A DNA stretch of 64,000 nucleotides from Xestospongia bergquistia (Eukaryota > Porifera > Demospongiae > Haplosclerida > Petrosiidae), in contig OZ014411.1 of the NCBI GenBank assembly GCA_963965975.1, positions 6,433,001 through 6,497,000 of the forward strand. Reading direction: 5' to 3'. Both the position numbers and the translations under genes were made by a program. Positions 1 through 64,000 of the stretch are shown here, one piece after another. Position 1 is the stretch's first letter, and each line of letters opens with the position of its first letter. The notes beneath the pieces were generated by a model. The model ran no database searches. It saw nothing but the letters and a program-made list of their open reading frames with translations, and was not told the origin of the DNA.

Positions 1-180
1 AAATAGATTTCTGAAGTAATAAAATTAGTTGTAGGCTCAATGTGCAAATGTATTTGTAAGTTAACAAGATTTGTTTCCTGGTAATTAAGTGTCTATCATT
101 GTATCATTGAATGACCTTATTCTCTGATTTTTTCTCTGATGATATATACTGACCGACTAACTTTGTTTTGCATACATATA

Positions 181-346
181 GATGAAACTATCTCTGAAAA
201 TGAATGTGCCATGAGATTTTTGGATATTGTTAATATTAAAGCATCATTTCCTATTGGAGCTTTGTACTTAGCTTTACTTGAGTCCTCCAATGAACAGTAC
301 GGACCTCCTACTCATCATCAATTAGCTTGTGAACTTAAAAGAATCG
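181..346 (+). other. CARD-like death-fold half (exon)
   Basis: The exon follows an acceptor at 179-180 and ends at a GTGAGT donor. It encodes 55 residues with the layout of CARD helices 3-6: FLDIV, then FPIGALYLALLES, then HHQLACELKRIG. The N-terminal helices must be on an exon left of the window. The call rests on hydrophobic spacing only; another death-fold type (DED/Death) is possible. Confidence 0.45.
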
Positions 347-3300
347 GTGAGTTCTGACATATGTAATGTACATGTAAACTTAAATAATCATTAGTGTTAT
401 ATATTTAAATAGTTGTTTATGTTTTTGTAATGCTTTGTTAATATTCCTATTGATTTAAAAATGAAGACATTTGTTATAATAAATGTTAGGTTTGTTGATT
501 TCATGTGTGTAAATAGCAAAATGGCTAGTAACAACTGTTGTTTTGATGCGACCCACATTTTGTCTTATTTTAAGGATAATGATTCATATATACTAGATAT
601 GACAATAGTTGTAGTCATGTTAAGTATTGCTTTGTTGTCATATAGTACAAGAAGAAAGTTCTCACATTTCATTGACGATGGTTGATTCCACAAAATCAGC
701 TGATATAATGGCTGAAAGTCAAGGTAAACTAATAGATAATTTCACTTGGTTATGAAAAATAAGGTTTTAGATAATTTTTAATGTAATATTTTTTATTAAT
801 AGCTTTGCTTGATATAATTGAGAAACTAAGAGGAATAATGGTGACCCCTGAACAGGCTCAGTCTTTATCTGAGAAATGGGGGATTAGTAAAATCATGGAT
901 ACAACAGAGCTATCTGAGGTTTGTTGATTTTTTATGATAAGAGTAGTACTGAGTTTGTGAATATAAGAACATGTGGTTCCTGTTTTAATAACCTTGTTAC
1001 ATATATTCAAGTTATCAAAGAAATGTCATTGTACCTTTTGCAGTATTGTTCACTTTCTAAAGAAAGTGTACTTTTAATACTTCTCTCGATACATGTTAAT
1101 CTTTGAAATAAAGTGGTAACAATTGCTGTATATTTTTAATAGTCAAAAGTTGCTTTGTGCTACTATGAGTGGTGAACTATTGTGTTAAAAGAATTTTAGC
1201 CGTTATTGACTACTTAGTGATATTTTGTCTTGAATCCATTATATAAGATGCTAATAAATACAAATAATGTACATATATTTGTTATTGTTACAGTTTCAAT
1301 TCTCTAGTTGTATAGAATTTATTAACTGTTTATAATTACTTATTACCTCAAGCTACTATTAATTGTGTCTGAGTTTAGCTAGTACTGTTATAATTGCTTA
1401 AATTCGGATTTGCTATGTTCTTATTTTACAAATAAATATAAGTTGAATGGATGTGACTTAGAAAAGTCACTACGATTAATATACATTAAATCCAAATGAT
1501 TATAAATTTCTAAATTTAGTACACAATCAATAGTGTCACTTCTATTCTAATTACTGGATACAGTTATTGTTGCTAATGTAAATGTTAAAGCCTTCTACAT
1601 GTACTTTGATTCAGTGTGTGAAGTCTCCAATAAAAGAAAAATTCCATCAATTGTGATGCCTATTTTCGTTAATAATGAAATGTTAGTTATAGCAGAAGTC
1701 TCTATGTTGTGTGCTAAACTTATTACCACACCCATTAAGCTATATATGGTATGGTATAATTTCCTGCTAAACACTTCGCCACTACTTTATTCAATATTGC
1801 TTGTGGAATAAGAAGTACTCTTGAAAGGAATTTGTGCAAATATTGCTGTATATAATTTGTGTTTGAGTAAACATGCTGACTCTAAAGAACCAATAATAAG
1901 AATTACAAAGAATAATCAATGGAGTGTCATATAAACAATCCTTAGCAACAGCCAATCAATGAAGAGCAATTGTTAGAAATGTATAATTAGATTTTAATTT
2001 ATTTATGTTTTCCTTGCTGATAAGATCTGCAGAGAAAATCAAGGAGTTATGTTCATTTGCTTAGAGCTCTATTGTTGTTGAATGATTGGGAGTTATTTTT
2101 TCAGCAAAATAATACCTGTTTATTCACTTTGTAAATAAATTGATGTCTTTATGAAAAAAACTGAAGCAATGAATTAACTATTTATGTTGTTGCTAACTTA
2201 AAATCTAGTAGGTAATTGCTTACAAATTTACAAATTCTTATTATTAAATGTTTACTTTTGCTTCTTTTATAGATTTGTTATCAATGGAAAACTAAGAGAG
2301 GAGTATGGTGTACAAAGTATGATTTGATAGAGGGTTTAGTTCTTACAAGAGGAGTAGGTTGCCATCTTGTTAAGTTAAAAACAGCTGTGTCTCCTCAACT
2401 AAAGCCTTTTCTTCAAGGACTGCAATATCAGTGGACTACTGTAGCTGAATATATTGGGTTTAAAGAATTTGAAATAAAGACAATCACTGAAGCAAATGAA
2501 GAGATTTCTGAGCAATTGGACCATTTTTTATATCTTTGGAATATACCAGATTGTGGTGACAAAACAATTGTCATCCTTCAAAGATTAAAAGTGGCAGCTG
2601 GGATACAAGATATTGTTGTAAAACCTGCTGCAAACAAGATAGGTTTGTTTTTATTAATACTTATGGGAAATCAATGATATTGTGAAACATTAGCATCACT
2701 GGACTGTAGTATAAAATGGAGAATTAATTGCAAATTTCTATTTTAGTCATGATCATATTGTGAATAATTGTGTCATGATAGATGCATTGATATATGAAGG
2801 TGTCATCATTTCTTGAAATTCATAGTCTCGTGTAAATGCTGATCTTGTAATTCAGTTTACCATGATTTTTCTGTATCTTATATACTATATGTATAGGTAT
2901 GTCTTCCCAGCTCAGTCTAGATCCTAGTATCGTTCCTGTAATGTCTTCGCCAAAGACTCTTGATCCACCATCAGCATCACTACCTGCTAGCTTGCCATCA
3001 GGCTCCCCATCAACAGGCTTTAGAAAAATACAACCATCAAAAGGATACCCATCTCGCTTACGATTAACTATTATCCAACCAAAGCTGTTATCAGAATCAT
3101 ATGAGTCTTCATTTGATCAACAAATGCATAGTATTGATGGATCAAGACTACCACCACCTTCAATCACAGAGGTTACAACTATTTGTTATAGTATTTGTTT
3201 AGCTTTGTTTTCTCTGTAGATTCTTCCAAGCACATCAGTTTCTGACAAAGAAGGTTAGAGTAAATGTAGTGCTTTTTATGATGCTTTATTTTCATGTGAT

Positions 3301-6300
3301 TTGTAGATCATTCAGAAATGTTTTCTAATGACTTTAATGATCTTAGCAGTACTGCACCACCTTCCAAAATTAAGAACGTCTATCGTCAACAAAACCCTGT
3401 TGACAGCAATAGTTCATCTCTTCCAATTGTTACTAGTATAAACTCTCTTCCATCAAAATCATCACTACTTGCATCACAGACTACAGTAGAAAGCCAAAGT
3501 ACTAACATACTTGCTATACAAGCTCCACTTATTGATGGTAACCAAACAGATAGTCAAAATGATACTAAGAAAGTACAATTACCACAAGTAAAATCAGAGT
3601 CGGAATGGCCATCACCGATACAGCAGTCCCAAATGACAGTGCCTTCTGCTCTACCTCTACCATCTTATCAAGCAAACCTACACTTCACAGCTCCCATTGC
3701 AACTACCAACCTAACATGGAGTGCCAATCCTCCTACATCCCATGCTTTAGTTATGTCAAGATCATCTCTGTATGAGGTACCAAATGTTGAATCAGATAGT
3801 TCATATCCACATAGTTTGCCACCACCTTTTACTTCACCAATAACCTCACGACCTCAGGTCACTGATGCTATGGTTGTATGTCCTTCTTCATCCAGTCTAA
3901 TGAGTCAAAAGGAAAATTTAAGTGCTGTAGTAAATAGTGATCATAGTGAGTCTTTCTCCAGTTATCTTTCTGTAGTTATTTTGTTTCTTTTATAGTGAAA
4001 GGGAGTATTGTAACTGTACAAAGTGGTCATGGTGAAGAATATGCAACTATTGAAGATCCTAAATCAGTTTCATCAATGTCTGAAAGTGAAGTAACAAAAT
4101 GCAAGCAAAATGACACAAAACCAACTGACACACCACTTGTTCATCATTCTGATGTTGTTGATCTTGTGCAATCATTGCTTCATACGAATGCTATAGAAAC
4201 ATTTGAAACGGTCTTAAAAAGTCTTCAGAATGCTGTTTATGAAATTAATAAACCTGTTCCTTTTGAATTTTCACAGGTATATAGAGGTTTTGAAGCATTC
4301 ACTATTTACATTTGTGTTTTAATCTATGCTAATATGTTATAACCAAATCTGTTTTTGTCTTTCATAATTTATTTCCTAGGTGAATAGTAGTTTGATCATA
4401 GGATGAAGTTATGTTTATTAAATCAACTTTACAATACTGTAAAATGAAAATTTATAACTTTAGTAGCATCAGTCACTTGATTGTGAAATGAGTTCTTTTG
4501 TTACTTGACATTTTAGACCATGATGATATACAGGTCTCTATTAACTTTTACTGTTTTTTAGTCTGGTGAAGCACCATTGCATTTGGCTGTAGCCAAGGGA
4601 TATGTCGAAAAAATTGCTCTCCTCATTACATATGGGGCAAATGTTAATCAAGTAGAAAAGTCAAAGGGTTACTCTCCTCTTCATATTGCATGTGAGACAG
4701 GAAATGTTGAAGTTGTGAATCTGTTGATTAACAATGGAGCTAATGTAAATCAAAATGATGAGGTTTGTGGAGTAGAATTGGTAGAACACTGTTTTACTTT
4801 TTTCATAGTCCCTGAATACTCCACTAATTGTAGCATCTTTAAATGTAAATCCAAGGTGTGTTTCAATTTTGATTAATTCTGGAGCTGATATAGAAGCTAG
4901 CAATAAAGATGGACATACTGCACTTGATGTAGCTGTGGTAGTTAACTCTGTGGACATAGTTCAGTTGCTTTTGAATAGTGATCTTCCAGCCAATGTACAT
5001 CATATTCGAGTGAGTTTCTTTGTATTGTATTCTAATTTGATGTTTTTTGTTTAGACGTGTGTGTCTGATGGAAATGAATACAAAGTGACACCAATAGCTG
5101 ATGCTGGTGCAAGAGGCCATCTTGAAATTTTCAAGATTTTAGAAGAAAAGGGAGCAGATATAAACACAACAGGCCCAAAAAACAAGGTAATTGAGGTACA
5201 CTGTTTTAGGTACTTATGATATTAATTACTTAAAATGTGTTTACGTGTTTTCTTCACTATATTTGTTCTTGATAGCTTGATATCTATAGGCAAAGTTTGC
5301 TAAACAAGTTTTAAAACTCTTACTGAGATATTTTATAATTGCTGTGTATTTCGATCTTTTAGATTCCTGATATCAAGTCAGGTGATATATCACCACTCCT
5401 ATTGGCTTGTATGAAAAATCAAGTAGAAATTGTTCGTTACATAACTTCAAGAGAGAACTTTGATTCAAGGCTTCCATGTGTGAGTTTTTATGCAACAATT
5501 CTTGTGGCACTAAGTTCCATCTACTCCATTGTTAATGTGTTTATGCTTTATACATAATATTCATCCCTTTCTGATGAAGGTATCAAGAATCTTAGGTGGA
5601 GAATCAAAATTGTTTTAGTTATATATGTGTGTCATTCTAATTATTTGTTACACTCCTTGTTTCATGCCACTTTCAAATGTTACATCTAAAATTTAACTTC
5701 ATACATGCAGTAGTCAATGAACTGTCTGCTATGATTGTTACAAGGATGAGCATAGTGGATCAATCTTCTAGCACTTGTTAAAGAAGCACATGCAGAAATT
5801 GACAATTAGTATCATAATGATACTCAGAGTAAACCCATAGTAAACAGTAGCAGGCTTGAACAACTCAAAAGAACTTTATTTATAGACATTGCATTATGTA
5901 CATGTAGATTGCTGATCCTGTAATTGAAGCTCTAAAAGGTGGTCACTTTGAATGTGCCAAAATTATTTGGAAGAGATATGGAGGATTTGTAAGTATAACA
6001 AAAGTACTTCTGTATGTTACTATTGTTTTGCTAATAGCAATTGATGCTTGAAAACAGCACTGAATTTCACGAGTTGAATGATTGTTTGAAAGCTTTGGTA
6101 AGTAATAGATATAGTAAGTAGTGTTGGGTGATGTGTCTAAGCCTACGTAGAAATTCATATATCAGGTCAGGATAACAGTTGATGTCAGCATTCTTAAAGC
6201 AACTTTCATTGTTCATAACATCATGACATGGGTTGTTGGACTCGAAGGATTATATATATAATTGTGTTTTTGTTGTATTAAGTACATCAATTTTATGTGT

Positions 6301-9300
6301 GCACGTTTTGGTGTTGAGGAGATTAATAACATTATCATACATGTAAAATGTATATACCTTATAGTTAGTAAAAATTCAAGAGGATCAAATTTTGTGTTTT
6401 CATGGAAAATATACTGAGCCATGATAATTAAAACCATAAGTGGGTTTGGTATAAATACAGTGTGTGGATACACATGCAGGAGAAACTTTCTGGTATGCTA
6501 TGTTTGGCCACTTGAGAGCAGTCAAGTTATGTATCTTTTCCAATATCCAAGACATAATGATAATTTACTAGGTCTACATTTCAGTTTCTCACCTGCTTTG
6601 GGTACTCTGAATTTCTTATAAGTACAGAAGCTATGTATCATGTGTTGTGAACACTTCAACAAGTTCAGCTAGTACACTTTAATAAGTAATAAACCACACC
6701 CCACAAAAGTTTCACCATGAATTATAATTTTTTTTCTTGGCCAATCATGAAAATTAGGGCCTTTGACAACTACACTAACTAACTGTATTACACATTTGTC
6801 TACAAATTTTGCTGCCAGATAATACTATGAGTCAAAACACATATATATTGTATTTGTACATTGCTTTGAGTTAAAAAATAACTTTTCTTAGAAAAACGAC
6901 TATGACAACAAAGAAGATGAACCATATGCAACTAAGGGTGAATTAAAATTAAATCAAGAACAGGAACATGAGCCATCTAGCAAAAGAGACAACATTCTGT
7001 TAACAGATGCTGATAGTGATATTGATGAGATGACTGCTCAGGAAGTCAACGATCTCTCTACATGTGAAGAACCACCTGTGTCAGAGGGAGAACATGGAGA
7101 AACACAGCTTAACATTTCCAGTACCTCTCTTGGATCTCAAAGTCATGGGACTACAGCTCAATCATTTGTATTAGAGAATGATTTGATGAACAATTTGTCA
7201 GATGTTGATACTGTGTCTAGTCAGTCTCAAGCAAAAGCTGCTTCTGTTGCAACATCTTCTCAGTTAGCTTCATATACTGTGAATGACATAAACCCTCTGG
7301 ATAGTAAACAGGAAGGAGGATCTGCAACTGATGCTACAACTGATGATGATCCGTTTACTCCAAGACCAAAGTCTCCTATTCCCTTTACACATACAGATTT
7401 ATTGCCACCATCTGACACAGAAATGTCTATTGCACAGGCAGTGGTGAGTAGAATATATGTATAAAATGTGGTAGAGTTATACCAATGTTTAAATAAATAT
7501 TTAATTGAATGCTTTTATTTTTCTTTTGCAGGACCAATCAGGAAATTTAAGATCTTTTCAGACTAGTGCAATTGAAGTATTGCATCATTTTGCACAGTAT
7601 TTAATTCTTGCTTGTTTGCAGCGACACTCTGTGAGTATTCATTGTGTGAATTAAAAGAAAGGTAAATTTATGGTTGACGTTATTAGGAAGAAGACATCAT
7701 TTCTAGGGCAGAGGGTATTGGAGAACCTTCCCTTGTTCACTTTTTTTCAAGATACTTTCATGATTCTGCTGTATGTGTACCAATTTATTATACTTTCAAT
7801 GATTAGTGTATACTAGGGAGCAGCGCGAGGAAGCGAGTTTGTGGCTGAATTTATTAGAGGATTTCCATCACCATTAAATTTTTTATTGTCAGCTCAACTA
7901 TGTAAGAAAGTAAGTGTGACAAATTTTTGTTGGTTTGGATTACATATGTATATGTGTGCACATGTGTATTTTCTCTGTTCGTACTACTGTTGAAGTGATG
8001 AACTACTAAGCATTTCCAGTTAATTAAGTTTTAAGTATTTGAGCAATTCCTTATCACATTACTAATCAGTACCATATAGAAATGATAGTATTATATATAA
8101 CAATATTGTGTAAATTGTAGGAGGAGTTTGAAGGTGTTCTTCGTGACTTTGGAAACACAGAGTTCCCTGAACAGTTGATGTTGGCTTTACATCAGTTTCC
8201 AGACTCAGATAATATCCCATGGAGTGGTATGTCAATTTAGTATATGTGTTGCTGTAGCAAATGGAAGTACTTTAAATGTTCTTAAAATTGGAAGTAAAAT
8301 AGAAAGACCTATTCATCATTATCAGTATATTAATAAAAATTTCACTGAAAGATAAAACAGATGAGATCATCTTGTATTCACATAGGTACAGAACTTCTGA
8401 ATGCTTTGTTTAGACAGACATTCTCTGTTGGAACACCATTTCCTGTTCCGGCAATGCAAATGAGAACTCGGCAAGAACATAGTAGAGAAAGTCGACCATC
8501 CACTTCTGCTGTACAGCCTTCCTTTCCTGGAGATGGTAAAGACTTACGTGTAGATGTTTGCGCGTTATTATGGATTTACTCATTAGGTCATGTATTAGGA
8601 CGAAGAGAGGGCCCACCATTAACCAATCCATCAGCTTCTAAGAAACTGCCAGTTCATATAACTACAAATTCCCCTCACCCTCAAGACAGTCTTTCTCAGG
8701 CTACTAAAACTGTTGAAACAGGTATGAAAATGTTATACTTACTAACGTATGTATGATAATTAGGTATAGACTCTGCATCAGGTGGAATGAACAATTTAGA
8801 TGCTGTAGACGAGGCGAGCTATTCCCCACAAATTTCCAGTGAACCACAAGAATCTGTTAGTGTAGGCTTTAGTAGCGTTCCTAATGAGACAGGTTTGTAT
8901 GTATATCAGTTCAAATAACTTACCTACACTTATAGGTAACCTTGGAAATGTTCCAGGTCAACAACAAAGTGAACAACAGTCACTAGCTGTTACATCAGTT
9001 CTGACTTCATATGGGTCTTCCTCCATGACATTAGGAGTTTCCTCTGTGTCATCTGTACATGCTCTCTCTTCATCTTCATTGATGATGCCACCTTTGCCTT
9101 CATCTTCAACAATGTCTGTCATCACTTCACAAAGTCCATATTTGCCATTATCTATGCCTATTTCTAGTAGTCCCTCTCTTCCTTTTTCAACAACACTTCC
9201 CTACCTAATCACTGTACCTGTAACTTCTTCATCTGTAGCAGGTTTTTCTTCAACCTCTATACTCAGTACAATTTCTCATTTGCCTTTAACAGCACCTGTA

Positions 9301-10971
9301 GTGACACCAACGGTTATACCTTCAGTTCCGATTGTAAGTTCTGTGCCCTTTTCACCCAATGTTTGTGCTGGCTCATCTCTTTACCAATATCACTATACAA
9401 CATCAGTGATGCAGAGTAGGACAGTCAGTACATTTAGTCCAATTACTTCTGTTACTAATCCAAAACCAACTAGTAGTACTGAAACATCAATACAGACACG
9501 AATAAAAGCTATTCTTTTCAGTAGTGATTCAGAGGCTGAAGAACATATTGTTAAAGGTAACACTTTGTATTCCTCCTGTACGTATGGTATTGGACTTTAT
9601 TTAGAACACTCTGAAAGTACATCTGGCAGTGATCACAGAGGCTATGACTATACTCAAGGATCTCCTCCAGGAGTACTGAAGTCAACTGCAATAACGACAA
9701 AAAAGATGGAGGTACATGCACAACAATCCCCTCAATCTGGTAAGTAATTGCTATTTATATTCAAGAAATTAACTCTGACTGTGTCCGTATAATGCTACAT
9801 TATTTAAATGCTGAATTATTCCTCATTATAATAATTGTCCACTTTAGTATTAACCAATTCATGTACTTGTAACTTTTCCATAGTGGCAGAGTTACATACT
9901 GATCATGAGTTATCAGAAAAAACAAGAGTGAAAAGTGGAATACCAAAGGAGCAGAATGAGGTAGATCCTGTTTCAAAGTCATCAGTTGTAATGACAAGTA
10001 AAGCATCACCTAAAGTTTCACGTTCAAAACAAGCTATGTCCAGTGAATTTTCAATGAAGGGAAATTTTGTTAGAACTGTCTTTGCGTCAAAAATCCCAAG
10101 AAGTCAGCACACTTCCCTGAAAGATCCATTACTAAAACAAAAGTTTCCAGCTTTACCTGGGGCTTCACCATCTCCTCCTATGAGGTCTAAGGCCAAGCAA
10201 AGTTTAAAACAAGCTGTTAATACAAAGGAAAAAACAGATGTTAAACTATCAACTAAGCGAAAACAAGTAGTTCCAACTAAAGACAGAGATGGACGTTTAG
10301 AGTTAGGTCCCCCATTTCTGAAACATGAGAGTGAAGTTACAGAAACACACACAGATCTAGGCCATGTGACAAAAGTTGGACAAGTAAATGCTCATTTGGC
10401 ATTTGCAATGGTATATGAACTTAAAACTATCCTGCCAAATATGAGAATAGACAATGCAGAGAGTCTCTTTGTGACACTTTCCCCCAAGCTATCAAATTGG
10501 AAGATGTTAGGACGATACTTGCTTTTGTCTGATGAAAACATTGAGGTCATATCACGAATTGATTCTGACCAAGACAAGCAGGCATATCACATGTTGAAAC
10601 TTTGGAGTAGTCATAATGATAAAAATGCAACCTTCCTAAGCTTGGGTGAGGCATTGTGCAGTTGTATGCAATATCAACTTGTGGAAGAGCTGAAACGATT
10701 TTCTGAAGGTAATAATGTGTTAACAGTCATTGAAAATTCAAAAGAAAAGAGCAAGTTTGTAAATGATTCAGACTGTGACACTACTTCTGAAGTATCCGAA
10801 GCCTCACTTGTAAAGCAAGAGGAGACATCAGCAAGTAATGTTATTAACTCAGAAGTTGCCTCAGATTTTACTGTAACAGGAACTGTTGACACTGTATTGA
10901 CTATTCTTGAGTGTACACTTAAGTCTCAAGCAAAAGGCTCAAAAGTAACAGTTTATGTGAAGTATGACTAA
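181..10971 (+). CDS. Multi-domain CARD-like/Death/ankyrin/Death protein (5' partial, 23 exons visible)
   Basis: Exons with consistent GT-AG borders and phases: 181-346, 646-723, 803-918, 2273-2642, 2897-3171, 3220-3253, 3307-3945, 3996-4276, 4562-4762, 4809-5009, 5055-5186, 5363-5479, 5908-5988, 6038-6097, 6892-7443, 7532-7630, 7687-7770, 7817-7909, 8121-8226, 8386-8721, 8764-8892, 8936-9739, 9848-10971 (9884 is an in-frame alternative acceptor). They add up to 6078 nt, an exact number of codons (about 2025 residues). Order: CARD-like end, Death domain (~165-235), Ser/Pro/Thr-rich linker, about five ankyrin-like repeats (~654-900), acidic linker, a conserved-looking helical block (~1100-1270), very Ser/Thr-rich region, basic linker, second Death domain (~1850-1930). 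No membrane segment was seen, so it is probably a cytoplasmic scaffold/adaptor in death-fold signalling; the function is inferred from domains. The first exon(s) lie upstream of the window. The exon chain was assembled by eye. Confidence 0.8.
2273..2642 (+). other. First Death domain exon
   Basis: In-frame coding starts directly at the acceptor (2271-2272). The second half has the Death-domain pattern: W in helix 1 (QWTTVAEYIGF), an I-x-x-I helix (EIKTITEAN), a QLDHFLYLW helix with the usual Trp, and a helix beginning T-I-V-I-L-Q-R-L. The first part (ICYQWKTKRG...) is not recognised. Confidence 0.7.
4562..5988 (+). other. Ankyrin-repeat block spread over five exons
   Basis: Exons 4562-4762, 4809-5009, 5055-5186, 5363-5479 and 5908-5988 encode repeats with the ANK signature: APLHLAVAKG...LITYGANVNQ, SPLHIACETGN...LINNGANVNQ, TPLIVASLN...LINSGADIEA, TALDVAVVVNSVDIVQLLL, TPIADAGARGHLEIFKILEEKGADIN, then weaker repeats (SPLLLACMKNQVEIVRYI, PVIEALKGGHFECAKII). 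A family-level role is protein-protein binding. Confidence 0.85.
7532..8520 (+). other. Unrecognised helical region of the Death/ANK protein
   Basis: Five short exons (7532-7630, 7687-7770, 7817-7909, 8121-8226, start of 8386-8721) encode about 170 residues that are less Ser-rich and more hydrophobic/helical than their surroundings, for example IEVLHHFAQYLILACLQRHS and SLVHFFSRYFHDSA. The block sits between two disordered linkers, so it may be a folded domain. I do not recognise the family. Confidence 0.5.
10390..10710 (+). other. C-terminal Death domain
   Basis: Within the last exon, after a Lys-rich linker, about 100 residues show the six-helix Death pattern: LSNWKMLGRYLLLSDENIEV (W-x-x-L-G), ISRIDSDQDKQAYHMLKLW with the Q..YxML..W helix, then FLSLGEALCSCMQYQLVEEL. 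An acidic Ser/Thr tail follows to the stop at 10969-10971. Confidence 0.75.
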
Positions 10972-11087
10972 TGCTTGATTTGCAACAGATGTTTGCTGTG
11001 TTGTTTAGTGTGTTATGCTTGTCTGTTGTTCCACAAATTTTGAAATGTGTCATTTTGCAAGAAATGAAGATGGATATATATTTTTGT

Positions 11088-11093
11088 AATAAA
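11088..11093 (+). terminator. Poly(A) signal AATAAA of the Death/ANK gene
   Basis: AATAAA lies 117 bp after the stop codon, in an AT-rich 3' flank; it is the first canonical signal after the last exon. Confidence 0.6.
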
Positions 11094-12447
11094 TTGAGGT
11101 CTAAAAACCCTTTTTAAAACATTTATGTTAAGGCAAGAGACACATAATAATTCTGTACACCCTTTCCTTACAACAAAAACATTTGTTTTATAGCCAGAAA
11201 AGTACTTAAATCTTTTTCTAATTGTACTAAGAATTTGTATAAGGGCTTTGGGTCTCATGAACGTACTTATTTGAAAATTATGCATTTAGGTTTATAAATT
11301 ATATATTATTGTTACATATAATAGCAGTAATAGTTGGTTGATTTAGTAGTTCTTTGTGTTAAAAGCTAACATCACACTCATGCACAGTATATACTAGAAA
11401 GATAAACTAAATTAATGTAGTCAATTACAGGACAGCATGCAATTTTTGAAAAATATTTTACAACATTGTTAATGACATAATACATGTAGTAATACAGATA
11501 CATTTCCAAACACACCTATAAATTATCAGCATATGGTTGCATTTACTACACAGTATATATAGCATACCTATCTCAAAGTCACTCCTATTAACGTTTTGAA
11601 TGGTACATATGCTGTTTGTTCATGTTTCTTCCTCTATGTGTGATATCACAGGGGCATTGGAAAGTGGACAGTTTAATGATTATAATTTAATTAGAGGTGG
11701 TTGGTTGGCTTACTGATGGGACATCAAAGCCTCTGATGACATTCTTGTATCAGATCAGAAGTACTGATAATGTTCTCAGTACTAAAAGTACTTAGGATGA
11801 AAAAGAGTTTGACATTTTTTATAAATGGATGTCTGAATTAAGGCTGTCACATTCTATTTGCATAACTGTTCTGTATATGCCTAGTCAAGTATGATACTTC
11901 CAAAGTCCTTTACCTTAATCAAGCTGTCAGCATATCACAACATAACAGTTAGGCAGTTACTACAATTGTCAGTAGTGATAAATTGCAGTGCATGCAAAGT
12001 ATACAATAAAGTTTACATTACATTTTGCTATTCTGGAGTGCAAGGAAAGTTACATCATGGATACAATAACAACCTCTAGTATAAGACTGGTGTTATGTTA
12101 ATAAAACAGTTTAGCTATATATATTGTCTACTCATAATCCACTACCATGTATTGCAGTGGCATCCACTACCATACCAAGTAAGTTACCAATTTAAAAATG
12201 GCTAGCTGACATGACTAAACAAGCCAGCAATTTTGGGGTTTTGCTATGTGTAATGCCTGTCAATTAATACTTGCTACCGTATGGAATGTTAACCCTTATT
12301 ATGTACTTACATGGAGTAAAAGTTATGCATTTTTCAAATAATATTTGTAAGGAAGAAAATATTAGCTCTAAAATTAATACATTTTTACAAAACATTTCAG
12401 CATTTTTTGTCAGCTTAATTTAGTTTAAATGTTTAGCCAGAAACACA
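11094..12447. other. Intergenic, 1.35 kb
   Basis: AT-rich sequence between two convergent genes. Only short, non-conserved open frames are present, with no splice-linked exons. It probably holds the 3' UTR of the minus-strand methyltransferase at its right edge. Confidence 0.6.
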
Positions 12448-13215
12448 TTACTTCTTCACTGCAGCAATGAAGACCATGGCTTTGCTGTCATCATTGTATT
12501 TTCGAGGATAATGAGATAGCTTTCTCTTTAATTCCACCATCTCAAGACCAGCTTCTTGTAGAGCTGCTTTCATTTGAGGTAAGGTCAGTGAAAGAGAATG
12601 CCATGTCTTTCCTTCAGACTCATAGTATGTTTGCTCTTCAACACCCTCCATTACTATGTATCCACCTGGTTTCAGCATGCTGGCAATATTGTTAATTGCA
12701 AACTTGTATTGGTCATATGTTTTACAGACAGCTTCAAGAAACAGATGTGTCGATATGACATCAAACTCACCAAGAGCTGGTCGTCCTATGGGATCAGTTT
12801 GGGAAATATCACAGTGCCATACCTTCTTTACTTTACTACGTATCATTGCTTCTCTTTCTTTCCAGGCTTCATCTCTTTCCTCTCCTTCAAGTTTGGTCAC
12901 AACATACTTGAAAATATTGGTCCAATCATGGGTGCCAGCCTCACTATTTATCCATTTGTCTACTTCGGTACGCTCTTCATCGGTAAAAGCGGCATATTCC
13001 ATTTCGTTAACAAAGCGGCCAGCACTAATAAGTTGAGAAATGTTAGCTCGACCTCCGAACTCGAGCATTTTCGCTGTTTTAATATCCCATTGAGCATGAT
13101 ACTCTTCATAAAAATCGTGAAGATTGAATAAATTTGACCTTCGGTGACCACTTGCAGAAGAGTAAAATTCGTTCAGATACTCAATGACGTTAGTAGGATA
13201 ATCCCCCCGATCCAT
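12448..13215 (-). CDS. NNMT/PNMT/TEMT-type SAM-dependent methyltransferase
   Basis: Intronless 255-residue frame starting at ATG (13213-13215), close to the ~260-residue family length. It should transfer methyl groups from S-adenosylmethionine to a small amine, pyridine or thioether; the substrate cannot be predicted. N-terminal YLNEFY fits the family. The SAM motif I region reads KMLEFGGRANISQL, where GSGP-type glycine-rich residues are usual, so it is divergent. Later features match well: acidic FVNEMEYAAFTDEERTEVDKW strand/helix, WHCDISQTDPIG, DVISTHLFLEAVCKTYDQY and LKPGGYIVMEG. No signal peptide, so probably cytosolic. It is convergent with the Death/ANK gene and head-to-head with the CHAT gene. 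Confidence 0.85.
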   Translation of the reverse strand: MDRGDYPTNVIEYLNEFYSSASGHRRSNLFNLHDFYEEYHAQWDIKTAKMLEFGGRANISQLISAGRFVNEMEYAAFTDEERTEVDKWINSEAGTHDWTNIFKYVVTKLEGEERDEAWKEREAMIRSKVKKVWHCDISQTDPIGRPALGEFDVISTHLFLEAVCKTYDQYKFAINNIASMLKPGGYIVMEGVEEQTYYESEGKTWHSLSLTLPQMKAALQEAGLEMVELKRKLSHYPRKYNDDSKAMVFIAAVKK

Positions 13216-14657
13216 GTTGTCGCAGATCTACTGGCTCTAATCCTTTACGACTCGTATATATGTACTACGTTTCCGGCACAAATCTCTTCCTGTAGTGGGA
13301 GGGTCTGGCTACGCGAGACTATACACGTGATAGTTGATCGGCCATATTTTCTATTGTGTGTACTGGTATGTACTACTTATAATAGTATATTGGACAAGAA
13401 TTAAATCACTGAGACAAGGTACAATTAACTACTTTTATTATACATTCTCTTATATAACTCACTAATAGATACTATACAATATCAAGTGGTCACTGGTATG
13501 CCTCGATATGTGTTTATCACTAATTATCTTCATACTATTAAACTAGAGATGGATACATGTACTGCATATCCATATGGTGTGATGTCATATTGACTAGTAA
13601 CAGTGTGTGTGTGTTAATGTTTATGTACATAGTATTGAGTAATAATTTTACTTGAGTATAATATATTTATTACATTGTAGGTACTATTTCATTTCCTGTT
13701 AATCCAGTAACAGATACTGTCCCTCATCAAGTTATGCCTCAATATGTGAATGTTGAGATGATCACTAATACACTACCTATTACTTAAGTAGAGATGAACA
13801 CATGTGCTGCATATGGTGTAATAAAATATTGAAAGTACATAGTATAACTGACATTGTTATGATTTGATAAATATGAATGGACTTCAATGTTCATGACAAA
13901 TTTATGAATCAAATATAAATGATAATTAAATTCCACTATATTATAATTGTACTTTAAGGCAGTTTTAAGAGTAACACCTTTTTCATTGCACTAGTATCAC
14001 TCCTCTAAATGTTATGGAGAAGATGACGACTAGTATTCTAGAAAATTATTGAGTGCTTGTGCTAATATTACTGAGTCAAATTCTGGGTCAGAGGGAAATA
14101 CATAGTATACTATGTCCCAATGAGAAGTGGATCAAAGTATATCAGTAGTCCTTTCAGCATGTTCTAAAAGAAATTATGAACTGGCTATAAATATGTTCAA
14201 TGTGTAAAGTTATAGTGGGCAAATATAATAATACTCCCATTCTTCGTTGCAACTCAAGGTCTTGCTGGTGTAATATTTATCCCTGACTGTGCTTTACCTG
14301 TAGCACACATAATACCTAACCTTAAATAAGGTTACGGCTCACAGTATATGCCTTGGCAATATATATTGAATATAATATATCTAGTTAGATTTAGGAAATA
14401 AGAACACAATAACACATTTTTGTAACAATGCATTTTGTTTCTGATTTTTTGTACTGTTCATGGCATTCAAAGTTCTGTACTGGACTACTGGTATAATAGT
14501 ACTCTTCTCATAAAGACTGGTATTTTTTTCTTATTAAATATTTCAACATTAGCTATCTGGTCATCAGTAGGTACACCCTGTTTTTCCTATGGATGTGAAT
14601 ATTATAGCATGCAAACCACGCCTTTCACTTTTAAAGAGGCGGAGTGGCTGATGCAAT
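13216..14657. other. Intergenic between divergent genes, 1.4 kb
   Basis: This should hold the promoters of the methyltransferase (minus) and the TPR-CHAT gene (plus). The 100 bp next to the methyltransferase start is relatively GC/CpG-rich (ggagggtctggctacgcgag), as expected near a promoter. A weak internal duplication is visible (13495-13590 resembles 13733-13840). No other gene is supported. Confidence 0.5.
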
Positions 14658-17600
14658 ATGGATCCTAATGATTGTAGAGAAAAGGGGAATGATTTAGTTA
14701 AGGAAGGAAAAATGGAAGAGGCTCTACTATGTTACTCTAGTGGACTTGTTTTCTCTCCTAGTGATCACAGATTACTAAGCAATAGAAGTCTTGTACTGTG
14801 CAAGTTGGGCAAGTAAGTCATTAGCATAAATATATATAGTTCTACAATTATATGATCCCCTGCATTTTTATATGATCCCCTGCATATCTGTATGTTTATT
14901 TTTACATAATTATGTAGGTACACAGAAGCTCTAAAAGATGCTGAGACTTGTATTAATGTACATCCCAAATGGTCCAAAGGATATCTACGTAAATGTGTTG
15001 CTTTGATATACCTAGGACAGTTTAATGAAGCAGAAAAGTCAGCTGAAAAGGGATATTTGCTTCAACATGACAGACGACTTTCAAAAGATCTTGTTTCTCA
15101 GTGGCTCATAGCTCGAGAACATTTATGTGCACCTATTCTAAAGGAATGTATTTTTGAACTTCCAACTGGCACAAAGATTATGTCAGAAAAATATTATATT
15201 GTGCTTTTGAAGATTATACAAGCTCGTTTATCGGTTGCTGGGGGAATGTCATCACATGATATGGGTCACTGTCTACTTGCAATTTGTGAGGAGGTTAGTA
15301 GTACACTTGAGAAATTTGGTGTACAGAGTATTATGCAAATGCAGAGTTGGTGTAATGTTCTTTGGACAGAGCCAGACCCACAGAGTGTAATTATACCTGA
15401 CACTCATCATTCTATGGTTATTGAGAAGACAAAAGAGTTTGTCCAATGGCTAAATGATGGCATTGATGATCTTCTTTACCCTATTTTACGCCCATTTCTT
15501 GCTTTAGCATTCTTAACTGTGTCAACAAGAAGTTGGGTCTTACAGAATGCTGATGCTGGAGCTTTTTATGTGGCTTTACTAATGGAAGGATGCTTTCCAC
15601 TTTTCGAAACAGCCATTTTTGATTCTGAAGACTACATTGGTTATCACATAGGTGCACTCTCTGGTTATCTAGGGTCATTTATAGGTCGTGACCCTTCATT
15701 TTCTGATAAAGATGTGCCTGTTCTTAGTGCTTACTGTCAAAAAATGGAGTCACTACTAGAAGAATATCCTAAGACAGCCATGGAGTATGAAGATGTCAAA
15801 TATATTGCAGTTCATAACCTTGGCATGGTTAAGAGTATGTTAGAAAAACATTGCAATGGTGTCAAAGTACCTGACAAGTTGTTGCCAACAGAATCTGTAG
15901 TGGATGGCCATTCTGCTAGACGTTTAGCAAAAACAAAACCTTTAGAAACCAGAGAATATATACAGAAAATGCTTCGTCAGTACAGTGAAAAGCCAGCTGT
16001 CAAAACTACTGTGGATGATGCCAAAAACTTAGTAGCCTTGTCCGGTAAAATTTAGTAACATAAGCATGATGTTGCATCATTATAGTACCAGTAAATATCA
16101 TAAAGTACTTGCCAAATGTTTTACAACAACCTTAAATCTTGTAGAAAACAATTGACAAAAGTTAGTCAGTGGCCTTGAAGACATACAACCCTTCTTGTTA
16201 TTTATATCAGAGTCTGATTGCATTATAAAAAGATAACATGAACTCAGGAAATGTTAATGTAATTATATATAGTTCTGACATTGTTTTAAGCAAATGATTA
16301 TTGTAACAGAGTTAGTTAGTGTATCAAACGTGCATAAATATTATGCTTATTGCATGTTAATTGGCACATTTATATTTATAGTTGTAATAATGTTTATTAT
16401 TTTATCATATATAGATATTACTATCTTCTCTTTATGTAGTGGCAAGCTTACAGCTAGATGATGACAAGTCTTCACTTCTTCTTCTTCAATATGGTGAACA
16501 AGCTTATGTTAAGAGCTTAATGTATCTTATCTTCAATGAGACGATTAACTTGGATGAAGCAACGTACATGATAACAACTGCCAGACAAGATATTCTGCTT
16601 GTAGCATTATTACTATATAACACGTACCCTGATTTGTATTCAAAGCATTTAGTTGATGTAAGCATAAGATGGAAAGGACTGTATTCAGAATTACGTGCTT
16701 GCTTAACTCAACTTGGTCATGGGGAAAACTGCAGGAAAATATTTCTTGAAATAAATAAAGTGGCTTCATCTGGTAATCATGATGATGTTTTCTACGACAT
16801 GGTACAGCAATATAAAAGAAAAGAAAGGGAAGTTCTTCGGAAATATTTTGTTTCTACCCTTAATACATTGTTTCTACAAAATGTAAATATGATTCAAAAG
16901 GGCCTAGCAGCAGATCAACTTATTCTTGATTACACATTTATTGTTGATCATTATGATCCCCATGTTGAAACAGTTCGTGGATTCCTTGTGTGTATATCAC
17001 ACAACTCTGACCAACCAATCATCAATACTTTTGATTCACTTGCTATAATTGAAGCAATGTCGAAATGGAAGAAAACATTGGAAGTTGATGATAGAACAGA
17101 AATTGTTGATTTTGCAGAACTACCAGGCAAGAAAGAAGCAGCGCACCTTTCATCTTTGCTTTTTCCACTATCTATTAAGAAAATAATTATGAATGATGTA
17201 AATTGTATTGTTGTTGTCCCTGCAGATGGTCTGATGGGTAGCCTTCCTCTAGATTTGTTGCCTCTCCAAGAGGATAAGAGTATTTTTGAAACTCATACAA
17301 CAACTGTTTTGACATCACCAAGAGAATTGATTCGAACATCCACGGTTGCTCATATAATGGAAATGCAGACAAAAGATAGTCATGAAGAAATCATTTCTAA
17401 AGATTTTAAAGACCTTTCAATGTCTGATGAAGGTGTCCGCCAGTTTTTACCTTCAACAATGTATACTATTGAACATTTAAGTCAAGTGGAGTTCTCTGAA
17501 TTTGGAAAAGGAATTGAAACTAGCACTCTTCCAGAAGTGACTTCAAAACCTCGTGAATGTTATCTTATTGCTAATCCTAATTATGATTTGGAGAACAGTA

Positions 17601-18337
17601 GTAGTTACTCACCAAGCCTTTTGACTGATGCTTTGACTTATTTAAGTTCATTTTTTGAAATTACAGCTACACATAAGGTGGAACAGCTTCCTATGTCTCA
17701 AAAAGAAGTAGAGAATGTTGAATTGATTCTTCAGCTTCAATCTCACATTCCATTGCAAATTCATCCACCTGTTTTGTTAGATGACGCAACACTATCCTTC
17801 ATAATGGATATACAGTCTCCTTATCTTCTTCATATATCTACCCATGGGTCATGTGAAACAAAGAATTGGAATGCGTACCATGGAAATATTTGGTCTCTGA
17901 ACCAAGCTGCATTAATGCTAGCTGGAGCGAACACATACTTGTCTAATAATCATTCAAAAATACATCCCAAGGCTGGCATTGGTTGTATTACTGCTCTTGG
18001 GTTAAGTGGTGTAGATCTTAAAGACACCAATCTTGTCTTTCTCTCTGCTTGTATTTCTGCACATGGTAATTCTCCTATACAGGAGGCTGTTGCAAGTCTT
18101 GTATCCAGTGCTAGAGTAGCAGGAGCCAGCACAGTTATTGGCACGTTGTGGACCATCTTTGACATAGCAGCAGTGAAGTTCTCAAGCTATTTCTACAATA
18201 AACTTTGTAGTGCATCAGGAGTGCATCCTTCTGAAGCTCTTGCTGTTGCAAAAAGGGAGATGAAGGCAAATGGAGATCATTGGTATAACTGGGCTGCTTA
18301 TGTCTCCTATGGACTTGATTATCCTTTTATTAAATAG
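14658..18337 (+). CDS. TPR-CHAT domain protein (caspase-like cysteine peptidase)
   Basis: Three exons, 14658-14812, 14918-16044 and 16440-18337, join in frame to 3180 nt (1059 residues). An ATG at 14651 is followed at once by a stop, so 14658 is the start. Residues 1-110 form TPRs; 110-600 are helical; the C-terminal ~380 residues are a CHAT domain. The CHAT part has the expected ADGLMGSLPLDLLPL strand/turn, a catalytic His in HISTHGS and a catalytic Cys in FLSACISAHGN, followed by AGASTVIGTLW. CHAT peptidases belong to the caspase/separase clan and cut specific protein partners. No signal peptide or membrane segment is seen, so it is probably cytosolic. Substrate unknown. Its neighbour is a Death/ANK protein gene. 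Confidence 0.9.
14661..15080 (+). other. HOP-type TPR carboxylate clamp
   Basis: The first three TPR helix pairs match the two-carboxylate-clamp TPR domain of HOP/STI1-type co-chaperones: REKGND (clamp Lys and Asn), LLSNRSLVLCKLGKY (clamp Asn), KWSKGYLRK (clamp Lys and Arg). All five clamp positions appear present. In known proteins this site holds the C-terminal EEVD tail of Hsp70/Hsp90. Confidence 0.75.
17170..18330 (+). other. CHAT peptidase domain with intact His/Cys pair
   Basis: Both catalytic motifs are readable: His in LLHISTHGS (about 17831-17857) and Cys in LVFLSACIS (about 18033-18059). The spacing and the trailing GASTVIGTLW segment fit CHAT. No obvious inactivating change. Confidence 0.85.
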
Positions 18338-18950
18338 TGATTATTTTGTGAAGTATGTATCTTGTATGATAGATAACATATTATAATCAATTATTCATGA
18401 ATTGTGTTACATGCAGTAGAATATTCACAGCTATTCTAGTTTTTATATTTGCCTCTGAAACTATTATGATGCAGGCATACATATCATTTTAATGCATCAG
18501 TAGTGGGAATGGCATCAAGCAGGCAGTATAGCACTGCTTATTTAGGGATGGTACAATATTCTTTCCTCTTAATTCTTCATCTGTTTACTCCACAATAACT
18601 ATAAAAGTATGGAGGCATTGGCTTTTAGCTCAAGCACTCTAGTAATAAGAGTAGTGATTTATATAGAGCTTAGAAGTACCCTCTGTAGAAGACACAATTT
18701 TTGTGAGTTATAATCATATTGACAATGAAGGGTTACCACAATGCCTGTTCTATGTGGTGTCAACTTGAGTTCCTTACTATTACCCATTGTTCCTGTTTCT
18801 TAAGGAAATCAAGTTTGTTGTATATAATATATTACATATAATTTATGTATAAAACAGTAAAACAGTCTTAAAACTGCAACTATGTAGTACTATACTAACA
18901 TTTGTGTGATAGTATTAAATATTTCGTAAGCAGTGATTACTTACTTATTA
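18338..18950. other. Intergenic, 0.6 kb
   Basis: 3' flank of the CHAT gene. AT-rich, with no coding signal recognised. Confidence 0.6.
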
Positions 18951-18954
18951 TGGT

Positions 18955-19658
18955 ATCTTTAAATTACATGTCCCTTTGAGCACTTAATCCTTTTGTCAAT
19001 GAGCTTTAATCATGATGTCCTTTACTGAAACGCTCTATCCTAAATGATCATTTGACCTATGTCAGTGTAACTCTGCTGATAATAATGATAGTTGTCCTTT
19101 TAAGTATTTCCTCAGTTTGATGATAAAGTCCACAGTAAAAACAGAAATGAAAAGAGAAAATGACTCTCTAGATTATGTAGACAACTGTTGGAAGTCAAGC
19201 AGCTTCTTCAGGTGATACTGGACAATATTCTTCACAAACATTGCCACCTTCTACAAGTCTGTCAACTAATCAAATGTTACTGTTCTCATCTACTGTATCA
19301 ACAAGTATGATCTATACTTTCACTAATGGTTGTATCTTTAATTATCTTTAATAGTTTTATTACAAACCATTCAACTTTCTCACCTGATAACACATTTTCT
19401 ACTAATAGTACAACCATTGCATTAAGTAGTGTTATAGTTGTAATTTCAATACCATTTATGTCTGTTCTAGCCTGTGTACTAGGATGCTATATAATAAAAT
19501 GGAAATACAAGTCTACACAAGATACAAAGGAGGTTGTTACCACATGTGCAGAGGTTAATGTTACTGATGATTCTGCTTATGGTATAACTCAAGAACACTT
19601 GTATGAGGAGATAGATAGTCTCCAATCATTAAGAACACTCTGCTGTATAATAAACTAA
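18955..19658 (+). pseudogene. Chimeric remnant: small-gene exon joined to Ig-receptor 3' end
   Basis: 18955-19178 resembles the intron/exon 2 region of the gene at 25566-27217 (compare 26484-26770: same 'ccctttgagca', 'ctgctgat(g)ataat', 'cctcagtttgatgataaa'). From about 19181 it switches to a deleted Ig exon (like 21790-21840 with internal losses), one stalk-exon piece, and a still-open TM/tail exon to 19658. The tail exon keeps the membrane segment and YEEI, but an 8-bp deletion relative to the complete copy removes the second tail tyrosine. The tail exon might still be used, but no signal peptide or Ig domain is left upstream. Confidence 0.7.
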
Positions 19659-19752
19659 TGAATAATTTTATTTATAAAATTCTCAAAGTTAGGGTGTGTC
19701 TATATAAAGATTAGATGTGACACGGATAATAGATTTGAAGATTTAAGTGATC

Positions 19753-22700
19753 ATGCAAGGATTTGTGCAGCTATTGAGTACTATATTAATTGCATCTTTT
19801 ATTGTTCCAGTCATTGCACAGGTGAGAGTGTCAAAAGTGCTGCATCTTAGTTATATAATATTATTAAATTGGAGTGTACTCAAGTCAGACTTATGTTCTT
19901 TTGTGGATGGATGGATTGACTGATGAGTTAATCTAAATTATTTTTGTGTCAGTATAAATGAATAATCTGTATTTTATCTTCCTATGATATATTTTCCTGA
20001 TTTAACAAGTGTCATAGTAAGTAATACTTGTATATTTGATGACATGCTGACTCATCCCTTCTGGTAGTACCAGTTCTCACTCCAGCTGGAACAGTAAATG
20101 GGTCAGTATCAAGTCCTTTTGCTTTTCAGTATGTATTATAGCAAAGATACAAATATGCATAAAATTCTTATTTAGATGTGATGTGAGTCCTCTACCTAAT
20201 CAATACATATGGCAAATGAATAGTGTTACTAACCCATCTCAAATTGACTCGTAAGTTATATATCCATTGTATTGTTGTATCATACCTTAGACATCTAACA
20301 CTCTTAAAATTATCCAAGACATTTGTTCAAGTTCATATGCTTCAGTATATTTAATTCAATTGCTGCATTAGAAATTTTCAATATATATTTGTGACCTAAC
20401 TTTCAAAAAGGGATTGTTTTTGTTCAAATGTTTCAAGAAACATGCTGTTGTTGTATACAAAACCATACATTTTCACAGTTGGAAAACAGTAGATAACTTA
20501 AATGTAAAATTTAGTAAACACTCAATTAAAGAATTGTTTACAAGTACAAAAGTGTTTTTAAGTGTTTTGATAGAATTGGTCCTTTCAAATCAGGCCACAT
20601 ATAGACATCTATATATGGTGCAGAAGATTATCAGCCTTATAGCTCTGATCAAATCACTAATATTAGAGTACATTGGTAAACATTTCCTGGTTACATAGCT
20701 AACATTCCTGGAGCAATAGTTCATATAAGCCTGATAATCTAACATTTTTGTGTTCACCAATTCAACTACACCATATAAGATATAATCTAGAGTACAAGTG
20801 TATGATACTAGAGTTCATAGTACACTTTGACAAGCTTGGTAGTATTAGTGTTATGGTATGATATACTAGGGATACCTATACTTACACCTCTATGAGTACA
20901 ATTTATATAATTTCTAGGGTCCAAGGTTTGAAATGACCCTGTGATTTTATATGTATGTATTAAAACCTATCAATACTTTTTATGGATATTAAATTTTTAA
21001 AAATGTTACAAGACAGAACACTTTATACAGTGTACTTTTCTGCTGACTATCAAATCTTAAAAAGACCTTAATGTTGGTTCAGTGTTTATTATTGAGATTT
21101 TTAACTCAGTATTACTATAACATTAATATATTATGGGCCTGACATAACAATATATATTTTGCATACATGTATTAACATTTCATAGACGTTGGTTTATACA
21201 AAATCTACAAGGAGGAATATATAGGTGTGGCTATACTAAAATTGGATGCAGTGGAACATTATGGTCCAATGAAGTCACTATTATAAGTATTTTGAACTAC
21301 TTGATTATCATTGTAGTCGTCTCCTTTTTTCCTATAAGCTCCTCCAATATTGACTGTAAGTCCTGAAAATATCATTGCTGATGAAGGTCAGACAGTTAAA
21401 CTTCAGTGTCAAGCAGCAGGCTATCCTACTCCCTCAATTACCGTAAGTTTGTATCCAAAAATTATGATTAAGTCTGCTAAATAATATTAAATCAATGTTT
21501 TGTCTTGGATTTATAAACATTATAGTCTGTTAAAGTTAATAACAATTTTCCTCAATTGAGAATAATTAGCCCCTCTAATTTGATAAAGTTAGTGTACAAA
21601 GTACACCATATAAGTTACCATCTTCATGGAAAGTATTTTATGTTACTTAATCTGTAGCTTGTGTCAGTGAATTCTGCATCTTTTGTTGTTATTTTATTAT
21701 TTAAAATCATTCATATTTATATATTTAATGTATTGTTCATTTTATTTCATTTAATAGTGGTACTTTAATGGGACAGTTGTTGGAAATCAACCAAATTTGA
21801 CACTAACATCAGCTTCTTCAGATGATAGTGGACAATATACTTGCTTGGCTGTTAATTCAGCTGGTTATGCTTCTTTGTTAGCTCAAGTCTCTATCTTATC
21901 AGGTAAACACATAACCTCTTTTAGTAAGATTTGTTAATCAAGTTGCTTGCTCTGGAATGTGTAATATATATCACCATAATGTTTTTTTAAAATTTATCTA
22001 AAATGGTCCTTATAATTTTTTTAATTTATCATATTGTCAGAATCCTCATAGAAATATGGTAACATGGCAAAAAATACTAGAAGTGTTCTTTTTATACAGC
22101 TACATAATATACATTAGTAATTTACTCAAGGATCTGTCTAAATAGAGGTATGAATGGCTCCACTAACTGAACCTTTTTTTAATATACACTTTGAAACTAG
22201 CCTTAATAATAAACACTATAGTATAAAATACTTAATTGGAACTAGTTTCCTGATTATAAAAGTTGTCAATTTGTTCATCATAAAAGGGTGCATTGTGTTA
22301 ACTGTATACAAATGACATAATTATAGCCAAAGTAATCATAGAACTGTAATTAGTAATTAGTAATTACACATTATATGTATATAGTGTAATTATGAATTAC
22401 TAATTATAAGTATACATTATAATTATATGTATTTTCTATTTCTCAGTATCATCTAGTACAACTGTAGTTCAAGCAGTAACTTCAATTTTTTCACAGATAA
22501 TGCCACCTTCTACAAGTATGTTAACTGATCAATTGTCATTGGTCCCAGCCACTATATCAACAAGTATGATATATACTCCCTCAATTACTGTAAGTTTGTA
22601 TCCAAAAATATGATTAACTCTGCTAAATAAATAATATTAAATCATTGTTTTGTCTTGCATTTATAAACATTATAGTCTGTTAAAGTTAATAATAATATTC

Positions 22701-24213
22701 CTCAATTGAGAATAATTAGCCCCTCTAATTTTGATAAAGTTAGTGTACAAAGCACACCATATAAGTTACCATCTTCGTGGAAAGTATTTTTATGTTACTT
22801 AGTCTGCAGCTTTCGTCAGTGAATTCTGCATCTTTGTTATTTTGTTATTTAAAATCATTCATATTTATATATTTAATGTATTGTTCATTTCATTTCATTT
22901 AATAGTGGTACTTTAATGGGACAGTTGTTGGAAATCAAGTAAATTTGACACTAACATCAGCTCTTTCAGATGATAGTGGACAATATACTTGTTTGGCTGT
23001 TAATTCAGCTGGCTATGCTTCTTTGTTAGCTCAAGTCTCTGTCTTATCAGGTAAACACATAACCTCTTTTAGTAAGATTACATAATTATAGCCAAAGTAA
23101 TCATAGAACTGTTATTAGTAATTAATAATTACACATTATATGTATTTAGTGTAATTATGTATTATTAATTATATTTATACATTATAATTATATTTATTTT
23201 CTATTTCTCAGTGTCATCTAGTACAACTGTAGTTCAAGCAATAACTTCAGTTTCTTCACAGACAATGCCACCTTCTACAAGTATGTCAACTGATCAATTG
23301 TCATTGCTCCAAGCCACCATATCAACAAGTATGATCTTATTTGTGTATACTACCTTTCACTAATGGTTGTATCTTTAATAATTTTATCACAAATCATTCC
23401 AACTTTCTCACTTGATAACACATCTTTTACTAATAACACTATCATTACATTAAGTAGTATTATAGTATGTGTATTTTCTATTTCTCAGTGTCATCTAGTA
23501 CAACTGTAGTTCAAGCAATTACTTCAGTTTCTTCACAGACAATGCCACCTTCTACAAGTATGTCAACTGATCAATTGTCATTGGTCCCAGCTACTATATC
23601 AACAAATATGATCTATTTGTGTATACTACCTTTCACTAATGGTTGTATGTTTAATAATTTTATCACAAATCATTCCAACTTTCTCACCTGATAACAACAT
23701 CTTTTACTAATAATACTATCATTACATTAAGTAGTATTATAGTATGTGTATTTTCTATTTCTCAGTGTCATCTAGTACAACTGTAGTTCAAGCAATAACT
23801 TCAGTTTCTTTGCAGACAATGCCACCTTCTACAAGTATGTCAACTGATCAATTGTCATTTGTCTTAGCTACTACTGTATCAACAAGTATAATTTATTTGT
23901 GTATACCAACTTTTCACTAATGGTTATGTCTTTAATAGTTTTACTGCAAGTCAGTCCAACTCTCTCACCTGATAACACATCCAGTACAATCATTGCATTA
24001 AGTAGTGTTATTGTTGTAATTTCAATAGCACTTATATTTGTTCTAGCCTATGTACTAGGATGGTGTATAATAAAAAGGAAATACATGTCTATACAAGATA
24101 CTATAGAAGTTAATATTACTAGTAATTCTGCTTATGGTATAACTCAAGAACATTTGTATGCAGAGATAAATAATCTTCAATCATTAGATTATGAAGAACT
24201 CTCTGCTGTATAA
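19753..24213 (+). CDS. Ig-superfamily type I membrane receptor with ITAM-like tail
   Basis: Exons: 19753-19821 (signal peptide MQGFVQLLSTILIASFIVPV...), a possible 7-nt microexon 20010-20016, 20068-20101, 20176-20250, 21186-21286 (first Ig-like domain: CDVS...YIWQM...GGIYRCGY), 21339-21442 and 21758-21902 (I-set domain: VKLQCQAAGYPTP, WYFNGT, SDDSGQYTCLAVNSAG), Ser/Thr stalk exons 22447-22563, 23212-23328 and 23766-23885, and 23939-24213 (transmembrane helix IIALSSVIVVISIALIFVLAY and tail). These sum to 1164 nt, 387 residues, in one frame, which supports the microexon. The cytoplasmic tail has tyrosines in YAEI and YEEL spaced like an ITAM, so signalling through SH2 proteins is likely. Ligand unknown. 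Exon usage is inferred. Confidence 0.75.
22447..23885 (+). repeat. Four tandem Ser/Thr-rich stalk exons
   Basis: Near-identical phase 1-1 exons at 22447-22563, 23212-23328, 23489-23605 and 23766-23885 (117, 117, 117, 120 nt). Each encodes a Ser/Thr-rich stretch such as VSSSTTVVQAITSVSSQTMP. The last three are about 277 bp apart. In the third copy the donor GT has become AT (23606-23607), so it should not splice normally. The stalk is likely O-glycosylated and its length can vary by whole exons. Confidence 0.75.
22573..23050 (+). repeat. Tandem duplicate of the second half-Ig exon and its intron
   Basis: 22573-23050 repeats 21426-21902, intron included, with few changes. The copied exon 22906-23050 has the same 145-nt length and the same phases (0 in, 1 out) as 21758-21902. 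The copied first-half exon lacks an acceptor, and the preceding stalk exon ends in phase 1. So exon 22906-23050 fits only as an alternative to 21758-21902, joined to 21442. Confidence 0.75.
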
Positions 24214-24217
24214 TAAA
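24212..24217 (+). terminator. Poly(A) signal overlapping the stop codon
   Basis: The TAA stop (24211-24213) runs into AATAAA (24212-24217). If used, the 3' UTR would be only some tens of bases long. Another AATAA-rich stretch follows shortly. Confidence 0.45.
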
Positions 24218-25120
24218 TTAATGAATGAATAATTATATTTATAAAATTCTCCCAAAAATATTCAAAGTTTGGGTGTGTCTATTTAAAGAATAAACATGAT
24301 TTGGATAACAGATTTGATGACTTGAGTGATCATATCCAAAGATTTGTGCAGCTATTGAGTGCTATATTAATTGCATCTTTTAACATATGTTCCAGTCATT
24401 GCACAGGTGAGAATGCATAAAGTGCTGCATCTTTGTTAGAAAGGTGAATAAGAATGTCACTAAAATCAGACTCACCCTCTTTTGTTGGGTTATGGGGTGA
24501 ATGGATTGATGGGTTAATTCAAAATATTGTTATAGCAGTACAAATATACAATCTATGTGTTTTCAATGGTGTATTTTCATTGATTTAACAGGTAGTAATG
24601 GTAAGTAATTATAATACTTATATATTTGATGATATATTGACTTCAGCTGGAACACTAAATTGATCAAAAGCAAATCCTTTTACATTTCAGCATGTATTGT
24701 AGTAAAGATGCAAGTATTTTTTTTAATTTTTATTTAGATGTCGTGTGAGGCATCTACTCTACTCAATACATATGGCAAATAAATAGTGTTATAAACACAT
24801 CCCAAGTTGACACATTGTATTGTTGTAGTCAACCTTCAGACACCTAACACTCTTAAAATTATTCAAGGCATTTGTTCTAGTTTCATACTTATGCTTCAGT
24901 GTAACTACTGCATTTAAAATACTTCATAATCATACATATATAGTGCAAAAGACAGTTACCTATATAGCTCTGATCAAATCACTAATATTATTATACATTG
25001 GTGAACCCATTGGTGTGATGGCATGATATACTAGGGATACCTGTACTTATAACTTAACGAGTACAAGTTTTTATAATTTCTTGAACCCAAGGTTTGAGAT
25101 GTTCCTGCGATTTTAAATTG
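24214..25120 (+). pseudogene. Third Ig-receptor copy: decayed 5' part
   Basis: 24240-24420 copies the promoter and signal-peptide exon of the complete receptor (compare 19670-19825), but the start ATG is changed (gatcatATCCaaag against gatcATGcaagg) and 'aacat' is inserted. Further blocks match 19990-20250 and 20830-20950 (for example 'gatatactagggatacct'). Ig exons are missing or frameshifted. It ends near 25120. Confidence 0.7.
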
Positions 25121-25189
25121 GTGTTATATTTGTCATCTTGTATAAATATTGGAGGGACTTGCCCTCCTGTCTCTCTGTTCCTATTCTAA

Positions 25190-25235
25190 TGCACTTATGA
25201 ATTTAGTAACATTGGGAGCTGACCTAGATATAAGG
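25190..25235 (+). pseudogene. Possible short UGT remnant
   Basis: About 30 bp (25197-25227) match the UDP-glycosyltransferase gene around 27496-27525 (NLVALGAEL against NLVTLGADL) with three differences. The match is too short to be certain. Confidence 0.3.
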
Positions 25236-25565
25236 CAAACAATGTTGAAAGAAATAGTCATAAAACTACAATATTGATCATTGCATACACACGCACACAC
25301 ACGCACATGTATACCAATTTATTTGTGAACATGAGGGATGAGAATTTGATGATTTATATCTATATCACTACACTAATGCTCCATTCATTGCACATCTGTA
25401 TCATATTTTTCAAGGACAGATGTAGGCGTTTGAAACGCTGTTGTTAATATACATCATTGTCGTATACTATAGTATAATTTCTTTCAGCTAATTAATTATT
25501 ATTCATTATGGCGTGGTCAATTAAACTGTCTTGACACCGCCATCCATTACTCTGTATATCACGAA

Positions 25566-27217
25566 ATGGCATGGAAACCAAGTTTAGAGTTTGAAACCTC
25601 ACCTCCAAGAACGAGTAACGCTCGAATAGCAAGACGTCATAAAGTTAAGACTCCTGCCATTGTTAAAGTCAAGACAATACATCATAATGAGAACATCGCC
25701 TCCTCATCATATTGGGTAAGATATACATAGCTAGGCTAAGTTGTATATTGTCTGCTCTTCCCATCCATGATCATCAGCACTTCCAGTCTCAATGAAGGGG
25801 TTATGATGATTAAGTAAAAGAAGGTACAGATCATATAGTTGATATGAAGGGCTTGTTATCCCATTTTCTGAGACTTGTTCACAGTTATTGTGAGTGTACA
25901 CAGACTTGAATTACAATGACTATATTAATCAGATACAAAGTCTATGTATATGGCAATTAATTAATGCATTTGTTATCATTATTATAAAGCAAATATTAAA
26001 TTGAATAGAACAAGATAATAGCTATAAACATTAACTTAAATTGGAGAGCTTTGTAGTGTTGCTAAAAAGTTTCTTCTCAAGTAAGAGAATGAGTTCTAAG
26101 GCTTAGAGTAATCACGCCCAACATTATAGTGCTCGCAGTATATTAAATTAAATTGATTAGTTGTTATATATGGCCGTCGTCAATGTGCTAAGTTAATTTT
26201 ACTTGTTGCACACTATAATCATATCCAGTAATATAACAAACATCAAGAAGCAACGTGAAGTTTTTTAATACGTTAGTGACATCATGTGTATTTATTGCTG
26301 GAAATGTGTTATTAAATTCTGTAGACAAACCCTTTCCATTGTGAAAAACACTTCCTTCAACTTTGATGCCATGTTTTGTAATTTCCTTTTCCTACTATTA
26401 TTTTGTGTAATAATATTCATGAGGTAATAATCTCATGTGAAGATTTCCTTTCACATTAACACTAAATACCTTACTTTATAATGTCTTCTAAATTACTTAT
26501 CCCTTTGAGCAAATAATCCCAATGAGTTTTCACTGTTGATACTCTTTGTTAAAGAGAATTACTAGATTTGTTCAATGGTACAAACCATTTCTCTCTAGCT
26601 TATTGATTAGAGATATAACACTGTCATTCTTTAATTGGACTCAGTATAGTTGATGACATATGTCACCATTTTCTGCTGATGATAATGACAGTCTGTCCTT
26701 TTAGATATCTCCTCAGTTTGATGATAAAATGCAAAGTAAAGCCAGAAATGAAAGGAAAGTACAACCATCTAGATTATGTGGAAAGCAACAAATAATTCAG
26801 CCAACAACATTATTACCTAGTGATCATAAGAAAGATGTTGTGTCTTCTACTAAACAGATGAAGTTACAATTTGTTCATCAAGGCTTCAATTTAGTAGCAG
26901 ATGAGACAGCAACACAAAGTATGACGTCATTATAAAGTCATGGTTTTATATATACTCATTGTCTAAATATAGGACAACCTTTAAAACATGTGACAACTAC
27001 TGTTGATGAACAATTACATGATATCAGTATTAAGTTAGATGACATGTCACTAGAACCAGACTTTAATCCTTCATCATCAAGTACACCTTGTCATCATGTA
27101 CAGAGAACTGATGATACTTCTTTACATGGAGACAGTACAGTATCAACAATTTTAGCTCCAGATACACCTTATGAGTATCATGAATGTCGTCCTTATTGTC
27201 GTATTCACAATCATTAA
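25566..27217 (+). CDS. Small basic/Ser-rich protein of unknown function
   Basis: Exons 26705-26918 and 26973-27217 join in frame (phase 1) and end at TAA; encoded residues include ISPQFDDKMQSKARNERK and a C-terminus rich in His/Cys/Tyr (TPYEYHECRPYCRIHNH). A likely first exon starts at ATG 25566 (MAWKPSLEFETSPPRTSN). Its donor is unclear: the good GTAAGA donor at 25717 lies beyond an in-frame TAA at 25686. Weaker donors GTTAAG at 25644 or GTCAAG at 25668 keep phase 0. No known domain, signal or membrane segment. A relic of its exon 2 lies at 18955-19178. Confidence 0.5.
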
Positions 27218-27323
27218 AATTACAGTTATATTAATTTGTTAAACAAAAAACTATTCAATTCTATCAAAAGGGTAACAAAAAACAAGTAGGCAGTTCTCTG
27301 TGGGGGTAGCTTCCTGTTACAAA

Positions 27324-28940
27324 ATGTCAGCCCTTAAAACACTTTTAGCAATATTTTTTTTGTTTCATTCCTCGACCAGCGAGCAACCTCTACTTCCAAC
27401 TGAAACTCCCTCGGTGCTCCATACTCGTAACGAAGGCAAACATGATACCAGATTATCAATCTTGTTTCTCCACTCTATGTATCCATCTCATTTCTTGAAT
27501 TTAGTAGCATTGGGAGCTGAACTTGTGAGCAGAGGTCACCGAGTGACATCATTGGGACCAATAGTTGAAACTTATGAACATCTTCCTGAAAAGGCCAAAT
27601 CACGAGGCATAGAATTTATATCAGCTGATTTCATACCTCTCTGGGTATATAAACAAGATACAGAAAGTGGCAAACATCGAAACAATACAAACATTTTGAC
27701 AATGATGTATAGTGTGACTAATGTTCTATTTAATTCAAGTGAAAATGGTGACATCTATCTGGTCAAAATGAAGAAAATCATAGATACAATGAAGCCCGAT
27801 GACTATGACTATGTAGTGTCTGATATAACTGTTATGCCTCTCATGCACTATGTGTTGCATGCTTGGAAAGACATAAACATCATGATTGTCATGACAAGTT
27901 TACCTATACAACCTCAATATATAATACCATGGCCTTATCCAAGATTTCTTAGTCCATCCACTGACAACATGTCATTTTTTGACCGCTTTCTAAATACTAT
28001 TATATACAATCCTCTGGAGAGAGCAACATTTGTTTTGGTCAGTTTTATACTGAAAATTGACAAACATCAAGGAATCATTGATTACAGTACACTAATGGTA
28101 GAGCACCCTGTGATATTCAACTCCGTGATTGGATTTGATTGGCCTAAAACTAGACTTCCACTACAACATTATGTTGGCCCTATGTTTCTTCAACCATCGC
28201 CTCCCTTAGATCCTGTACTTGTTAATTGGTTGTCAAGTCATTTGTCAGACTCAAAAATTATTTATATTAGCATGGGAACAACTGGTGAGGTTACTGATGC
28301 TATGGCAAAAGCTTTTGTAGAACTTTCAAAGGACTACATCATAGTGTGGTCATTACATGAATCTAATCGTGACATACTTAACAGTGTAACCATTAATGAA
28401 AATCGAATCTATATTTCTCCCTGGATATCACAGCTAACAATGCTCCAACACCCATCTGTAGCTGTGGCAATTGTGCATTGTGGTATTAATGGTGTATTAG
28501 AAGCATTGTATTACTCTGTACCTGTTATATGCTTTCCAAAAGCCTTTGACCAATTTGATGTTGCACGTAGGCTAGAGTCACAAGGATTAGGACTATCATT
28601 TTCACCTACTCAAGTGACGATGGAAGATGTTATAGAATCAGTGCACAAACTCAGGGCAGATCACTATAGAGAACAAGTTAGAAAAATTAGTCGTTTATTA
28701 AGAGCCGCTGGAGGAGTAAAGAAAGGTGCTGATTTGGTAGAATTATATGCTGATGTAGGACATGATCATGGTATTCCGTCCTTTATTCGTTATAAATGGA
28801 GCTGGATACAATACTACAATGTTGATGTGTGGTTAATAATCATAAGTATAGTTACTATCATCATCTGGGGATGCTCTAAAGTATGCAGACATTGTTGTAA
28901 GTGTTGTTGCAGAGCTCGTCAAAAGACTAAGAGAGATTAA
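27324..28940 (+). CDS. UDP-glycosyltransferase (GT1), ER type I membrane protein
   Basis: Intronless, 538 residues, close to the ~530 of animal UGTs. Transfers a sugar from a UDP-sugar to small lipophilic molecules or lipids; donor and acceptor cannot be told. Signal peptide at the start (SALKTLLAIFFLFHSSTS). The C-terminal half has the GT1 signature region: ISPWISQLTMLQHPSVA, VHCGINGVLEALYYSVPVIC (His-Cys-Gly in place of the usual HGG) and FPKAFDQFDVARRLE. A membrane helix near 505-525 (WLIIISIVTIIIWG) precedes a Cys-rich basic tail ending KTKRD, which fits a KxKxx ER-retrieval signal. The frame opens slightly upstream without ATG; the ATG at 27324 leads directly into the signal peptide. Confidence 0.9.
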   Translation: MSALKTLLAIFFLFHSSTSEQPLLPTETPSVLHTRNEGKHDTRLSILFLHSMYPSHFLNLVALGAELVSRGHRVTSLGPIVETYEHLPEKAKSRGIEFISADFIPLWVYKQDTESGKHRNNTNILTMMYSVTNVLFNSSENGDIYLVKMKKIIDTMKPDDYDYVVSDITVMPLMHYVLHAWKDINIMIVMTSLPIQPQYIIPWPYPRFLSPSTDNMSFFDRFLNTIIYNPLERATFVLVSFILKIDKHQGIIDYSTLMVEHPVIFNSVIGFDWPKTRLPLQHYVGPMFLQPSPPLDPVLVNWLSSHLSDSKIIYISMGTTGEVTDAMAKAFVELSKDYIIVWSLHESNRDILNSVTINENRIYISPWISQLTMLQHPSVAVAIVHCGINGVLEALYYSVPVICFPKAFDQFDVARRLESQGLGLSFSPTQVTMEDVIESVHKLRADHYREQVRKISRLLRAAGGVKKGADLVELYADVGHDHGIPSFIRYKWSWIQYYNVDVWLIIISIVTIIIWGCSKVCRHCCKCCCRARQKTKRD

Positions 28941-29221
28941 ACTTTATATTCAAATAACACTTTATATAACTAGTCATTGTGATGCAACTTAAGATATTAT
29001 TCAGCAAATTAGCGTCTGCATGAATAATAGATAAAGTCAATTAACATTCCTTCAAGGGGCGTGACAATTATTAGTCAATTAGTGACGTTCTGTAGAACAC
29101 ACCTACTTGTCCCTGGAAAAAAGGTGTGTGCGTGTGTTTAAGCTTAACACAGGGAGTGGTATAGAGTCAATTACATAATATAATATATATATAATAAGTA
29201 GCAGTCTTCCGTGTACACGCA

Positions 29222-32200
29222 ATGGCCAGCGGTGAAGTATCTTCAGGTAATGTCATTAGATAGAGGTTATGTACATTATCTTCAGCTCTGGCTGAGTGAC
29301 CTGATCTCTTGAAAGTGAACTGTATCTAATTAGTATATATAGCTATTTTACAAGTGATGTGATTACATAGTATATGTTAGCTTTATATCACCTATCTGAT
29401 CTAATGATATGTTGTTCACTCTGTATATAGGACAATACAAACTTGATAGAAGATGTTTCCATCGCTCTCAAGTGATTGGTAGTAATCTATATTTGTGGGG
29501 TGGGGGCCCACCAGGAATGCCTCAAGTACACGACAATGATATGAAAAGAAAACTCACATCTCAAGTACAAATCTTCAATATTATATCTGGTAAATGGGAC
29601 ACTAAGCCCACCAAAGGCAAACCTCCACTAGCATGGACAGGCTATTCCTGTAGTTCATTGAACAATAATATCTATTACTTTGGAGGACATTGTGGTCATT
29701 CTATTTGTTACCATAATAGTCTCACTGAACTAGATACTTCCTCTCTAACCTGGACAGAGATATCACCCACAGATGATAGGAGACCAGTGATGAAGAGAGG
29801 CTTTGGTGATATGATATTGACTGAGTCTGGAGGAGTACATTGTCTTCTAGTTATAGGAGGTATTGGAACCCCACCATCTATATATCTACCACAAACACAC
29901 TATATTCCATCTCCTGGTGGTAGAGTACGTACTAATGAACAGAACCTATATAATATATCCACAGGTAAGTACATTTAAAATGTAACATATTGTACTCTTA
30001 ATACATCACATCACTGTATTGAGAGGAATACAATGGTATCAAAATTAACTTTGTAGCAAGCAGATAATTCTTTCACAAGATAATGACTTCACAATAAAAC
30101 ACTAATAGAGCTACGAAGGTTGTATAATTAGCAGAAATGTCTTTGGAAGACTAGAATGATTATAGGACTGTCTAGCAGGTGTAGTAAGACTGCCATGTTT
30201 ACATATTGTTCATATACGGCATTCAAATTAAATATTTGCTTTCTTAGACATAGTTAATTTTGTAAATTAGAGAATTACAAAAATCTATGTAGAAACATAA
30301 CAGACATCAGTTATTGATGAACAGGAAATGAACAGAATAATTCAATGTAGTGTCATCTCAATAGTACATTTTTCACAAGTAAGTAAACAGGTAGTAACAC
30401 TATAAATATTGTTTGGTGTGACTTTGCTGGGGGGGGGGGGGGGGGGGGGTTAAATTATAACCTTGTTACTGATATAGTCTATTCTAATATTGTAATATTT
30501 ATACTGAGCCATTACCAATATTGATATTAGTGAGAGTAAATCTGCAAACTTAGACCAAACCAATAGATCCACTAACAAACAATGGTCACATTGCTACTAT
30601 AATAAATGTTCTGTTTGTTAGATGAATGGATAGTACCTGATATCAGTGGACAGTGTATGCCATCTAATCATGGTTTTATTATGGAATCAATACACAATAC
30701 CAGAGCAGTCATCTTTGGTGGTGCAATTGAAGGTGGTAGCACATTTAGTAATACTATATATATAGTGGACATCATCAATAATACATTGGTATGTTATATT
30801 ATCATTTATACACTGACTAATAACATGTTATATAATGAGTATTAGTTGAGTTCATTTTTCTATTTCTAGCACTGGCAGACTATTACTAAACCTGACCTAG
30901 CAGTACATTGGCCTGAGGAAACATGGGCTCATGCTTCTAGTATTATCACTGGATCAATATCACCAATGCTAGTGATAATAGGGGGACGGAATAAGGACAA
31001 GAAAACACTAAAAGACTTCTGGATAATGGATATTAATAAGACTTCATGGACAAAGGTATGTCATGATGTGTCACTTAACTAGTTCTATGATAGTATGTAT
31101 CTGTTAAGTAGAAATGTTTGTTATAAATGATTTATGACATAACATCAGCTATAACATCATACTTTACAGCATTCTTAAGGTGATTATTTGAATCAATTTT
31201 TGTTCAAATTGATTTGGTATTAAAGGATTATGTTGTTTTGTATAAACTAATATATGTACATATATTACAGATTAATCTACCTAACTCTGTCACTGAGAGA
31301 TATGGCCACTCTCTATCAACATACATGAAGGCACCACACCGTGTGTGCTTAATTATAGTAGGAGGTACAGTGAAGTTTGGCTTACCTATCACAGACCCCA
31401 ATATAGCAATGATAATAGAACTAGGTAAGTAAGTCATTACATAGAAAAACCACTTTAAAACTACATAATTGATGTCATTGTACTTTGTATTATTGGAAAT
31501 TGCTGTGTCGTCCCAAGCTAATGAAAAGTTATCTGGATATATTTTACATGATATGCAATGACATTGTCAAGGAATATTGACAATTTTGTGTACCAAAATA
31601 CCTGATACATTAGTTGTAGGATATAAAGTGAAGTCATAAACATTTTGGTACATATCCATATTTGGATTTTTTATAATTAAAGCCAAAGAAATGAAGTCAG
31701 GCTAATTGACTAGAGTAACCACATACCTGTTACTATATTGTATACTGACATTAGTAAGTCTTGTATTTTCTAACATATAGTGCTCAATGATGGTCAATGG
31801 TCAGTAGACTTTGTACTAGACTCAAATGGAATGACCTTAACTGATAACTACCAACAAAGTGTACTCACAGAAGGAAGAAAAGAACAGCAACAAAATAAAT
31901 CAAGTCAAGACAACTTATCAGTTAAGGAGACAGTTCTTCAACCTAACTACCAAGGTTATCAAGAAAGGCTATTGAAAGTAGAATCTCAACAGGATAGACA
32001 ACAAGGTAATCTAACTGTTTTGATGTGGGTAGTTTATTTATGAATGGATGTATGGATGAATGATGAATGTGATTGGGTGTTTATATGGACATGGATATAT
32101 AGAATGGTTAGTGGATGGATGGATGAATGATGAGTGTGATTGGGTGTTTATATGGACATGGATATATAGAATGGTTAGTGGATGAATGGATGAATGATGA

Positions 32201-35200
32201 GTGTGATTGGGTGTTTATATGGACATGGATATATAGAATGGTTAGTGGATGAATGGATGAATGATGAGTGTGATTGGGTGTTTATATGGACATGGATATA
32301 TAGAATGGTTAGTGGATGGATGGATGAATGATGAGTGTGATTGGTTGTTTATATGGACATGGATATATAGAATGGTTAGTGGATGTATGGATGAATGATG
32401 AGTGTGATTGGGTGTTTATATGGACATGGATATATAGAATGGTTAGTGGATGAATGGATGAATGATGAGTGTGATTGGGTGTTTATATGGACATGGATAT
32501 ATAGAATGGTTAGTGGATGTATGGATGAATGATGAGTGTGATTGTGTGTTTATATGGACATGGATATATAGAATGGTTAGTGGATGAATGGATGAATGAT
32601 GAGTGTGATTGGGTGTTTATATGGACATGGATATATAGAATGGTTAGTGGATGTATGGATGAATGATGAGTGTGATTGGTTGTTTATATGGACATGGATA
32701 TATAGAATGGTTAGCACATACCTGTTACCATATTGTATACTGACATTAGTAAGTCTTGTATTTTCTAACATATAGTGCTCAATGATGGTCAATGGTCAGT
32801 AGACTTTGTACTAGACTCAAATGGATTGACCTTAACTGATAACTACCAACAAAGTTTACTCACAGAAGGAAGAAAAGAACAGCAACAAAATAAATCAAGT
32901 CAAGACAACTTATCAGTTAAGGAGATAGTTCTTCAACCTAACTACCAAGGTTATCAAGAAAGGCTATTGAAAGTAGAATCTCAACAGGATAGACAACAAG
33001 GTAATCTAACTGTTTTGATGTGGGTAGTTTATTTATGAATGGATGTATGGATGAATGATGAATGTGATTGGGTGTTTATATGGACATGGATATATAGAAT
33101 GGTTAGTGGATGAATTAATGGATGAATGATGAGTGTGATTGGGTGTTTATATGGACATGGATATATAGAATGGTTAGTGGATGTATGGATGAATGATGAG
33201 TGTGATTGGGTGTTTATATGGACATGGATATATAGAATGGTTAGTGGATGTATGGATGAATGATGAGTGTGATTGGGTGTTTATATGGACATGGATATAT
33301 AGAATGGTTAGTGGATGAATGGATGAATGATGAGTGTGATTGGGTGTTTATATGGACATGGATATATAGAATGGTTAGTGGATGAATGGATGAATGATGA
33401 GTGTGATTGGGTGTTTATATGGACATGGATATATAGAATGGTTACTGGATGGATGGATGAATGATGAGTGTGATTGGGTGTTTATATGGACATGGATATA
33501 TAGAATGGTTAGTGGATGAATGGATGAATGATGAGTGTGATTGGGTGTTTATATGGACATGGATATATAGAATGGTTAGTGGATGTATGGATGAATGATG
33601 AGTGTGATTGGGTGTTTATATGGACATGGATATATAGAATGGTTAGTGGATGGATGGATGAATGATGAGTGTGATTGGGTGTTTATATGGACATGGATAT
33701 ATAGAATGGTTAGTGGATGTATGGATGAATGATGAGTGTGATTGGGTGTTTATATGGACATGGATATATAGAATGGTTAGTGGATGGATGGATGAATGAT
33801 GAGTGTGATTGGGTGTTTATATGGACATGGATATATAGAATGGTTAGTGGATGAATGGATGAATGATGAGTGTGATTGGGTGTTTATATGGACATGGATA
33901 TATAGAATGGTTAGTGGATGGATGGATGAATGATGAGTGTGATTGGGTGTTTATATGGACATGGATATATAGAATGGTTACTGGATGGATGGATGAATGA
34001 TGAGTGTGATTGGGTGTTTATATGGACATGGATATATAGAATGGTTAGTGGATGAATTAATGGATGAATGATGAGTGTGATTGGGTGTTTATATGGACAT
34101 GGATATATAGAATGGTTAGTGGATGAATGGATGAATGATGAGTGTGATTGGGTGTTTATATGGACATGGATATATAGAATGGTTAGTGGATGTATGGATG
34201 AATGATGAGTGTGATTGGGTGTTTATATGGACATGGATATATAGAATGGTTAGTGGATGGATGGATGAATGATGAGTGTGATTGGGTGTTTATATGGACA
34301 TGGATATATAGAATGGTTAGTGGATGTATGGATGAATGATGAGTGTGATTGGGTGTTTATATGGACATGGATATATAGAATGGTTAGTGGATGAATGGAT
34401 GAATGATGAGTGTGATTGGGTGTTTATATGGACATGGATATATAGAATGGTTACTGGATGGATGGATGAATGATGAGTGTGATTGGGTGTTTATATGGAC
34501 ATGGATATATAGAATGGTTAGTGGATGAATTAATGGATGGGTTGGTGGGTAAGTGGATGGATGCATTGATGAACAGATGGGCACATGATGGATGTGTGTA
34601 TGGATGTATAGATTGATAAATGGATGTTTAGATGGATGGATATATAGATGGTTAAGTAGATGTTAAAAACAAATAGTCAATTAGGATACTGTATTATTTT
34701 TAGGTGAATTACAAGAAGTGAAGTCTGAGAGAGATCGATATCAACGAAGTAATCTTCATCTACTACAACAAATACAACGAACAGAACAAGCTAGACAAGA
34801 TATTGAACAACAGTCACAGGAGTATAGACGACAGTTACAAGATTGTCAACGACAATTGCAAGAGTCTCAAGAAACTGTTCGTAGTCTACAACAACAGTTA
34901 GAACAGCTTCGTTCACAACAGGGGCAGCCTCATTGGGTTGTGGGTAGAGAGGAAGTGACTATGACACATGAGGTCTTAGGTGGTGGGTCATATGGTGAAG
35001 TTAAAGTGGCTATGTTCCGAGGTTTAAGAGTAGCTGCTAAGTCTCTTCATGGTATCATTATCTCAGACTATACACGAGATCTTTTCTCTAGGGAAATGGA
35101 GATTGCTTCTAGAGTACGTCATCCTAATCTTGTCCAATTCATTGGAGCTACTAGAGTGGGTACACCCATTATCCTTACAGAGATCATGACAACTAGTCTT

Positions 35201-35695
35201 TACAAAGAGCTCCAAAAGAAGGCATTGACACAACCTCAAATATTTGGTATCAGTCAAGATGTTGCTTCAGCTCTGAACTACCTCCATCTATGGAAGCCCA
35301 ACCCTATTATACATCGAGATGTAAGTAGTCCTAATGTCCTGTTAGAACCATCAGTAGGTGATAGCTTCAAAGCTAAAGTAGCTGATTATGGAGCAGCTAA
35401 CCTTCAGCAACAAGCAAATACAGACATGCCAGGAAACCCAGCCTATGCTGCCCCAGAGTCACGTTATCCAGATGATCATACACCAGCAATGGATGTATAC
35501 AGTTACTCTGTTCTCCTAATGGAGATGATCTTACATTATCCACCTGCTATGACTGTTATAGAGAGAGAACAACAAGCTAGTAGAGTATCATGGTCTCCTA
35601 TGTCCTCTCTAATACAGAGGTGTATTAACCGAGATCATCGCCATCGTCCAACTATGACCCAGATCTTAGATGAACTTAAACTACTGAATGTCTAA
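29222..35695 (+). CDS. Kelch-propeller / coiled-coil / protein kinase (intact copy 1)
   Basis: Exons 29222-29246, 29431-29964, 30622-30788, 30870-31055, 31271-31424, 31781-32005, 32776-33000, 34704-35695 join to 2508 nt (835 residues with both copies of exon 6). Six kelch-like blades end in GG strands (LYLWGG, IYYFGGH, LLVIGG, AVIFGG, LVIIGG, LIIVGG). A Gln-rich coiled coil follows (RQDIEQQSQEYRRQLQDCQR...), then a kinase domain: GGGSYGEV P-loop, VAAKSL lysine, REMEIASR glutamate, HRDVSSPNVLL catalytic loop, DYG in place of DFG, YAAPES. The catalytic loop is TKL-like rather than classical Tyr type. No signal or membrane segment, so probably cytoplasmic. The only intact member of the local family. 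Confidence 0.85.
30429..30449. repeat. 21-base G homopolymer in intron 2
   Basis: An uninterrupted run of about 21 G lies in an otherwise AT-rich intron. It could form G-quadruplex; its exact length may also be a sequencing or assembly artefact. Confidence 0.8.
31722..33040 (+). repeat. Duplicated symmetric exon 6 of the kelch-kinase gene
   Basis: 31722-32040 and 32715-33035 are near-identical and include the intron end, acceptor, the 225-nt exon (31781-32005 and 32776-33000), donor and start of the next intron. Both exons are open and in phase 1-1, so including one, both or neither keeps the frame. They differ at only a few residues (for example GMTLTD/GLTLTD, KETVL/KEIVL). Confidence 0.85.
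32041..32712. repeat. 67-bp minisatellite array 1 (about 10 units)
   Basis: Tandem units starting 'agaatggttagtggatg' recur every 67 bp (for example 32101, 32168, 32235). Units vary mainly in ggatgGatg/ggatgAatg/ggatgTatg. Intronic, between the two exon 6 copies. Confidence 0.95.
33041..34620. repeat. 67-bp minisatellite array 2 (about 22 units)
   Basis: The same unit as array 1, with occasional 71-bp units carrying an extra 'atta' (near 33115, 34055, 34528). The right end decays into shorter ggatgg-type repeats up to about 34650. Intronic, before the kinase exon. Confidence 0.95.
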
Positions 35696-36870
35696 TGTAC
35701 TAGTCAATATCAAATCTGCTTACTAAACACGTTTTGTGTGGTACTTGTTAGAATTTGCATACACTTTCACTTTAATAGTAATATTTACTGTTTGTACAAT
35801 ATTAGGACATTGTATTACTACTACTTTTCTTAACAAGTTTGTGGAATTTAATAATTTCATCAGTACATATTATTATATGAGTATAAAGTATTCATTACCT
35901 GTATTACAAATGGATAGACAATCATCCTCATTACTAAACTTGCTAAAACAACTTGCTGAAGTGACAATATGTCAACTAAAGAGAGAGTTCTTGATTGTAA
36001 ATAGTTATCTTAATTGACTGTACTATATAGCTTAACAAATGAAAAAACTTAAATCTCAACAAATCTTAGTAATTTTATTAAACACTTCATTTAACATTAG
36101 TTTATCAAGCAAATTAAACATACACTGAAATGCTTAGTTTTAAAGTTAATACATTTAAAGACTATTAAAGCAACTAATTGTTATTTAAGCTTGCCACTTG
36201 AGCTGCAAAAACAAATGATGCAAGTCTCCTGTGCTATTCTAGAGATAAAGATCTGTTATTACTAATTGCTTTTGCTGGTTACTCAGAATGGCATTGTACC
36301 ATATACAAATCCCCTAACAACTTTAGAACACTAATATTGTATTGTCATGCTAGCGACAATTGTGGAGGTTTAGCACTGTGGATCTCAATGGGTGTCCTCA
36401 ATCAAGGTTACAGCAAGTTACTATCTTTGACTTTAACTAATGTTAAAGACAACAAGGAACATGACAAATTATGAAAATGGTGGAATACATAACAGTGAAG
36501 AGATGTTGCCATAATGATTAAAAACATCAGCAATACACTGTGCTGTCCTTACTAGTATATTCATAGAACAAGTATCAGAATTATCATGATAAAACGATGC
36601 TTTTGTTTTATACCACAAACACTGCAACAATAAAGTGTATGATTGATTTAGTTATTAAAATTGTGTCAGTTCATTATAATTCTATAATACATCTCTTACA
36701 ACTAACTTTACAAAGCATAGTATACTTTATAATGCTCAATATTTTTGAAGTACTGTTATATAGGTGACCTTGTTATCTACTATAACTTAGTCTTAATACT
36801 TCCAAACATGTTATACTAGTAGTAGACTACCACATTGTATATGACGTTAGTACTCTTGCGTTCTCTCACA
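35696..36870. other. 3' flank of kelch-kinase copy 1
   Basis: The first ~320 bp is related to the 3' flanks of copies 2 and 3 (42890-43300, 48449-48860) and contains an open frame ending 36017 that is partly shared with them (TxCQLxRxFLxV). The rest is AT-rich with no recognised gene. Confidence 0.5.
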
Positions 36871-36873
36871 TAG

Positions 36874-37325
36874 TCCACAATGATGATCAATGGTCAGTAG
36901 GGTTTGTACTAGACTCTAATAAACTGACTTCAATGAATAACTATCAACAAATAGTACTAAAACAATTCACAAAAGTAAGGAGACACTGGATAGAACAACA
37001 AATGAAATCAACTCGAAACAACTTGTTAGCTAAGGGACAGTTCTTCAAGCTAACTATCGTGATGATCTTTTAGTTGCTCAACAAAACATACAAAGTCTTC
37101 AAGAAAGACTGCTAGAACTAGAATCTCAACAAGATAGACAGACAACAAGGTAACCTAACTATTATGTGGGTTGTTTATGTATAAATGATGTTTGTGATTG
37201 AGTGTTGTATGGATGTATTGATTGGGTGGGAAATGTGAAACTAGAAAAAGCTAGACAAGATATTGTACAACAGTCATAGGAATATAGACAACAGTTACAA
37301 GATATTCAACAACAGTCAGTCAGTA
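36874..37325 (+). pseudogene. Kelch-kinase fragment (exon 6 and coiled-coil piece)
   Basis: 36874-37151 matches the exon 6 region of copy 2 (DQWSVGFVLDSN...), with one base lost in the segment 'aaggGACAG' relative to 'aaggAGACAG' and a 4-bp insertion near its donor. 37235-37320 matches the coiled-coil start, with a TAG in place of a Gln codon ('cagtcatagg'). Kelch and kinase parts are absent. Confidence 0.75.
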
Positions 37326-37329
37326 TCGA

Positions 37330-38078
37330 TCCTAGCCATAGATCTTCTTCATCCTAGCCATTTTTTCTGTTTTGTTAGAGTTTAGGATGTGATTGTGATT
37401 TCCTCTGACATCTTTGACAATGTCATCCTTCATTGTTTCTCCAAAATTCTTTACCATTCTTTCCCTTTTTAATAGTCAAATATCTATATCCTCCACCTTT
37501 CTGTGTAGTAAAAAAAGTTGCATTCCATCATAAACTGAGTAAACATTGCTAAAACTGTTAGTGTTGCTTTTATATGCTGAACTGTTTGACTTGATAAACT
37601 TAGTTTGTGCAATTATTTCTTGTATCACCAAAAACACCAAAGACCATAAAGGTATAATGCTAGAATGAAATTTATAGAGACTTCTGTTTGGTCATTTACT
37701 AGATATATGACCAAGTTATTATCTAAAAGGTAATTCTAATACAAAAATGAGAGTTGGCATTTTGGGAGTACTAGTTGACATTTTGGGGCATGATATTTTG
37801 AGAGTTGACATTTTGTGAAGTAACATTTTGGGAAGTATATAATCATTGAAACTTGGTCAGTAGAGTTGTAACAATAGAAAATAAAATAGATTAATTAAAC
37901 TTACTAAACTCAGTTCTGTGCATGGTTTTCTAGAGCTGTCATATAGAACATTACTTCATTTCATAGTAAAGTCTGGCAACACATTTTTACATCCATGCAT
38001 GCAAGTCATGCGTCCATTGTGTAAAGAGATCACGTGATAATTTTAATAGTGTGGGAGTGGCTCAACATGTGAGCTAAA
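37330..38078. other. Intergenic with a short GACATTTTGG repeat
   Basis: No gene recognised. At 37750-37835 the motif 'gacattttgg' or close variants recurs about five times. The last ~50 bp before 38079 is the probable 5' UTR of copy 2. Confidence 0.5.
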
Positions 38079-41000
38079 ATGGCCACTAATATGTCTTCAG
38101 GTAATGCAATATAATTATATCTACACTTGTTATGTAGTCTCGTCAGTCAGACTCTCTTTCTCTACAGTGAGAGTCTGACTATAGTATAGTATAGTATTTG
38201 TACAAGTCTTGTAGTGGAACTAGTTGGTATATATTACCTTATATATTTGACATCAAGATATGGTGCATATTCTCTACAGGACAATACAAACTTGATGTAA
38301 GAGCTACTCATCATACTCAAATGATTGGCGACAGTCTATATTTGTGGGGTGGGGATCAACCAAACATACCTGAAGCACACAACAATGATGAGAAAAGGAG
38401 ACTGACATCTCAAGTTCAAATCTTTGATATTACCTCTGGTAAATGGGACACTAAACCCACCAAAGGGAATCCACCTCTAGGAGTGTATGTGTATTTCTGT
38501 ATTACATTGAACAACAAGATCTATTATTTTGGAGGATGGTGTGGTCATGGCAAATGCTTCCATAACAGTCTGAATGAACTAGATGCTTCCACTCTAACCT
38601 GGACACAGATATCACCAACAGATGATAGGAGACTTGTGATGAAGAGAAGCTATGGTGGTATGATGTTGTCTGAGTATGAAGGAGTACATCGTCTTCTAGT
38701 TATAGGAGGTATTGGATCCCTCTACAAAACTACCACAAGCTCAGTATATTCAGTCACCTCGCAGTGGTAATATACGTACCAATGAACAGAACCTATATAA
38801 TGTATCCACTAGTAAGTATGTTAATATATCATATTATAGTATTATACATCATGTCACTATCATAGAGTACTGCTATTATCATCTAAATGTTACATGACCT
38901 GTATTTTGGTATTATTTTTACCACCTGGCATGTTGTGAGTGTAGCAATCCTAAGATTGGTTTGGACCATGTGTTAACTATATTTGTATGTCTATATCTTT
39001 GTATGCTACTATTGAGAGTGACCAATAAAATTAACCCCCACATGGTAACCTTTGAAAGACATAGCAACCAATGAATATCATTAATTTTACTGTGAGAGCT
39101 TTGATTTGGATGTAACTGATTAAGTCTGCTACTTGAGAAAAGTTTTTGAGTAGCTTCTGCTAACTCTTCAGTCTTCAAAGTTAGCAATAATCCAGTCCTT
39201 TATAGCAACAGCAGTACTATCAAATAGTCTTAGAATAGTCTTAGGATAGTTTTATAATTATATTCTTGTTTACTCATAATATTCCTTTTCTACTTCATAA
39301 TTCTTTTTCTGTTTTTAACTTAATAAAAGTAGATAAACATTACAGGCAGTACTTTATAGTACATGTAATTGTTGCATGATGAGTGGATAGATGGAAGTAG
39401 TTGGTCACTTGTAGTTATGTCACCTTATAATTAGGTTATTGTGAAACTTCGTACTATATATACCTGGAGACCATGTTTAATCGTATTTATAACATAGTTA
39501 TCATAATTTCTATGGGCTCATGATATCTCCAGATACCCCTTGCTAACACGAAAAGGTCATCTGGCACACTTGGACCACTTTTTTGGTATTACAGGAAGTA
39601 TTAAAGTGGATGTTGACTTCAACAAATCAGCTTCTTTTTAAGGTGGAGTATAGTGTCTTCACCTTGATATTTGTGATAGCTATTTATACAGAAAAACAGC
39701 AAAGCAAGAAAGATTTTCCTTAAACACACTAAAATATTCCTTCTGCATACAAATTGCTGAATAGCTTCTACTTGACTTACCTTCTAAGTAGCCCATGCAA
39801 ATGAATCAGTTTCTTTAATAATCCCAGCACTCAAAACAGTAGTCTTAGAATAGCCTCCATGACATCACATGAAAGTGATAACTTGGATTAATCATCTGAA
39901 ATTCCTTCTGGCTGAAGCATCTGGTGCCAAGAAAATGCTCAAAGTGTGCAGACACCCTTGTCCACATTTAACAAATGGGCATCTGGGGAAGAGACTAACC
40001 TACACCATTTATGAACATTATATTTTTATTTTTAGATGAATGGACAATACCTGATGTCAGTGGACAGTGTATGCCACCTAATAATAGCTTCATTATGGAA
40101 ATGATACACAATACCAGAGCAATTATCTTTGGTGGTAGAGTTAATGACTGTGCATCGAATAATATTGTATATATAGTTGACATCATCAACAATACATTGG
40201 TATGTTATAATATCATTAATGCACTGACTAATAACATGTTATAATGAGTGTTAGTTGAGTTCATTTGTCTATATCTAGCACTAGCAGACTATTACTAAAC
40301 CTGAACCAGTAGTACAGTGGCCAGAGGAAAGACGCAGTCATGCTGCTAGTATTATCACTGGATCTATATCACCTATACTAGTGGTGATAGGTGGACTAGA
40401 CAATGATGACAAAACACTAAAAGACTGCTGGATACTGGATATTAGTAAGAAGTCATGGACAAAGGTATATCATGATGTGTCACTCTAACCAGTTCTATGA
40501 TAGTATGTATCTGTTAAGTAGAAATGATAATTGTAAATGACATGTCTCATACATTGTCTTAATAGTAACTGTTAGTGATAATTTAATTCTGTATTACTTT
40601 TATATAATAGTTGTGTTATAATAGTAGTACAATTAATACTATATAACAGAAAATAAGGTTTTAAGTGTATATATTATATCAGTATATTAAGTGGTTCATT
40701 ACTAATGATATCTATGTCTCTTTATATTGCAGATTAATTTACCTGACTCTGTCACTGAGAGATGGGCCTACTCTCTATCAACCTACATAATGGGACCACA
40801 TTCTGTGTGGTTAGTTATAGTAGGAGGTAAAGTCAAGTATGGTGGTGCATATGTCACAGATCCCAATATAACAATGTTAATAGAGATAGGTAAGTAAGTT
40901 ATTACATACACAATACTACATTGATTTAATAATTAATGTGACAGTGTTTATAGATATAGTAACATGTATGAGTGTTTGTTTGTACCAGAAAACTGTTTCA

Positions 41001-42889
41001 TTTTAATCGTATGATATGTACTATACACACACACACACGCACTTAGTATTCATATGTAACTGTTATATAGGTGACCTTGTTATGTGCTATAACTTAGTAT
41101 AGTCTTATTACTTCCATACATGTTATACTAGTAGTAGACTACTGACATTATTACTCTATGTTCTCTTACATAGTCTTCATTGATGATCAATGGTCAGTAG
41201 GGTTTGTACTAGACTCTAATGAACTGACCACAACTGATAACTACCAACAAAGAGTACTAAAACAACTCACAGAAGTAAGGAGACAATGGATAGAACAACA
41301 AACAAAATCAACTCAAGACAACTTATCAGCTAAGGAGACAGTTCTTCATGCTAACTACCAAGATGATATTTAGTTGCACAACAAAACATACAAAGTCTTC
41401 AAGAAAGACTACTAGAACTAGAATCTCAACAAGATAGACAACAAGGTAACTTAACAATTTTGATGTAGGTAGTTACTTATATAAGTAGATGTATGAACAA
41501 TAGACAGATAGTCAATACATCCTCTGTATGTTAGAATTTGTTATATGACAGTCCATTCATGTGTCCATCCATCCATTATTATTGTTATTGTTGTTGTTGT
41601 TGTTTTTATTATGAAAGTCTGTTTATTTAAGTATTATGTATGATAAAATGATGATTTATAGATAGATAATGGAATGAATAGATGGACAGACACGTGAATG
41701 GATTGATGTGTTAGTGGATGGACACATAGATGAACAGATATTCAAACAGAGAGATAAGGAATAAAATTTATGGATAGATAGGTTGATTAGACTGACAGAG
41801 AAGTACAAATGCACATAGATGAATGTGTGTATATTTGTATAGATTGATGATAGATGTTAGGAAGAAGTAATCACTCAGATTACTGTATTATTTCTAGGTG
41901 AATTACAAGAGGTGAAGTCTGAGAGAGATCGATATCAACAAAGTAATATTCGTCTACTACAACAACAACAACGAACAGAACAAGCTAGACAAGATATTGA
42001 ACAACAATCACAGGAGTATAGACGACAGTTACAAGATTATCAACGACAATTGGAAGAATCTCAAGAAACTGTTCGTAGTCTACAACAACAGTTAGAGCAG
42101 TTTCATTCTCAACAGGGGCAGCCTCATTGGGTTGTGGGTAGAGAGGAAGTGACTATGACACATGAGGTCTTAGGTGGTGGGTCATATGGTGAAGTTAAAG
42201 TGGCTATGTTCCGAGGTTTAAGAGTAGCTGCTAAGTCTCTTCATGGTATCATTATCTCAGACTATACACAAGATCTTTTCTCCAGGGAAATGGAGATTGC
42301 TTCTAGAGTACGTCATCCTAATCTTGTCCAATTCATTGGAGCTACTAGAATGGGTACACCCATTATCCTTACAGAGATCATGACCACTAGTCTTTACAAA
42401 GAGCTTCAAAAGAAGACATTAACACAACCTCAAATATTTGGTATCAGTCAAGATGTTGCTTCAGCTCTGAACTACCTCCATCTATGGAAGCCCAACCCCA
42501 TTATACATTGAGATGTAAGTAGTCCTAATGTCCTGTTAGAACCATCAGTAGGTGATAGCTTCAAAGCTAAAGTAGCTGATTATGGAGCAGCTAATCTCCA
42601 ACAACAAGCAAAGACAGACATGCCAGGAAACCCAGCCTATGCTGCTCCAGAGTCATGTTATCCAGATGATCATACACCAGCAATGGATGTATACAGTTAC
42701 TCTGTTCTTCTAATGGAGATGATATTACATTGTCCACCTGCTATGACTGTTGTAGAAAGAGAACAACAAGCTAGTAGAGTATCATGGTCTCCTATGTCCT
42801 CTCTAATACAGAGGTGTATTAATCAAAATCGTCATCGTCGTCCATCTATGACACAGATCTTATATCAACTTAAACTACTGAAAGTATAA
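38079..42889 (+). pseudogene. Kelch-kinase copy 2 (broken)
   Basis: Same layout as copy 1: ATG exon 38079-38100, kelch exons from 38280, 40036 and 40279, then an exon at 40739, exon 6 from 41174, coiled-coil/kinase exon to 42889. Breaks seen directly: a net 5-nt loss near 38712 (frameshift), TAG at 40282-40284 where copy 1 has TGG, a 1-nt loss near 41371 giving an early TAG, and TGA at 42509-42511 replacing the Arg codon of HRD. P-loop, VAAK and the region after HRD remain readable. Truncated transcripts could still encode parts of the kelch region. Confidence 0.85.
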
Positions 42890-43646
42890 TGTACTAATCA
42901 ATATCAAATTTGCTGACTAAACAAGTATTCTATGGTACATTGTTAGAATTTGTTTGCATATTTCACTTCATTAGTAATATTTGTTGAGTGTATAATATTA
43001 TAACTGCTACTTTTCCAACAAGTTTATGGAATTTAATCATTTCACCAGTACATACTATTATATTAGTATAAAGTATTCATTATGTATACTACAAATGAAT
43101 GGACAACTGACCTCATTACTAGGTTGGCTAAAACAACTGTTGGAGTGGTAACTTGTCAACTACAGAGAGACTTCTTGAATGTAACTACCTCAAATAGTTC
43201 AACAAATTTGAATGACCACCTTGTGGAATTTAATGAAGATTCAACAGTAATATTATATGAGTATAAAAAATCACTTTCATCAAATTATATTACAATTGAC
43301 TGATCTCATCACTACTGACAAACAGTACTAAAACAATGTACTGATGGAAAATTCAAATGATAAGTTTTAACAGATAAATGAGATACATTATGAAAGATTA
43401 TATGTTTCCTATACATTTCCATGAGAAAAATCTTTGTGGAAATACAATAGCCAAAAGTGTGGTTGAGTAAGACAAAAGTCACTATCACTATCACTAGCTA
43501 TTGTAAATACATAATTATGTTTCACGGGTCCTACCAGTAAGATTTGTGGTTTGTTTTTGGCGGGTGAGAGCCTGAGACTAATCATTTTCCTTGATTTCAG
43601 ACTCTATAGCTCATAAATTTTAGATATTTATTTTAATGGGAGGATG

Positions 43647-43859
43647 AATTAATGTGTCAACTTTCATTGGCTGCAGACATTTTGAAACTGGTTAATCAGT
43701 GATAATTAGTAGGTGTTCACATAAGAACAGGATTTTTATGGAGTCAAAAGTGTTGAAGAATACAAACACAGGAAATTTAATAACAGATAAAATATATGGA
43801 ATAGAATTTTAAATTGTACAGGAGTTACAGCAGAGAGGATTTCAGGCAATTCCAGCTTG
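43647..43859. repeat. 213-bp repeat, copy a
   Basis: Near-identical to 44186-44399 and 49207-49420. The sequence runs from 'aattaatgtgtcaac' to 'caattccagc'. No coding role visible. Confidence 0.85.
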
Positions 43860-44185
43860 TGTTATACATTGTTAGAATTTGTATACATTTTTCACTTTAT
43901 TATTAATACTTACTCTGTGTAAAGTATTAGGACATTTTATTGCTACTTTTCGTCAATTGTAAATGACAAGTTAATATAATATGAGGTTTGATAATTATAG
44001 TCTCTGAGTTGACAAGAGTCCAATATTAAAATTTAATTGCGATATGTATGGAATATGGAGTGAAAAATATTCTCATTTTATTGTGTACAATTTGCACTGC
44101 AGTACTTAAAATTGTTGTTTAGTAAATCCTCAAAGATGAAGAATGAAAGGAATTCCAAGGGTCTCCTATGTCCTCTCTAATACAG

Positions 44186-44399
44186 AATTAATGTGTCAAC
44201 TTTCATTGGCTGCAGACATTTTGAAACTGGTTAATCAGTGATAATTAGTAGGTGTTCACATAAGAACAGGATTTTTATGGAGTCAAAAGTGTTGAAGAAT
44301 ACAAACACAGGAAATTTAATAACAGATAAAATATATGGAATAGAATTTTAAATTGTACAGGAGTTACAGCAGAGAGGATTTCAGGCAATTCCAGCCTGA
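44186..44399. repeat. 213-bp repeat, copy b
   Basis: Second copy of 43647-43859. It is preceded by a 30-bp piece of kinase exon (44160-44185, 'tctcctatgtcctctctaatacag'), showing that the duplication was pasted together from kinase-gene pieces. Confidence 0.85.
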
Positions 44400-44914
44400 T
44401 ATTTTTAGAAACAGACTCTAATGAAGTGACAGTAATGGCTGTAACAAGGAGATTTAGATCACGAAATAATACCCTCATAATGTGAGTACATGAGATAAAG
44501 TGAAGGTGACAAAGCCACATAAATGAAAACAAGAAGGAGGCATGCAAACTTAAGTCATAAGTCATTAATCATGTAGTCTGTACACCCACTATTAATCAAT
44601 ATGTTTATGTATCATATTGATCAAGCTTGTTTTCTGTCGTGTGTCTGTTGTAATAAGTAGTCACATGGTAAGTAGGCGAAGAGGTTGGTGACCTGTACAC
44701 TAATTGTAATTGTCAAGTGATCTGCCACTAAATTTATGTAAACATTAATTGTTTGTTATAAAAGAAAAGGTAACTTTATTTTAGCCAACAATAACACACA
44801 TCAATAGCACTTGAATAAAATAAATGTTAGGACAGTATAATTTTTTGTCACTCTTACTACACTACTACATTATATAAAAGACATGACAAATATGAATGAC
44901 ATATATAATCAGCA

Positions 44915-45295
44915 AATGTTGTTAGAATTAGGAGCACTAATCATCAAACAATAGTGATTCCCGTCTCATTTCCATTGACAACACTGATGTTGTAGTAGAT
45001 TTATGTACAACATCCACATCAACATCAGGGGATCTTGGAAGTGTTGAAGTAACTTCTGTATCATTAGAACTAGAAGGTGGTGGGAGGCTTCTTGAATATC
45101 TCTTTGACTTTTGCAATTGTTTGTTGCTACACCATGACCATCAGGAAATGTCTAGCCACCTATTGTACAACTCTAGAGTGAGAGAGAGAGGTTTGTGATC
45201 ATTGTAATAGTTATAGTCATACTTCAATACATATTCTTCTTCCTCATAGAAATGGTGACCACAATCTTTGACATTCTAAAGCAACCTCTTCAAGT
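44915..45295 (-). pseudogene. Possible minus-strand coding remnant, unknown family
   Basis: Read on the minus strand, this gives a long frame with one TGA inside: before it YVLKYDYNYYNDHKPLSLTL and LELYNRWLDIS, after it a Ser/Thr/Pro-rich acidic C-terminus ending SLLFDD and a TAG. Residue composition looks protein-like, but no family is recognised and no start was found. Confidence 0.35.
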
Positions 45296-45634
45296 AAAGC
45301 ATGATCATGAAAACACTCAGGATATCTGAGTTATAGGCCACTCAGTCTTTAAGTGACAATATTATAATTATAAGTAAACCAATTTTACTATTTCATTTGT
45401 AACAAACATTATTATATTAATTAGCTTAATCACTGAATTAGAGTATGTTAATAATCACATAAACAAGAAGACACCCAGTTATAGACATTATAGATATAGA
45501 CAACTTCATGACTACAGACTACATGCAATAAAAAAGTACTAAAACATGTTACAAATCAGCAATTAATTGAGATAGAAGTAACAAAATCATTGATGACAAA
45601 CCATATCAAATCAAGATAGCTTTTCAGCTTACTG

Positions 45635-47505
45635 AGATGATTTTCTGCATCTTTCTTAACGAACCAAAAATATTTCATTCAAGACTAGAATCTTATCATG
45701 TACATAACCCACTTGAAAGTTAGTAAAGCCTTGCTGCTTTAAAAGCATTTTGAGAGGAACACATATTATGGGTGCATTCAAGTGTTCAATGTAATAATCA
45801 AGAGCTGGCTGGATACAGGAAGTAATGCTTTAACTGAAGTGGTCCCTTAATCCAGATCAGGTCACATGTACTTAAACATGAAAGTATGAATGCAACTAAG
45901 ATATGAACTACATTTTAAAAAGACTAACTTCGAATAGTTTTATGGTTTTGTTCAAGGCCAAAAATCAACAATGATCCTCATCAATTTCTTCTAAATCAAT
46001 TGTCACTTCCCAACAAGACAGGCTCTTGAGGATCATCTAGTTTATCAAGAAAGTAGTCATCTCCATCGAGCTCATGAATCACATTGTCTGAAGTCATGAC
46101 CCTTCGTCTTTTAGCCATGTTTATATATTACGTTTATATATAGTAGATTGATATTTACATTCTAAGATTTCTGATTGTTATTGCGTTCTTGTACAACAAT
46201 AATACTTACAAGGTAGCAATTGCAAGCTTATTTTCGTCAAAAAAGCAAGCATAATATTATTTTTATTACTAATGTAATTTTTTGTTACTGATTACTGTTT
46301 TTATTATAATATTTAGTACATTAGTTATCAATGTTTACATTTTACTACCTGTATAACAGTATAAGCATATATTAGTTAACCGATTATACGCGAAATTCTA
46401 TTAAACCGCGAATGCAGGTGACAGCGAAATTTATTTCAATAAGTGGGCAAAGACAGTCAAGGAAAAAGAGTTTCTTCTATCATTGAGAAGTAATGTATAT
46501 TTTTATTAACTAAAGAGAACTTAATAATCTCTTGAAAGCAACTGCTATATATGCTGATGGAATGTTCAATATCTACCCACAATTGTTTTCCAAGTATTAA
46601 ATATATATGCCGTTATATATTGCAAACAGTTTCCATAATTCCTGCTTCTCAAGAAAAGTAGAGAGATGTGCAACATAGTGTTTCTTTTACTTAAGGAGTC
46701 CTGCCAAAGCTTTCATCTACATCTGTAACTAGAAACAGTGTTGTGCGACTTTAAAAAGGCACTGATGCAGTTGTTAAAGCTGAACTTTCCATCTGCCAAA
46801 GTCAAAGGGTGTTTCTACCATTTTCCATAAGTGATTTGGAGAAAGATACAAAACATAGGACTTCAGTCATCATAACTGCTCTTCAAGATAATAAAGTTAA
46901 TGCATTTTCAGATTATTTCAAGACAACAAGGTTAAATGGAGTACATGAAATAGCCGAGTGGACAACCTACAATGAAGAAGGACCTAGTACAAATAATAAA
47001 TCATATAGAAGGATGGCATAACAAGGTTAATTGAATCATTCGGAAGGCTCATCCAAACATTTTTGACTACAATTTAGATGAATACATCTAATGATCAGCT
47101 TTAAGTTGCTTGGTTGGATTTAATAACTTGAGTGTGTCACTTAACTTGTAATAATAGTTACTTTAATTAATATTAGTAATAATTGTTCCTAATTTAACGA
47201 ACTATGAAAAAGATATTAGTAGAGGAATTGAGAATAGCGTTTGCTCTAGTGGACGAATCTGGATTAGATGTAACGGGAGTAGACGAACCAGCTATAAATC
47301 ACTGAAAGAACTAGGAAGAATTGGTATATGGAAGCTTCGTGCAGAAGGAAGATGAGTTCCAGAGTTCTATCAATACCTTGAAAGTTGGCTGTAGACATTA
47401 CTATGAAGGAGATATAATAGCGCGAGTAATTCTTACATCAAGCTGAAGCAAGTGGATCGGTGCAATCCGCTATTGGTAAGCAGTGGAAGACTGGATACCT
47501 CTTCA
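45635..47505. repeat. Segmental repeat X, copy 1
   Basis: Matches 50224-52140 almost base for base over most of its length, with a 94-bp difference near 46877 (absent here, present at about 51445-51540). It contains a minus-strand start of a small acidic protein (46118 to 45965) and the plus-strand unknown coding region. It ends abruptly at 'gactggatacctcttc', where kinase copy 3 begins. Confidence 0.85.
45965..46118 (-). pseudogene. N-terminal fragment of an acidic protein, possibly PiggyBac-like
   Basis: ATG at 46116-46118 opens MAKRRRVMTSDNVIHELDGD and continues to a stop after GSDN. Closely related to 50548-50703 and to the longer frame 52823-53005. Basic start then acidic stretch resembles the N-terminus of PiggyBac-derived transposases, but no catalytic region is present; this assignment is tentative. 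Confidence 0.4.
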
Positions 47506-48448
47506 ACAAAGTAATCTCTATCTACTACAACAACTACAACAAACAGAACAAGCTAGACAAGATATTGAACAACAATCACAGGAGTATAGACGACAGTTGC
47601 AAGATTATCAACGACAATTGGAAGAATCTCAAGAAACTGTTCGTAGTCAGCATCAGCAGTTAGAGTAGTTTCATTCTCAACAGGGGCAGCCTCATTGGGT
47701 TGTGGGTAGAGAGGAAGTGACTATGACACAGGAGGTCTTAGGTGATGGGTCATATGGTAAAGCTATGTTCCGAGGTTTAAGAGTAGCTGCTAAGTCTCTT
47801 CATGGTATCATTATCTCAGACTATACACAAGATCTTTTCTCCAGGGAAATGGAGATTGCTTCTAGAGTACGTCATCCTAATCTTGTCCAATTCATTGGAG
47901 CTACTAGAATGGGTACACCCATTATCCTTACAGAGATTATGACCACTAGTCTTTACAAAGAGCTCCAAAAGAAGGCATTGACACAACCTCAAATATTTGG
48001 TATCAGTGAAGATGTTGCTTCAGCTCTGAACTACCTCCATCTATGGAAGCCCAACCCCATTATACATTGAGATGTAAGTAGTCCTAATGTCCTGTTAGAA
48101 CCATCAGTAGGTGATAGTTTCAAAGCTAAAGTAGCTGATTATGGAGCAGCTAATCTCCAACAACAAGCAAAGACAGACATGCCAGGAAACCCAGCCTATG
48201 CTGCTCCAGAGTCATGTTATCCAGATGATCATACACCAGCAATGGATGTATACAGTTACTCTGTTCTTCTAATGGAGATGATATTACATTGTCCACCTGC
48301 TATGACTGTTGTAGAAAGAGAACAACAAGCTAGTAGAGTATCATGGTCTCCTATGTCCTCTCTAATACAGAGGTGTATTAATCAAAATCGTCATCGTCGT
48401 CCATCTATGACACAGATCTTATATCAACTTAAACTACTGAAAGTATAA
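47505..48448 (+). pseudogene. Kelch-kinase copy 3: coiled-coil and kinase only, broken
   Basis: Kinase exon fused directly to repeat X at about 47505. Kelch exons are absent. Breaks: TAG at 47666-47668 in the coiled coil, loss of several codons after the P-loop (GDGSYGKAMF against GGGSYGEVKVAMF), and the same TGA in HRD (48068-48070) as copy 2. From 47770 to 49060 it is almost identical to 42211-43500 (constant offset 5559). Confidence 0.85.
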
Positions 48449-49206
48449 TGTACTAATCAATATCAAATTTGCTGACTAAACAAGTATTCTATGGTACATT
48501 GTTAGAATTTGTTTGCATATTTCACTTCATTAGTAATATTTGTTGAGTGTATAATATTATAACTGCTACTTTTCCAACAAGTTTATGGAATTTAATCATT
48601 TCACCAGTACATACTATTATATTAGTATAAAGTATTCATTATGTATACTACAAATGAATGGACAACTGACCTCATTACTAGGTTGGCTAAAACAACTGTT
48701 GGAGTGGTAACTTGTCAACTACAGAGAGACTTCTTGAATGTAACTACCTCAAATAGTTCAACAAATTTGAATGACCACCTTGTGGAATTTAATGAAGATT
48801 CAACAGTAATATTATATGAGTATAAAAAATCACTTTCATCAAATTATATTACAATTGACTGATCTCATCACTACTGACAAACAGTACTAAAACAATGTAC
48901 TGATGGAAAATTCAAATGATAAGTTATAACAGATAAATGAGATACATTATGAAAGATTATATGTTTCCTATACATTTCCATGAGAAAAATCTTTGTGGAA
49001 ATACAATAGCCAAAAGTGTGGTCGAGTAAGACAAAAGTCACTATCACTATCACTAGCTATTGTAAATACATAATTATGTTTCACGGGTCCTACCAGTAAG
49101 ATTTGTGGTTTGTTTTTGGCGGGGTGAGAGCCTGAGACTAATCATTTTCCTTGATTTCAGACTCTATAGCTCATAAATTTTAGATATTTATTTTAATGGG
49201 AGGATG

Positions 49207-49420
49207 AATTAATGTGTCAACTTTCATTGGCTGCAGACATTTTGAAACTGGTTAATCAGTGATAATTAGTAGGTGTTCACATAAGAACAGGATTTTTATG
49301 GAGTCAAAAGTGTTGAAGAATACAAACACAGGAAATTTAATAACAGATAAAATATATGGAATAGAATTTTAAATTGTACAGGAGTTACAGCAGAGAGGAT
49401 TTCAGGCAATTCCAGCCTGA
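49207..49420. repeat. 213-bp repeat, copy c
   Basis: Third copy of the 43647-43859 repeat, downstream of kinase copy 3. Here it occurs once, while the copy 2 flank has it twice. Confidence 0.85.
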
Positions 49421-49610
49421 TATTTTTAGAAACAGACTCTAATGAAGTGACAGTAATAGCTGTAACAAGATTTAGATCACGAAATAATACCTTAGATATA
49501 ATGTTTATATTGTACACAATCCCTTAATGTTGGTTTCAGTAGGTCCAGTCTTGATCTCAATTTAATCCCATGGTGGTATGAGGTGTCAACCTGTAATAAA
49601 ACAGGAACCT

Positions 49611-49974
49611 ACGGAAGCCGCAGACGGACATTCCAATTCCTTTTTCTTTTTTTCCCGCGAACCTTGTCGTATTTAAAAATTCCAAATTAACGATCCAGTT
49701 TATGAGTCCAATTTCTCATTCCTAATTCCAATTTTGGCATGTGCGCATTTGTAGGCTTTCTTGTTACTTAATAAAACGCGGAGTGCGAGTACCACGAGCC
49801 GTCTCTTAGAATGGAGCGTCAGCGAGATGTTTCCAGTTAGGTTGGGTCCCTGACTTTGGTTGTATATTGTAGTTCGATTATTTAGAGAAGCCAAGAACGG
49901 ACATTAAAACTCCGTATAACCCCGTTATATTGAAATTGGAAATAGGAATTGGAATGTCCGTCTGAGGCTTCCGT
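49611..49974. mobile_element. 364-bp MITE with 30-bp TIRs and 8-bp target duplication
   Basis: The left end 49611-49640 (acggaagccgcagacggaca...) and right end 49945-49974 are inverted repeats matching at 29 of 30 positions. Both sides are flanked by the same 8 bp, AGGAACCT (49603-49610 and 49975-49982). No transposase inside. An 8-bp target duplication is typical of hAT elements, although the TIR start is not the usual hAT one. The interior is more GC- and CpG-rich than the surroundings. Confidence 0.9.
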
Positions 49975-50049
49975 AGGAACCTGTCTGTTAGAGTTCCTGT
50001 TGCTATTTTCTTCATACCATCTATGAATATAAACTACAATGTTCAATTT

Positions 50050-50224
50050 GTCTCTACATAACAACTCAGCACACTGTCTTTACATGACAACTCAGCACAC
50101 ACTCTTTGCATGACAACTCAATATACTGTCTTTACAAAACAGCTGAACACATTGTTTTTACATGACAACTTAGCACACTATCTTTACATGACAACTTAGC
50201 ACACTGTCTTTACATGACAACTCA
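50050..50224. repeat. About 27-bp tandem repeat 'acatgacaactcagcacactgtcttt'-like
   Basis: Six to seven imperfect units of about 26-27 bp built on 'catgacaact(c/t)agcacac' and 'tgtcttta'. The array ends exactly where repeat X copy 2 begins. Confidence 0.85.
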
Positions 50225-52700
50225 GATGATTTTCTGCATCTTTCTGAACGAACCAAAAATATTTCATTCAAGACTAGAATCTTATCATGTACATAACCCA
50301 CTTGAAAGTTAGTAAAGCCTTGCTGCTTTAAAAGCATTGAGAGGAACACGTATCATGGGTGCATTCAAGTGTTCAATGTAATAATCAAGAGCTGGCTGGA
50401 TACAGGAAGTAACGCTTTAACTGAAGTGGTCCCTTATTGCAAATCAGGTCACATGTACTTAAACATGAAAGTATGAATGCAACTAAGATATGAACTACAT
50501 TTTAAAGACTAACTTCGAATAGTTTTATGGTTTTTGTACAAGGCCAAAAATCAACAATGATCCTCATCAATTTCTTCTAAATCAATTGTCACTTCCCAAC
50601 AAGACAGGCTCTTGAGGATCATCTAGTTTATCAAGAAAGTAGTCATCTCCATCGAGCTCGTGAATCACATTGTCTGAAGTCATGACCCTTCGTCTTTTAG
50701 CCATGTTTATATATTACGTTTATATATAGTAGATTGATATTTATATTCTAAGATTTCTGATTGATATTGCGTTCTTGTACAACAATAATACTTACCAGGT
50801 AGCAATTGCAAGCTTATTTTCGTCAAAAAAGCAAGCATAATACTATTTTTATTACTAATGTAATTTTTTGTTACTGATTATTGTTTTTATTATAATATGT
50901 AGTACATTAGTTATCAATGTTTACATTTTACTACCTGTATAACAGTATAAGCATAACCGATTATACGCGAAATTCTATTAAACCGCGAATGCACGTGACA
51001 GCGAAATTTATTTCAATAAGTGGAGTCAAGGAAAAAGAGTTTCTTCTATCATTGAGAAGTAATGTGATTTTTTATCAGCTAAAGAGAACTTAATAATCTC
51101 TTGGAAGCAACTGCTATATATGCTGATGGAATGTTCAATATCTACCCACAATTGTTTTCCAAGTATTAAATGTATATGCCGTTATATATTGCAAACAGTT
51201 TCCATAATTCCTGCTTCTCAGGAAAAGTAGAGAGATATGCAACATAGTGTTTCTTTTACTTAAGGAGTCCTGCCAAAGCTTTCATCTACATCTGTAACTA
51301 GAAACAGTGTTGTCCGACTTTAAAAAGGCACTGATGCAGTTGTTAAAGCTGAACTTTCCATTTGCCAAAGTCAAAGGGTGTTTCTACCATTTTCCACAAG
51401 CGATTTGGAGAAAGATACAAAACATAGGACTTCAGTCATCATAAACTGATGTTACATCATACAAAAAGTTCTTTCGAAAGGTTGCATTCATACTGCAGAA
51501 ATATGTTTGAGTTGTCTGGAGAGGTTTAGAAGTTGCTGCTCTTCAAGATAATAAAGTTTATGCATTTTCAGATTATTTCAAGACAACAAGGTTAAATGGA
51601 GTACATGAAATAGCCGAGTGGACAACCTACAATGAAGAAGGACCTAGTACAAATAATAAATCATATAGAAGGATGGCATAACAAGGTTAATTGAATCATT
51701 CGGAAGGCTCATCCAAACATTTTTGACTACAATTTAGATGAATACATCTAATGATCAGCTTTAAGTTGCTTGGTTGGATTTAATAACTTGAGTGTGTCAC
51801 TTAACTTGTAATAATAATTACTTTTAGTAATAATTGTTTCTAATTTAACGAACTATGAGTAGAGGAATTGAGAATAGCGTTTGCTCTAGTGGACGAATCT
51901 GGATTAGATGTAACGGGAGTAGACGAACCAGCTATAAATCACTGAAAGAACTAGGAAGAATTGGTATATGGAAGCTTCGTGCAGAAGGAAGATGAGTTTC
52001 AGAGTTCTATCACTACCTTTAAAGTTGGCTGTAGACATTACTACGGAGATATAATAGCCCGAGTAAACCTTTCTTATATCAAGCTGAAGCAAGTGGATCG
52101 GTGCAATCCGCTATTGGTAAGTAGTGGAAGACTGGATACCTCTTCCAATAGCCCTCTAATGATGGTAAAGGAACCATCCCCATTAGAAGCTCCACCATAA
52201 TTTTTGTCCACAATCTATATTTGATGTTTGCTTAACATAGAGAGTAGTTTGTTGTACTATGTTGGAAGGAGTAAAAACAACTCAAACAGGTCTAGTGGAG
52301 AGTTTGGGATAGTGACCCTAGGACCAACTGGAGATGCAAAAGGTTGGATACTTACTGGATGTAATTTAGAGGACTATGTAGATGTGGATGTAGGATTTTT
52401 AGATGATTGAAGAGTAGGACTAGTAGATGAGTTTATTGATGACAAAGATTGAGATGTTGTTTGTACAGTAGTTGATGATTGACTGGGAGGTAGTAGTGAT
52501 GATGTGGATGATAAAAACAGTTGGACTGTGGATAAAAGATGACTGATAGATGATAAAGAAGGTTGGTTAGGAGATGACGTTTTGGACTGTGTGTAGTTAA
52601 TGATTAAATGGTAGGTAGTAGTGATGATTGAGATGTTTGGATTGTAATTGCTGGCAGAATAGTAGTGGATAATGAGACAGTAAGTGATGCACATGATGGA
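50224..52700. repeat. Segmental repeat X, copy 2 (longest)
   Basis: 50224-52140 matches copy 1 (45635-47505); 51510-52700 matches copy 3 (62680-63910). It holds a minus-strand acidic-protein start (50703 to 50548), a plus-strand unknown coding region (about 51540-52200) and a minus-strand Ser/Thr-rich frame (52694 to 52374). Confidence 0.85.
51845..52430 (+). pseudogene. Unknown coding region of repeat X
   Basis: One plus-strand frame reads ELRIAFALVDESGLDVTGVD, is interrupted by two stops, then continues VYGSFVQKEDEFQSSITTFK to KEPSPLEAPP and a stop. A later frame reads LLYYVGRSKNNSN and VTLGPTGDAKGWILTGCNLE. Compared with copy 3 (63190-63670), length differences are 3, 6 or 9 bp, as expected of once-coding DNA. 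No family recognised. Confidence 0.45.
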
Positions 52701-52822
52701 TAATATTTGATTAGTGTGAATTGTAGTGGCAACTTATGTAGATGGATGTAAAGTAGAACTAAGGTATGCATTTGTTAAAAAAAGACGAAAAAAACCTACA
52801 TACTAGAAACAAATATCACTTT

Positions 52823-53005
52823 CTAGTTTGTGTGAATATAATTAGCTTCCTGATTATCCTCATCAATATCTTCTAAATCACTAAATTCATTGTCACTTCC
52901 TAGCATGACAGTCTCTTGAGGATCTAGTTTATCTAGAAAGAAGTCATTTCCATCCAGCTCATGAATCACATCATCTGCAGTCATGACCTTTGGTCTTTTT
53001 ATCAT
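52823..53005 (-). CDS. Short acidic protein, possible PiggyBac-like N-terminus
   Basis: A 60-residue frame starting MIKRPKVMTADDVIHELDGN, then LGSDNEFSDLEDIDEDNQEA. Longer version of the starts at 46118 and 50703, and shares about 100 bp of upstream sequence with them. It may be a first exon of a larger protein or a remnant. Basic-then-acidic composition fits transposase N-termini, without further proof. Confidence 0.35.
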   Translation of the reverse strand: MIKRPKVMTADDVIHELDGNDFFLDKLDPQETVMLGSDNEFSDLEDIDEDNQEANYIHTN

Positions 53006-53300
53006 GTTTATATTACTATATAGTAGATTGATATTTGTGTTCTAAGATTTCTGATTTATATTGTTATTGTACAACATTCAACACTAATCTAATCAAAATA
53101 ATCACATGAATCGAGGTCAAAATTTTGTGGTCAAACAACCGAGACTAAAGTCTATAGCACCACTTGAAATAATTTATCGGATGAAGTGTGGTCACTAAGG
53201 AATCTATCGTGGTAAAGTAGCACCCACGCTCGTCCCGAAATTGCGTTTGTTGCGTATAAAATTAAATCAAATATTTACAGTGTAAACTAAATTTTAAAAA

Positions 53301-54308
53301 CTAACTACGAAAAGCTGTATGGTTTTTCTTCAAAGCCAATAATCGATGTTTTATTGGGAAGTTCAATTCTTCTGGGACACAATACTCTGGAGACAACACT
53401 TTAGTTGGAGGATGATCAATAAAATATCTATTAAGATGACTCTCATCATGCCACAAAGCTATGTAGTTATATTTACGAAGATCTGTTAATATATTCTTCA
53501 CAATTGTATCAGCCATAGTAATGACTTCACTTAGACAACCACCTTCTACTGCACCATAAAAATAGTACTCTCCTTCATTTGGGTTAACATAAGCTGTTGA
53601 TTTAGGGTTATCGTCATAAGGAAAACTTGATCTTGGTTTGGTATAAAAACCAGGATGGAGGGTACCTACTCTTGAATCTAAGGCCTCACTATTAACACTA
53701 GAAACAAAGAGCATATCAGCATCAACTTGAAACAAGAAGTCCATATGATGGTAGACGTCTCTATGTTCACTAATAAACTGATATCTTGCTAAAGTGTTCT
53801 TTGGCCAACCTTGATTTTTCTCCATAATACTTACAATATGACGGTTTGTCTTCACTTTAGCTACTTCATCAAGTTTATCAGAGATGAGAAAATAGGTAAC
53901 CTTATGATCTCTCATGAAATACTTGTCAGCACTTGTGATAAGAGGTTGTAAGAACTTTGTGTACTTGGCGATAGCAACAATATTAAGTCCTACATTGTAG
54001 ACTCCCTTTGGTTGTCTTGCTAATATATTGGCTTCAGTATCAGCCCATACTATTGGTGCTCCCCAAGGTGTCTCTATTCTAATTCTTGATTGGGTCTTGC
54101 TAACTTTTGGTAAAGACGGTAACCCTGGTTGATCTTTTGAAAGATGTGGAAATTGGCAGGCATCCTGTGACTGATCAGACGTATATTTAATTGGTAGAAA
54201 AAAGTGCATCGAGAATAAATTCGTCCTTTTTAAACAAATACTTAGTAGAAGCAGCATACTAATTGTCACAACAACGAGGATACAAAATCCTTGCTTTATT
54301 CTAGCCAT
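53301..54308 (-). CDS. Glycosyltransferase family 6 (ABO / alpha-1,3-Gal type)
   Basis: Intronless, 335 residues, the usual length for vertebrate GT6. A type II anchor at residues 8-28 (FCILVVVTISMLLLLSICL) points to the Golgi. GT6 enzymes add alpha-1,3-linked Gal or GalNAc from the UDP-sugar with retention. Family features: VGLNIVAIAKYTKFLQPLI, metal-binding DxD as VDADM, LHPGFY, AVEGGC, and a near-perfect catalytic block WHDESHLNRYF followed by PTKVLSPEY and KNH..R near the C-terminus. The DxD is present, unlike the NxN form of bacterial GT6. Acceptor specificity cannot be read off. Confidence 0.92.
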   Translation of the reverse strand: MARIKQGFCILVVVTISMLLLLSICLKRTNLFSMHFFLPIKYTSDQSQDACQFPHLSKDQPGLPSLPKVSKTQSRIRIETPWGAPIVWADTEANILARQPKGVYNVGLNIVAIAKYTKFLQPLITSADKYFMRDHKVTYFLISDKLDEVAKVKTNRHIVSIMEKNQGWPKNTLARYQFISEHRDVYHHMDFLFQVDADMLFVSSVNSEALDSRVGTLHPGFYTKPRSSFPYDDNPKSTAYVNPNEGEYYFYGAVEGGCLSEVITMADTIVKNILTDLRKYNYIALWHDESHLNRYFIDHPPTKVLSPEYCVPEELNFPIKHRLLALKKNHTAFRS

Positions 54309-54699
54309 TTCGAATTTGACCCTGCAACAGTGTTCACGAATTAAGGAGGCCTTATACTGGACAAATGTTTAGAGGCTTCCTTCTATGTCCATAAAACACA
54401 CTGCCTCAGTAGCCAGCAAGGAAATTCTCTGACTTAATTTTTATCTAAATCGTTTACAGACCTTCTAGAACCCTGAACGTTTCCCTTTTTATGACATTTA
54501 TACTGGAATTTACTACCGCACGCAGGAAATACGAGCTACTACAACATGGAAACTCTCGTGATAACACTACTATTTGCTATATTGTTGTTACAACTCACAA
54601 GTGATACATTTTTGCAATAACTGAGCCATAATTGTGTACCAACTCACTTGTTATTAACATTCGTTAATTTTCCCCCTCCAACACACTAAATTAACTATT

Positions 54700-54976
54700 G
54701 GCCATTCGTTCTGTGGCAGTTGTTACAGTTCAAGTAGTAGTGAGGGTACGTTGTATCAATAGACTATGTTTTAAAAGTGCATTGTTATATACTTTGAGTT
54801 AAAAGTTCTTTATTAAAATAGTTTCATTGATTATTAATGTAGGTCTGTCCTCTTATAAAGACTGGGCAACATGACGAAAGTAACATGTGTGTCACTTTTA
54901 GTGACACTGATCAGTTGATGTTGAGTAAAGATAAAATATTCCGATTTGATGGAGTGTACCCTCCAGCATCAACCAG
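54700..54976 (+). pseudogene. Kinesin motor N-terminal fragment (two exons)
   Basis: An open stretch ending 54745 encodes VVTVQVVVR, and exon 54843-54976 encodes VCPLIKTGQHDESN and KIFRFDGVYPPAST, together the first strand and FDxV region of a kinesin motor (VRVxPL ... FxFDxVF). Donor and acceptor are good. No ATG in frame (a TAA lies just upstream of the first stretch) and no P-loop exon (GxTxxGKT) was found downstream, so it is probably a truncated copy. Confidence 0.65.
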
Positions 54977-56390
54977 GTCTGTTGTTTATCTAACTTTATT
55001 GGTTTGTGCATTGATCAAATAAGTCTTGTCCCCAGATCAGACCTACATAGAAAGCAAAAACTGTAGATTTAGTGACATAAGTTGACTTTTTTTAGCTAAG
55101 AAATATGGCAAGGGTGCAGTTGAATCTGTAGACCTCTTTGGATAGATTCATTTTAATTATTTTTCTACTACTCATCCAAACATTTGTTGTTTCTAAACAG
55201 AGACATCACATTAGTTATTATTGTAATTATTGAGATTTGTATGTCTGGAGCTAGTAGTGGATTTAAAAAGACTATAATTGAAAAAATCATCCTACAATTG
55301 TTTTGGAAGATACTGATTTCACAGAGAAACATTGACTAGGGCTGCAAAGATTGCATAACTAGCAGCAGTGTCAGTGGAAGACTAATAGCTATAAAATAGT
55401 AGAAACATGGAAAAGCAAGAAGCTTCAAGCATTGTCAGTCACATCCATCATGATCATTCCACTCAAGGTTTAGTTAATAAAATTCATTCATTGTTTGCTA
55501 TATCCGTTGGTGGTTAAAAAATGCAGTTTAATTTCATTTGTCACTCTTGACAGTGACATTCAACAATATATTAAAACAATGAAAACAAATATAACATGTT
55601 ATATAACATGATGTCCAAAATGATTATAAGACTGACTAGGCATACACGGTGTGCCAGGTGGAAAAATAACAGGTTCCAAGTTTAAATTAATTGTAATGAT
55701 TGCCATATTAAAATTGTTTTCCTGTTGTTGTAATTGATTTAACTGAGGAGGTTGTATGTAATACTGATGAGGCCTTGATATCACTGAAGAGTGGTAATGC
55801 TGTCCAAGTTACTTTAGCTACTGATATGAATACACACTCTAATAGTTCTCATGTGATTTTTCTCTTATATTAGGTAAATATGCTAGAGTTCATACACTTA
55901 TATTTATGTTGGGATTAAGGTGATGTAATGTTAATGATTAAGTAACTAATCATGTACATGTATACATATATATCCTGTAACTTTTATGGTCATGTACATG
56001 TAAGACATATGGACATATTCATATTCAGTTTTCTACTTATCTTGTCCACATGAAAACTTAATTTTTTACATCTTTTTAGTACAAGAGAAACCAGATGTAA
56101 TAGGAGATGTTAGTAATTAGAGGGACATCCTCACAACTAGACTAATTTCGAAATTCCACTTTGTTGATCTAGCCAGATCAGAGAAAGTGAACAACATGGG
56201 AGAACAATTCCAAGGTACATGTCTAAATGTATTACTTGAGCTGCTAATAGAAATACATTTTCAAGTATATCAAAAAGATTGTAAATATACAATTTGTATT
56301 GCTATTTTTTTCTAAACCCAGTTAAAGACGAGTATAGTCAGACTCCAAAATCTGATTTATTTATGTCATGCAGGCAATAGCACTGCCTAT
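54977..56390. other. Intergenic, 1.4 kb
   Basis: No supported coding exon beyond the kinesin fragment. AT-rich. Sought but not found: the kinesin P-loop, and a complete exon on either strand. Confidence 0.5.
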
Positions 56391-56399
56391 GTGCATTTT

Positions 56400-56640
56400 T
56401 TTAAAATTCATAAAAAAGGATGGCAGTACTGAAACAATTGCAAGACAACAGTTGGAATGATGGTAATAAAAATTACTACCTAGTAGCCACAACTTCAAAT
56501 CCTATATGTACTTAGTGATACTCTACTGTGCGCATGTGGCTACTATGTAGAAATTTTATACTAACATTCTTAGTTTTCGTCTTTTTTCAAGTCCTTATAC
56601 TGCCATTCTTACATTTTGTGATTTTTGAAATTTTTATGTA
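56400..56640. mobile_element. Fold-back MITE-like element
   Basis: Two arms are imperfect inverted copies: 'ggatggcagtac' (about 56420) against 'atactgccattc' (about 56597), and 'aaaattactacctagtagccac' (about 56469) against 'gtggctactatgtagaaatttt' (about 56536). No coding content. Confidence 0.6.
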
Positions 56641-56689
56641 CTTGTAGTCTTGTACTATAATCTGTTAATATACAAAGTTATATGTACAT

Positions 56690-57382
56690 TATTATGTATC
56701 TTATCAGTATCAGTTAGTAATGATAATACACTGTAACTGTATTACTTTAATATAATAGATGTGTTATAATAGTAGTACAATAGATACTATATAATAGAAA
56801 ATGAAGTAATCACTTATAAAAGCATTTTGTCATTTCAACTGAGGTCTTTGTTACCATTGTTTCATCAATATGGTGTAAGCCTAATTGTAAGAAGTCACAA
56901 CTAGAGTAAGTCAATATGTATAAAGCCAAGTAGAAGCCAAAAATAATCCTTCCTCTTGGCTTCAATTGAACTTGTGAGTGGATACTATTTTAAGTTACTT
57001 AAAATAGTATCCATTTTTTGCTCACGGTTTGAATATTTGGACAATAAACTACAAAGATTACGTTTTGGCTTCTAGTTAACTTGATGTATATTGAGTTAGA
57101 CTAATTTGAGCTTTGTGGTAACCTGTAATTGGGATTCCATCATATTGATGAAACTGTAGTAACAAAGGACAAAATGGTATTTTAAGTGTATATTGTATCA
57201 GTTTATTAAGTGGGCATTTACTAATGATACCTATGCATGTCTCATTACATTACAGAATTATCTACCTGATTTTGTCACTGTAGCAGATAAACTATTGATA
57301 GTGTAACGAACTAGTTGATATCAAATTTGCTGACTAAACAAGTGTTGTGTTGTACATTGTTTGAATTTGCATACATTTTTGT
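56690..57382 (+). pseudogene. Kelch-kinase relic (intron 4, exon 5 start, 3' flank)
   Basis: 56690-56815 and 57185-57255 match the intron before exon 5 of copy 2 (40575-40735). 'cagAATTATCTACCTGATTTTGTCACTG' (57253-57280) matches the exon 5 start. Then it jumps to the 3' flank (57303-57380 matches 42890-42965). Related flank continues at 60039-60120, beyond the retrotransposon. Confidence 0.75.
56823..57185. mobile_element. Long fold-back element, copy 1, with perfect central hairpin
   Basis: Whole-length imperfect palindrome: 'gcattttgtc' ... 'gacaaaatg' at the ends, 'gtttcatcaatatg' against 'catattgatgaaac', 'gtagaagccaaaa' against 'ttttggcttcta'. The centre is a perfect 16-bp-arm hairpin with one-base loop (56980-57012, ggatactattttaagt/t/acttaaaatagtatcc). 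Inserted in the kelch-kinase intron: copy 2 has the same flanks at about 40660-40680 without it. Confidence 0.8.
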
Positions 57383-57490
57383 TGTAACTTATTTTTCATG
57401 ATCATTAATCTTTGTGATATTGTGTTATTATGTTAATATAATTATAATTTGTACCTTCATGCTAGATATGAATATAAGTCAGTTTTGTTG
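57383..57490 (+). repeat. 5' terminal repeat of the gypsy element
   Basis: About 107 bp shared with 59936-60042, from TGTAAC to 'cagttttgtt'. The outer element border is clear; the inner border is uncertain because the right copy merges with kelch-kinase flank. Confidence 0.6.
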
Positions 57491-59935
57491 TGTAAAATTC
57501 ATTATTGTTTAATTTTCATTCGTTCTTGTCCAGTGACGAGTCTATTCTCATTTACTTAATACCGGTCGCGTAACCACCTGCCATTGTCCAACGTTTTAAA
57601 TTTAACACGAGAATTCGCAAATCTGGTGAATCTGTTGCAAGTTACGTTGCTGAATTTAAAGCTCTCGGAGAACACTGTGGATTCGGAGACCAACTAAAGA
57701 AATGGTACGAGACCTACTCATGTGCGGTATAAATGATAACCACATACAATAGCGTCTACTACAGACTTAACGTACAAGAAAGCTCTTGAGATTGCACAGG
57801 CAATGGAAGTGGCAGCTCGTGATATCAATGACTTACAGAAACATTTGCCACATATTGCAGTGGTGCAATGTCTGCAAATACAAAAAAAAATTCTCATCAT
57901 GCTATCGATATGGTAACAATCATCTCTCTAGTACATGTCGTTTTCGACAAGCCGAAAGTCGTAATTGAGGCAAAGTCGGCCATATTGCAAAGGTTTGTTG
58001 CAGTAAAACCAAGAAGATATAAAAAAGACCTCAAAAGGTCAAGCCATACATTCCATATTACAAGACTCACCCCTTTCTGATAAATCCCCACCATCTCCAC
58101 AGCAACCATGCACTAATGTTTTCCCAGTTAAAAGGAAGACCAACCAAATTGTTTTGACAATCCATATAAACAAGGCAGTCCTTCCCATGGAACTAGACAC
58201 AAGGGCTTCCCTCTCCATAATTAGTGAAGATATTTATCAGATTATTAGTAGTGTTACTGACCACATGCAGTTGAAACCTACACGTTTCTCTCTGTACCTA
58301 CACAGAAGAAACGTTGGCCATATTAGGATACATAGATGTCCAAGTTGAGTATGACTCACAAGTCCTCATCCTTCCATTATTTGCTATGAAAGGCCAGGGT
58401 CCAAGTTTGTTCGGACGGAACTGGCTTGAGAAAATTAAACTAAATTGGTCTGCTATTCACACTGTTACTATGTCATCTGCCTTAGATAATGTATTACAAA
58501 AACACCAGAATCTTTTTCATGATCACCTGGGAACACTAAAACAATATCATACTCAATTAACTGTAGATCCTACCGCTCAACTTCATTTTTTCAAACCTTG
58601 ACCAGTACCATATTTACTCAGAGTAAGTTGAGAAAGATTAAAGCAGTTACAAAACCTGGGTATTATTACACCAGTATCATTTTCAGATTGGGCTGCTCTA
58701 ATTGTTCCTGTTGCGAAAAATGACACTAATATTCATATTTGTGATGACTACAAGGTGACTATTAACCAAGCCTCTCAGACAGACTCTTATCGATTGCCTC
58801 GTGTTGATGACCTTTTTGCAGTTCTGTCAAGTGGAACTATTTTCTCTAAACACAATCTTAGTCATGCATACAAGCAGATATTACTTGATCACAACTCAAA
58901 AAAACTTATGACAATCAATACTCATAAGGGATTGTTTTAGTATCAAAGGTTAACGTTTGTCGTCTCCACTGCACCAACATTGTTTCAATGTACCATGGAG
59001 AGTCTTCTACAACGACTAACAAAGTATATTTATCTATATTGATAATACTCTGGTTGCGGGTGTTGGACTGTCTCTAAAGAAGTCAAAATGTGTCATGGGT
59101 AAGAGTACATATTGATCATATTGATCATATTGGCCCATTTTAATGAAAATTATATCTCTTACTAGTCGATGCCCATTCTAAGTGGATGGAGGTCCATGTT
59201 GTTCCTTCTACATCTACTGAAGCTGACATTAAAAAACTCAGAACTATATTTTCTACTCATGGAATTCCAGAACAATTACTATCTGATAATGGATCTGGGT
59301 TCGCTAGTCAGGAATTTTGGTTCTTCATGAAAAAGAATGGGATAAAGCACACGTTGACTTCTCTTTACCATCCTAGTTGACTTCTCTTTACCATCCTAGT
59401 TCAAATGGCTTAGCTGAGTGTGCTGTGCAGACTTTAAGAATGGAATTCGGAAATTGAAGGAATTATGTTCAAAAAAGAATTTCAAAGTTTTCATTTAGAT
59501 ATTGGGTGACTCCCAATAATATTACTGGTCTCTTGCCTGCCGAACTATTAATGGGTCAGAGACTTCATACTCATCTGGACCTACTCCATCCAGATACATC
59601 TTGTAGAGTAATTGAGAAACAAGACAAGATGGCAACTGTTACTAGACATTGTCGAAGTAGGGGCTCTTTTGTATGCAAAAAATTTCAGGGGCCTTAACAA
59701 AATTCCTGTCACTGTAACATATATTGCTGATCCTGTTTCATACTAAGTACAAACTTCTTCTGGTACCAATCAACGCTATCATATTGATCAACTTTGATAT
59801 CACTAATCTCTTGACTATGCACTATGAGGTAATATTCAATTGGTGGTGTCATCATCCACCACCTCCTCTAATAGAACCAGGAAAGCCGTTGATTGTTATG
59901 GGACCTTACCTTTCAATCTAGAAGGGGAGGAATGC

Positions 59936-60042
59936 TGTAACTTATTTTTCATGATTACTAATCTTTGTGATATTGTGTTATTATGTTAATATAATTATAA
60001 TTTGTAACTTCCTGCTAGGTATGTATAAGAATCAGTTTTGTT
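59936..60042 (+). repeat. 3' terminal repeat of the gypsy element
   Basis: Copy of 57383-57490 with about ten differences, so the insertion is not recent. Confidence 0.6.
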
Positions 60043-60157
60043 AACAAAATTTGTGGAATTTAATAATTTCAACATTACTAGAACTTAATACAAAGTATTT
60101 ATTACTATCATTACCTATATTACAACTGAAGTAATGATTACTATGAAACCTTATTTA

Positions 60158-61783
60158 TTAAACGTGAATGATATTCAAGTCATCCATTTTACAAGTATCA
60201 CTATCAACAAGATGTTCGTTTGGCTGTGGTCCACAAATAAGACCAGCAACCCAAGCATATCCACTAACTCCCCTTACTTGTACGTAAGACTCTGCAAGGA
60301 AAAGTAGATCAATCAAGGTATAAAGGATCCCTTCAGTAGACTTTTCTTTAGATGGGTTTGTATTCATCAGGTCTACATGTAGCAAATAATTGTCCAACGT
60401 CCTAAACCTTGCTCCATATGTATTGATGGCCATTTCCTTTACTAAGTTTGAATCTGTTGCCAAAAACAAAAGACTATTATTTCCTAGAAATTTATCAGCT
60501 GTACTAACAGCACAATGTAATGCTTCCTTCCATTTATTTTGTCTCATGAACTTTGGATGATTGGGACTATAATCACTGACTTGTTTCACTCCAATAAAAC
60601 CAGTCCTTAAATGAATTCCTACGTAGGGCTTGTTGGTAAGTCTCAACGTACGCTTAGCACTAGAAAACTCTATCAAAAGCTTATTATCCAATTGAAACAA
60701 ATATCTAAAAAATATTCCTAGAATATCGTCCAAGTCATGATCTGAGAATTGAGACAAACCCGTTGAAACGAAAAAATCCTCTAGCCACTTCTGATTGGTT
60801 CTAGACACTTTATTGATAAGGGATACTTCCATGTTCGTCAACATAACAACAATCTGTTCGTTTCCGGCTATGACTTTTAAGTAATCATTCCATTGTTTTG
60901 TGGACATAGTCATATATGGTGGAGTATGACCACTTTCGTATAAAGCAAATTTAACCATATGAGGAACCTTTTTGTGATGTATTTGTGGTCCTAAAACATC
61001 AAATAAAAAGTCATCAGTCCAATTAATCACATTAGGTTTTAGGTAGACTCTTTCATAAGCCATCTCCCAGTTTAATACTAATCGCCTGTTGCTAGCTATA
61101 GCTAACAAAATAGCTAAAGAAATACCTTTCATTCTGTCTGCAAATCCACCACACTGTTGACGTTTTTGGCACAGCCATACTAGTGTCCTGGCTTCTCTTG
61201 GCTTTTTTGACAATGAACGATGAAGGTCAGCATACTTAGACAAAACTTTAAGTAATTCTTCATATTTCTTAGGGAAAATTCCCTCCTTTCCAGGATAGCA
61301 GGTGAGAGGTGAGCCATTCAACATCTTTTCCTGAAGATCAGCCTGTACACTCTCTAGTAGTTTCTTGGAATACTTTTTACAAGCATGAGGTGACATGGTT
61401 TTATCTTGACTAGATGGTATGCCTGTTACATCACGATTGAGTTCTTTATCTGAAAATTTAGCCACACCGTACATTTTCCATGACACAGACGATTTGACTG
61501 CAGGAGTCCCAGGAGTTGTTTTTGATGGCTTAGAATTTGATGTTGACGTAGTCACAGATTCAGGAGGTCTAGTTGTCGTAAACTCTGAAGGAGGCTCTTT
61601 TCGTATAGCAGTTTGGTCACCGAAGGAGGTGAGGTCAATCTTACTGGGTGGTCTGGCAGCTGAAGTATCTTTCCTGGGATTTTCTGTCAGTTTATAGGCA
61701 ATATAACATATTAAAAACAGCGCTAGACAAAAGTAAGCCAGTTTCATGGAGAATTTCTTATTAGACATATGTAATACAGCCAT
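60158..61783 (-). CDS. Type II membrane fucosyltransferase-like enzyme (GT-B)
   Basis: Intronless. The open frame reaches 61855 without ATG there (GTG); the first ATG at 61781-61783 gives 541 residues, and another at 61768 lies just before the anchor. Short basic cytoplasmic end, membrane anchor (LAYFCLALFLICYIAYKL), Ser/Thr/Pro-rich stem to about residue 120, then the enzyme domain. Motifs resemble alpha-1,2/alpha-1,6 and O-fucosyltransferases: CGGFADRMKGISLAILLA at the start, YVGIHLRTG (the H-x-R motif for GDP-fucose), and FLAESYVQVRGVSGYAWVAG near the end. Probably Golgi. Acceptor unknown, and another GT-B sugar specificity cannot be excluded. Confidence 0.7.
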   Translation of the reverse strand: MAVLHMSNKKFSMKLAYFCLALFLICYIAYKLTENPRKDTSAARPPSKIDLTSFGDQTAIRKEPPSEFTTTRPPESVTTSTSNSKPSKTTPGTPAVKSSVSWKMYGVAKFSDKELNRDVTGIPSSQDKTMSPHACKKYSKKLLESVQADLQEKMLNGSPLTCYPGKEGIFPKKYEELLKVLSKYADLHRSLSKKPREARTLVWLCQKRQQCGGFADRMKGISLAILLAIASNRRLVLNWEMAYERVYLKPNVINWTDDFLFDVLGPQIHHKKVPHMVKFALYESGHTPPYMTMSTKQWNDYLKVIAGNEQIVVMLTNMEVSLINKVSRTNQKWLEDFFVSTGLSQFSDHDLDDILGIFFRYLFQLDNKLLIEFSSAKRTLRLTNKPYVGIHLRTGFIGVKQVSDYSPNHPKFMRQNKWKEALHCAVSTADKFLGNNSLLFLATDSNLVKEMAINTYGARFRTLDNYLLHVDLMNTNPSKEKSTEGILYTLIDLLFLAESYVQVRGVSGYAWVAGLICGPQPNEHLVDSDTCKMDDLNIIHV

Positions 61784-61855
61784 TAGCCTGAACCTAGCGC
61801 CTACTTTCAGGAAGTGGGGGATAGGCTGGCTATACGCGAAGCTACTCTGAACCAC

Positions 61856-62190
61856 GCCTAACTTGATATGAAGAATGTGAGGTATGCAGGAAATTGATAC
61901 GTACTTGTACTGTAATCTGTTAAATACATAAAGCTAGCTGTGGCTAACGTATCGGTACTGGGATCGAAAATGTGAGCGTTAAATACCGGTAACTGTATTT
62001 TAACGGGTAGTTCCCGGTACCGGATTGAAAATATGAAAATTAAAGTACCGGTTAATCAAACTGTGTACACCAGAATCTAGGAAGAGTGTTTGGATGTTGC
62101 AGAAGAAGTTGATGTTTCTCTTAATGTAGTAGACATCTTTGATAGTTTTGACACTAAGATAAAGGCCTATGAGCAGGCTACTTTATATGT
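61856..62190. other. Upstream region of the fucosyltransferase-like gene
   Basis: Contains the likely promoter of the minus-strand gene. A near-duplicate pair of short CpG-containing stretches occurs ('ggtactgggatcgaaaatgtgagcgtt' and 'ggtaccggattgaaaatatgaaaatt', 61954-62050). No gene seen. Confidence 0.45.
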
Positions 62191-62194
62191 ACGT

Positions 62195-62678
62195 TATTAT
62201 CTATCTTATCAGTATCAGTTAGTAATGATAACACACTGTAACTGTATTATACTTTAATATAATAGATGTGTTAAGTAGTAGTAGAATAGATACTATATAA
62301 CAAAAAATAAGGTTATAGAAAAGCATTTTGTCATTTCAACCAAGGTCTTTGTTACCATAATTTCATCAATACAATGTAAGCCTAATTCTAAGCAAACTAC
62401 TCTAACTCAATATGTATAAATCCAAATAGAAGCCATCCTAGCTCTTGGCTTCAATTGAAGTTGTGAGTGGATAATATTTTAAGTTAATTAAAATAGTATC
62501 CATTTCTTGCTCATGGTTTGGGCAATAAACTACAAACATTATTTTTTGGCTACTAATTGTCTATATGTATATTGAATTAGACAAATTATGGCTTTGTGGT
62601 AATCTGTAATTGGGATTCCATCATATTGATGAAACTGTGAGGTCTTAGTTAAATGACAAAATGCTATTTTAAGTGCTA
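62195..62678. repeat. Second copy of the kelch-intron/fold-back block
   Basis: Matches 56690-57185 along its length, including the fold-back element (about 62313-62672), whose central hairpin has here two mismatches. It then joins repeat X copy 3 instead of kelch exon 5. Confidence 0.8.
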
Positions 62679-63950
62679 TTGTCTGGAGAGGTTTAGAAGT
62701 TGCTGCTCCTCAAGATAATAAAGTTTCTGCATTTTCAGATTATTTCAAGACAACAAGGTTAAATGGAGTACATGAAATAGCCGAATGGACAACCTACAAT
62801 GAAGAAGGACCTAGTACAAATAATAAATCATATAGAAGGATGGCATAACAAAGTTAATTGAATCATTGGAAAGGCTCATCCAAACATTTTTGAGCTAGTT
62901 AAGGTTTTTAAAATAAAACAAACTTCGACAGAAGTTACTTTGCATTAGCTAGCAGCTATAGTGGTTTATTCCCAAAACAACAAAAGAAGTACTCAGTCAT
63001 GGAGAGGAGAATATTGACCATTCAAGAGGAGAAATTTCAGAACAATGACTACAATTTAGATGAATACATCTCATGATCAGCTTTTGGGTTGAAATTTAAT
63101 AACTTGAGTGTATCACTTAACTTGTAATAATAATTACTTTAATTAATTTTAGTAATAATTGTTCCTAATTTAACGAACTATGAATAGATATTAGTAGAGG
63201 AATTGAGAATAGCGTTTGCTCTAGTTGACGAATCTGGATTAGATGGAACGGAGTAGACGAACCAGCTATAAATCACTGAAAGAACTAGAAAGAATTGGTA
63301 TAGGGAAGCTTCGTACAGAAGGAAGATGAGTTCCAGAGTTCTATCAGTATTAATACCTTGAAAGTTGACTGTACATGTAGACATTACTACGTAGGAGATA
63401 TAATAGCTATAGCGCGAGTAAACTTTTCTTATATCAAGCTGAAGCAAGTGGATCGGTAGATCTGATGCGATCCACTATTGGTAAGTAGTGGAAGACTGGA
63501 TATTTCTTACAATAGCCCTCTAATGATGGTAAAGGAACTATCCCCATTAGAAGCAAAAAGCCAAAATATGCTTTTACCCCACGCACAATCTATATTTGAT
63601 GTCTTGCTTAACATAGAGAGTAGTTTGTTGTACTATGTTGGTTATGAAGGAAGGAGTAAAAACAACTCAAACGATTAAAATGATGGATGATAAAAACGGT
63701 TGGACTGTGGATATAAAATATGACTTATAGATGATAAAGAAGGTTGGTTTGGAGATGAAGTTTTGGATTGTATGTAGTTAATGATTGAATGGTAGGTAGT
63801 AGTGATGATTGAGATGTTTGGATGGTAGGTGCTGACAGAATAGTAGATTGTAATGACACAGTAGGTAATGCATATGATGGACAAATATTTGGTTACTGTG
63901 ATATGTAGTAACAACTACTGATGTAGACAGATGTAAAGTAGAGCTAAGGT
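62679..63950. repeat. Segmental repeat X, copy 3
   Basis: Starts 'ttgtctggagaggtttagaag', matching 51515 onward in copy 2. It carries an extra ~160 bp near 62890-63050 and several 3-, 6- or 9-bp insertions in the unknown coding region (63340-63670). The minus-strand Ser/Thr-rich frame is present but shortened (63914 to 63675). Runs to near the window end. Confidence 0.8.
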
Positions 63951-64000
63951 ATGCATTTACTAAAAAATTAGTTAAAAGCAGGTAGATATACTGGTACATA

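What the first reader, a model, noticed from the sequence alone, without database searches (positions are those of the whole stretch)
24120..24213. ITAM-like motif in the tail of a sponge-type Ig receptor
The tail reads EHLYAEINNLQSLDYEEL, which satisfies the ITAM consensus [DE]xxYxx[LI]x(6-8)Yxx[LI] (Glu at -3, Ile at +3, seven-residue spacer, Leu at +3). It follows a membrane helix in a protein with signal peptide and Ig domains. ITAMs are best known from vertebrate immune receptors; one in an early-branching animal would be of real interest. Seen: the motif. Inference: that it signals.
Basis: partly seen in the sequence, partly recalled or inferred. Interest (0 to 1): 0.8.

Follow-up and report, generated by a model that had tools for sequence, protein, structure and literature searches.

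The report
ITAM-tailed Ig receptor, probably sponge
A gene in what looks like a sponge genome encodes a cell-surface immunoglobulin receptor whose tail fits the ITAM signalling motif known from vertebrate immune cells, the same genome also encodes a SYK-type kinase of the kind that reads such motifs, and a sister gene carries the same outer part on a tyrosine phosphatase instead; whether the tail really signals is untested.

Summary
EHLYAEINNLQSLDYEEL lies at 24148-24201 (+), in one terminal exon (23939-24213) with the membrane helix and stop. A gene model with GT-AG borders reads in frame: signal peptide, 7-nt microexon, two Ig-like domains, repeated Ser/Thr stalk exons, TM/tail. The genome also holds a SYK orthologue and nine places with SHP-type tandem SH2 plus phosphatase matches. 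The first half of the motif is more constrained than the TM (copies A-E: 4 silent, 0 replacement changes, against 2 and 19; Fisher P=0.0012).

Of eight related tails, two meet the strict consensus and one of those is broken. Copy A, upstream, lost the second tyrosine by an 8-nt deletion; three others keep the spacing but have Pro at +3. A tail docking single SH2 domains is a serious rival. ITAM or ITIM receptors are already reported in Hydractinia, Botryllus and oyster, and SYK in sponge.

Unexpected: the Ig1 exon has two matches in the genome, this receptor and a gene on contig C11 that splices in frame into a receptor tyrosine phosphatase. Species and expression are unknown.

The parts
19753..19821 (+). 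Copy B exon 1: start codon and signal peptide MQGFVQLLSTILIASFIVPVIAQ
   Evidence: in-frame model; homologous exon on C11
20010..20016 (+). 7-nt microexon TGTCATA joining signal peptide to Ig1 in phase
   Evidence: C11 gene D has TGTAATG at the same place before gtaagt
20068..20250 (+). Ig1 first half, exons 20068-20128 and 20176-20250; weak Ig_2 match
21186..21286 (+). Ig1 second half (YRCGYTKIGC); two matches in the genome at E up to 10, this one included
21339..21902 (+). Ig2, exons 21339-21442 and 21758-21902; Ig_3/I-set
22906..23050 (+). Duplicate Ig2 second-half exon, by phase usable only in place of 21758-21902
22447..23885 (+). Ser/Thr stalk exons, symmetric phase 1-1 cassettes: 22447-22563, 23212-23328, 23489-23605 (no GT donor), 23766-23885
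23939..24213 (+). Terminal exon: membrane helix, KRK, 46-residue cytoplasmic tail, stop; AATAAA begins at 24212
24148..24201 (+). ITAM consensus EHLYAEINNLQSLDYEEL
19355..19658 (+). Copy A TM/tail exon (acceptor inferred by eye): SAYGITQEHLYEEIDSLQSL, then an 8-nt deletion removes the second Tyr and shifts the frame
24334..24814 (+). Copy C: decayed signal-peptide and Ig1 exons downstream of copy B

Best explanation
Copy B is a single-pass Ig receptor that carries its own ITAM. A Src-family kinase phosphorylates the tail tyrosines (YAEI and YEEL, ten residues between them) when the receptor is clustered by its ligand; the doubly phosphorylated pair recruits the genome's SYK orthologue through its tandem SH2 domains, and SYK signals onward. 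The upstream NSAYGI tyrosine is an accessory NxxY or SH2 site. Shown: the sequence, an in-frame splice model, SYK with SH2, I-SH2, SH2 and kinase exons, constraint on part of the motif. Inferred: expression, phosphorylation, binding, signal.
For: Strict consensus in the cytoplasmic tail beside a TM. SYK orthologue at C5:8.493-8.494 Mb (minus): joined tandem SH2 plus I-SH2 aligns over residues 6-249 of 255 to SYK structures, E=2.4e-48, with FLVR-type arginines in both SH2 domains; frames with HRDLAARN, DFG and WYAPE follow (by eye). SH2-kinase frames that look Src-like exist. A paralogue on another contig (E) carries YEEI-x7-YEEL, so by parsimony the full motif predates the split of B and E. 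The 13-codon segment EHLYEEIDSLQSL is identical in protein in A and E with 4 silent differences, while 41 TM/juxtamembrane codons have 2 silent and 19 replacement changes (Fisher P=0.0012); B-E over the 21 codons to SA[VI] has dN/dS 0.20.
Against: Only 2 of 8 related tails meet the strict consensus and one of those sits behind a TAA and an insertion. Copy A lost the second tyrosine and the C1:1.35 Mb group has YDDP. The A-E constraint covers the first tyrosine half only; for DYEEL only B and E can be compared (5 codons, 1 silent, 0 replacement change, by eye) and E is broken. The pairs A-B and B-E show the same direction (3 silent and 3 replacement changes in the motif each) but were not tested. 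Pfam returned nothing for three tails at E up to 10, weak evidence for so short a motif; only one of the three meets the strict consensus. No RNA, phosphorylation or other-species data. One chance match among many receptor tails is not improbable.
Confidence: 0.45

Rival explanations
1. The tail is a multi-site phosphotyrosine dock, not an ITAM: each tyrosine is read by a single SH2 or PTB domain (YEE[ILV] by Src-type SH2, YDDP by Crk/Nck-type SH2, NxxY by PTB, LxYxxL by SHP), and the ITAM fit in copy B is one variant of a tail that drifts in its second site.
For: N-x-[AS]-Y is present in 7 of 8 tails (copy A has DSAY) and YxE[ILV] in 7 of 8, whereas the strict pair is in 2 of 8 (counted by eye). 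A receptor at C11:5.484 Mb whose ectodomain frame matches no Pfam family keeps SAYGI...YEEL but has no YxxL second site. SHP-type tandem-SH2 phosphatases are many. LDYEEL also fits an ITIM. SH2, PTB and ITIM preferences are recalled, from no call.
Against: The ten-residue spacing between the two tyrosines is kept in 5 of 8 tails, including the more diverged C1:1.35 Mb group.
Confidence: 0.3
2. YAEI and YEEL are YxxPhi endocytic sorting signals read by the AP-2 mu subunit, controlling receptor uptake, not tyrosine signalling.
For: Both sites fit YxxPhi and sit on a short tail near the membrane; N-x-x-Y is also an uptake-type motif (recalled).
Against: The acidic residues (YEE) fit SH2 sites better, and AP-2 does not need fixed spacing (both recalled). 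No direct test.
Confidence: 0.1
3. The locus is a decaying tandem array and copy B's tail is a chance or relict motif without function.
For: Neighbours are broken: copy A frameshifted, copy C decayed, one stalk exon of copy B without GT donor, copies E and L008 disrupted. In TM and juxtamembrane codons replacement changes are as common per site as silent ones, or more so.
Against: Copy B has a continuous frame from start to stop over 11 exons; B-D Ig domains have dN/dS 0.61 over 115 codons and B-E motif 0.20 over 21.
Confidence: 0.15

Closest known systems
Hydractinia Alr and Botryllus FcoR allorecognition receptors (as described in PMC12065747, passages)
   Same: Invertebrate candidate recognition receptors with ITAM/ITIM (Hydractinia) or ITIM/hemITAM (Botryllus FcoR, Ig superfamily) in the tail; the paper reports the Src/Syk/Shp pathway expressed in Botryllus
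   Different: Ectodomains not compared here; no allorecognition evidence for this gene; the source is inferred to be a sponge
Oyster CgIgIT2 (PMC11999971, passages)
   Same: Extracellular Ig domains, TM and one classic ITAM in a single chain
   Different: Five Ig domains against two; binding and ERK data are reported for CgIgIT2, none exist for this
Vertebrate ITAM receptors (FcgammaRIIA, CD3, CD79) and DAP12 (recalled)
   Same: Consensus, spacing of seven, SYK partner in the genome; like FcgammaRIIA the ligand-binding chain carries its own motif
   Different: No homology of the tail shown; second site not kept in most of the eight tails read
Paired receptors (SIRP, PILR, KIR types; recalled)
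   Same: One ectodomain family on opposite tails
   Different: Here the other partner is a receptor tyrosine phosphatase (gene D on C11) in place of an ITIM chain

Membership tests
ITAM-bearing immunoreceptor | [DE]xxYxx[LI]x(6-8)Yxx[LI] | tested here: met
ITAM-bearing immunoreceptor | Motif in a cytoplasmic tail after a membrane helix of a secreted-route protein | tested here: met
   (prediction; no RNA)
ITAM-bearing immunoreceptor | Tandem-SH2 SYK-family kinase present in the same organism | tested here: met
ITAM-bearing immunoreceptor | Full motif conserved among relatives | tested here: inconclusive
   strict in 2 of 8 tails (1 intact), spacing in 5 of 8; first half constrained; other species not available
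ITAM-bearing immunoreceptor | Phosphorylated on both tyrosines and bound by SYK | not testable with these tools
   bench test
ITAM-bearing immunoreceptor | Match to a Pfam model | tested here: not met
   0 families for 3 tails at E up to 10, of which only copy B's meets the strict consensus; filters make this weak for short motifs, and the motif is not defined by a Pfam match
SYK/ZAP-70 kinase (C5 gene) | SH2, I-SH2, SH2, tyrosine kinase in that order | tested here: met
   kinase frames read by eye
Receptor tyrosine phosphatase (C11 gene D) | Signal peptide, Ig domains, TM, PTP domain in one reading frame | tested here: met
   13 exons from start codon to the segment before the PTP domain join in frame; PTP exons matched Y_phosphatase when joined; phases of the next two exons checked by eye
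Receptor tyrosine phosphatase (C11 gene D) | Catalytic HCxxGxxR loop | tested here: inconclusive
   the DNA held ended before that part

The most novel reading that the evidence does not exclude
An early-branching animal runs a germline paired-receptor circuit on phosphotyrosine: one Ig ectodomain, found at two places in the genome, is carried on an ITAM-tailed receptor that recruits SYK (window copy B) and on a receptor tyrosine phosphatase that removes the phosphates (gene D on C11), so that one ligand is read by an activator and an eraser. Together with SYK and an expanded SHP family, the kinase/phosphatase balance of lymphocyte signalling would be as old as the split of that lineage from other animals.
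Probability: 0.25. Interest if true: 0.8.

Novelty: new member of a known kind. Interest (0 to 1): 0.5.

Why it matters
The passages I read place ITAM or ITIM receptors in cnidarians, tunicates and molluscs, and SYK in sponges; a sponge receptor to pair with sponge SYK would be the missing piece. If it binds, ITAM-SYK signalling may be as old as animals, and that is testable with one peptide and one protein. The same-ectodomain phosphatase gives a second, less expected prediction.

Tried and rejected
Pfam on three tails: no family. DNA pattern for the NSAYGI element: 6 places, against 2 for the reversed-pattern control; the one place not seen before, C1:4474411, has no open frame of 70 aa or more on the + strand of the 1.2 kb looked at. 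Silicatein-type pattern as a sponge marker: one hit, but it encodes a cysteine at the catalytic place, so it says nothing (the silicatein signature is recalled). Structure prediction was not run: that tool takes proteins read straight from the DNA, and single exons hold half-domains. The idea that the signal-peptide exon joins Ig1 directly was rejected because the phase fails. My first count of a 7-nt deletion in copy A (still in notebook entry 1) was wrong: it is 8 nt. The C2 receptors with DNIAYGI tails (E 0.07 and 0.11) are too weak to count as relatives. Paper searches with ITAM and sponge, Porifera or Amphimedon showed no sponge ITAM receptor in the titles and abstract starts listed, nor did the passages read of PMC9505182 and PMC11999971; most subscription journals are not in that library. 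Searches were for Hydractinia, SH2 evolution, Alr and sponge phosphatases.

Full report
Where it is. The window is C1:6433001-6497000 of an unnamed 146-Mb genome in 21 contigs. The finding is copy B of a small tandem array: A (end at 19658), B (19753-24213), C (decayed, 24334-24814). The motif EHLYAEINNLQSLDYEEL is at 24148-24201.

Gene model. Exons 19753-19821, 20010-20016, 20068-20128, 20176-20250, 21186-21286, 21339-21442, 21758-21902, stalk exons 22447-22563, 23212-23328 and 23766-23885, and 23939-24213 have GT-AG borders and join into 396 residues plus stop; three variants with other stalk or Ig2 exons also stay open. Without the 7-nt microexon the first junction is out of phase; the C11 gene has a 7-nt exon at the same place with the same kind of donor. 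Pfam: Ig_3 2.4e-22 and I-set 1.9e-15 for the second domain; the first alone gives Ig_2 0.015, under the cut-off. AATAAA overlaps the stop in B and lies just before it in A. No expression data were available.

Relatives of the tail in the genome. Eight tails were read: B (YAEI-x7-YEEL, intact); A (YEEI, then 8-nt deletion and frameshift); E on C11:6.194 Mb (YEEI-x7-YEEL, but split by an insertion and preceded by TAA); C1:1345364 and C1:1357059 (YEEV-x7-YDDP, open); C1:1349957 (YEEL-x7-YDDP, frameshifted); C11:6.058 Mb (IVCE in place of YEE, disrupted); C11:5.484 Mb (SAYGI...YEEL, different ending, ectodomain frame without a Pfam match). Strict ITAM: 2 of 8; ten residues between the two tyrosines: 5 of 8; YxE[ILV]: 7 of 8; N-x-[AS]-Y: 7 of 8, copy A having DSAY. 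Counts were made by eye on these outputs. The genome search scores only its best candidates, so the eight may not be all.

Constraint. In EHLYEEIDSLQSL, A and E differ by 4 silent and 0 replacement changes; in 41 TM/juxtamembrane codons by 2 and 19; Fisher P=0.0012. A-B and B-E each have 3 silent and 3 replacement changes in the motif segment, pN/pS about 0.22-0.23, against about 1 in the TM; these pairs were not tested. A-B over 25 tail codons has dN/dS 0.55; B-E over 21 codons 0.20; B-D over 115 Ig codons 0.61. Numbers are small, the pairs are not independent, E is a broken copy, and the comparison was chosen after seeing the data.

Reader and writer enzymes. An SH2 search gave 81 matches. 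C5:8.493-8.494 Mb is SYK: SH2, I-SH2 and SH2 aligned over residues 6-249 of 255 to SYK (E 2.4e-48), slightly ahead of ZAP-70 (3.2e-46), with ABL at 3.8e-19; kinase frames follow. SYK in Amphimedon and in sponge is in print: PMC9601881 and PMC2820527, passages read. Tandem SH2 plus phosphatase matches (SHP type) occur at nine places: seven on C3 (0.917 Mb and six in 1.265-1.284 Mb), one on C6 (0.200), one on C7 (8.318); one of them, C3:1.272 Mb, is split by a stop. I read both SH2 signatures and the phosphatase loop in one frame for L015, L023, L028, L029 and L033 of 8 loci checked; L026 showed one SH2 signature with the loop, L025 is split, and L014 showed two SH2 frames and the start of a phosphatase in separate exons.

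The sister receptor. The Ig1 exon RWFIQ...VTII has two matches in the genome at E up to 10: copy B and C11:6193220. The latter gene (D) joins 13 exons in one open frame with GT-AG borders: signal peptide, microexon, Ig1, Ig2, stalk, TM, an acidic segment and the stretch that leads into a PTP domain. Exons with KNRYRNVVP and SSYINANYI follow in matching phase by eye, then DFWQMVWQ and KCAKYWP; joined pieces match Y_phosphatase E=6e-26, and the ectodomain Ig_3 4.3e-20. The catalytic loop lies beyond the DNA I could hold. Gene D starts about 120 bp after the end of tail E, the same head-to-tail order as A then B in the window.

Reading. That it is an ITAM receptor is the likeliest single mechanism (0.45), because the motif, the tail position, the spacing, the partner kinase and the constraint agree. 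The main rival, a tail of separate SH2/PTB sites, is favoured by what most paralogues actually keep. ITAM or ITIM receptors outside vertebrates are known (PMC12065747, PMC11999971; passages read), so the kind is known; a sponge example would be a new member. That the genome is a sponge's was not shown by any search.

Noticed in passing
G000:C11:6186261-6194603 (L044, minus): Gene D: the same Ig1-Ig2 ectodomain as window copy B spliced in frame toward a receptor tyrosine phosphatase; catalytic loop not reached.
   Followed up: partly
G000:C3:1265457-1283528, C3:916188-917681, C6:199640-201523, C7:8318067-8319560: Nine places with SHP-type tandem SH2 plus phosphatase matches, six of them in one 18-kb stretch (one split by a stop), against two SHP genes in humans (recalled).
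   Followed up: partly
G000:C9:1.99-2.15 Mb, C5:0.44-0.78 Mb, C10:0.97-1.08 Mb, C2:6.83-6.93 Mb: Large arrays of tyrosine-phosphatase matches (194 matches in the genome, a lower bound), on C5 interleaved with Ig matches: perhaps an Ig-RPTP expansion.
   Followed up: no
G000:C6:1.622-1.697 Mb: Cluster of long frames with one SH2 each; the one read (L011) is an SH2-kinase of Src-like look, as is L009 at C6:7.993 Mb.
   Followed up: no
G000:C11:5484162-5484428 (L059): Receptor whose ectodomain frame matches no Pfam family shares the TM/tail module SAYGI...YEEL: tail exons seem to move between receptors.
   Followed up: partly
window 22312-23889: Stalk cassettes of symmetric phase duplicated at steps of 765, 277 and 277 bp, and a duplicate Ig2 half-exon that by phase can only replace the first: material for alternative splicing.
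   Followed up: partly
window 29400-48448: Three like coiled-coil/kinase frames (34685-35695 open; 41861-42889 and 47669-48448 each with one stop at the same place, after NPIIH) and two Kelch frames (29400, 38195) (Pfam run on one of each).
   Followed up: no
window 53304-54368 (-): Glycosyltransferase family 6 protein, Pfam E=7e-64; the family of the ABO transferases (recalled).
   Followed up: no
window 32045-34530: 37-copy tandem array of 67 bp, coinciding with the GC skew of 0.77.
   Followed up: partly
window 16415-18337 and 9835-10971: CHAT-domain and Death-domain frames upstream of the receptor array.
   Followed up: no
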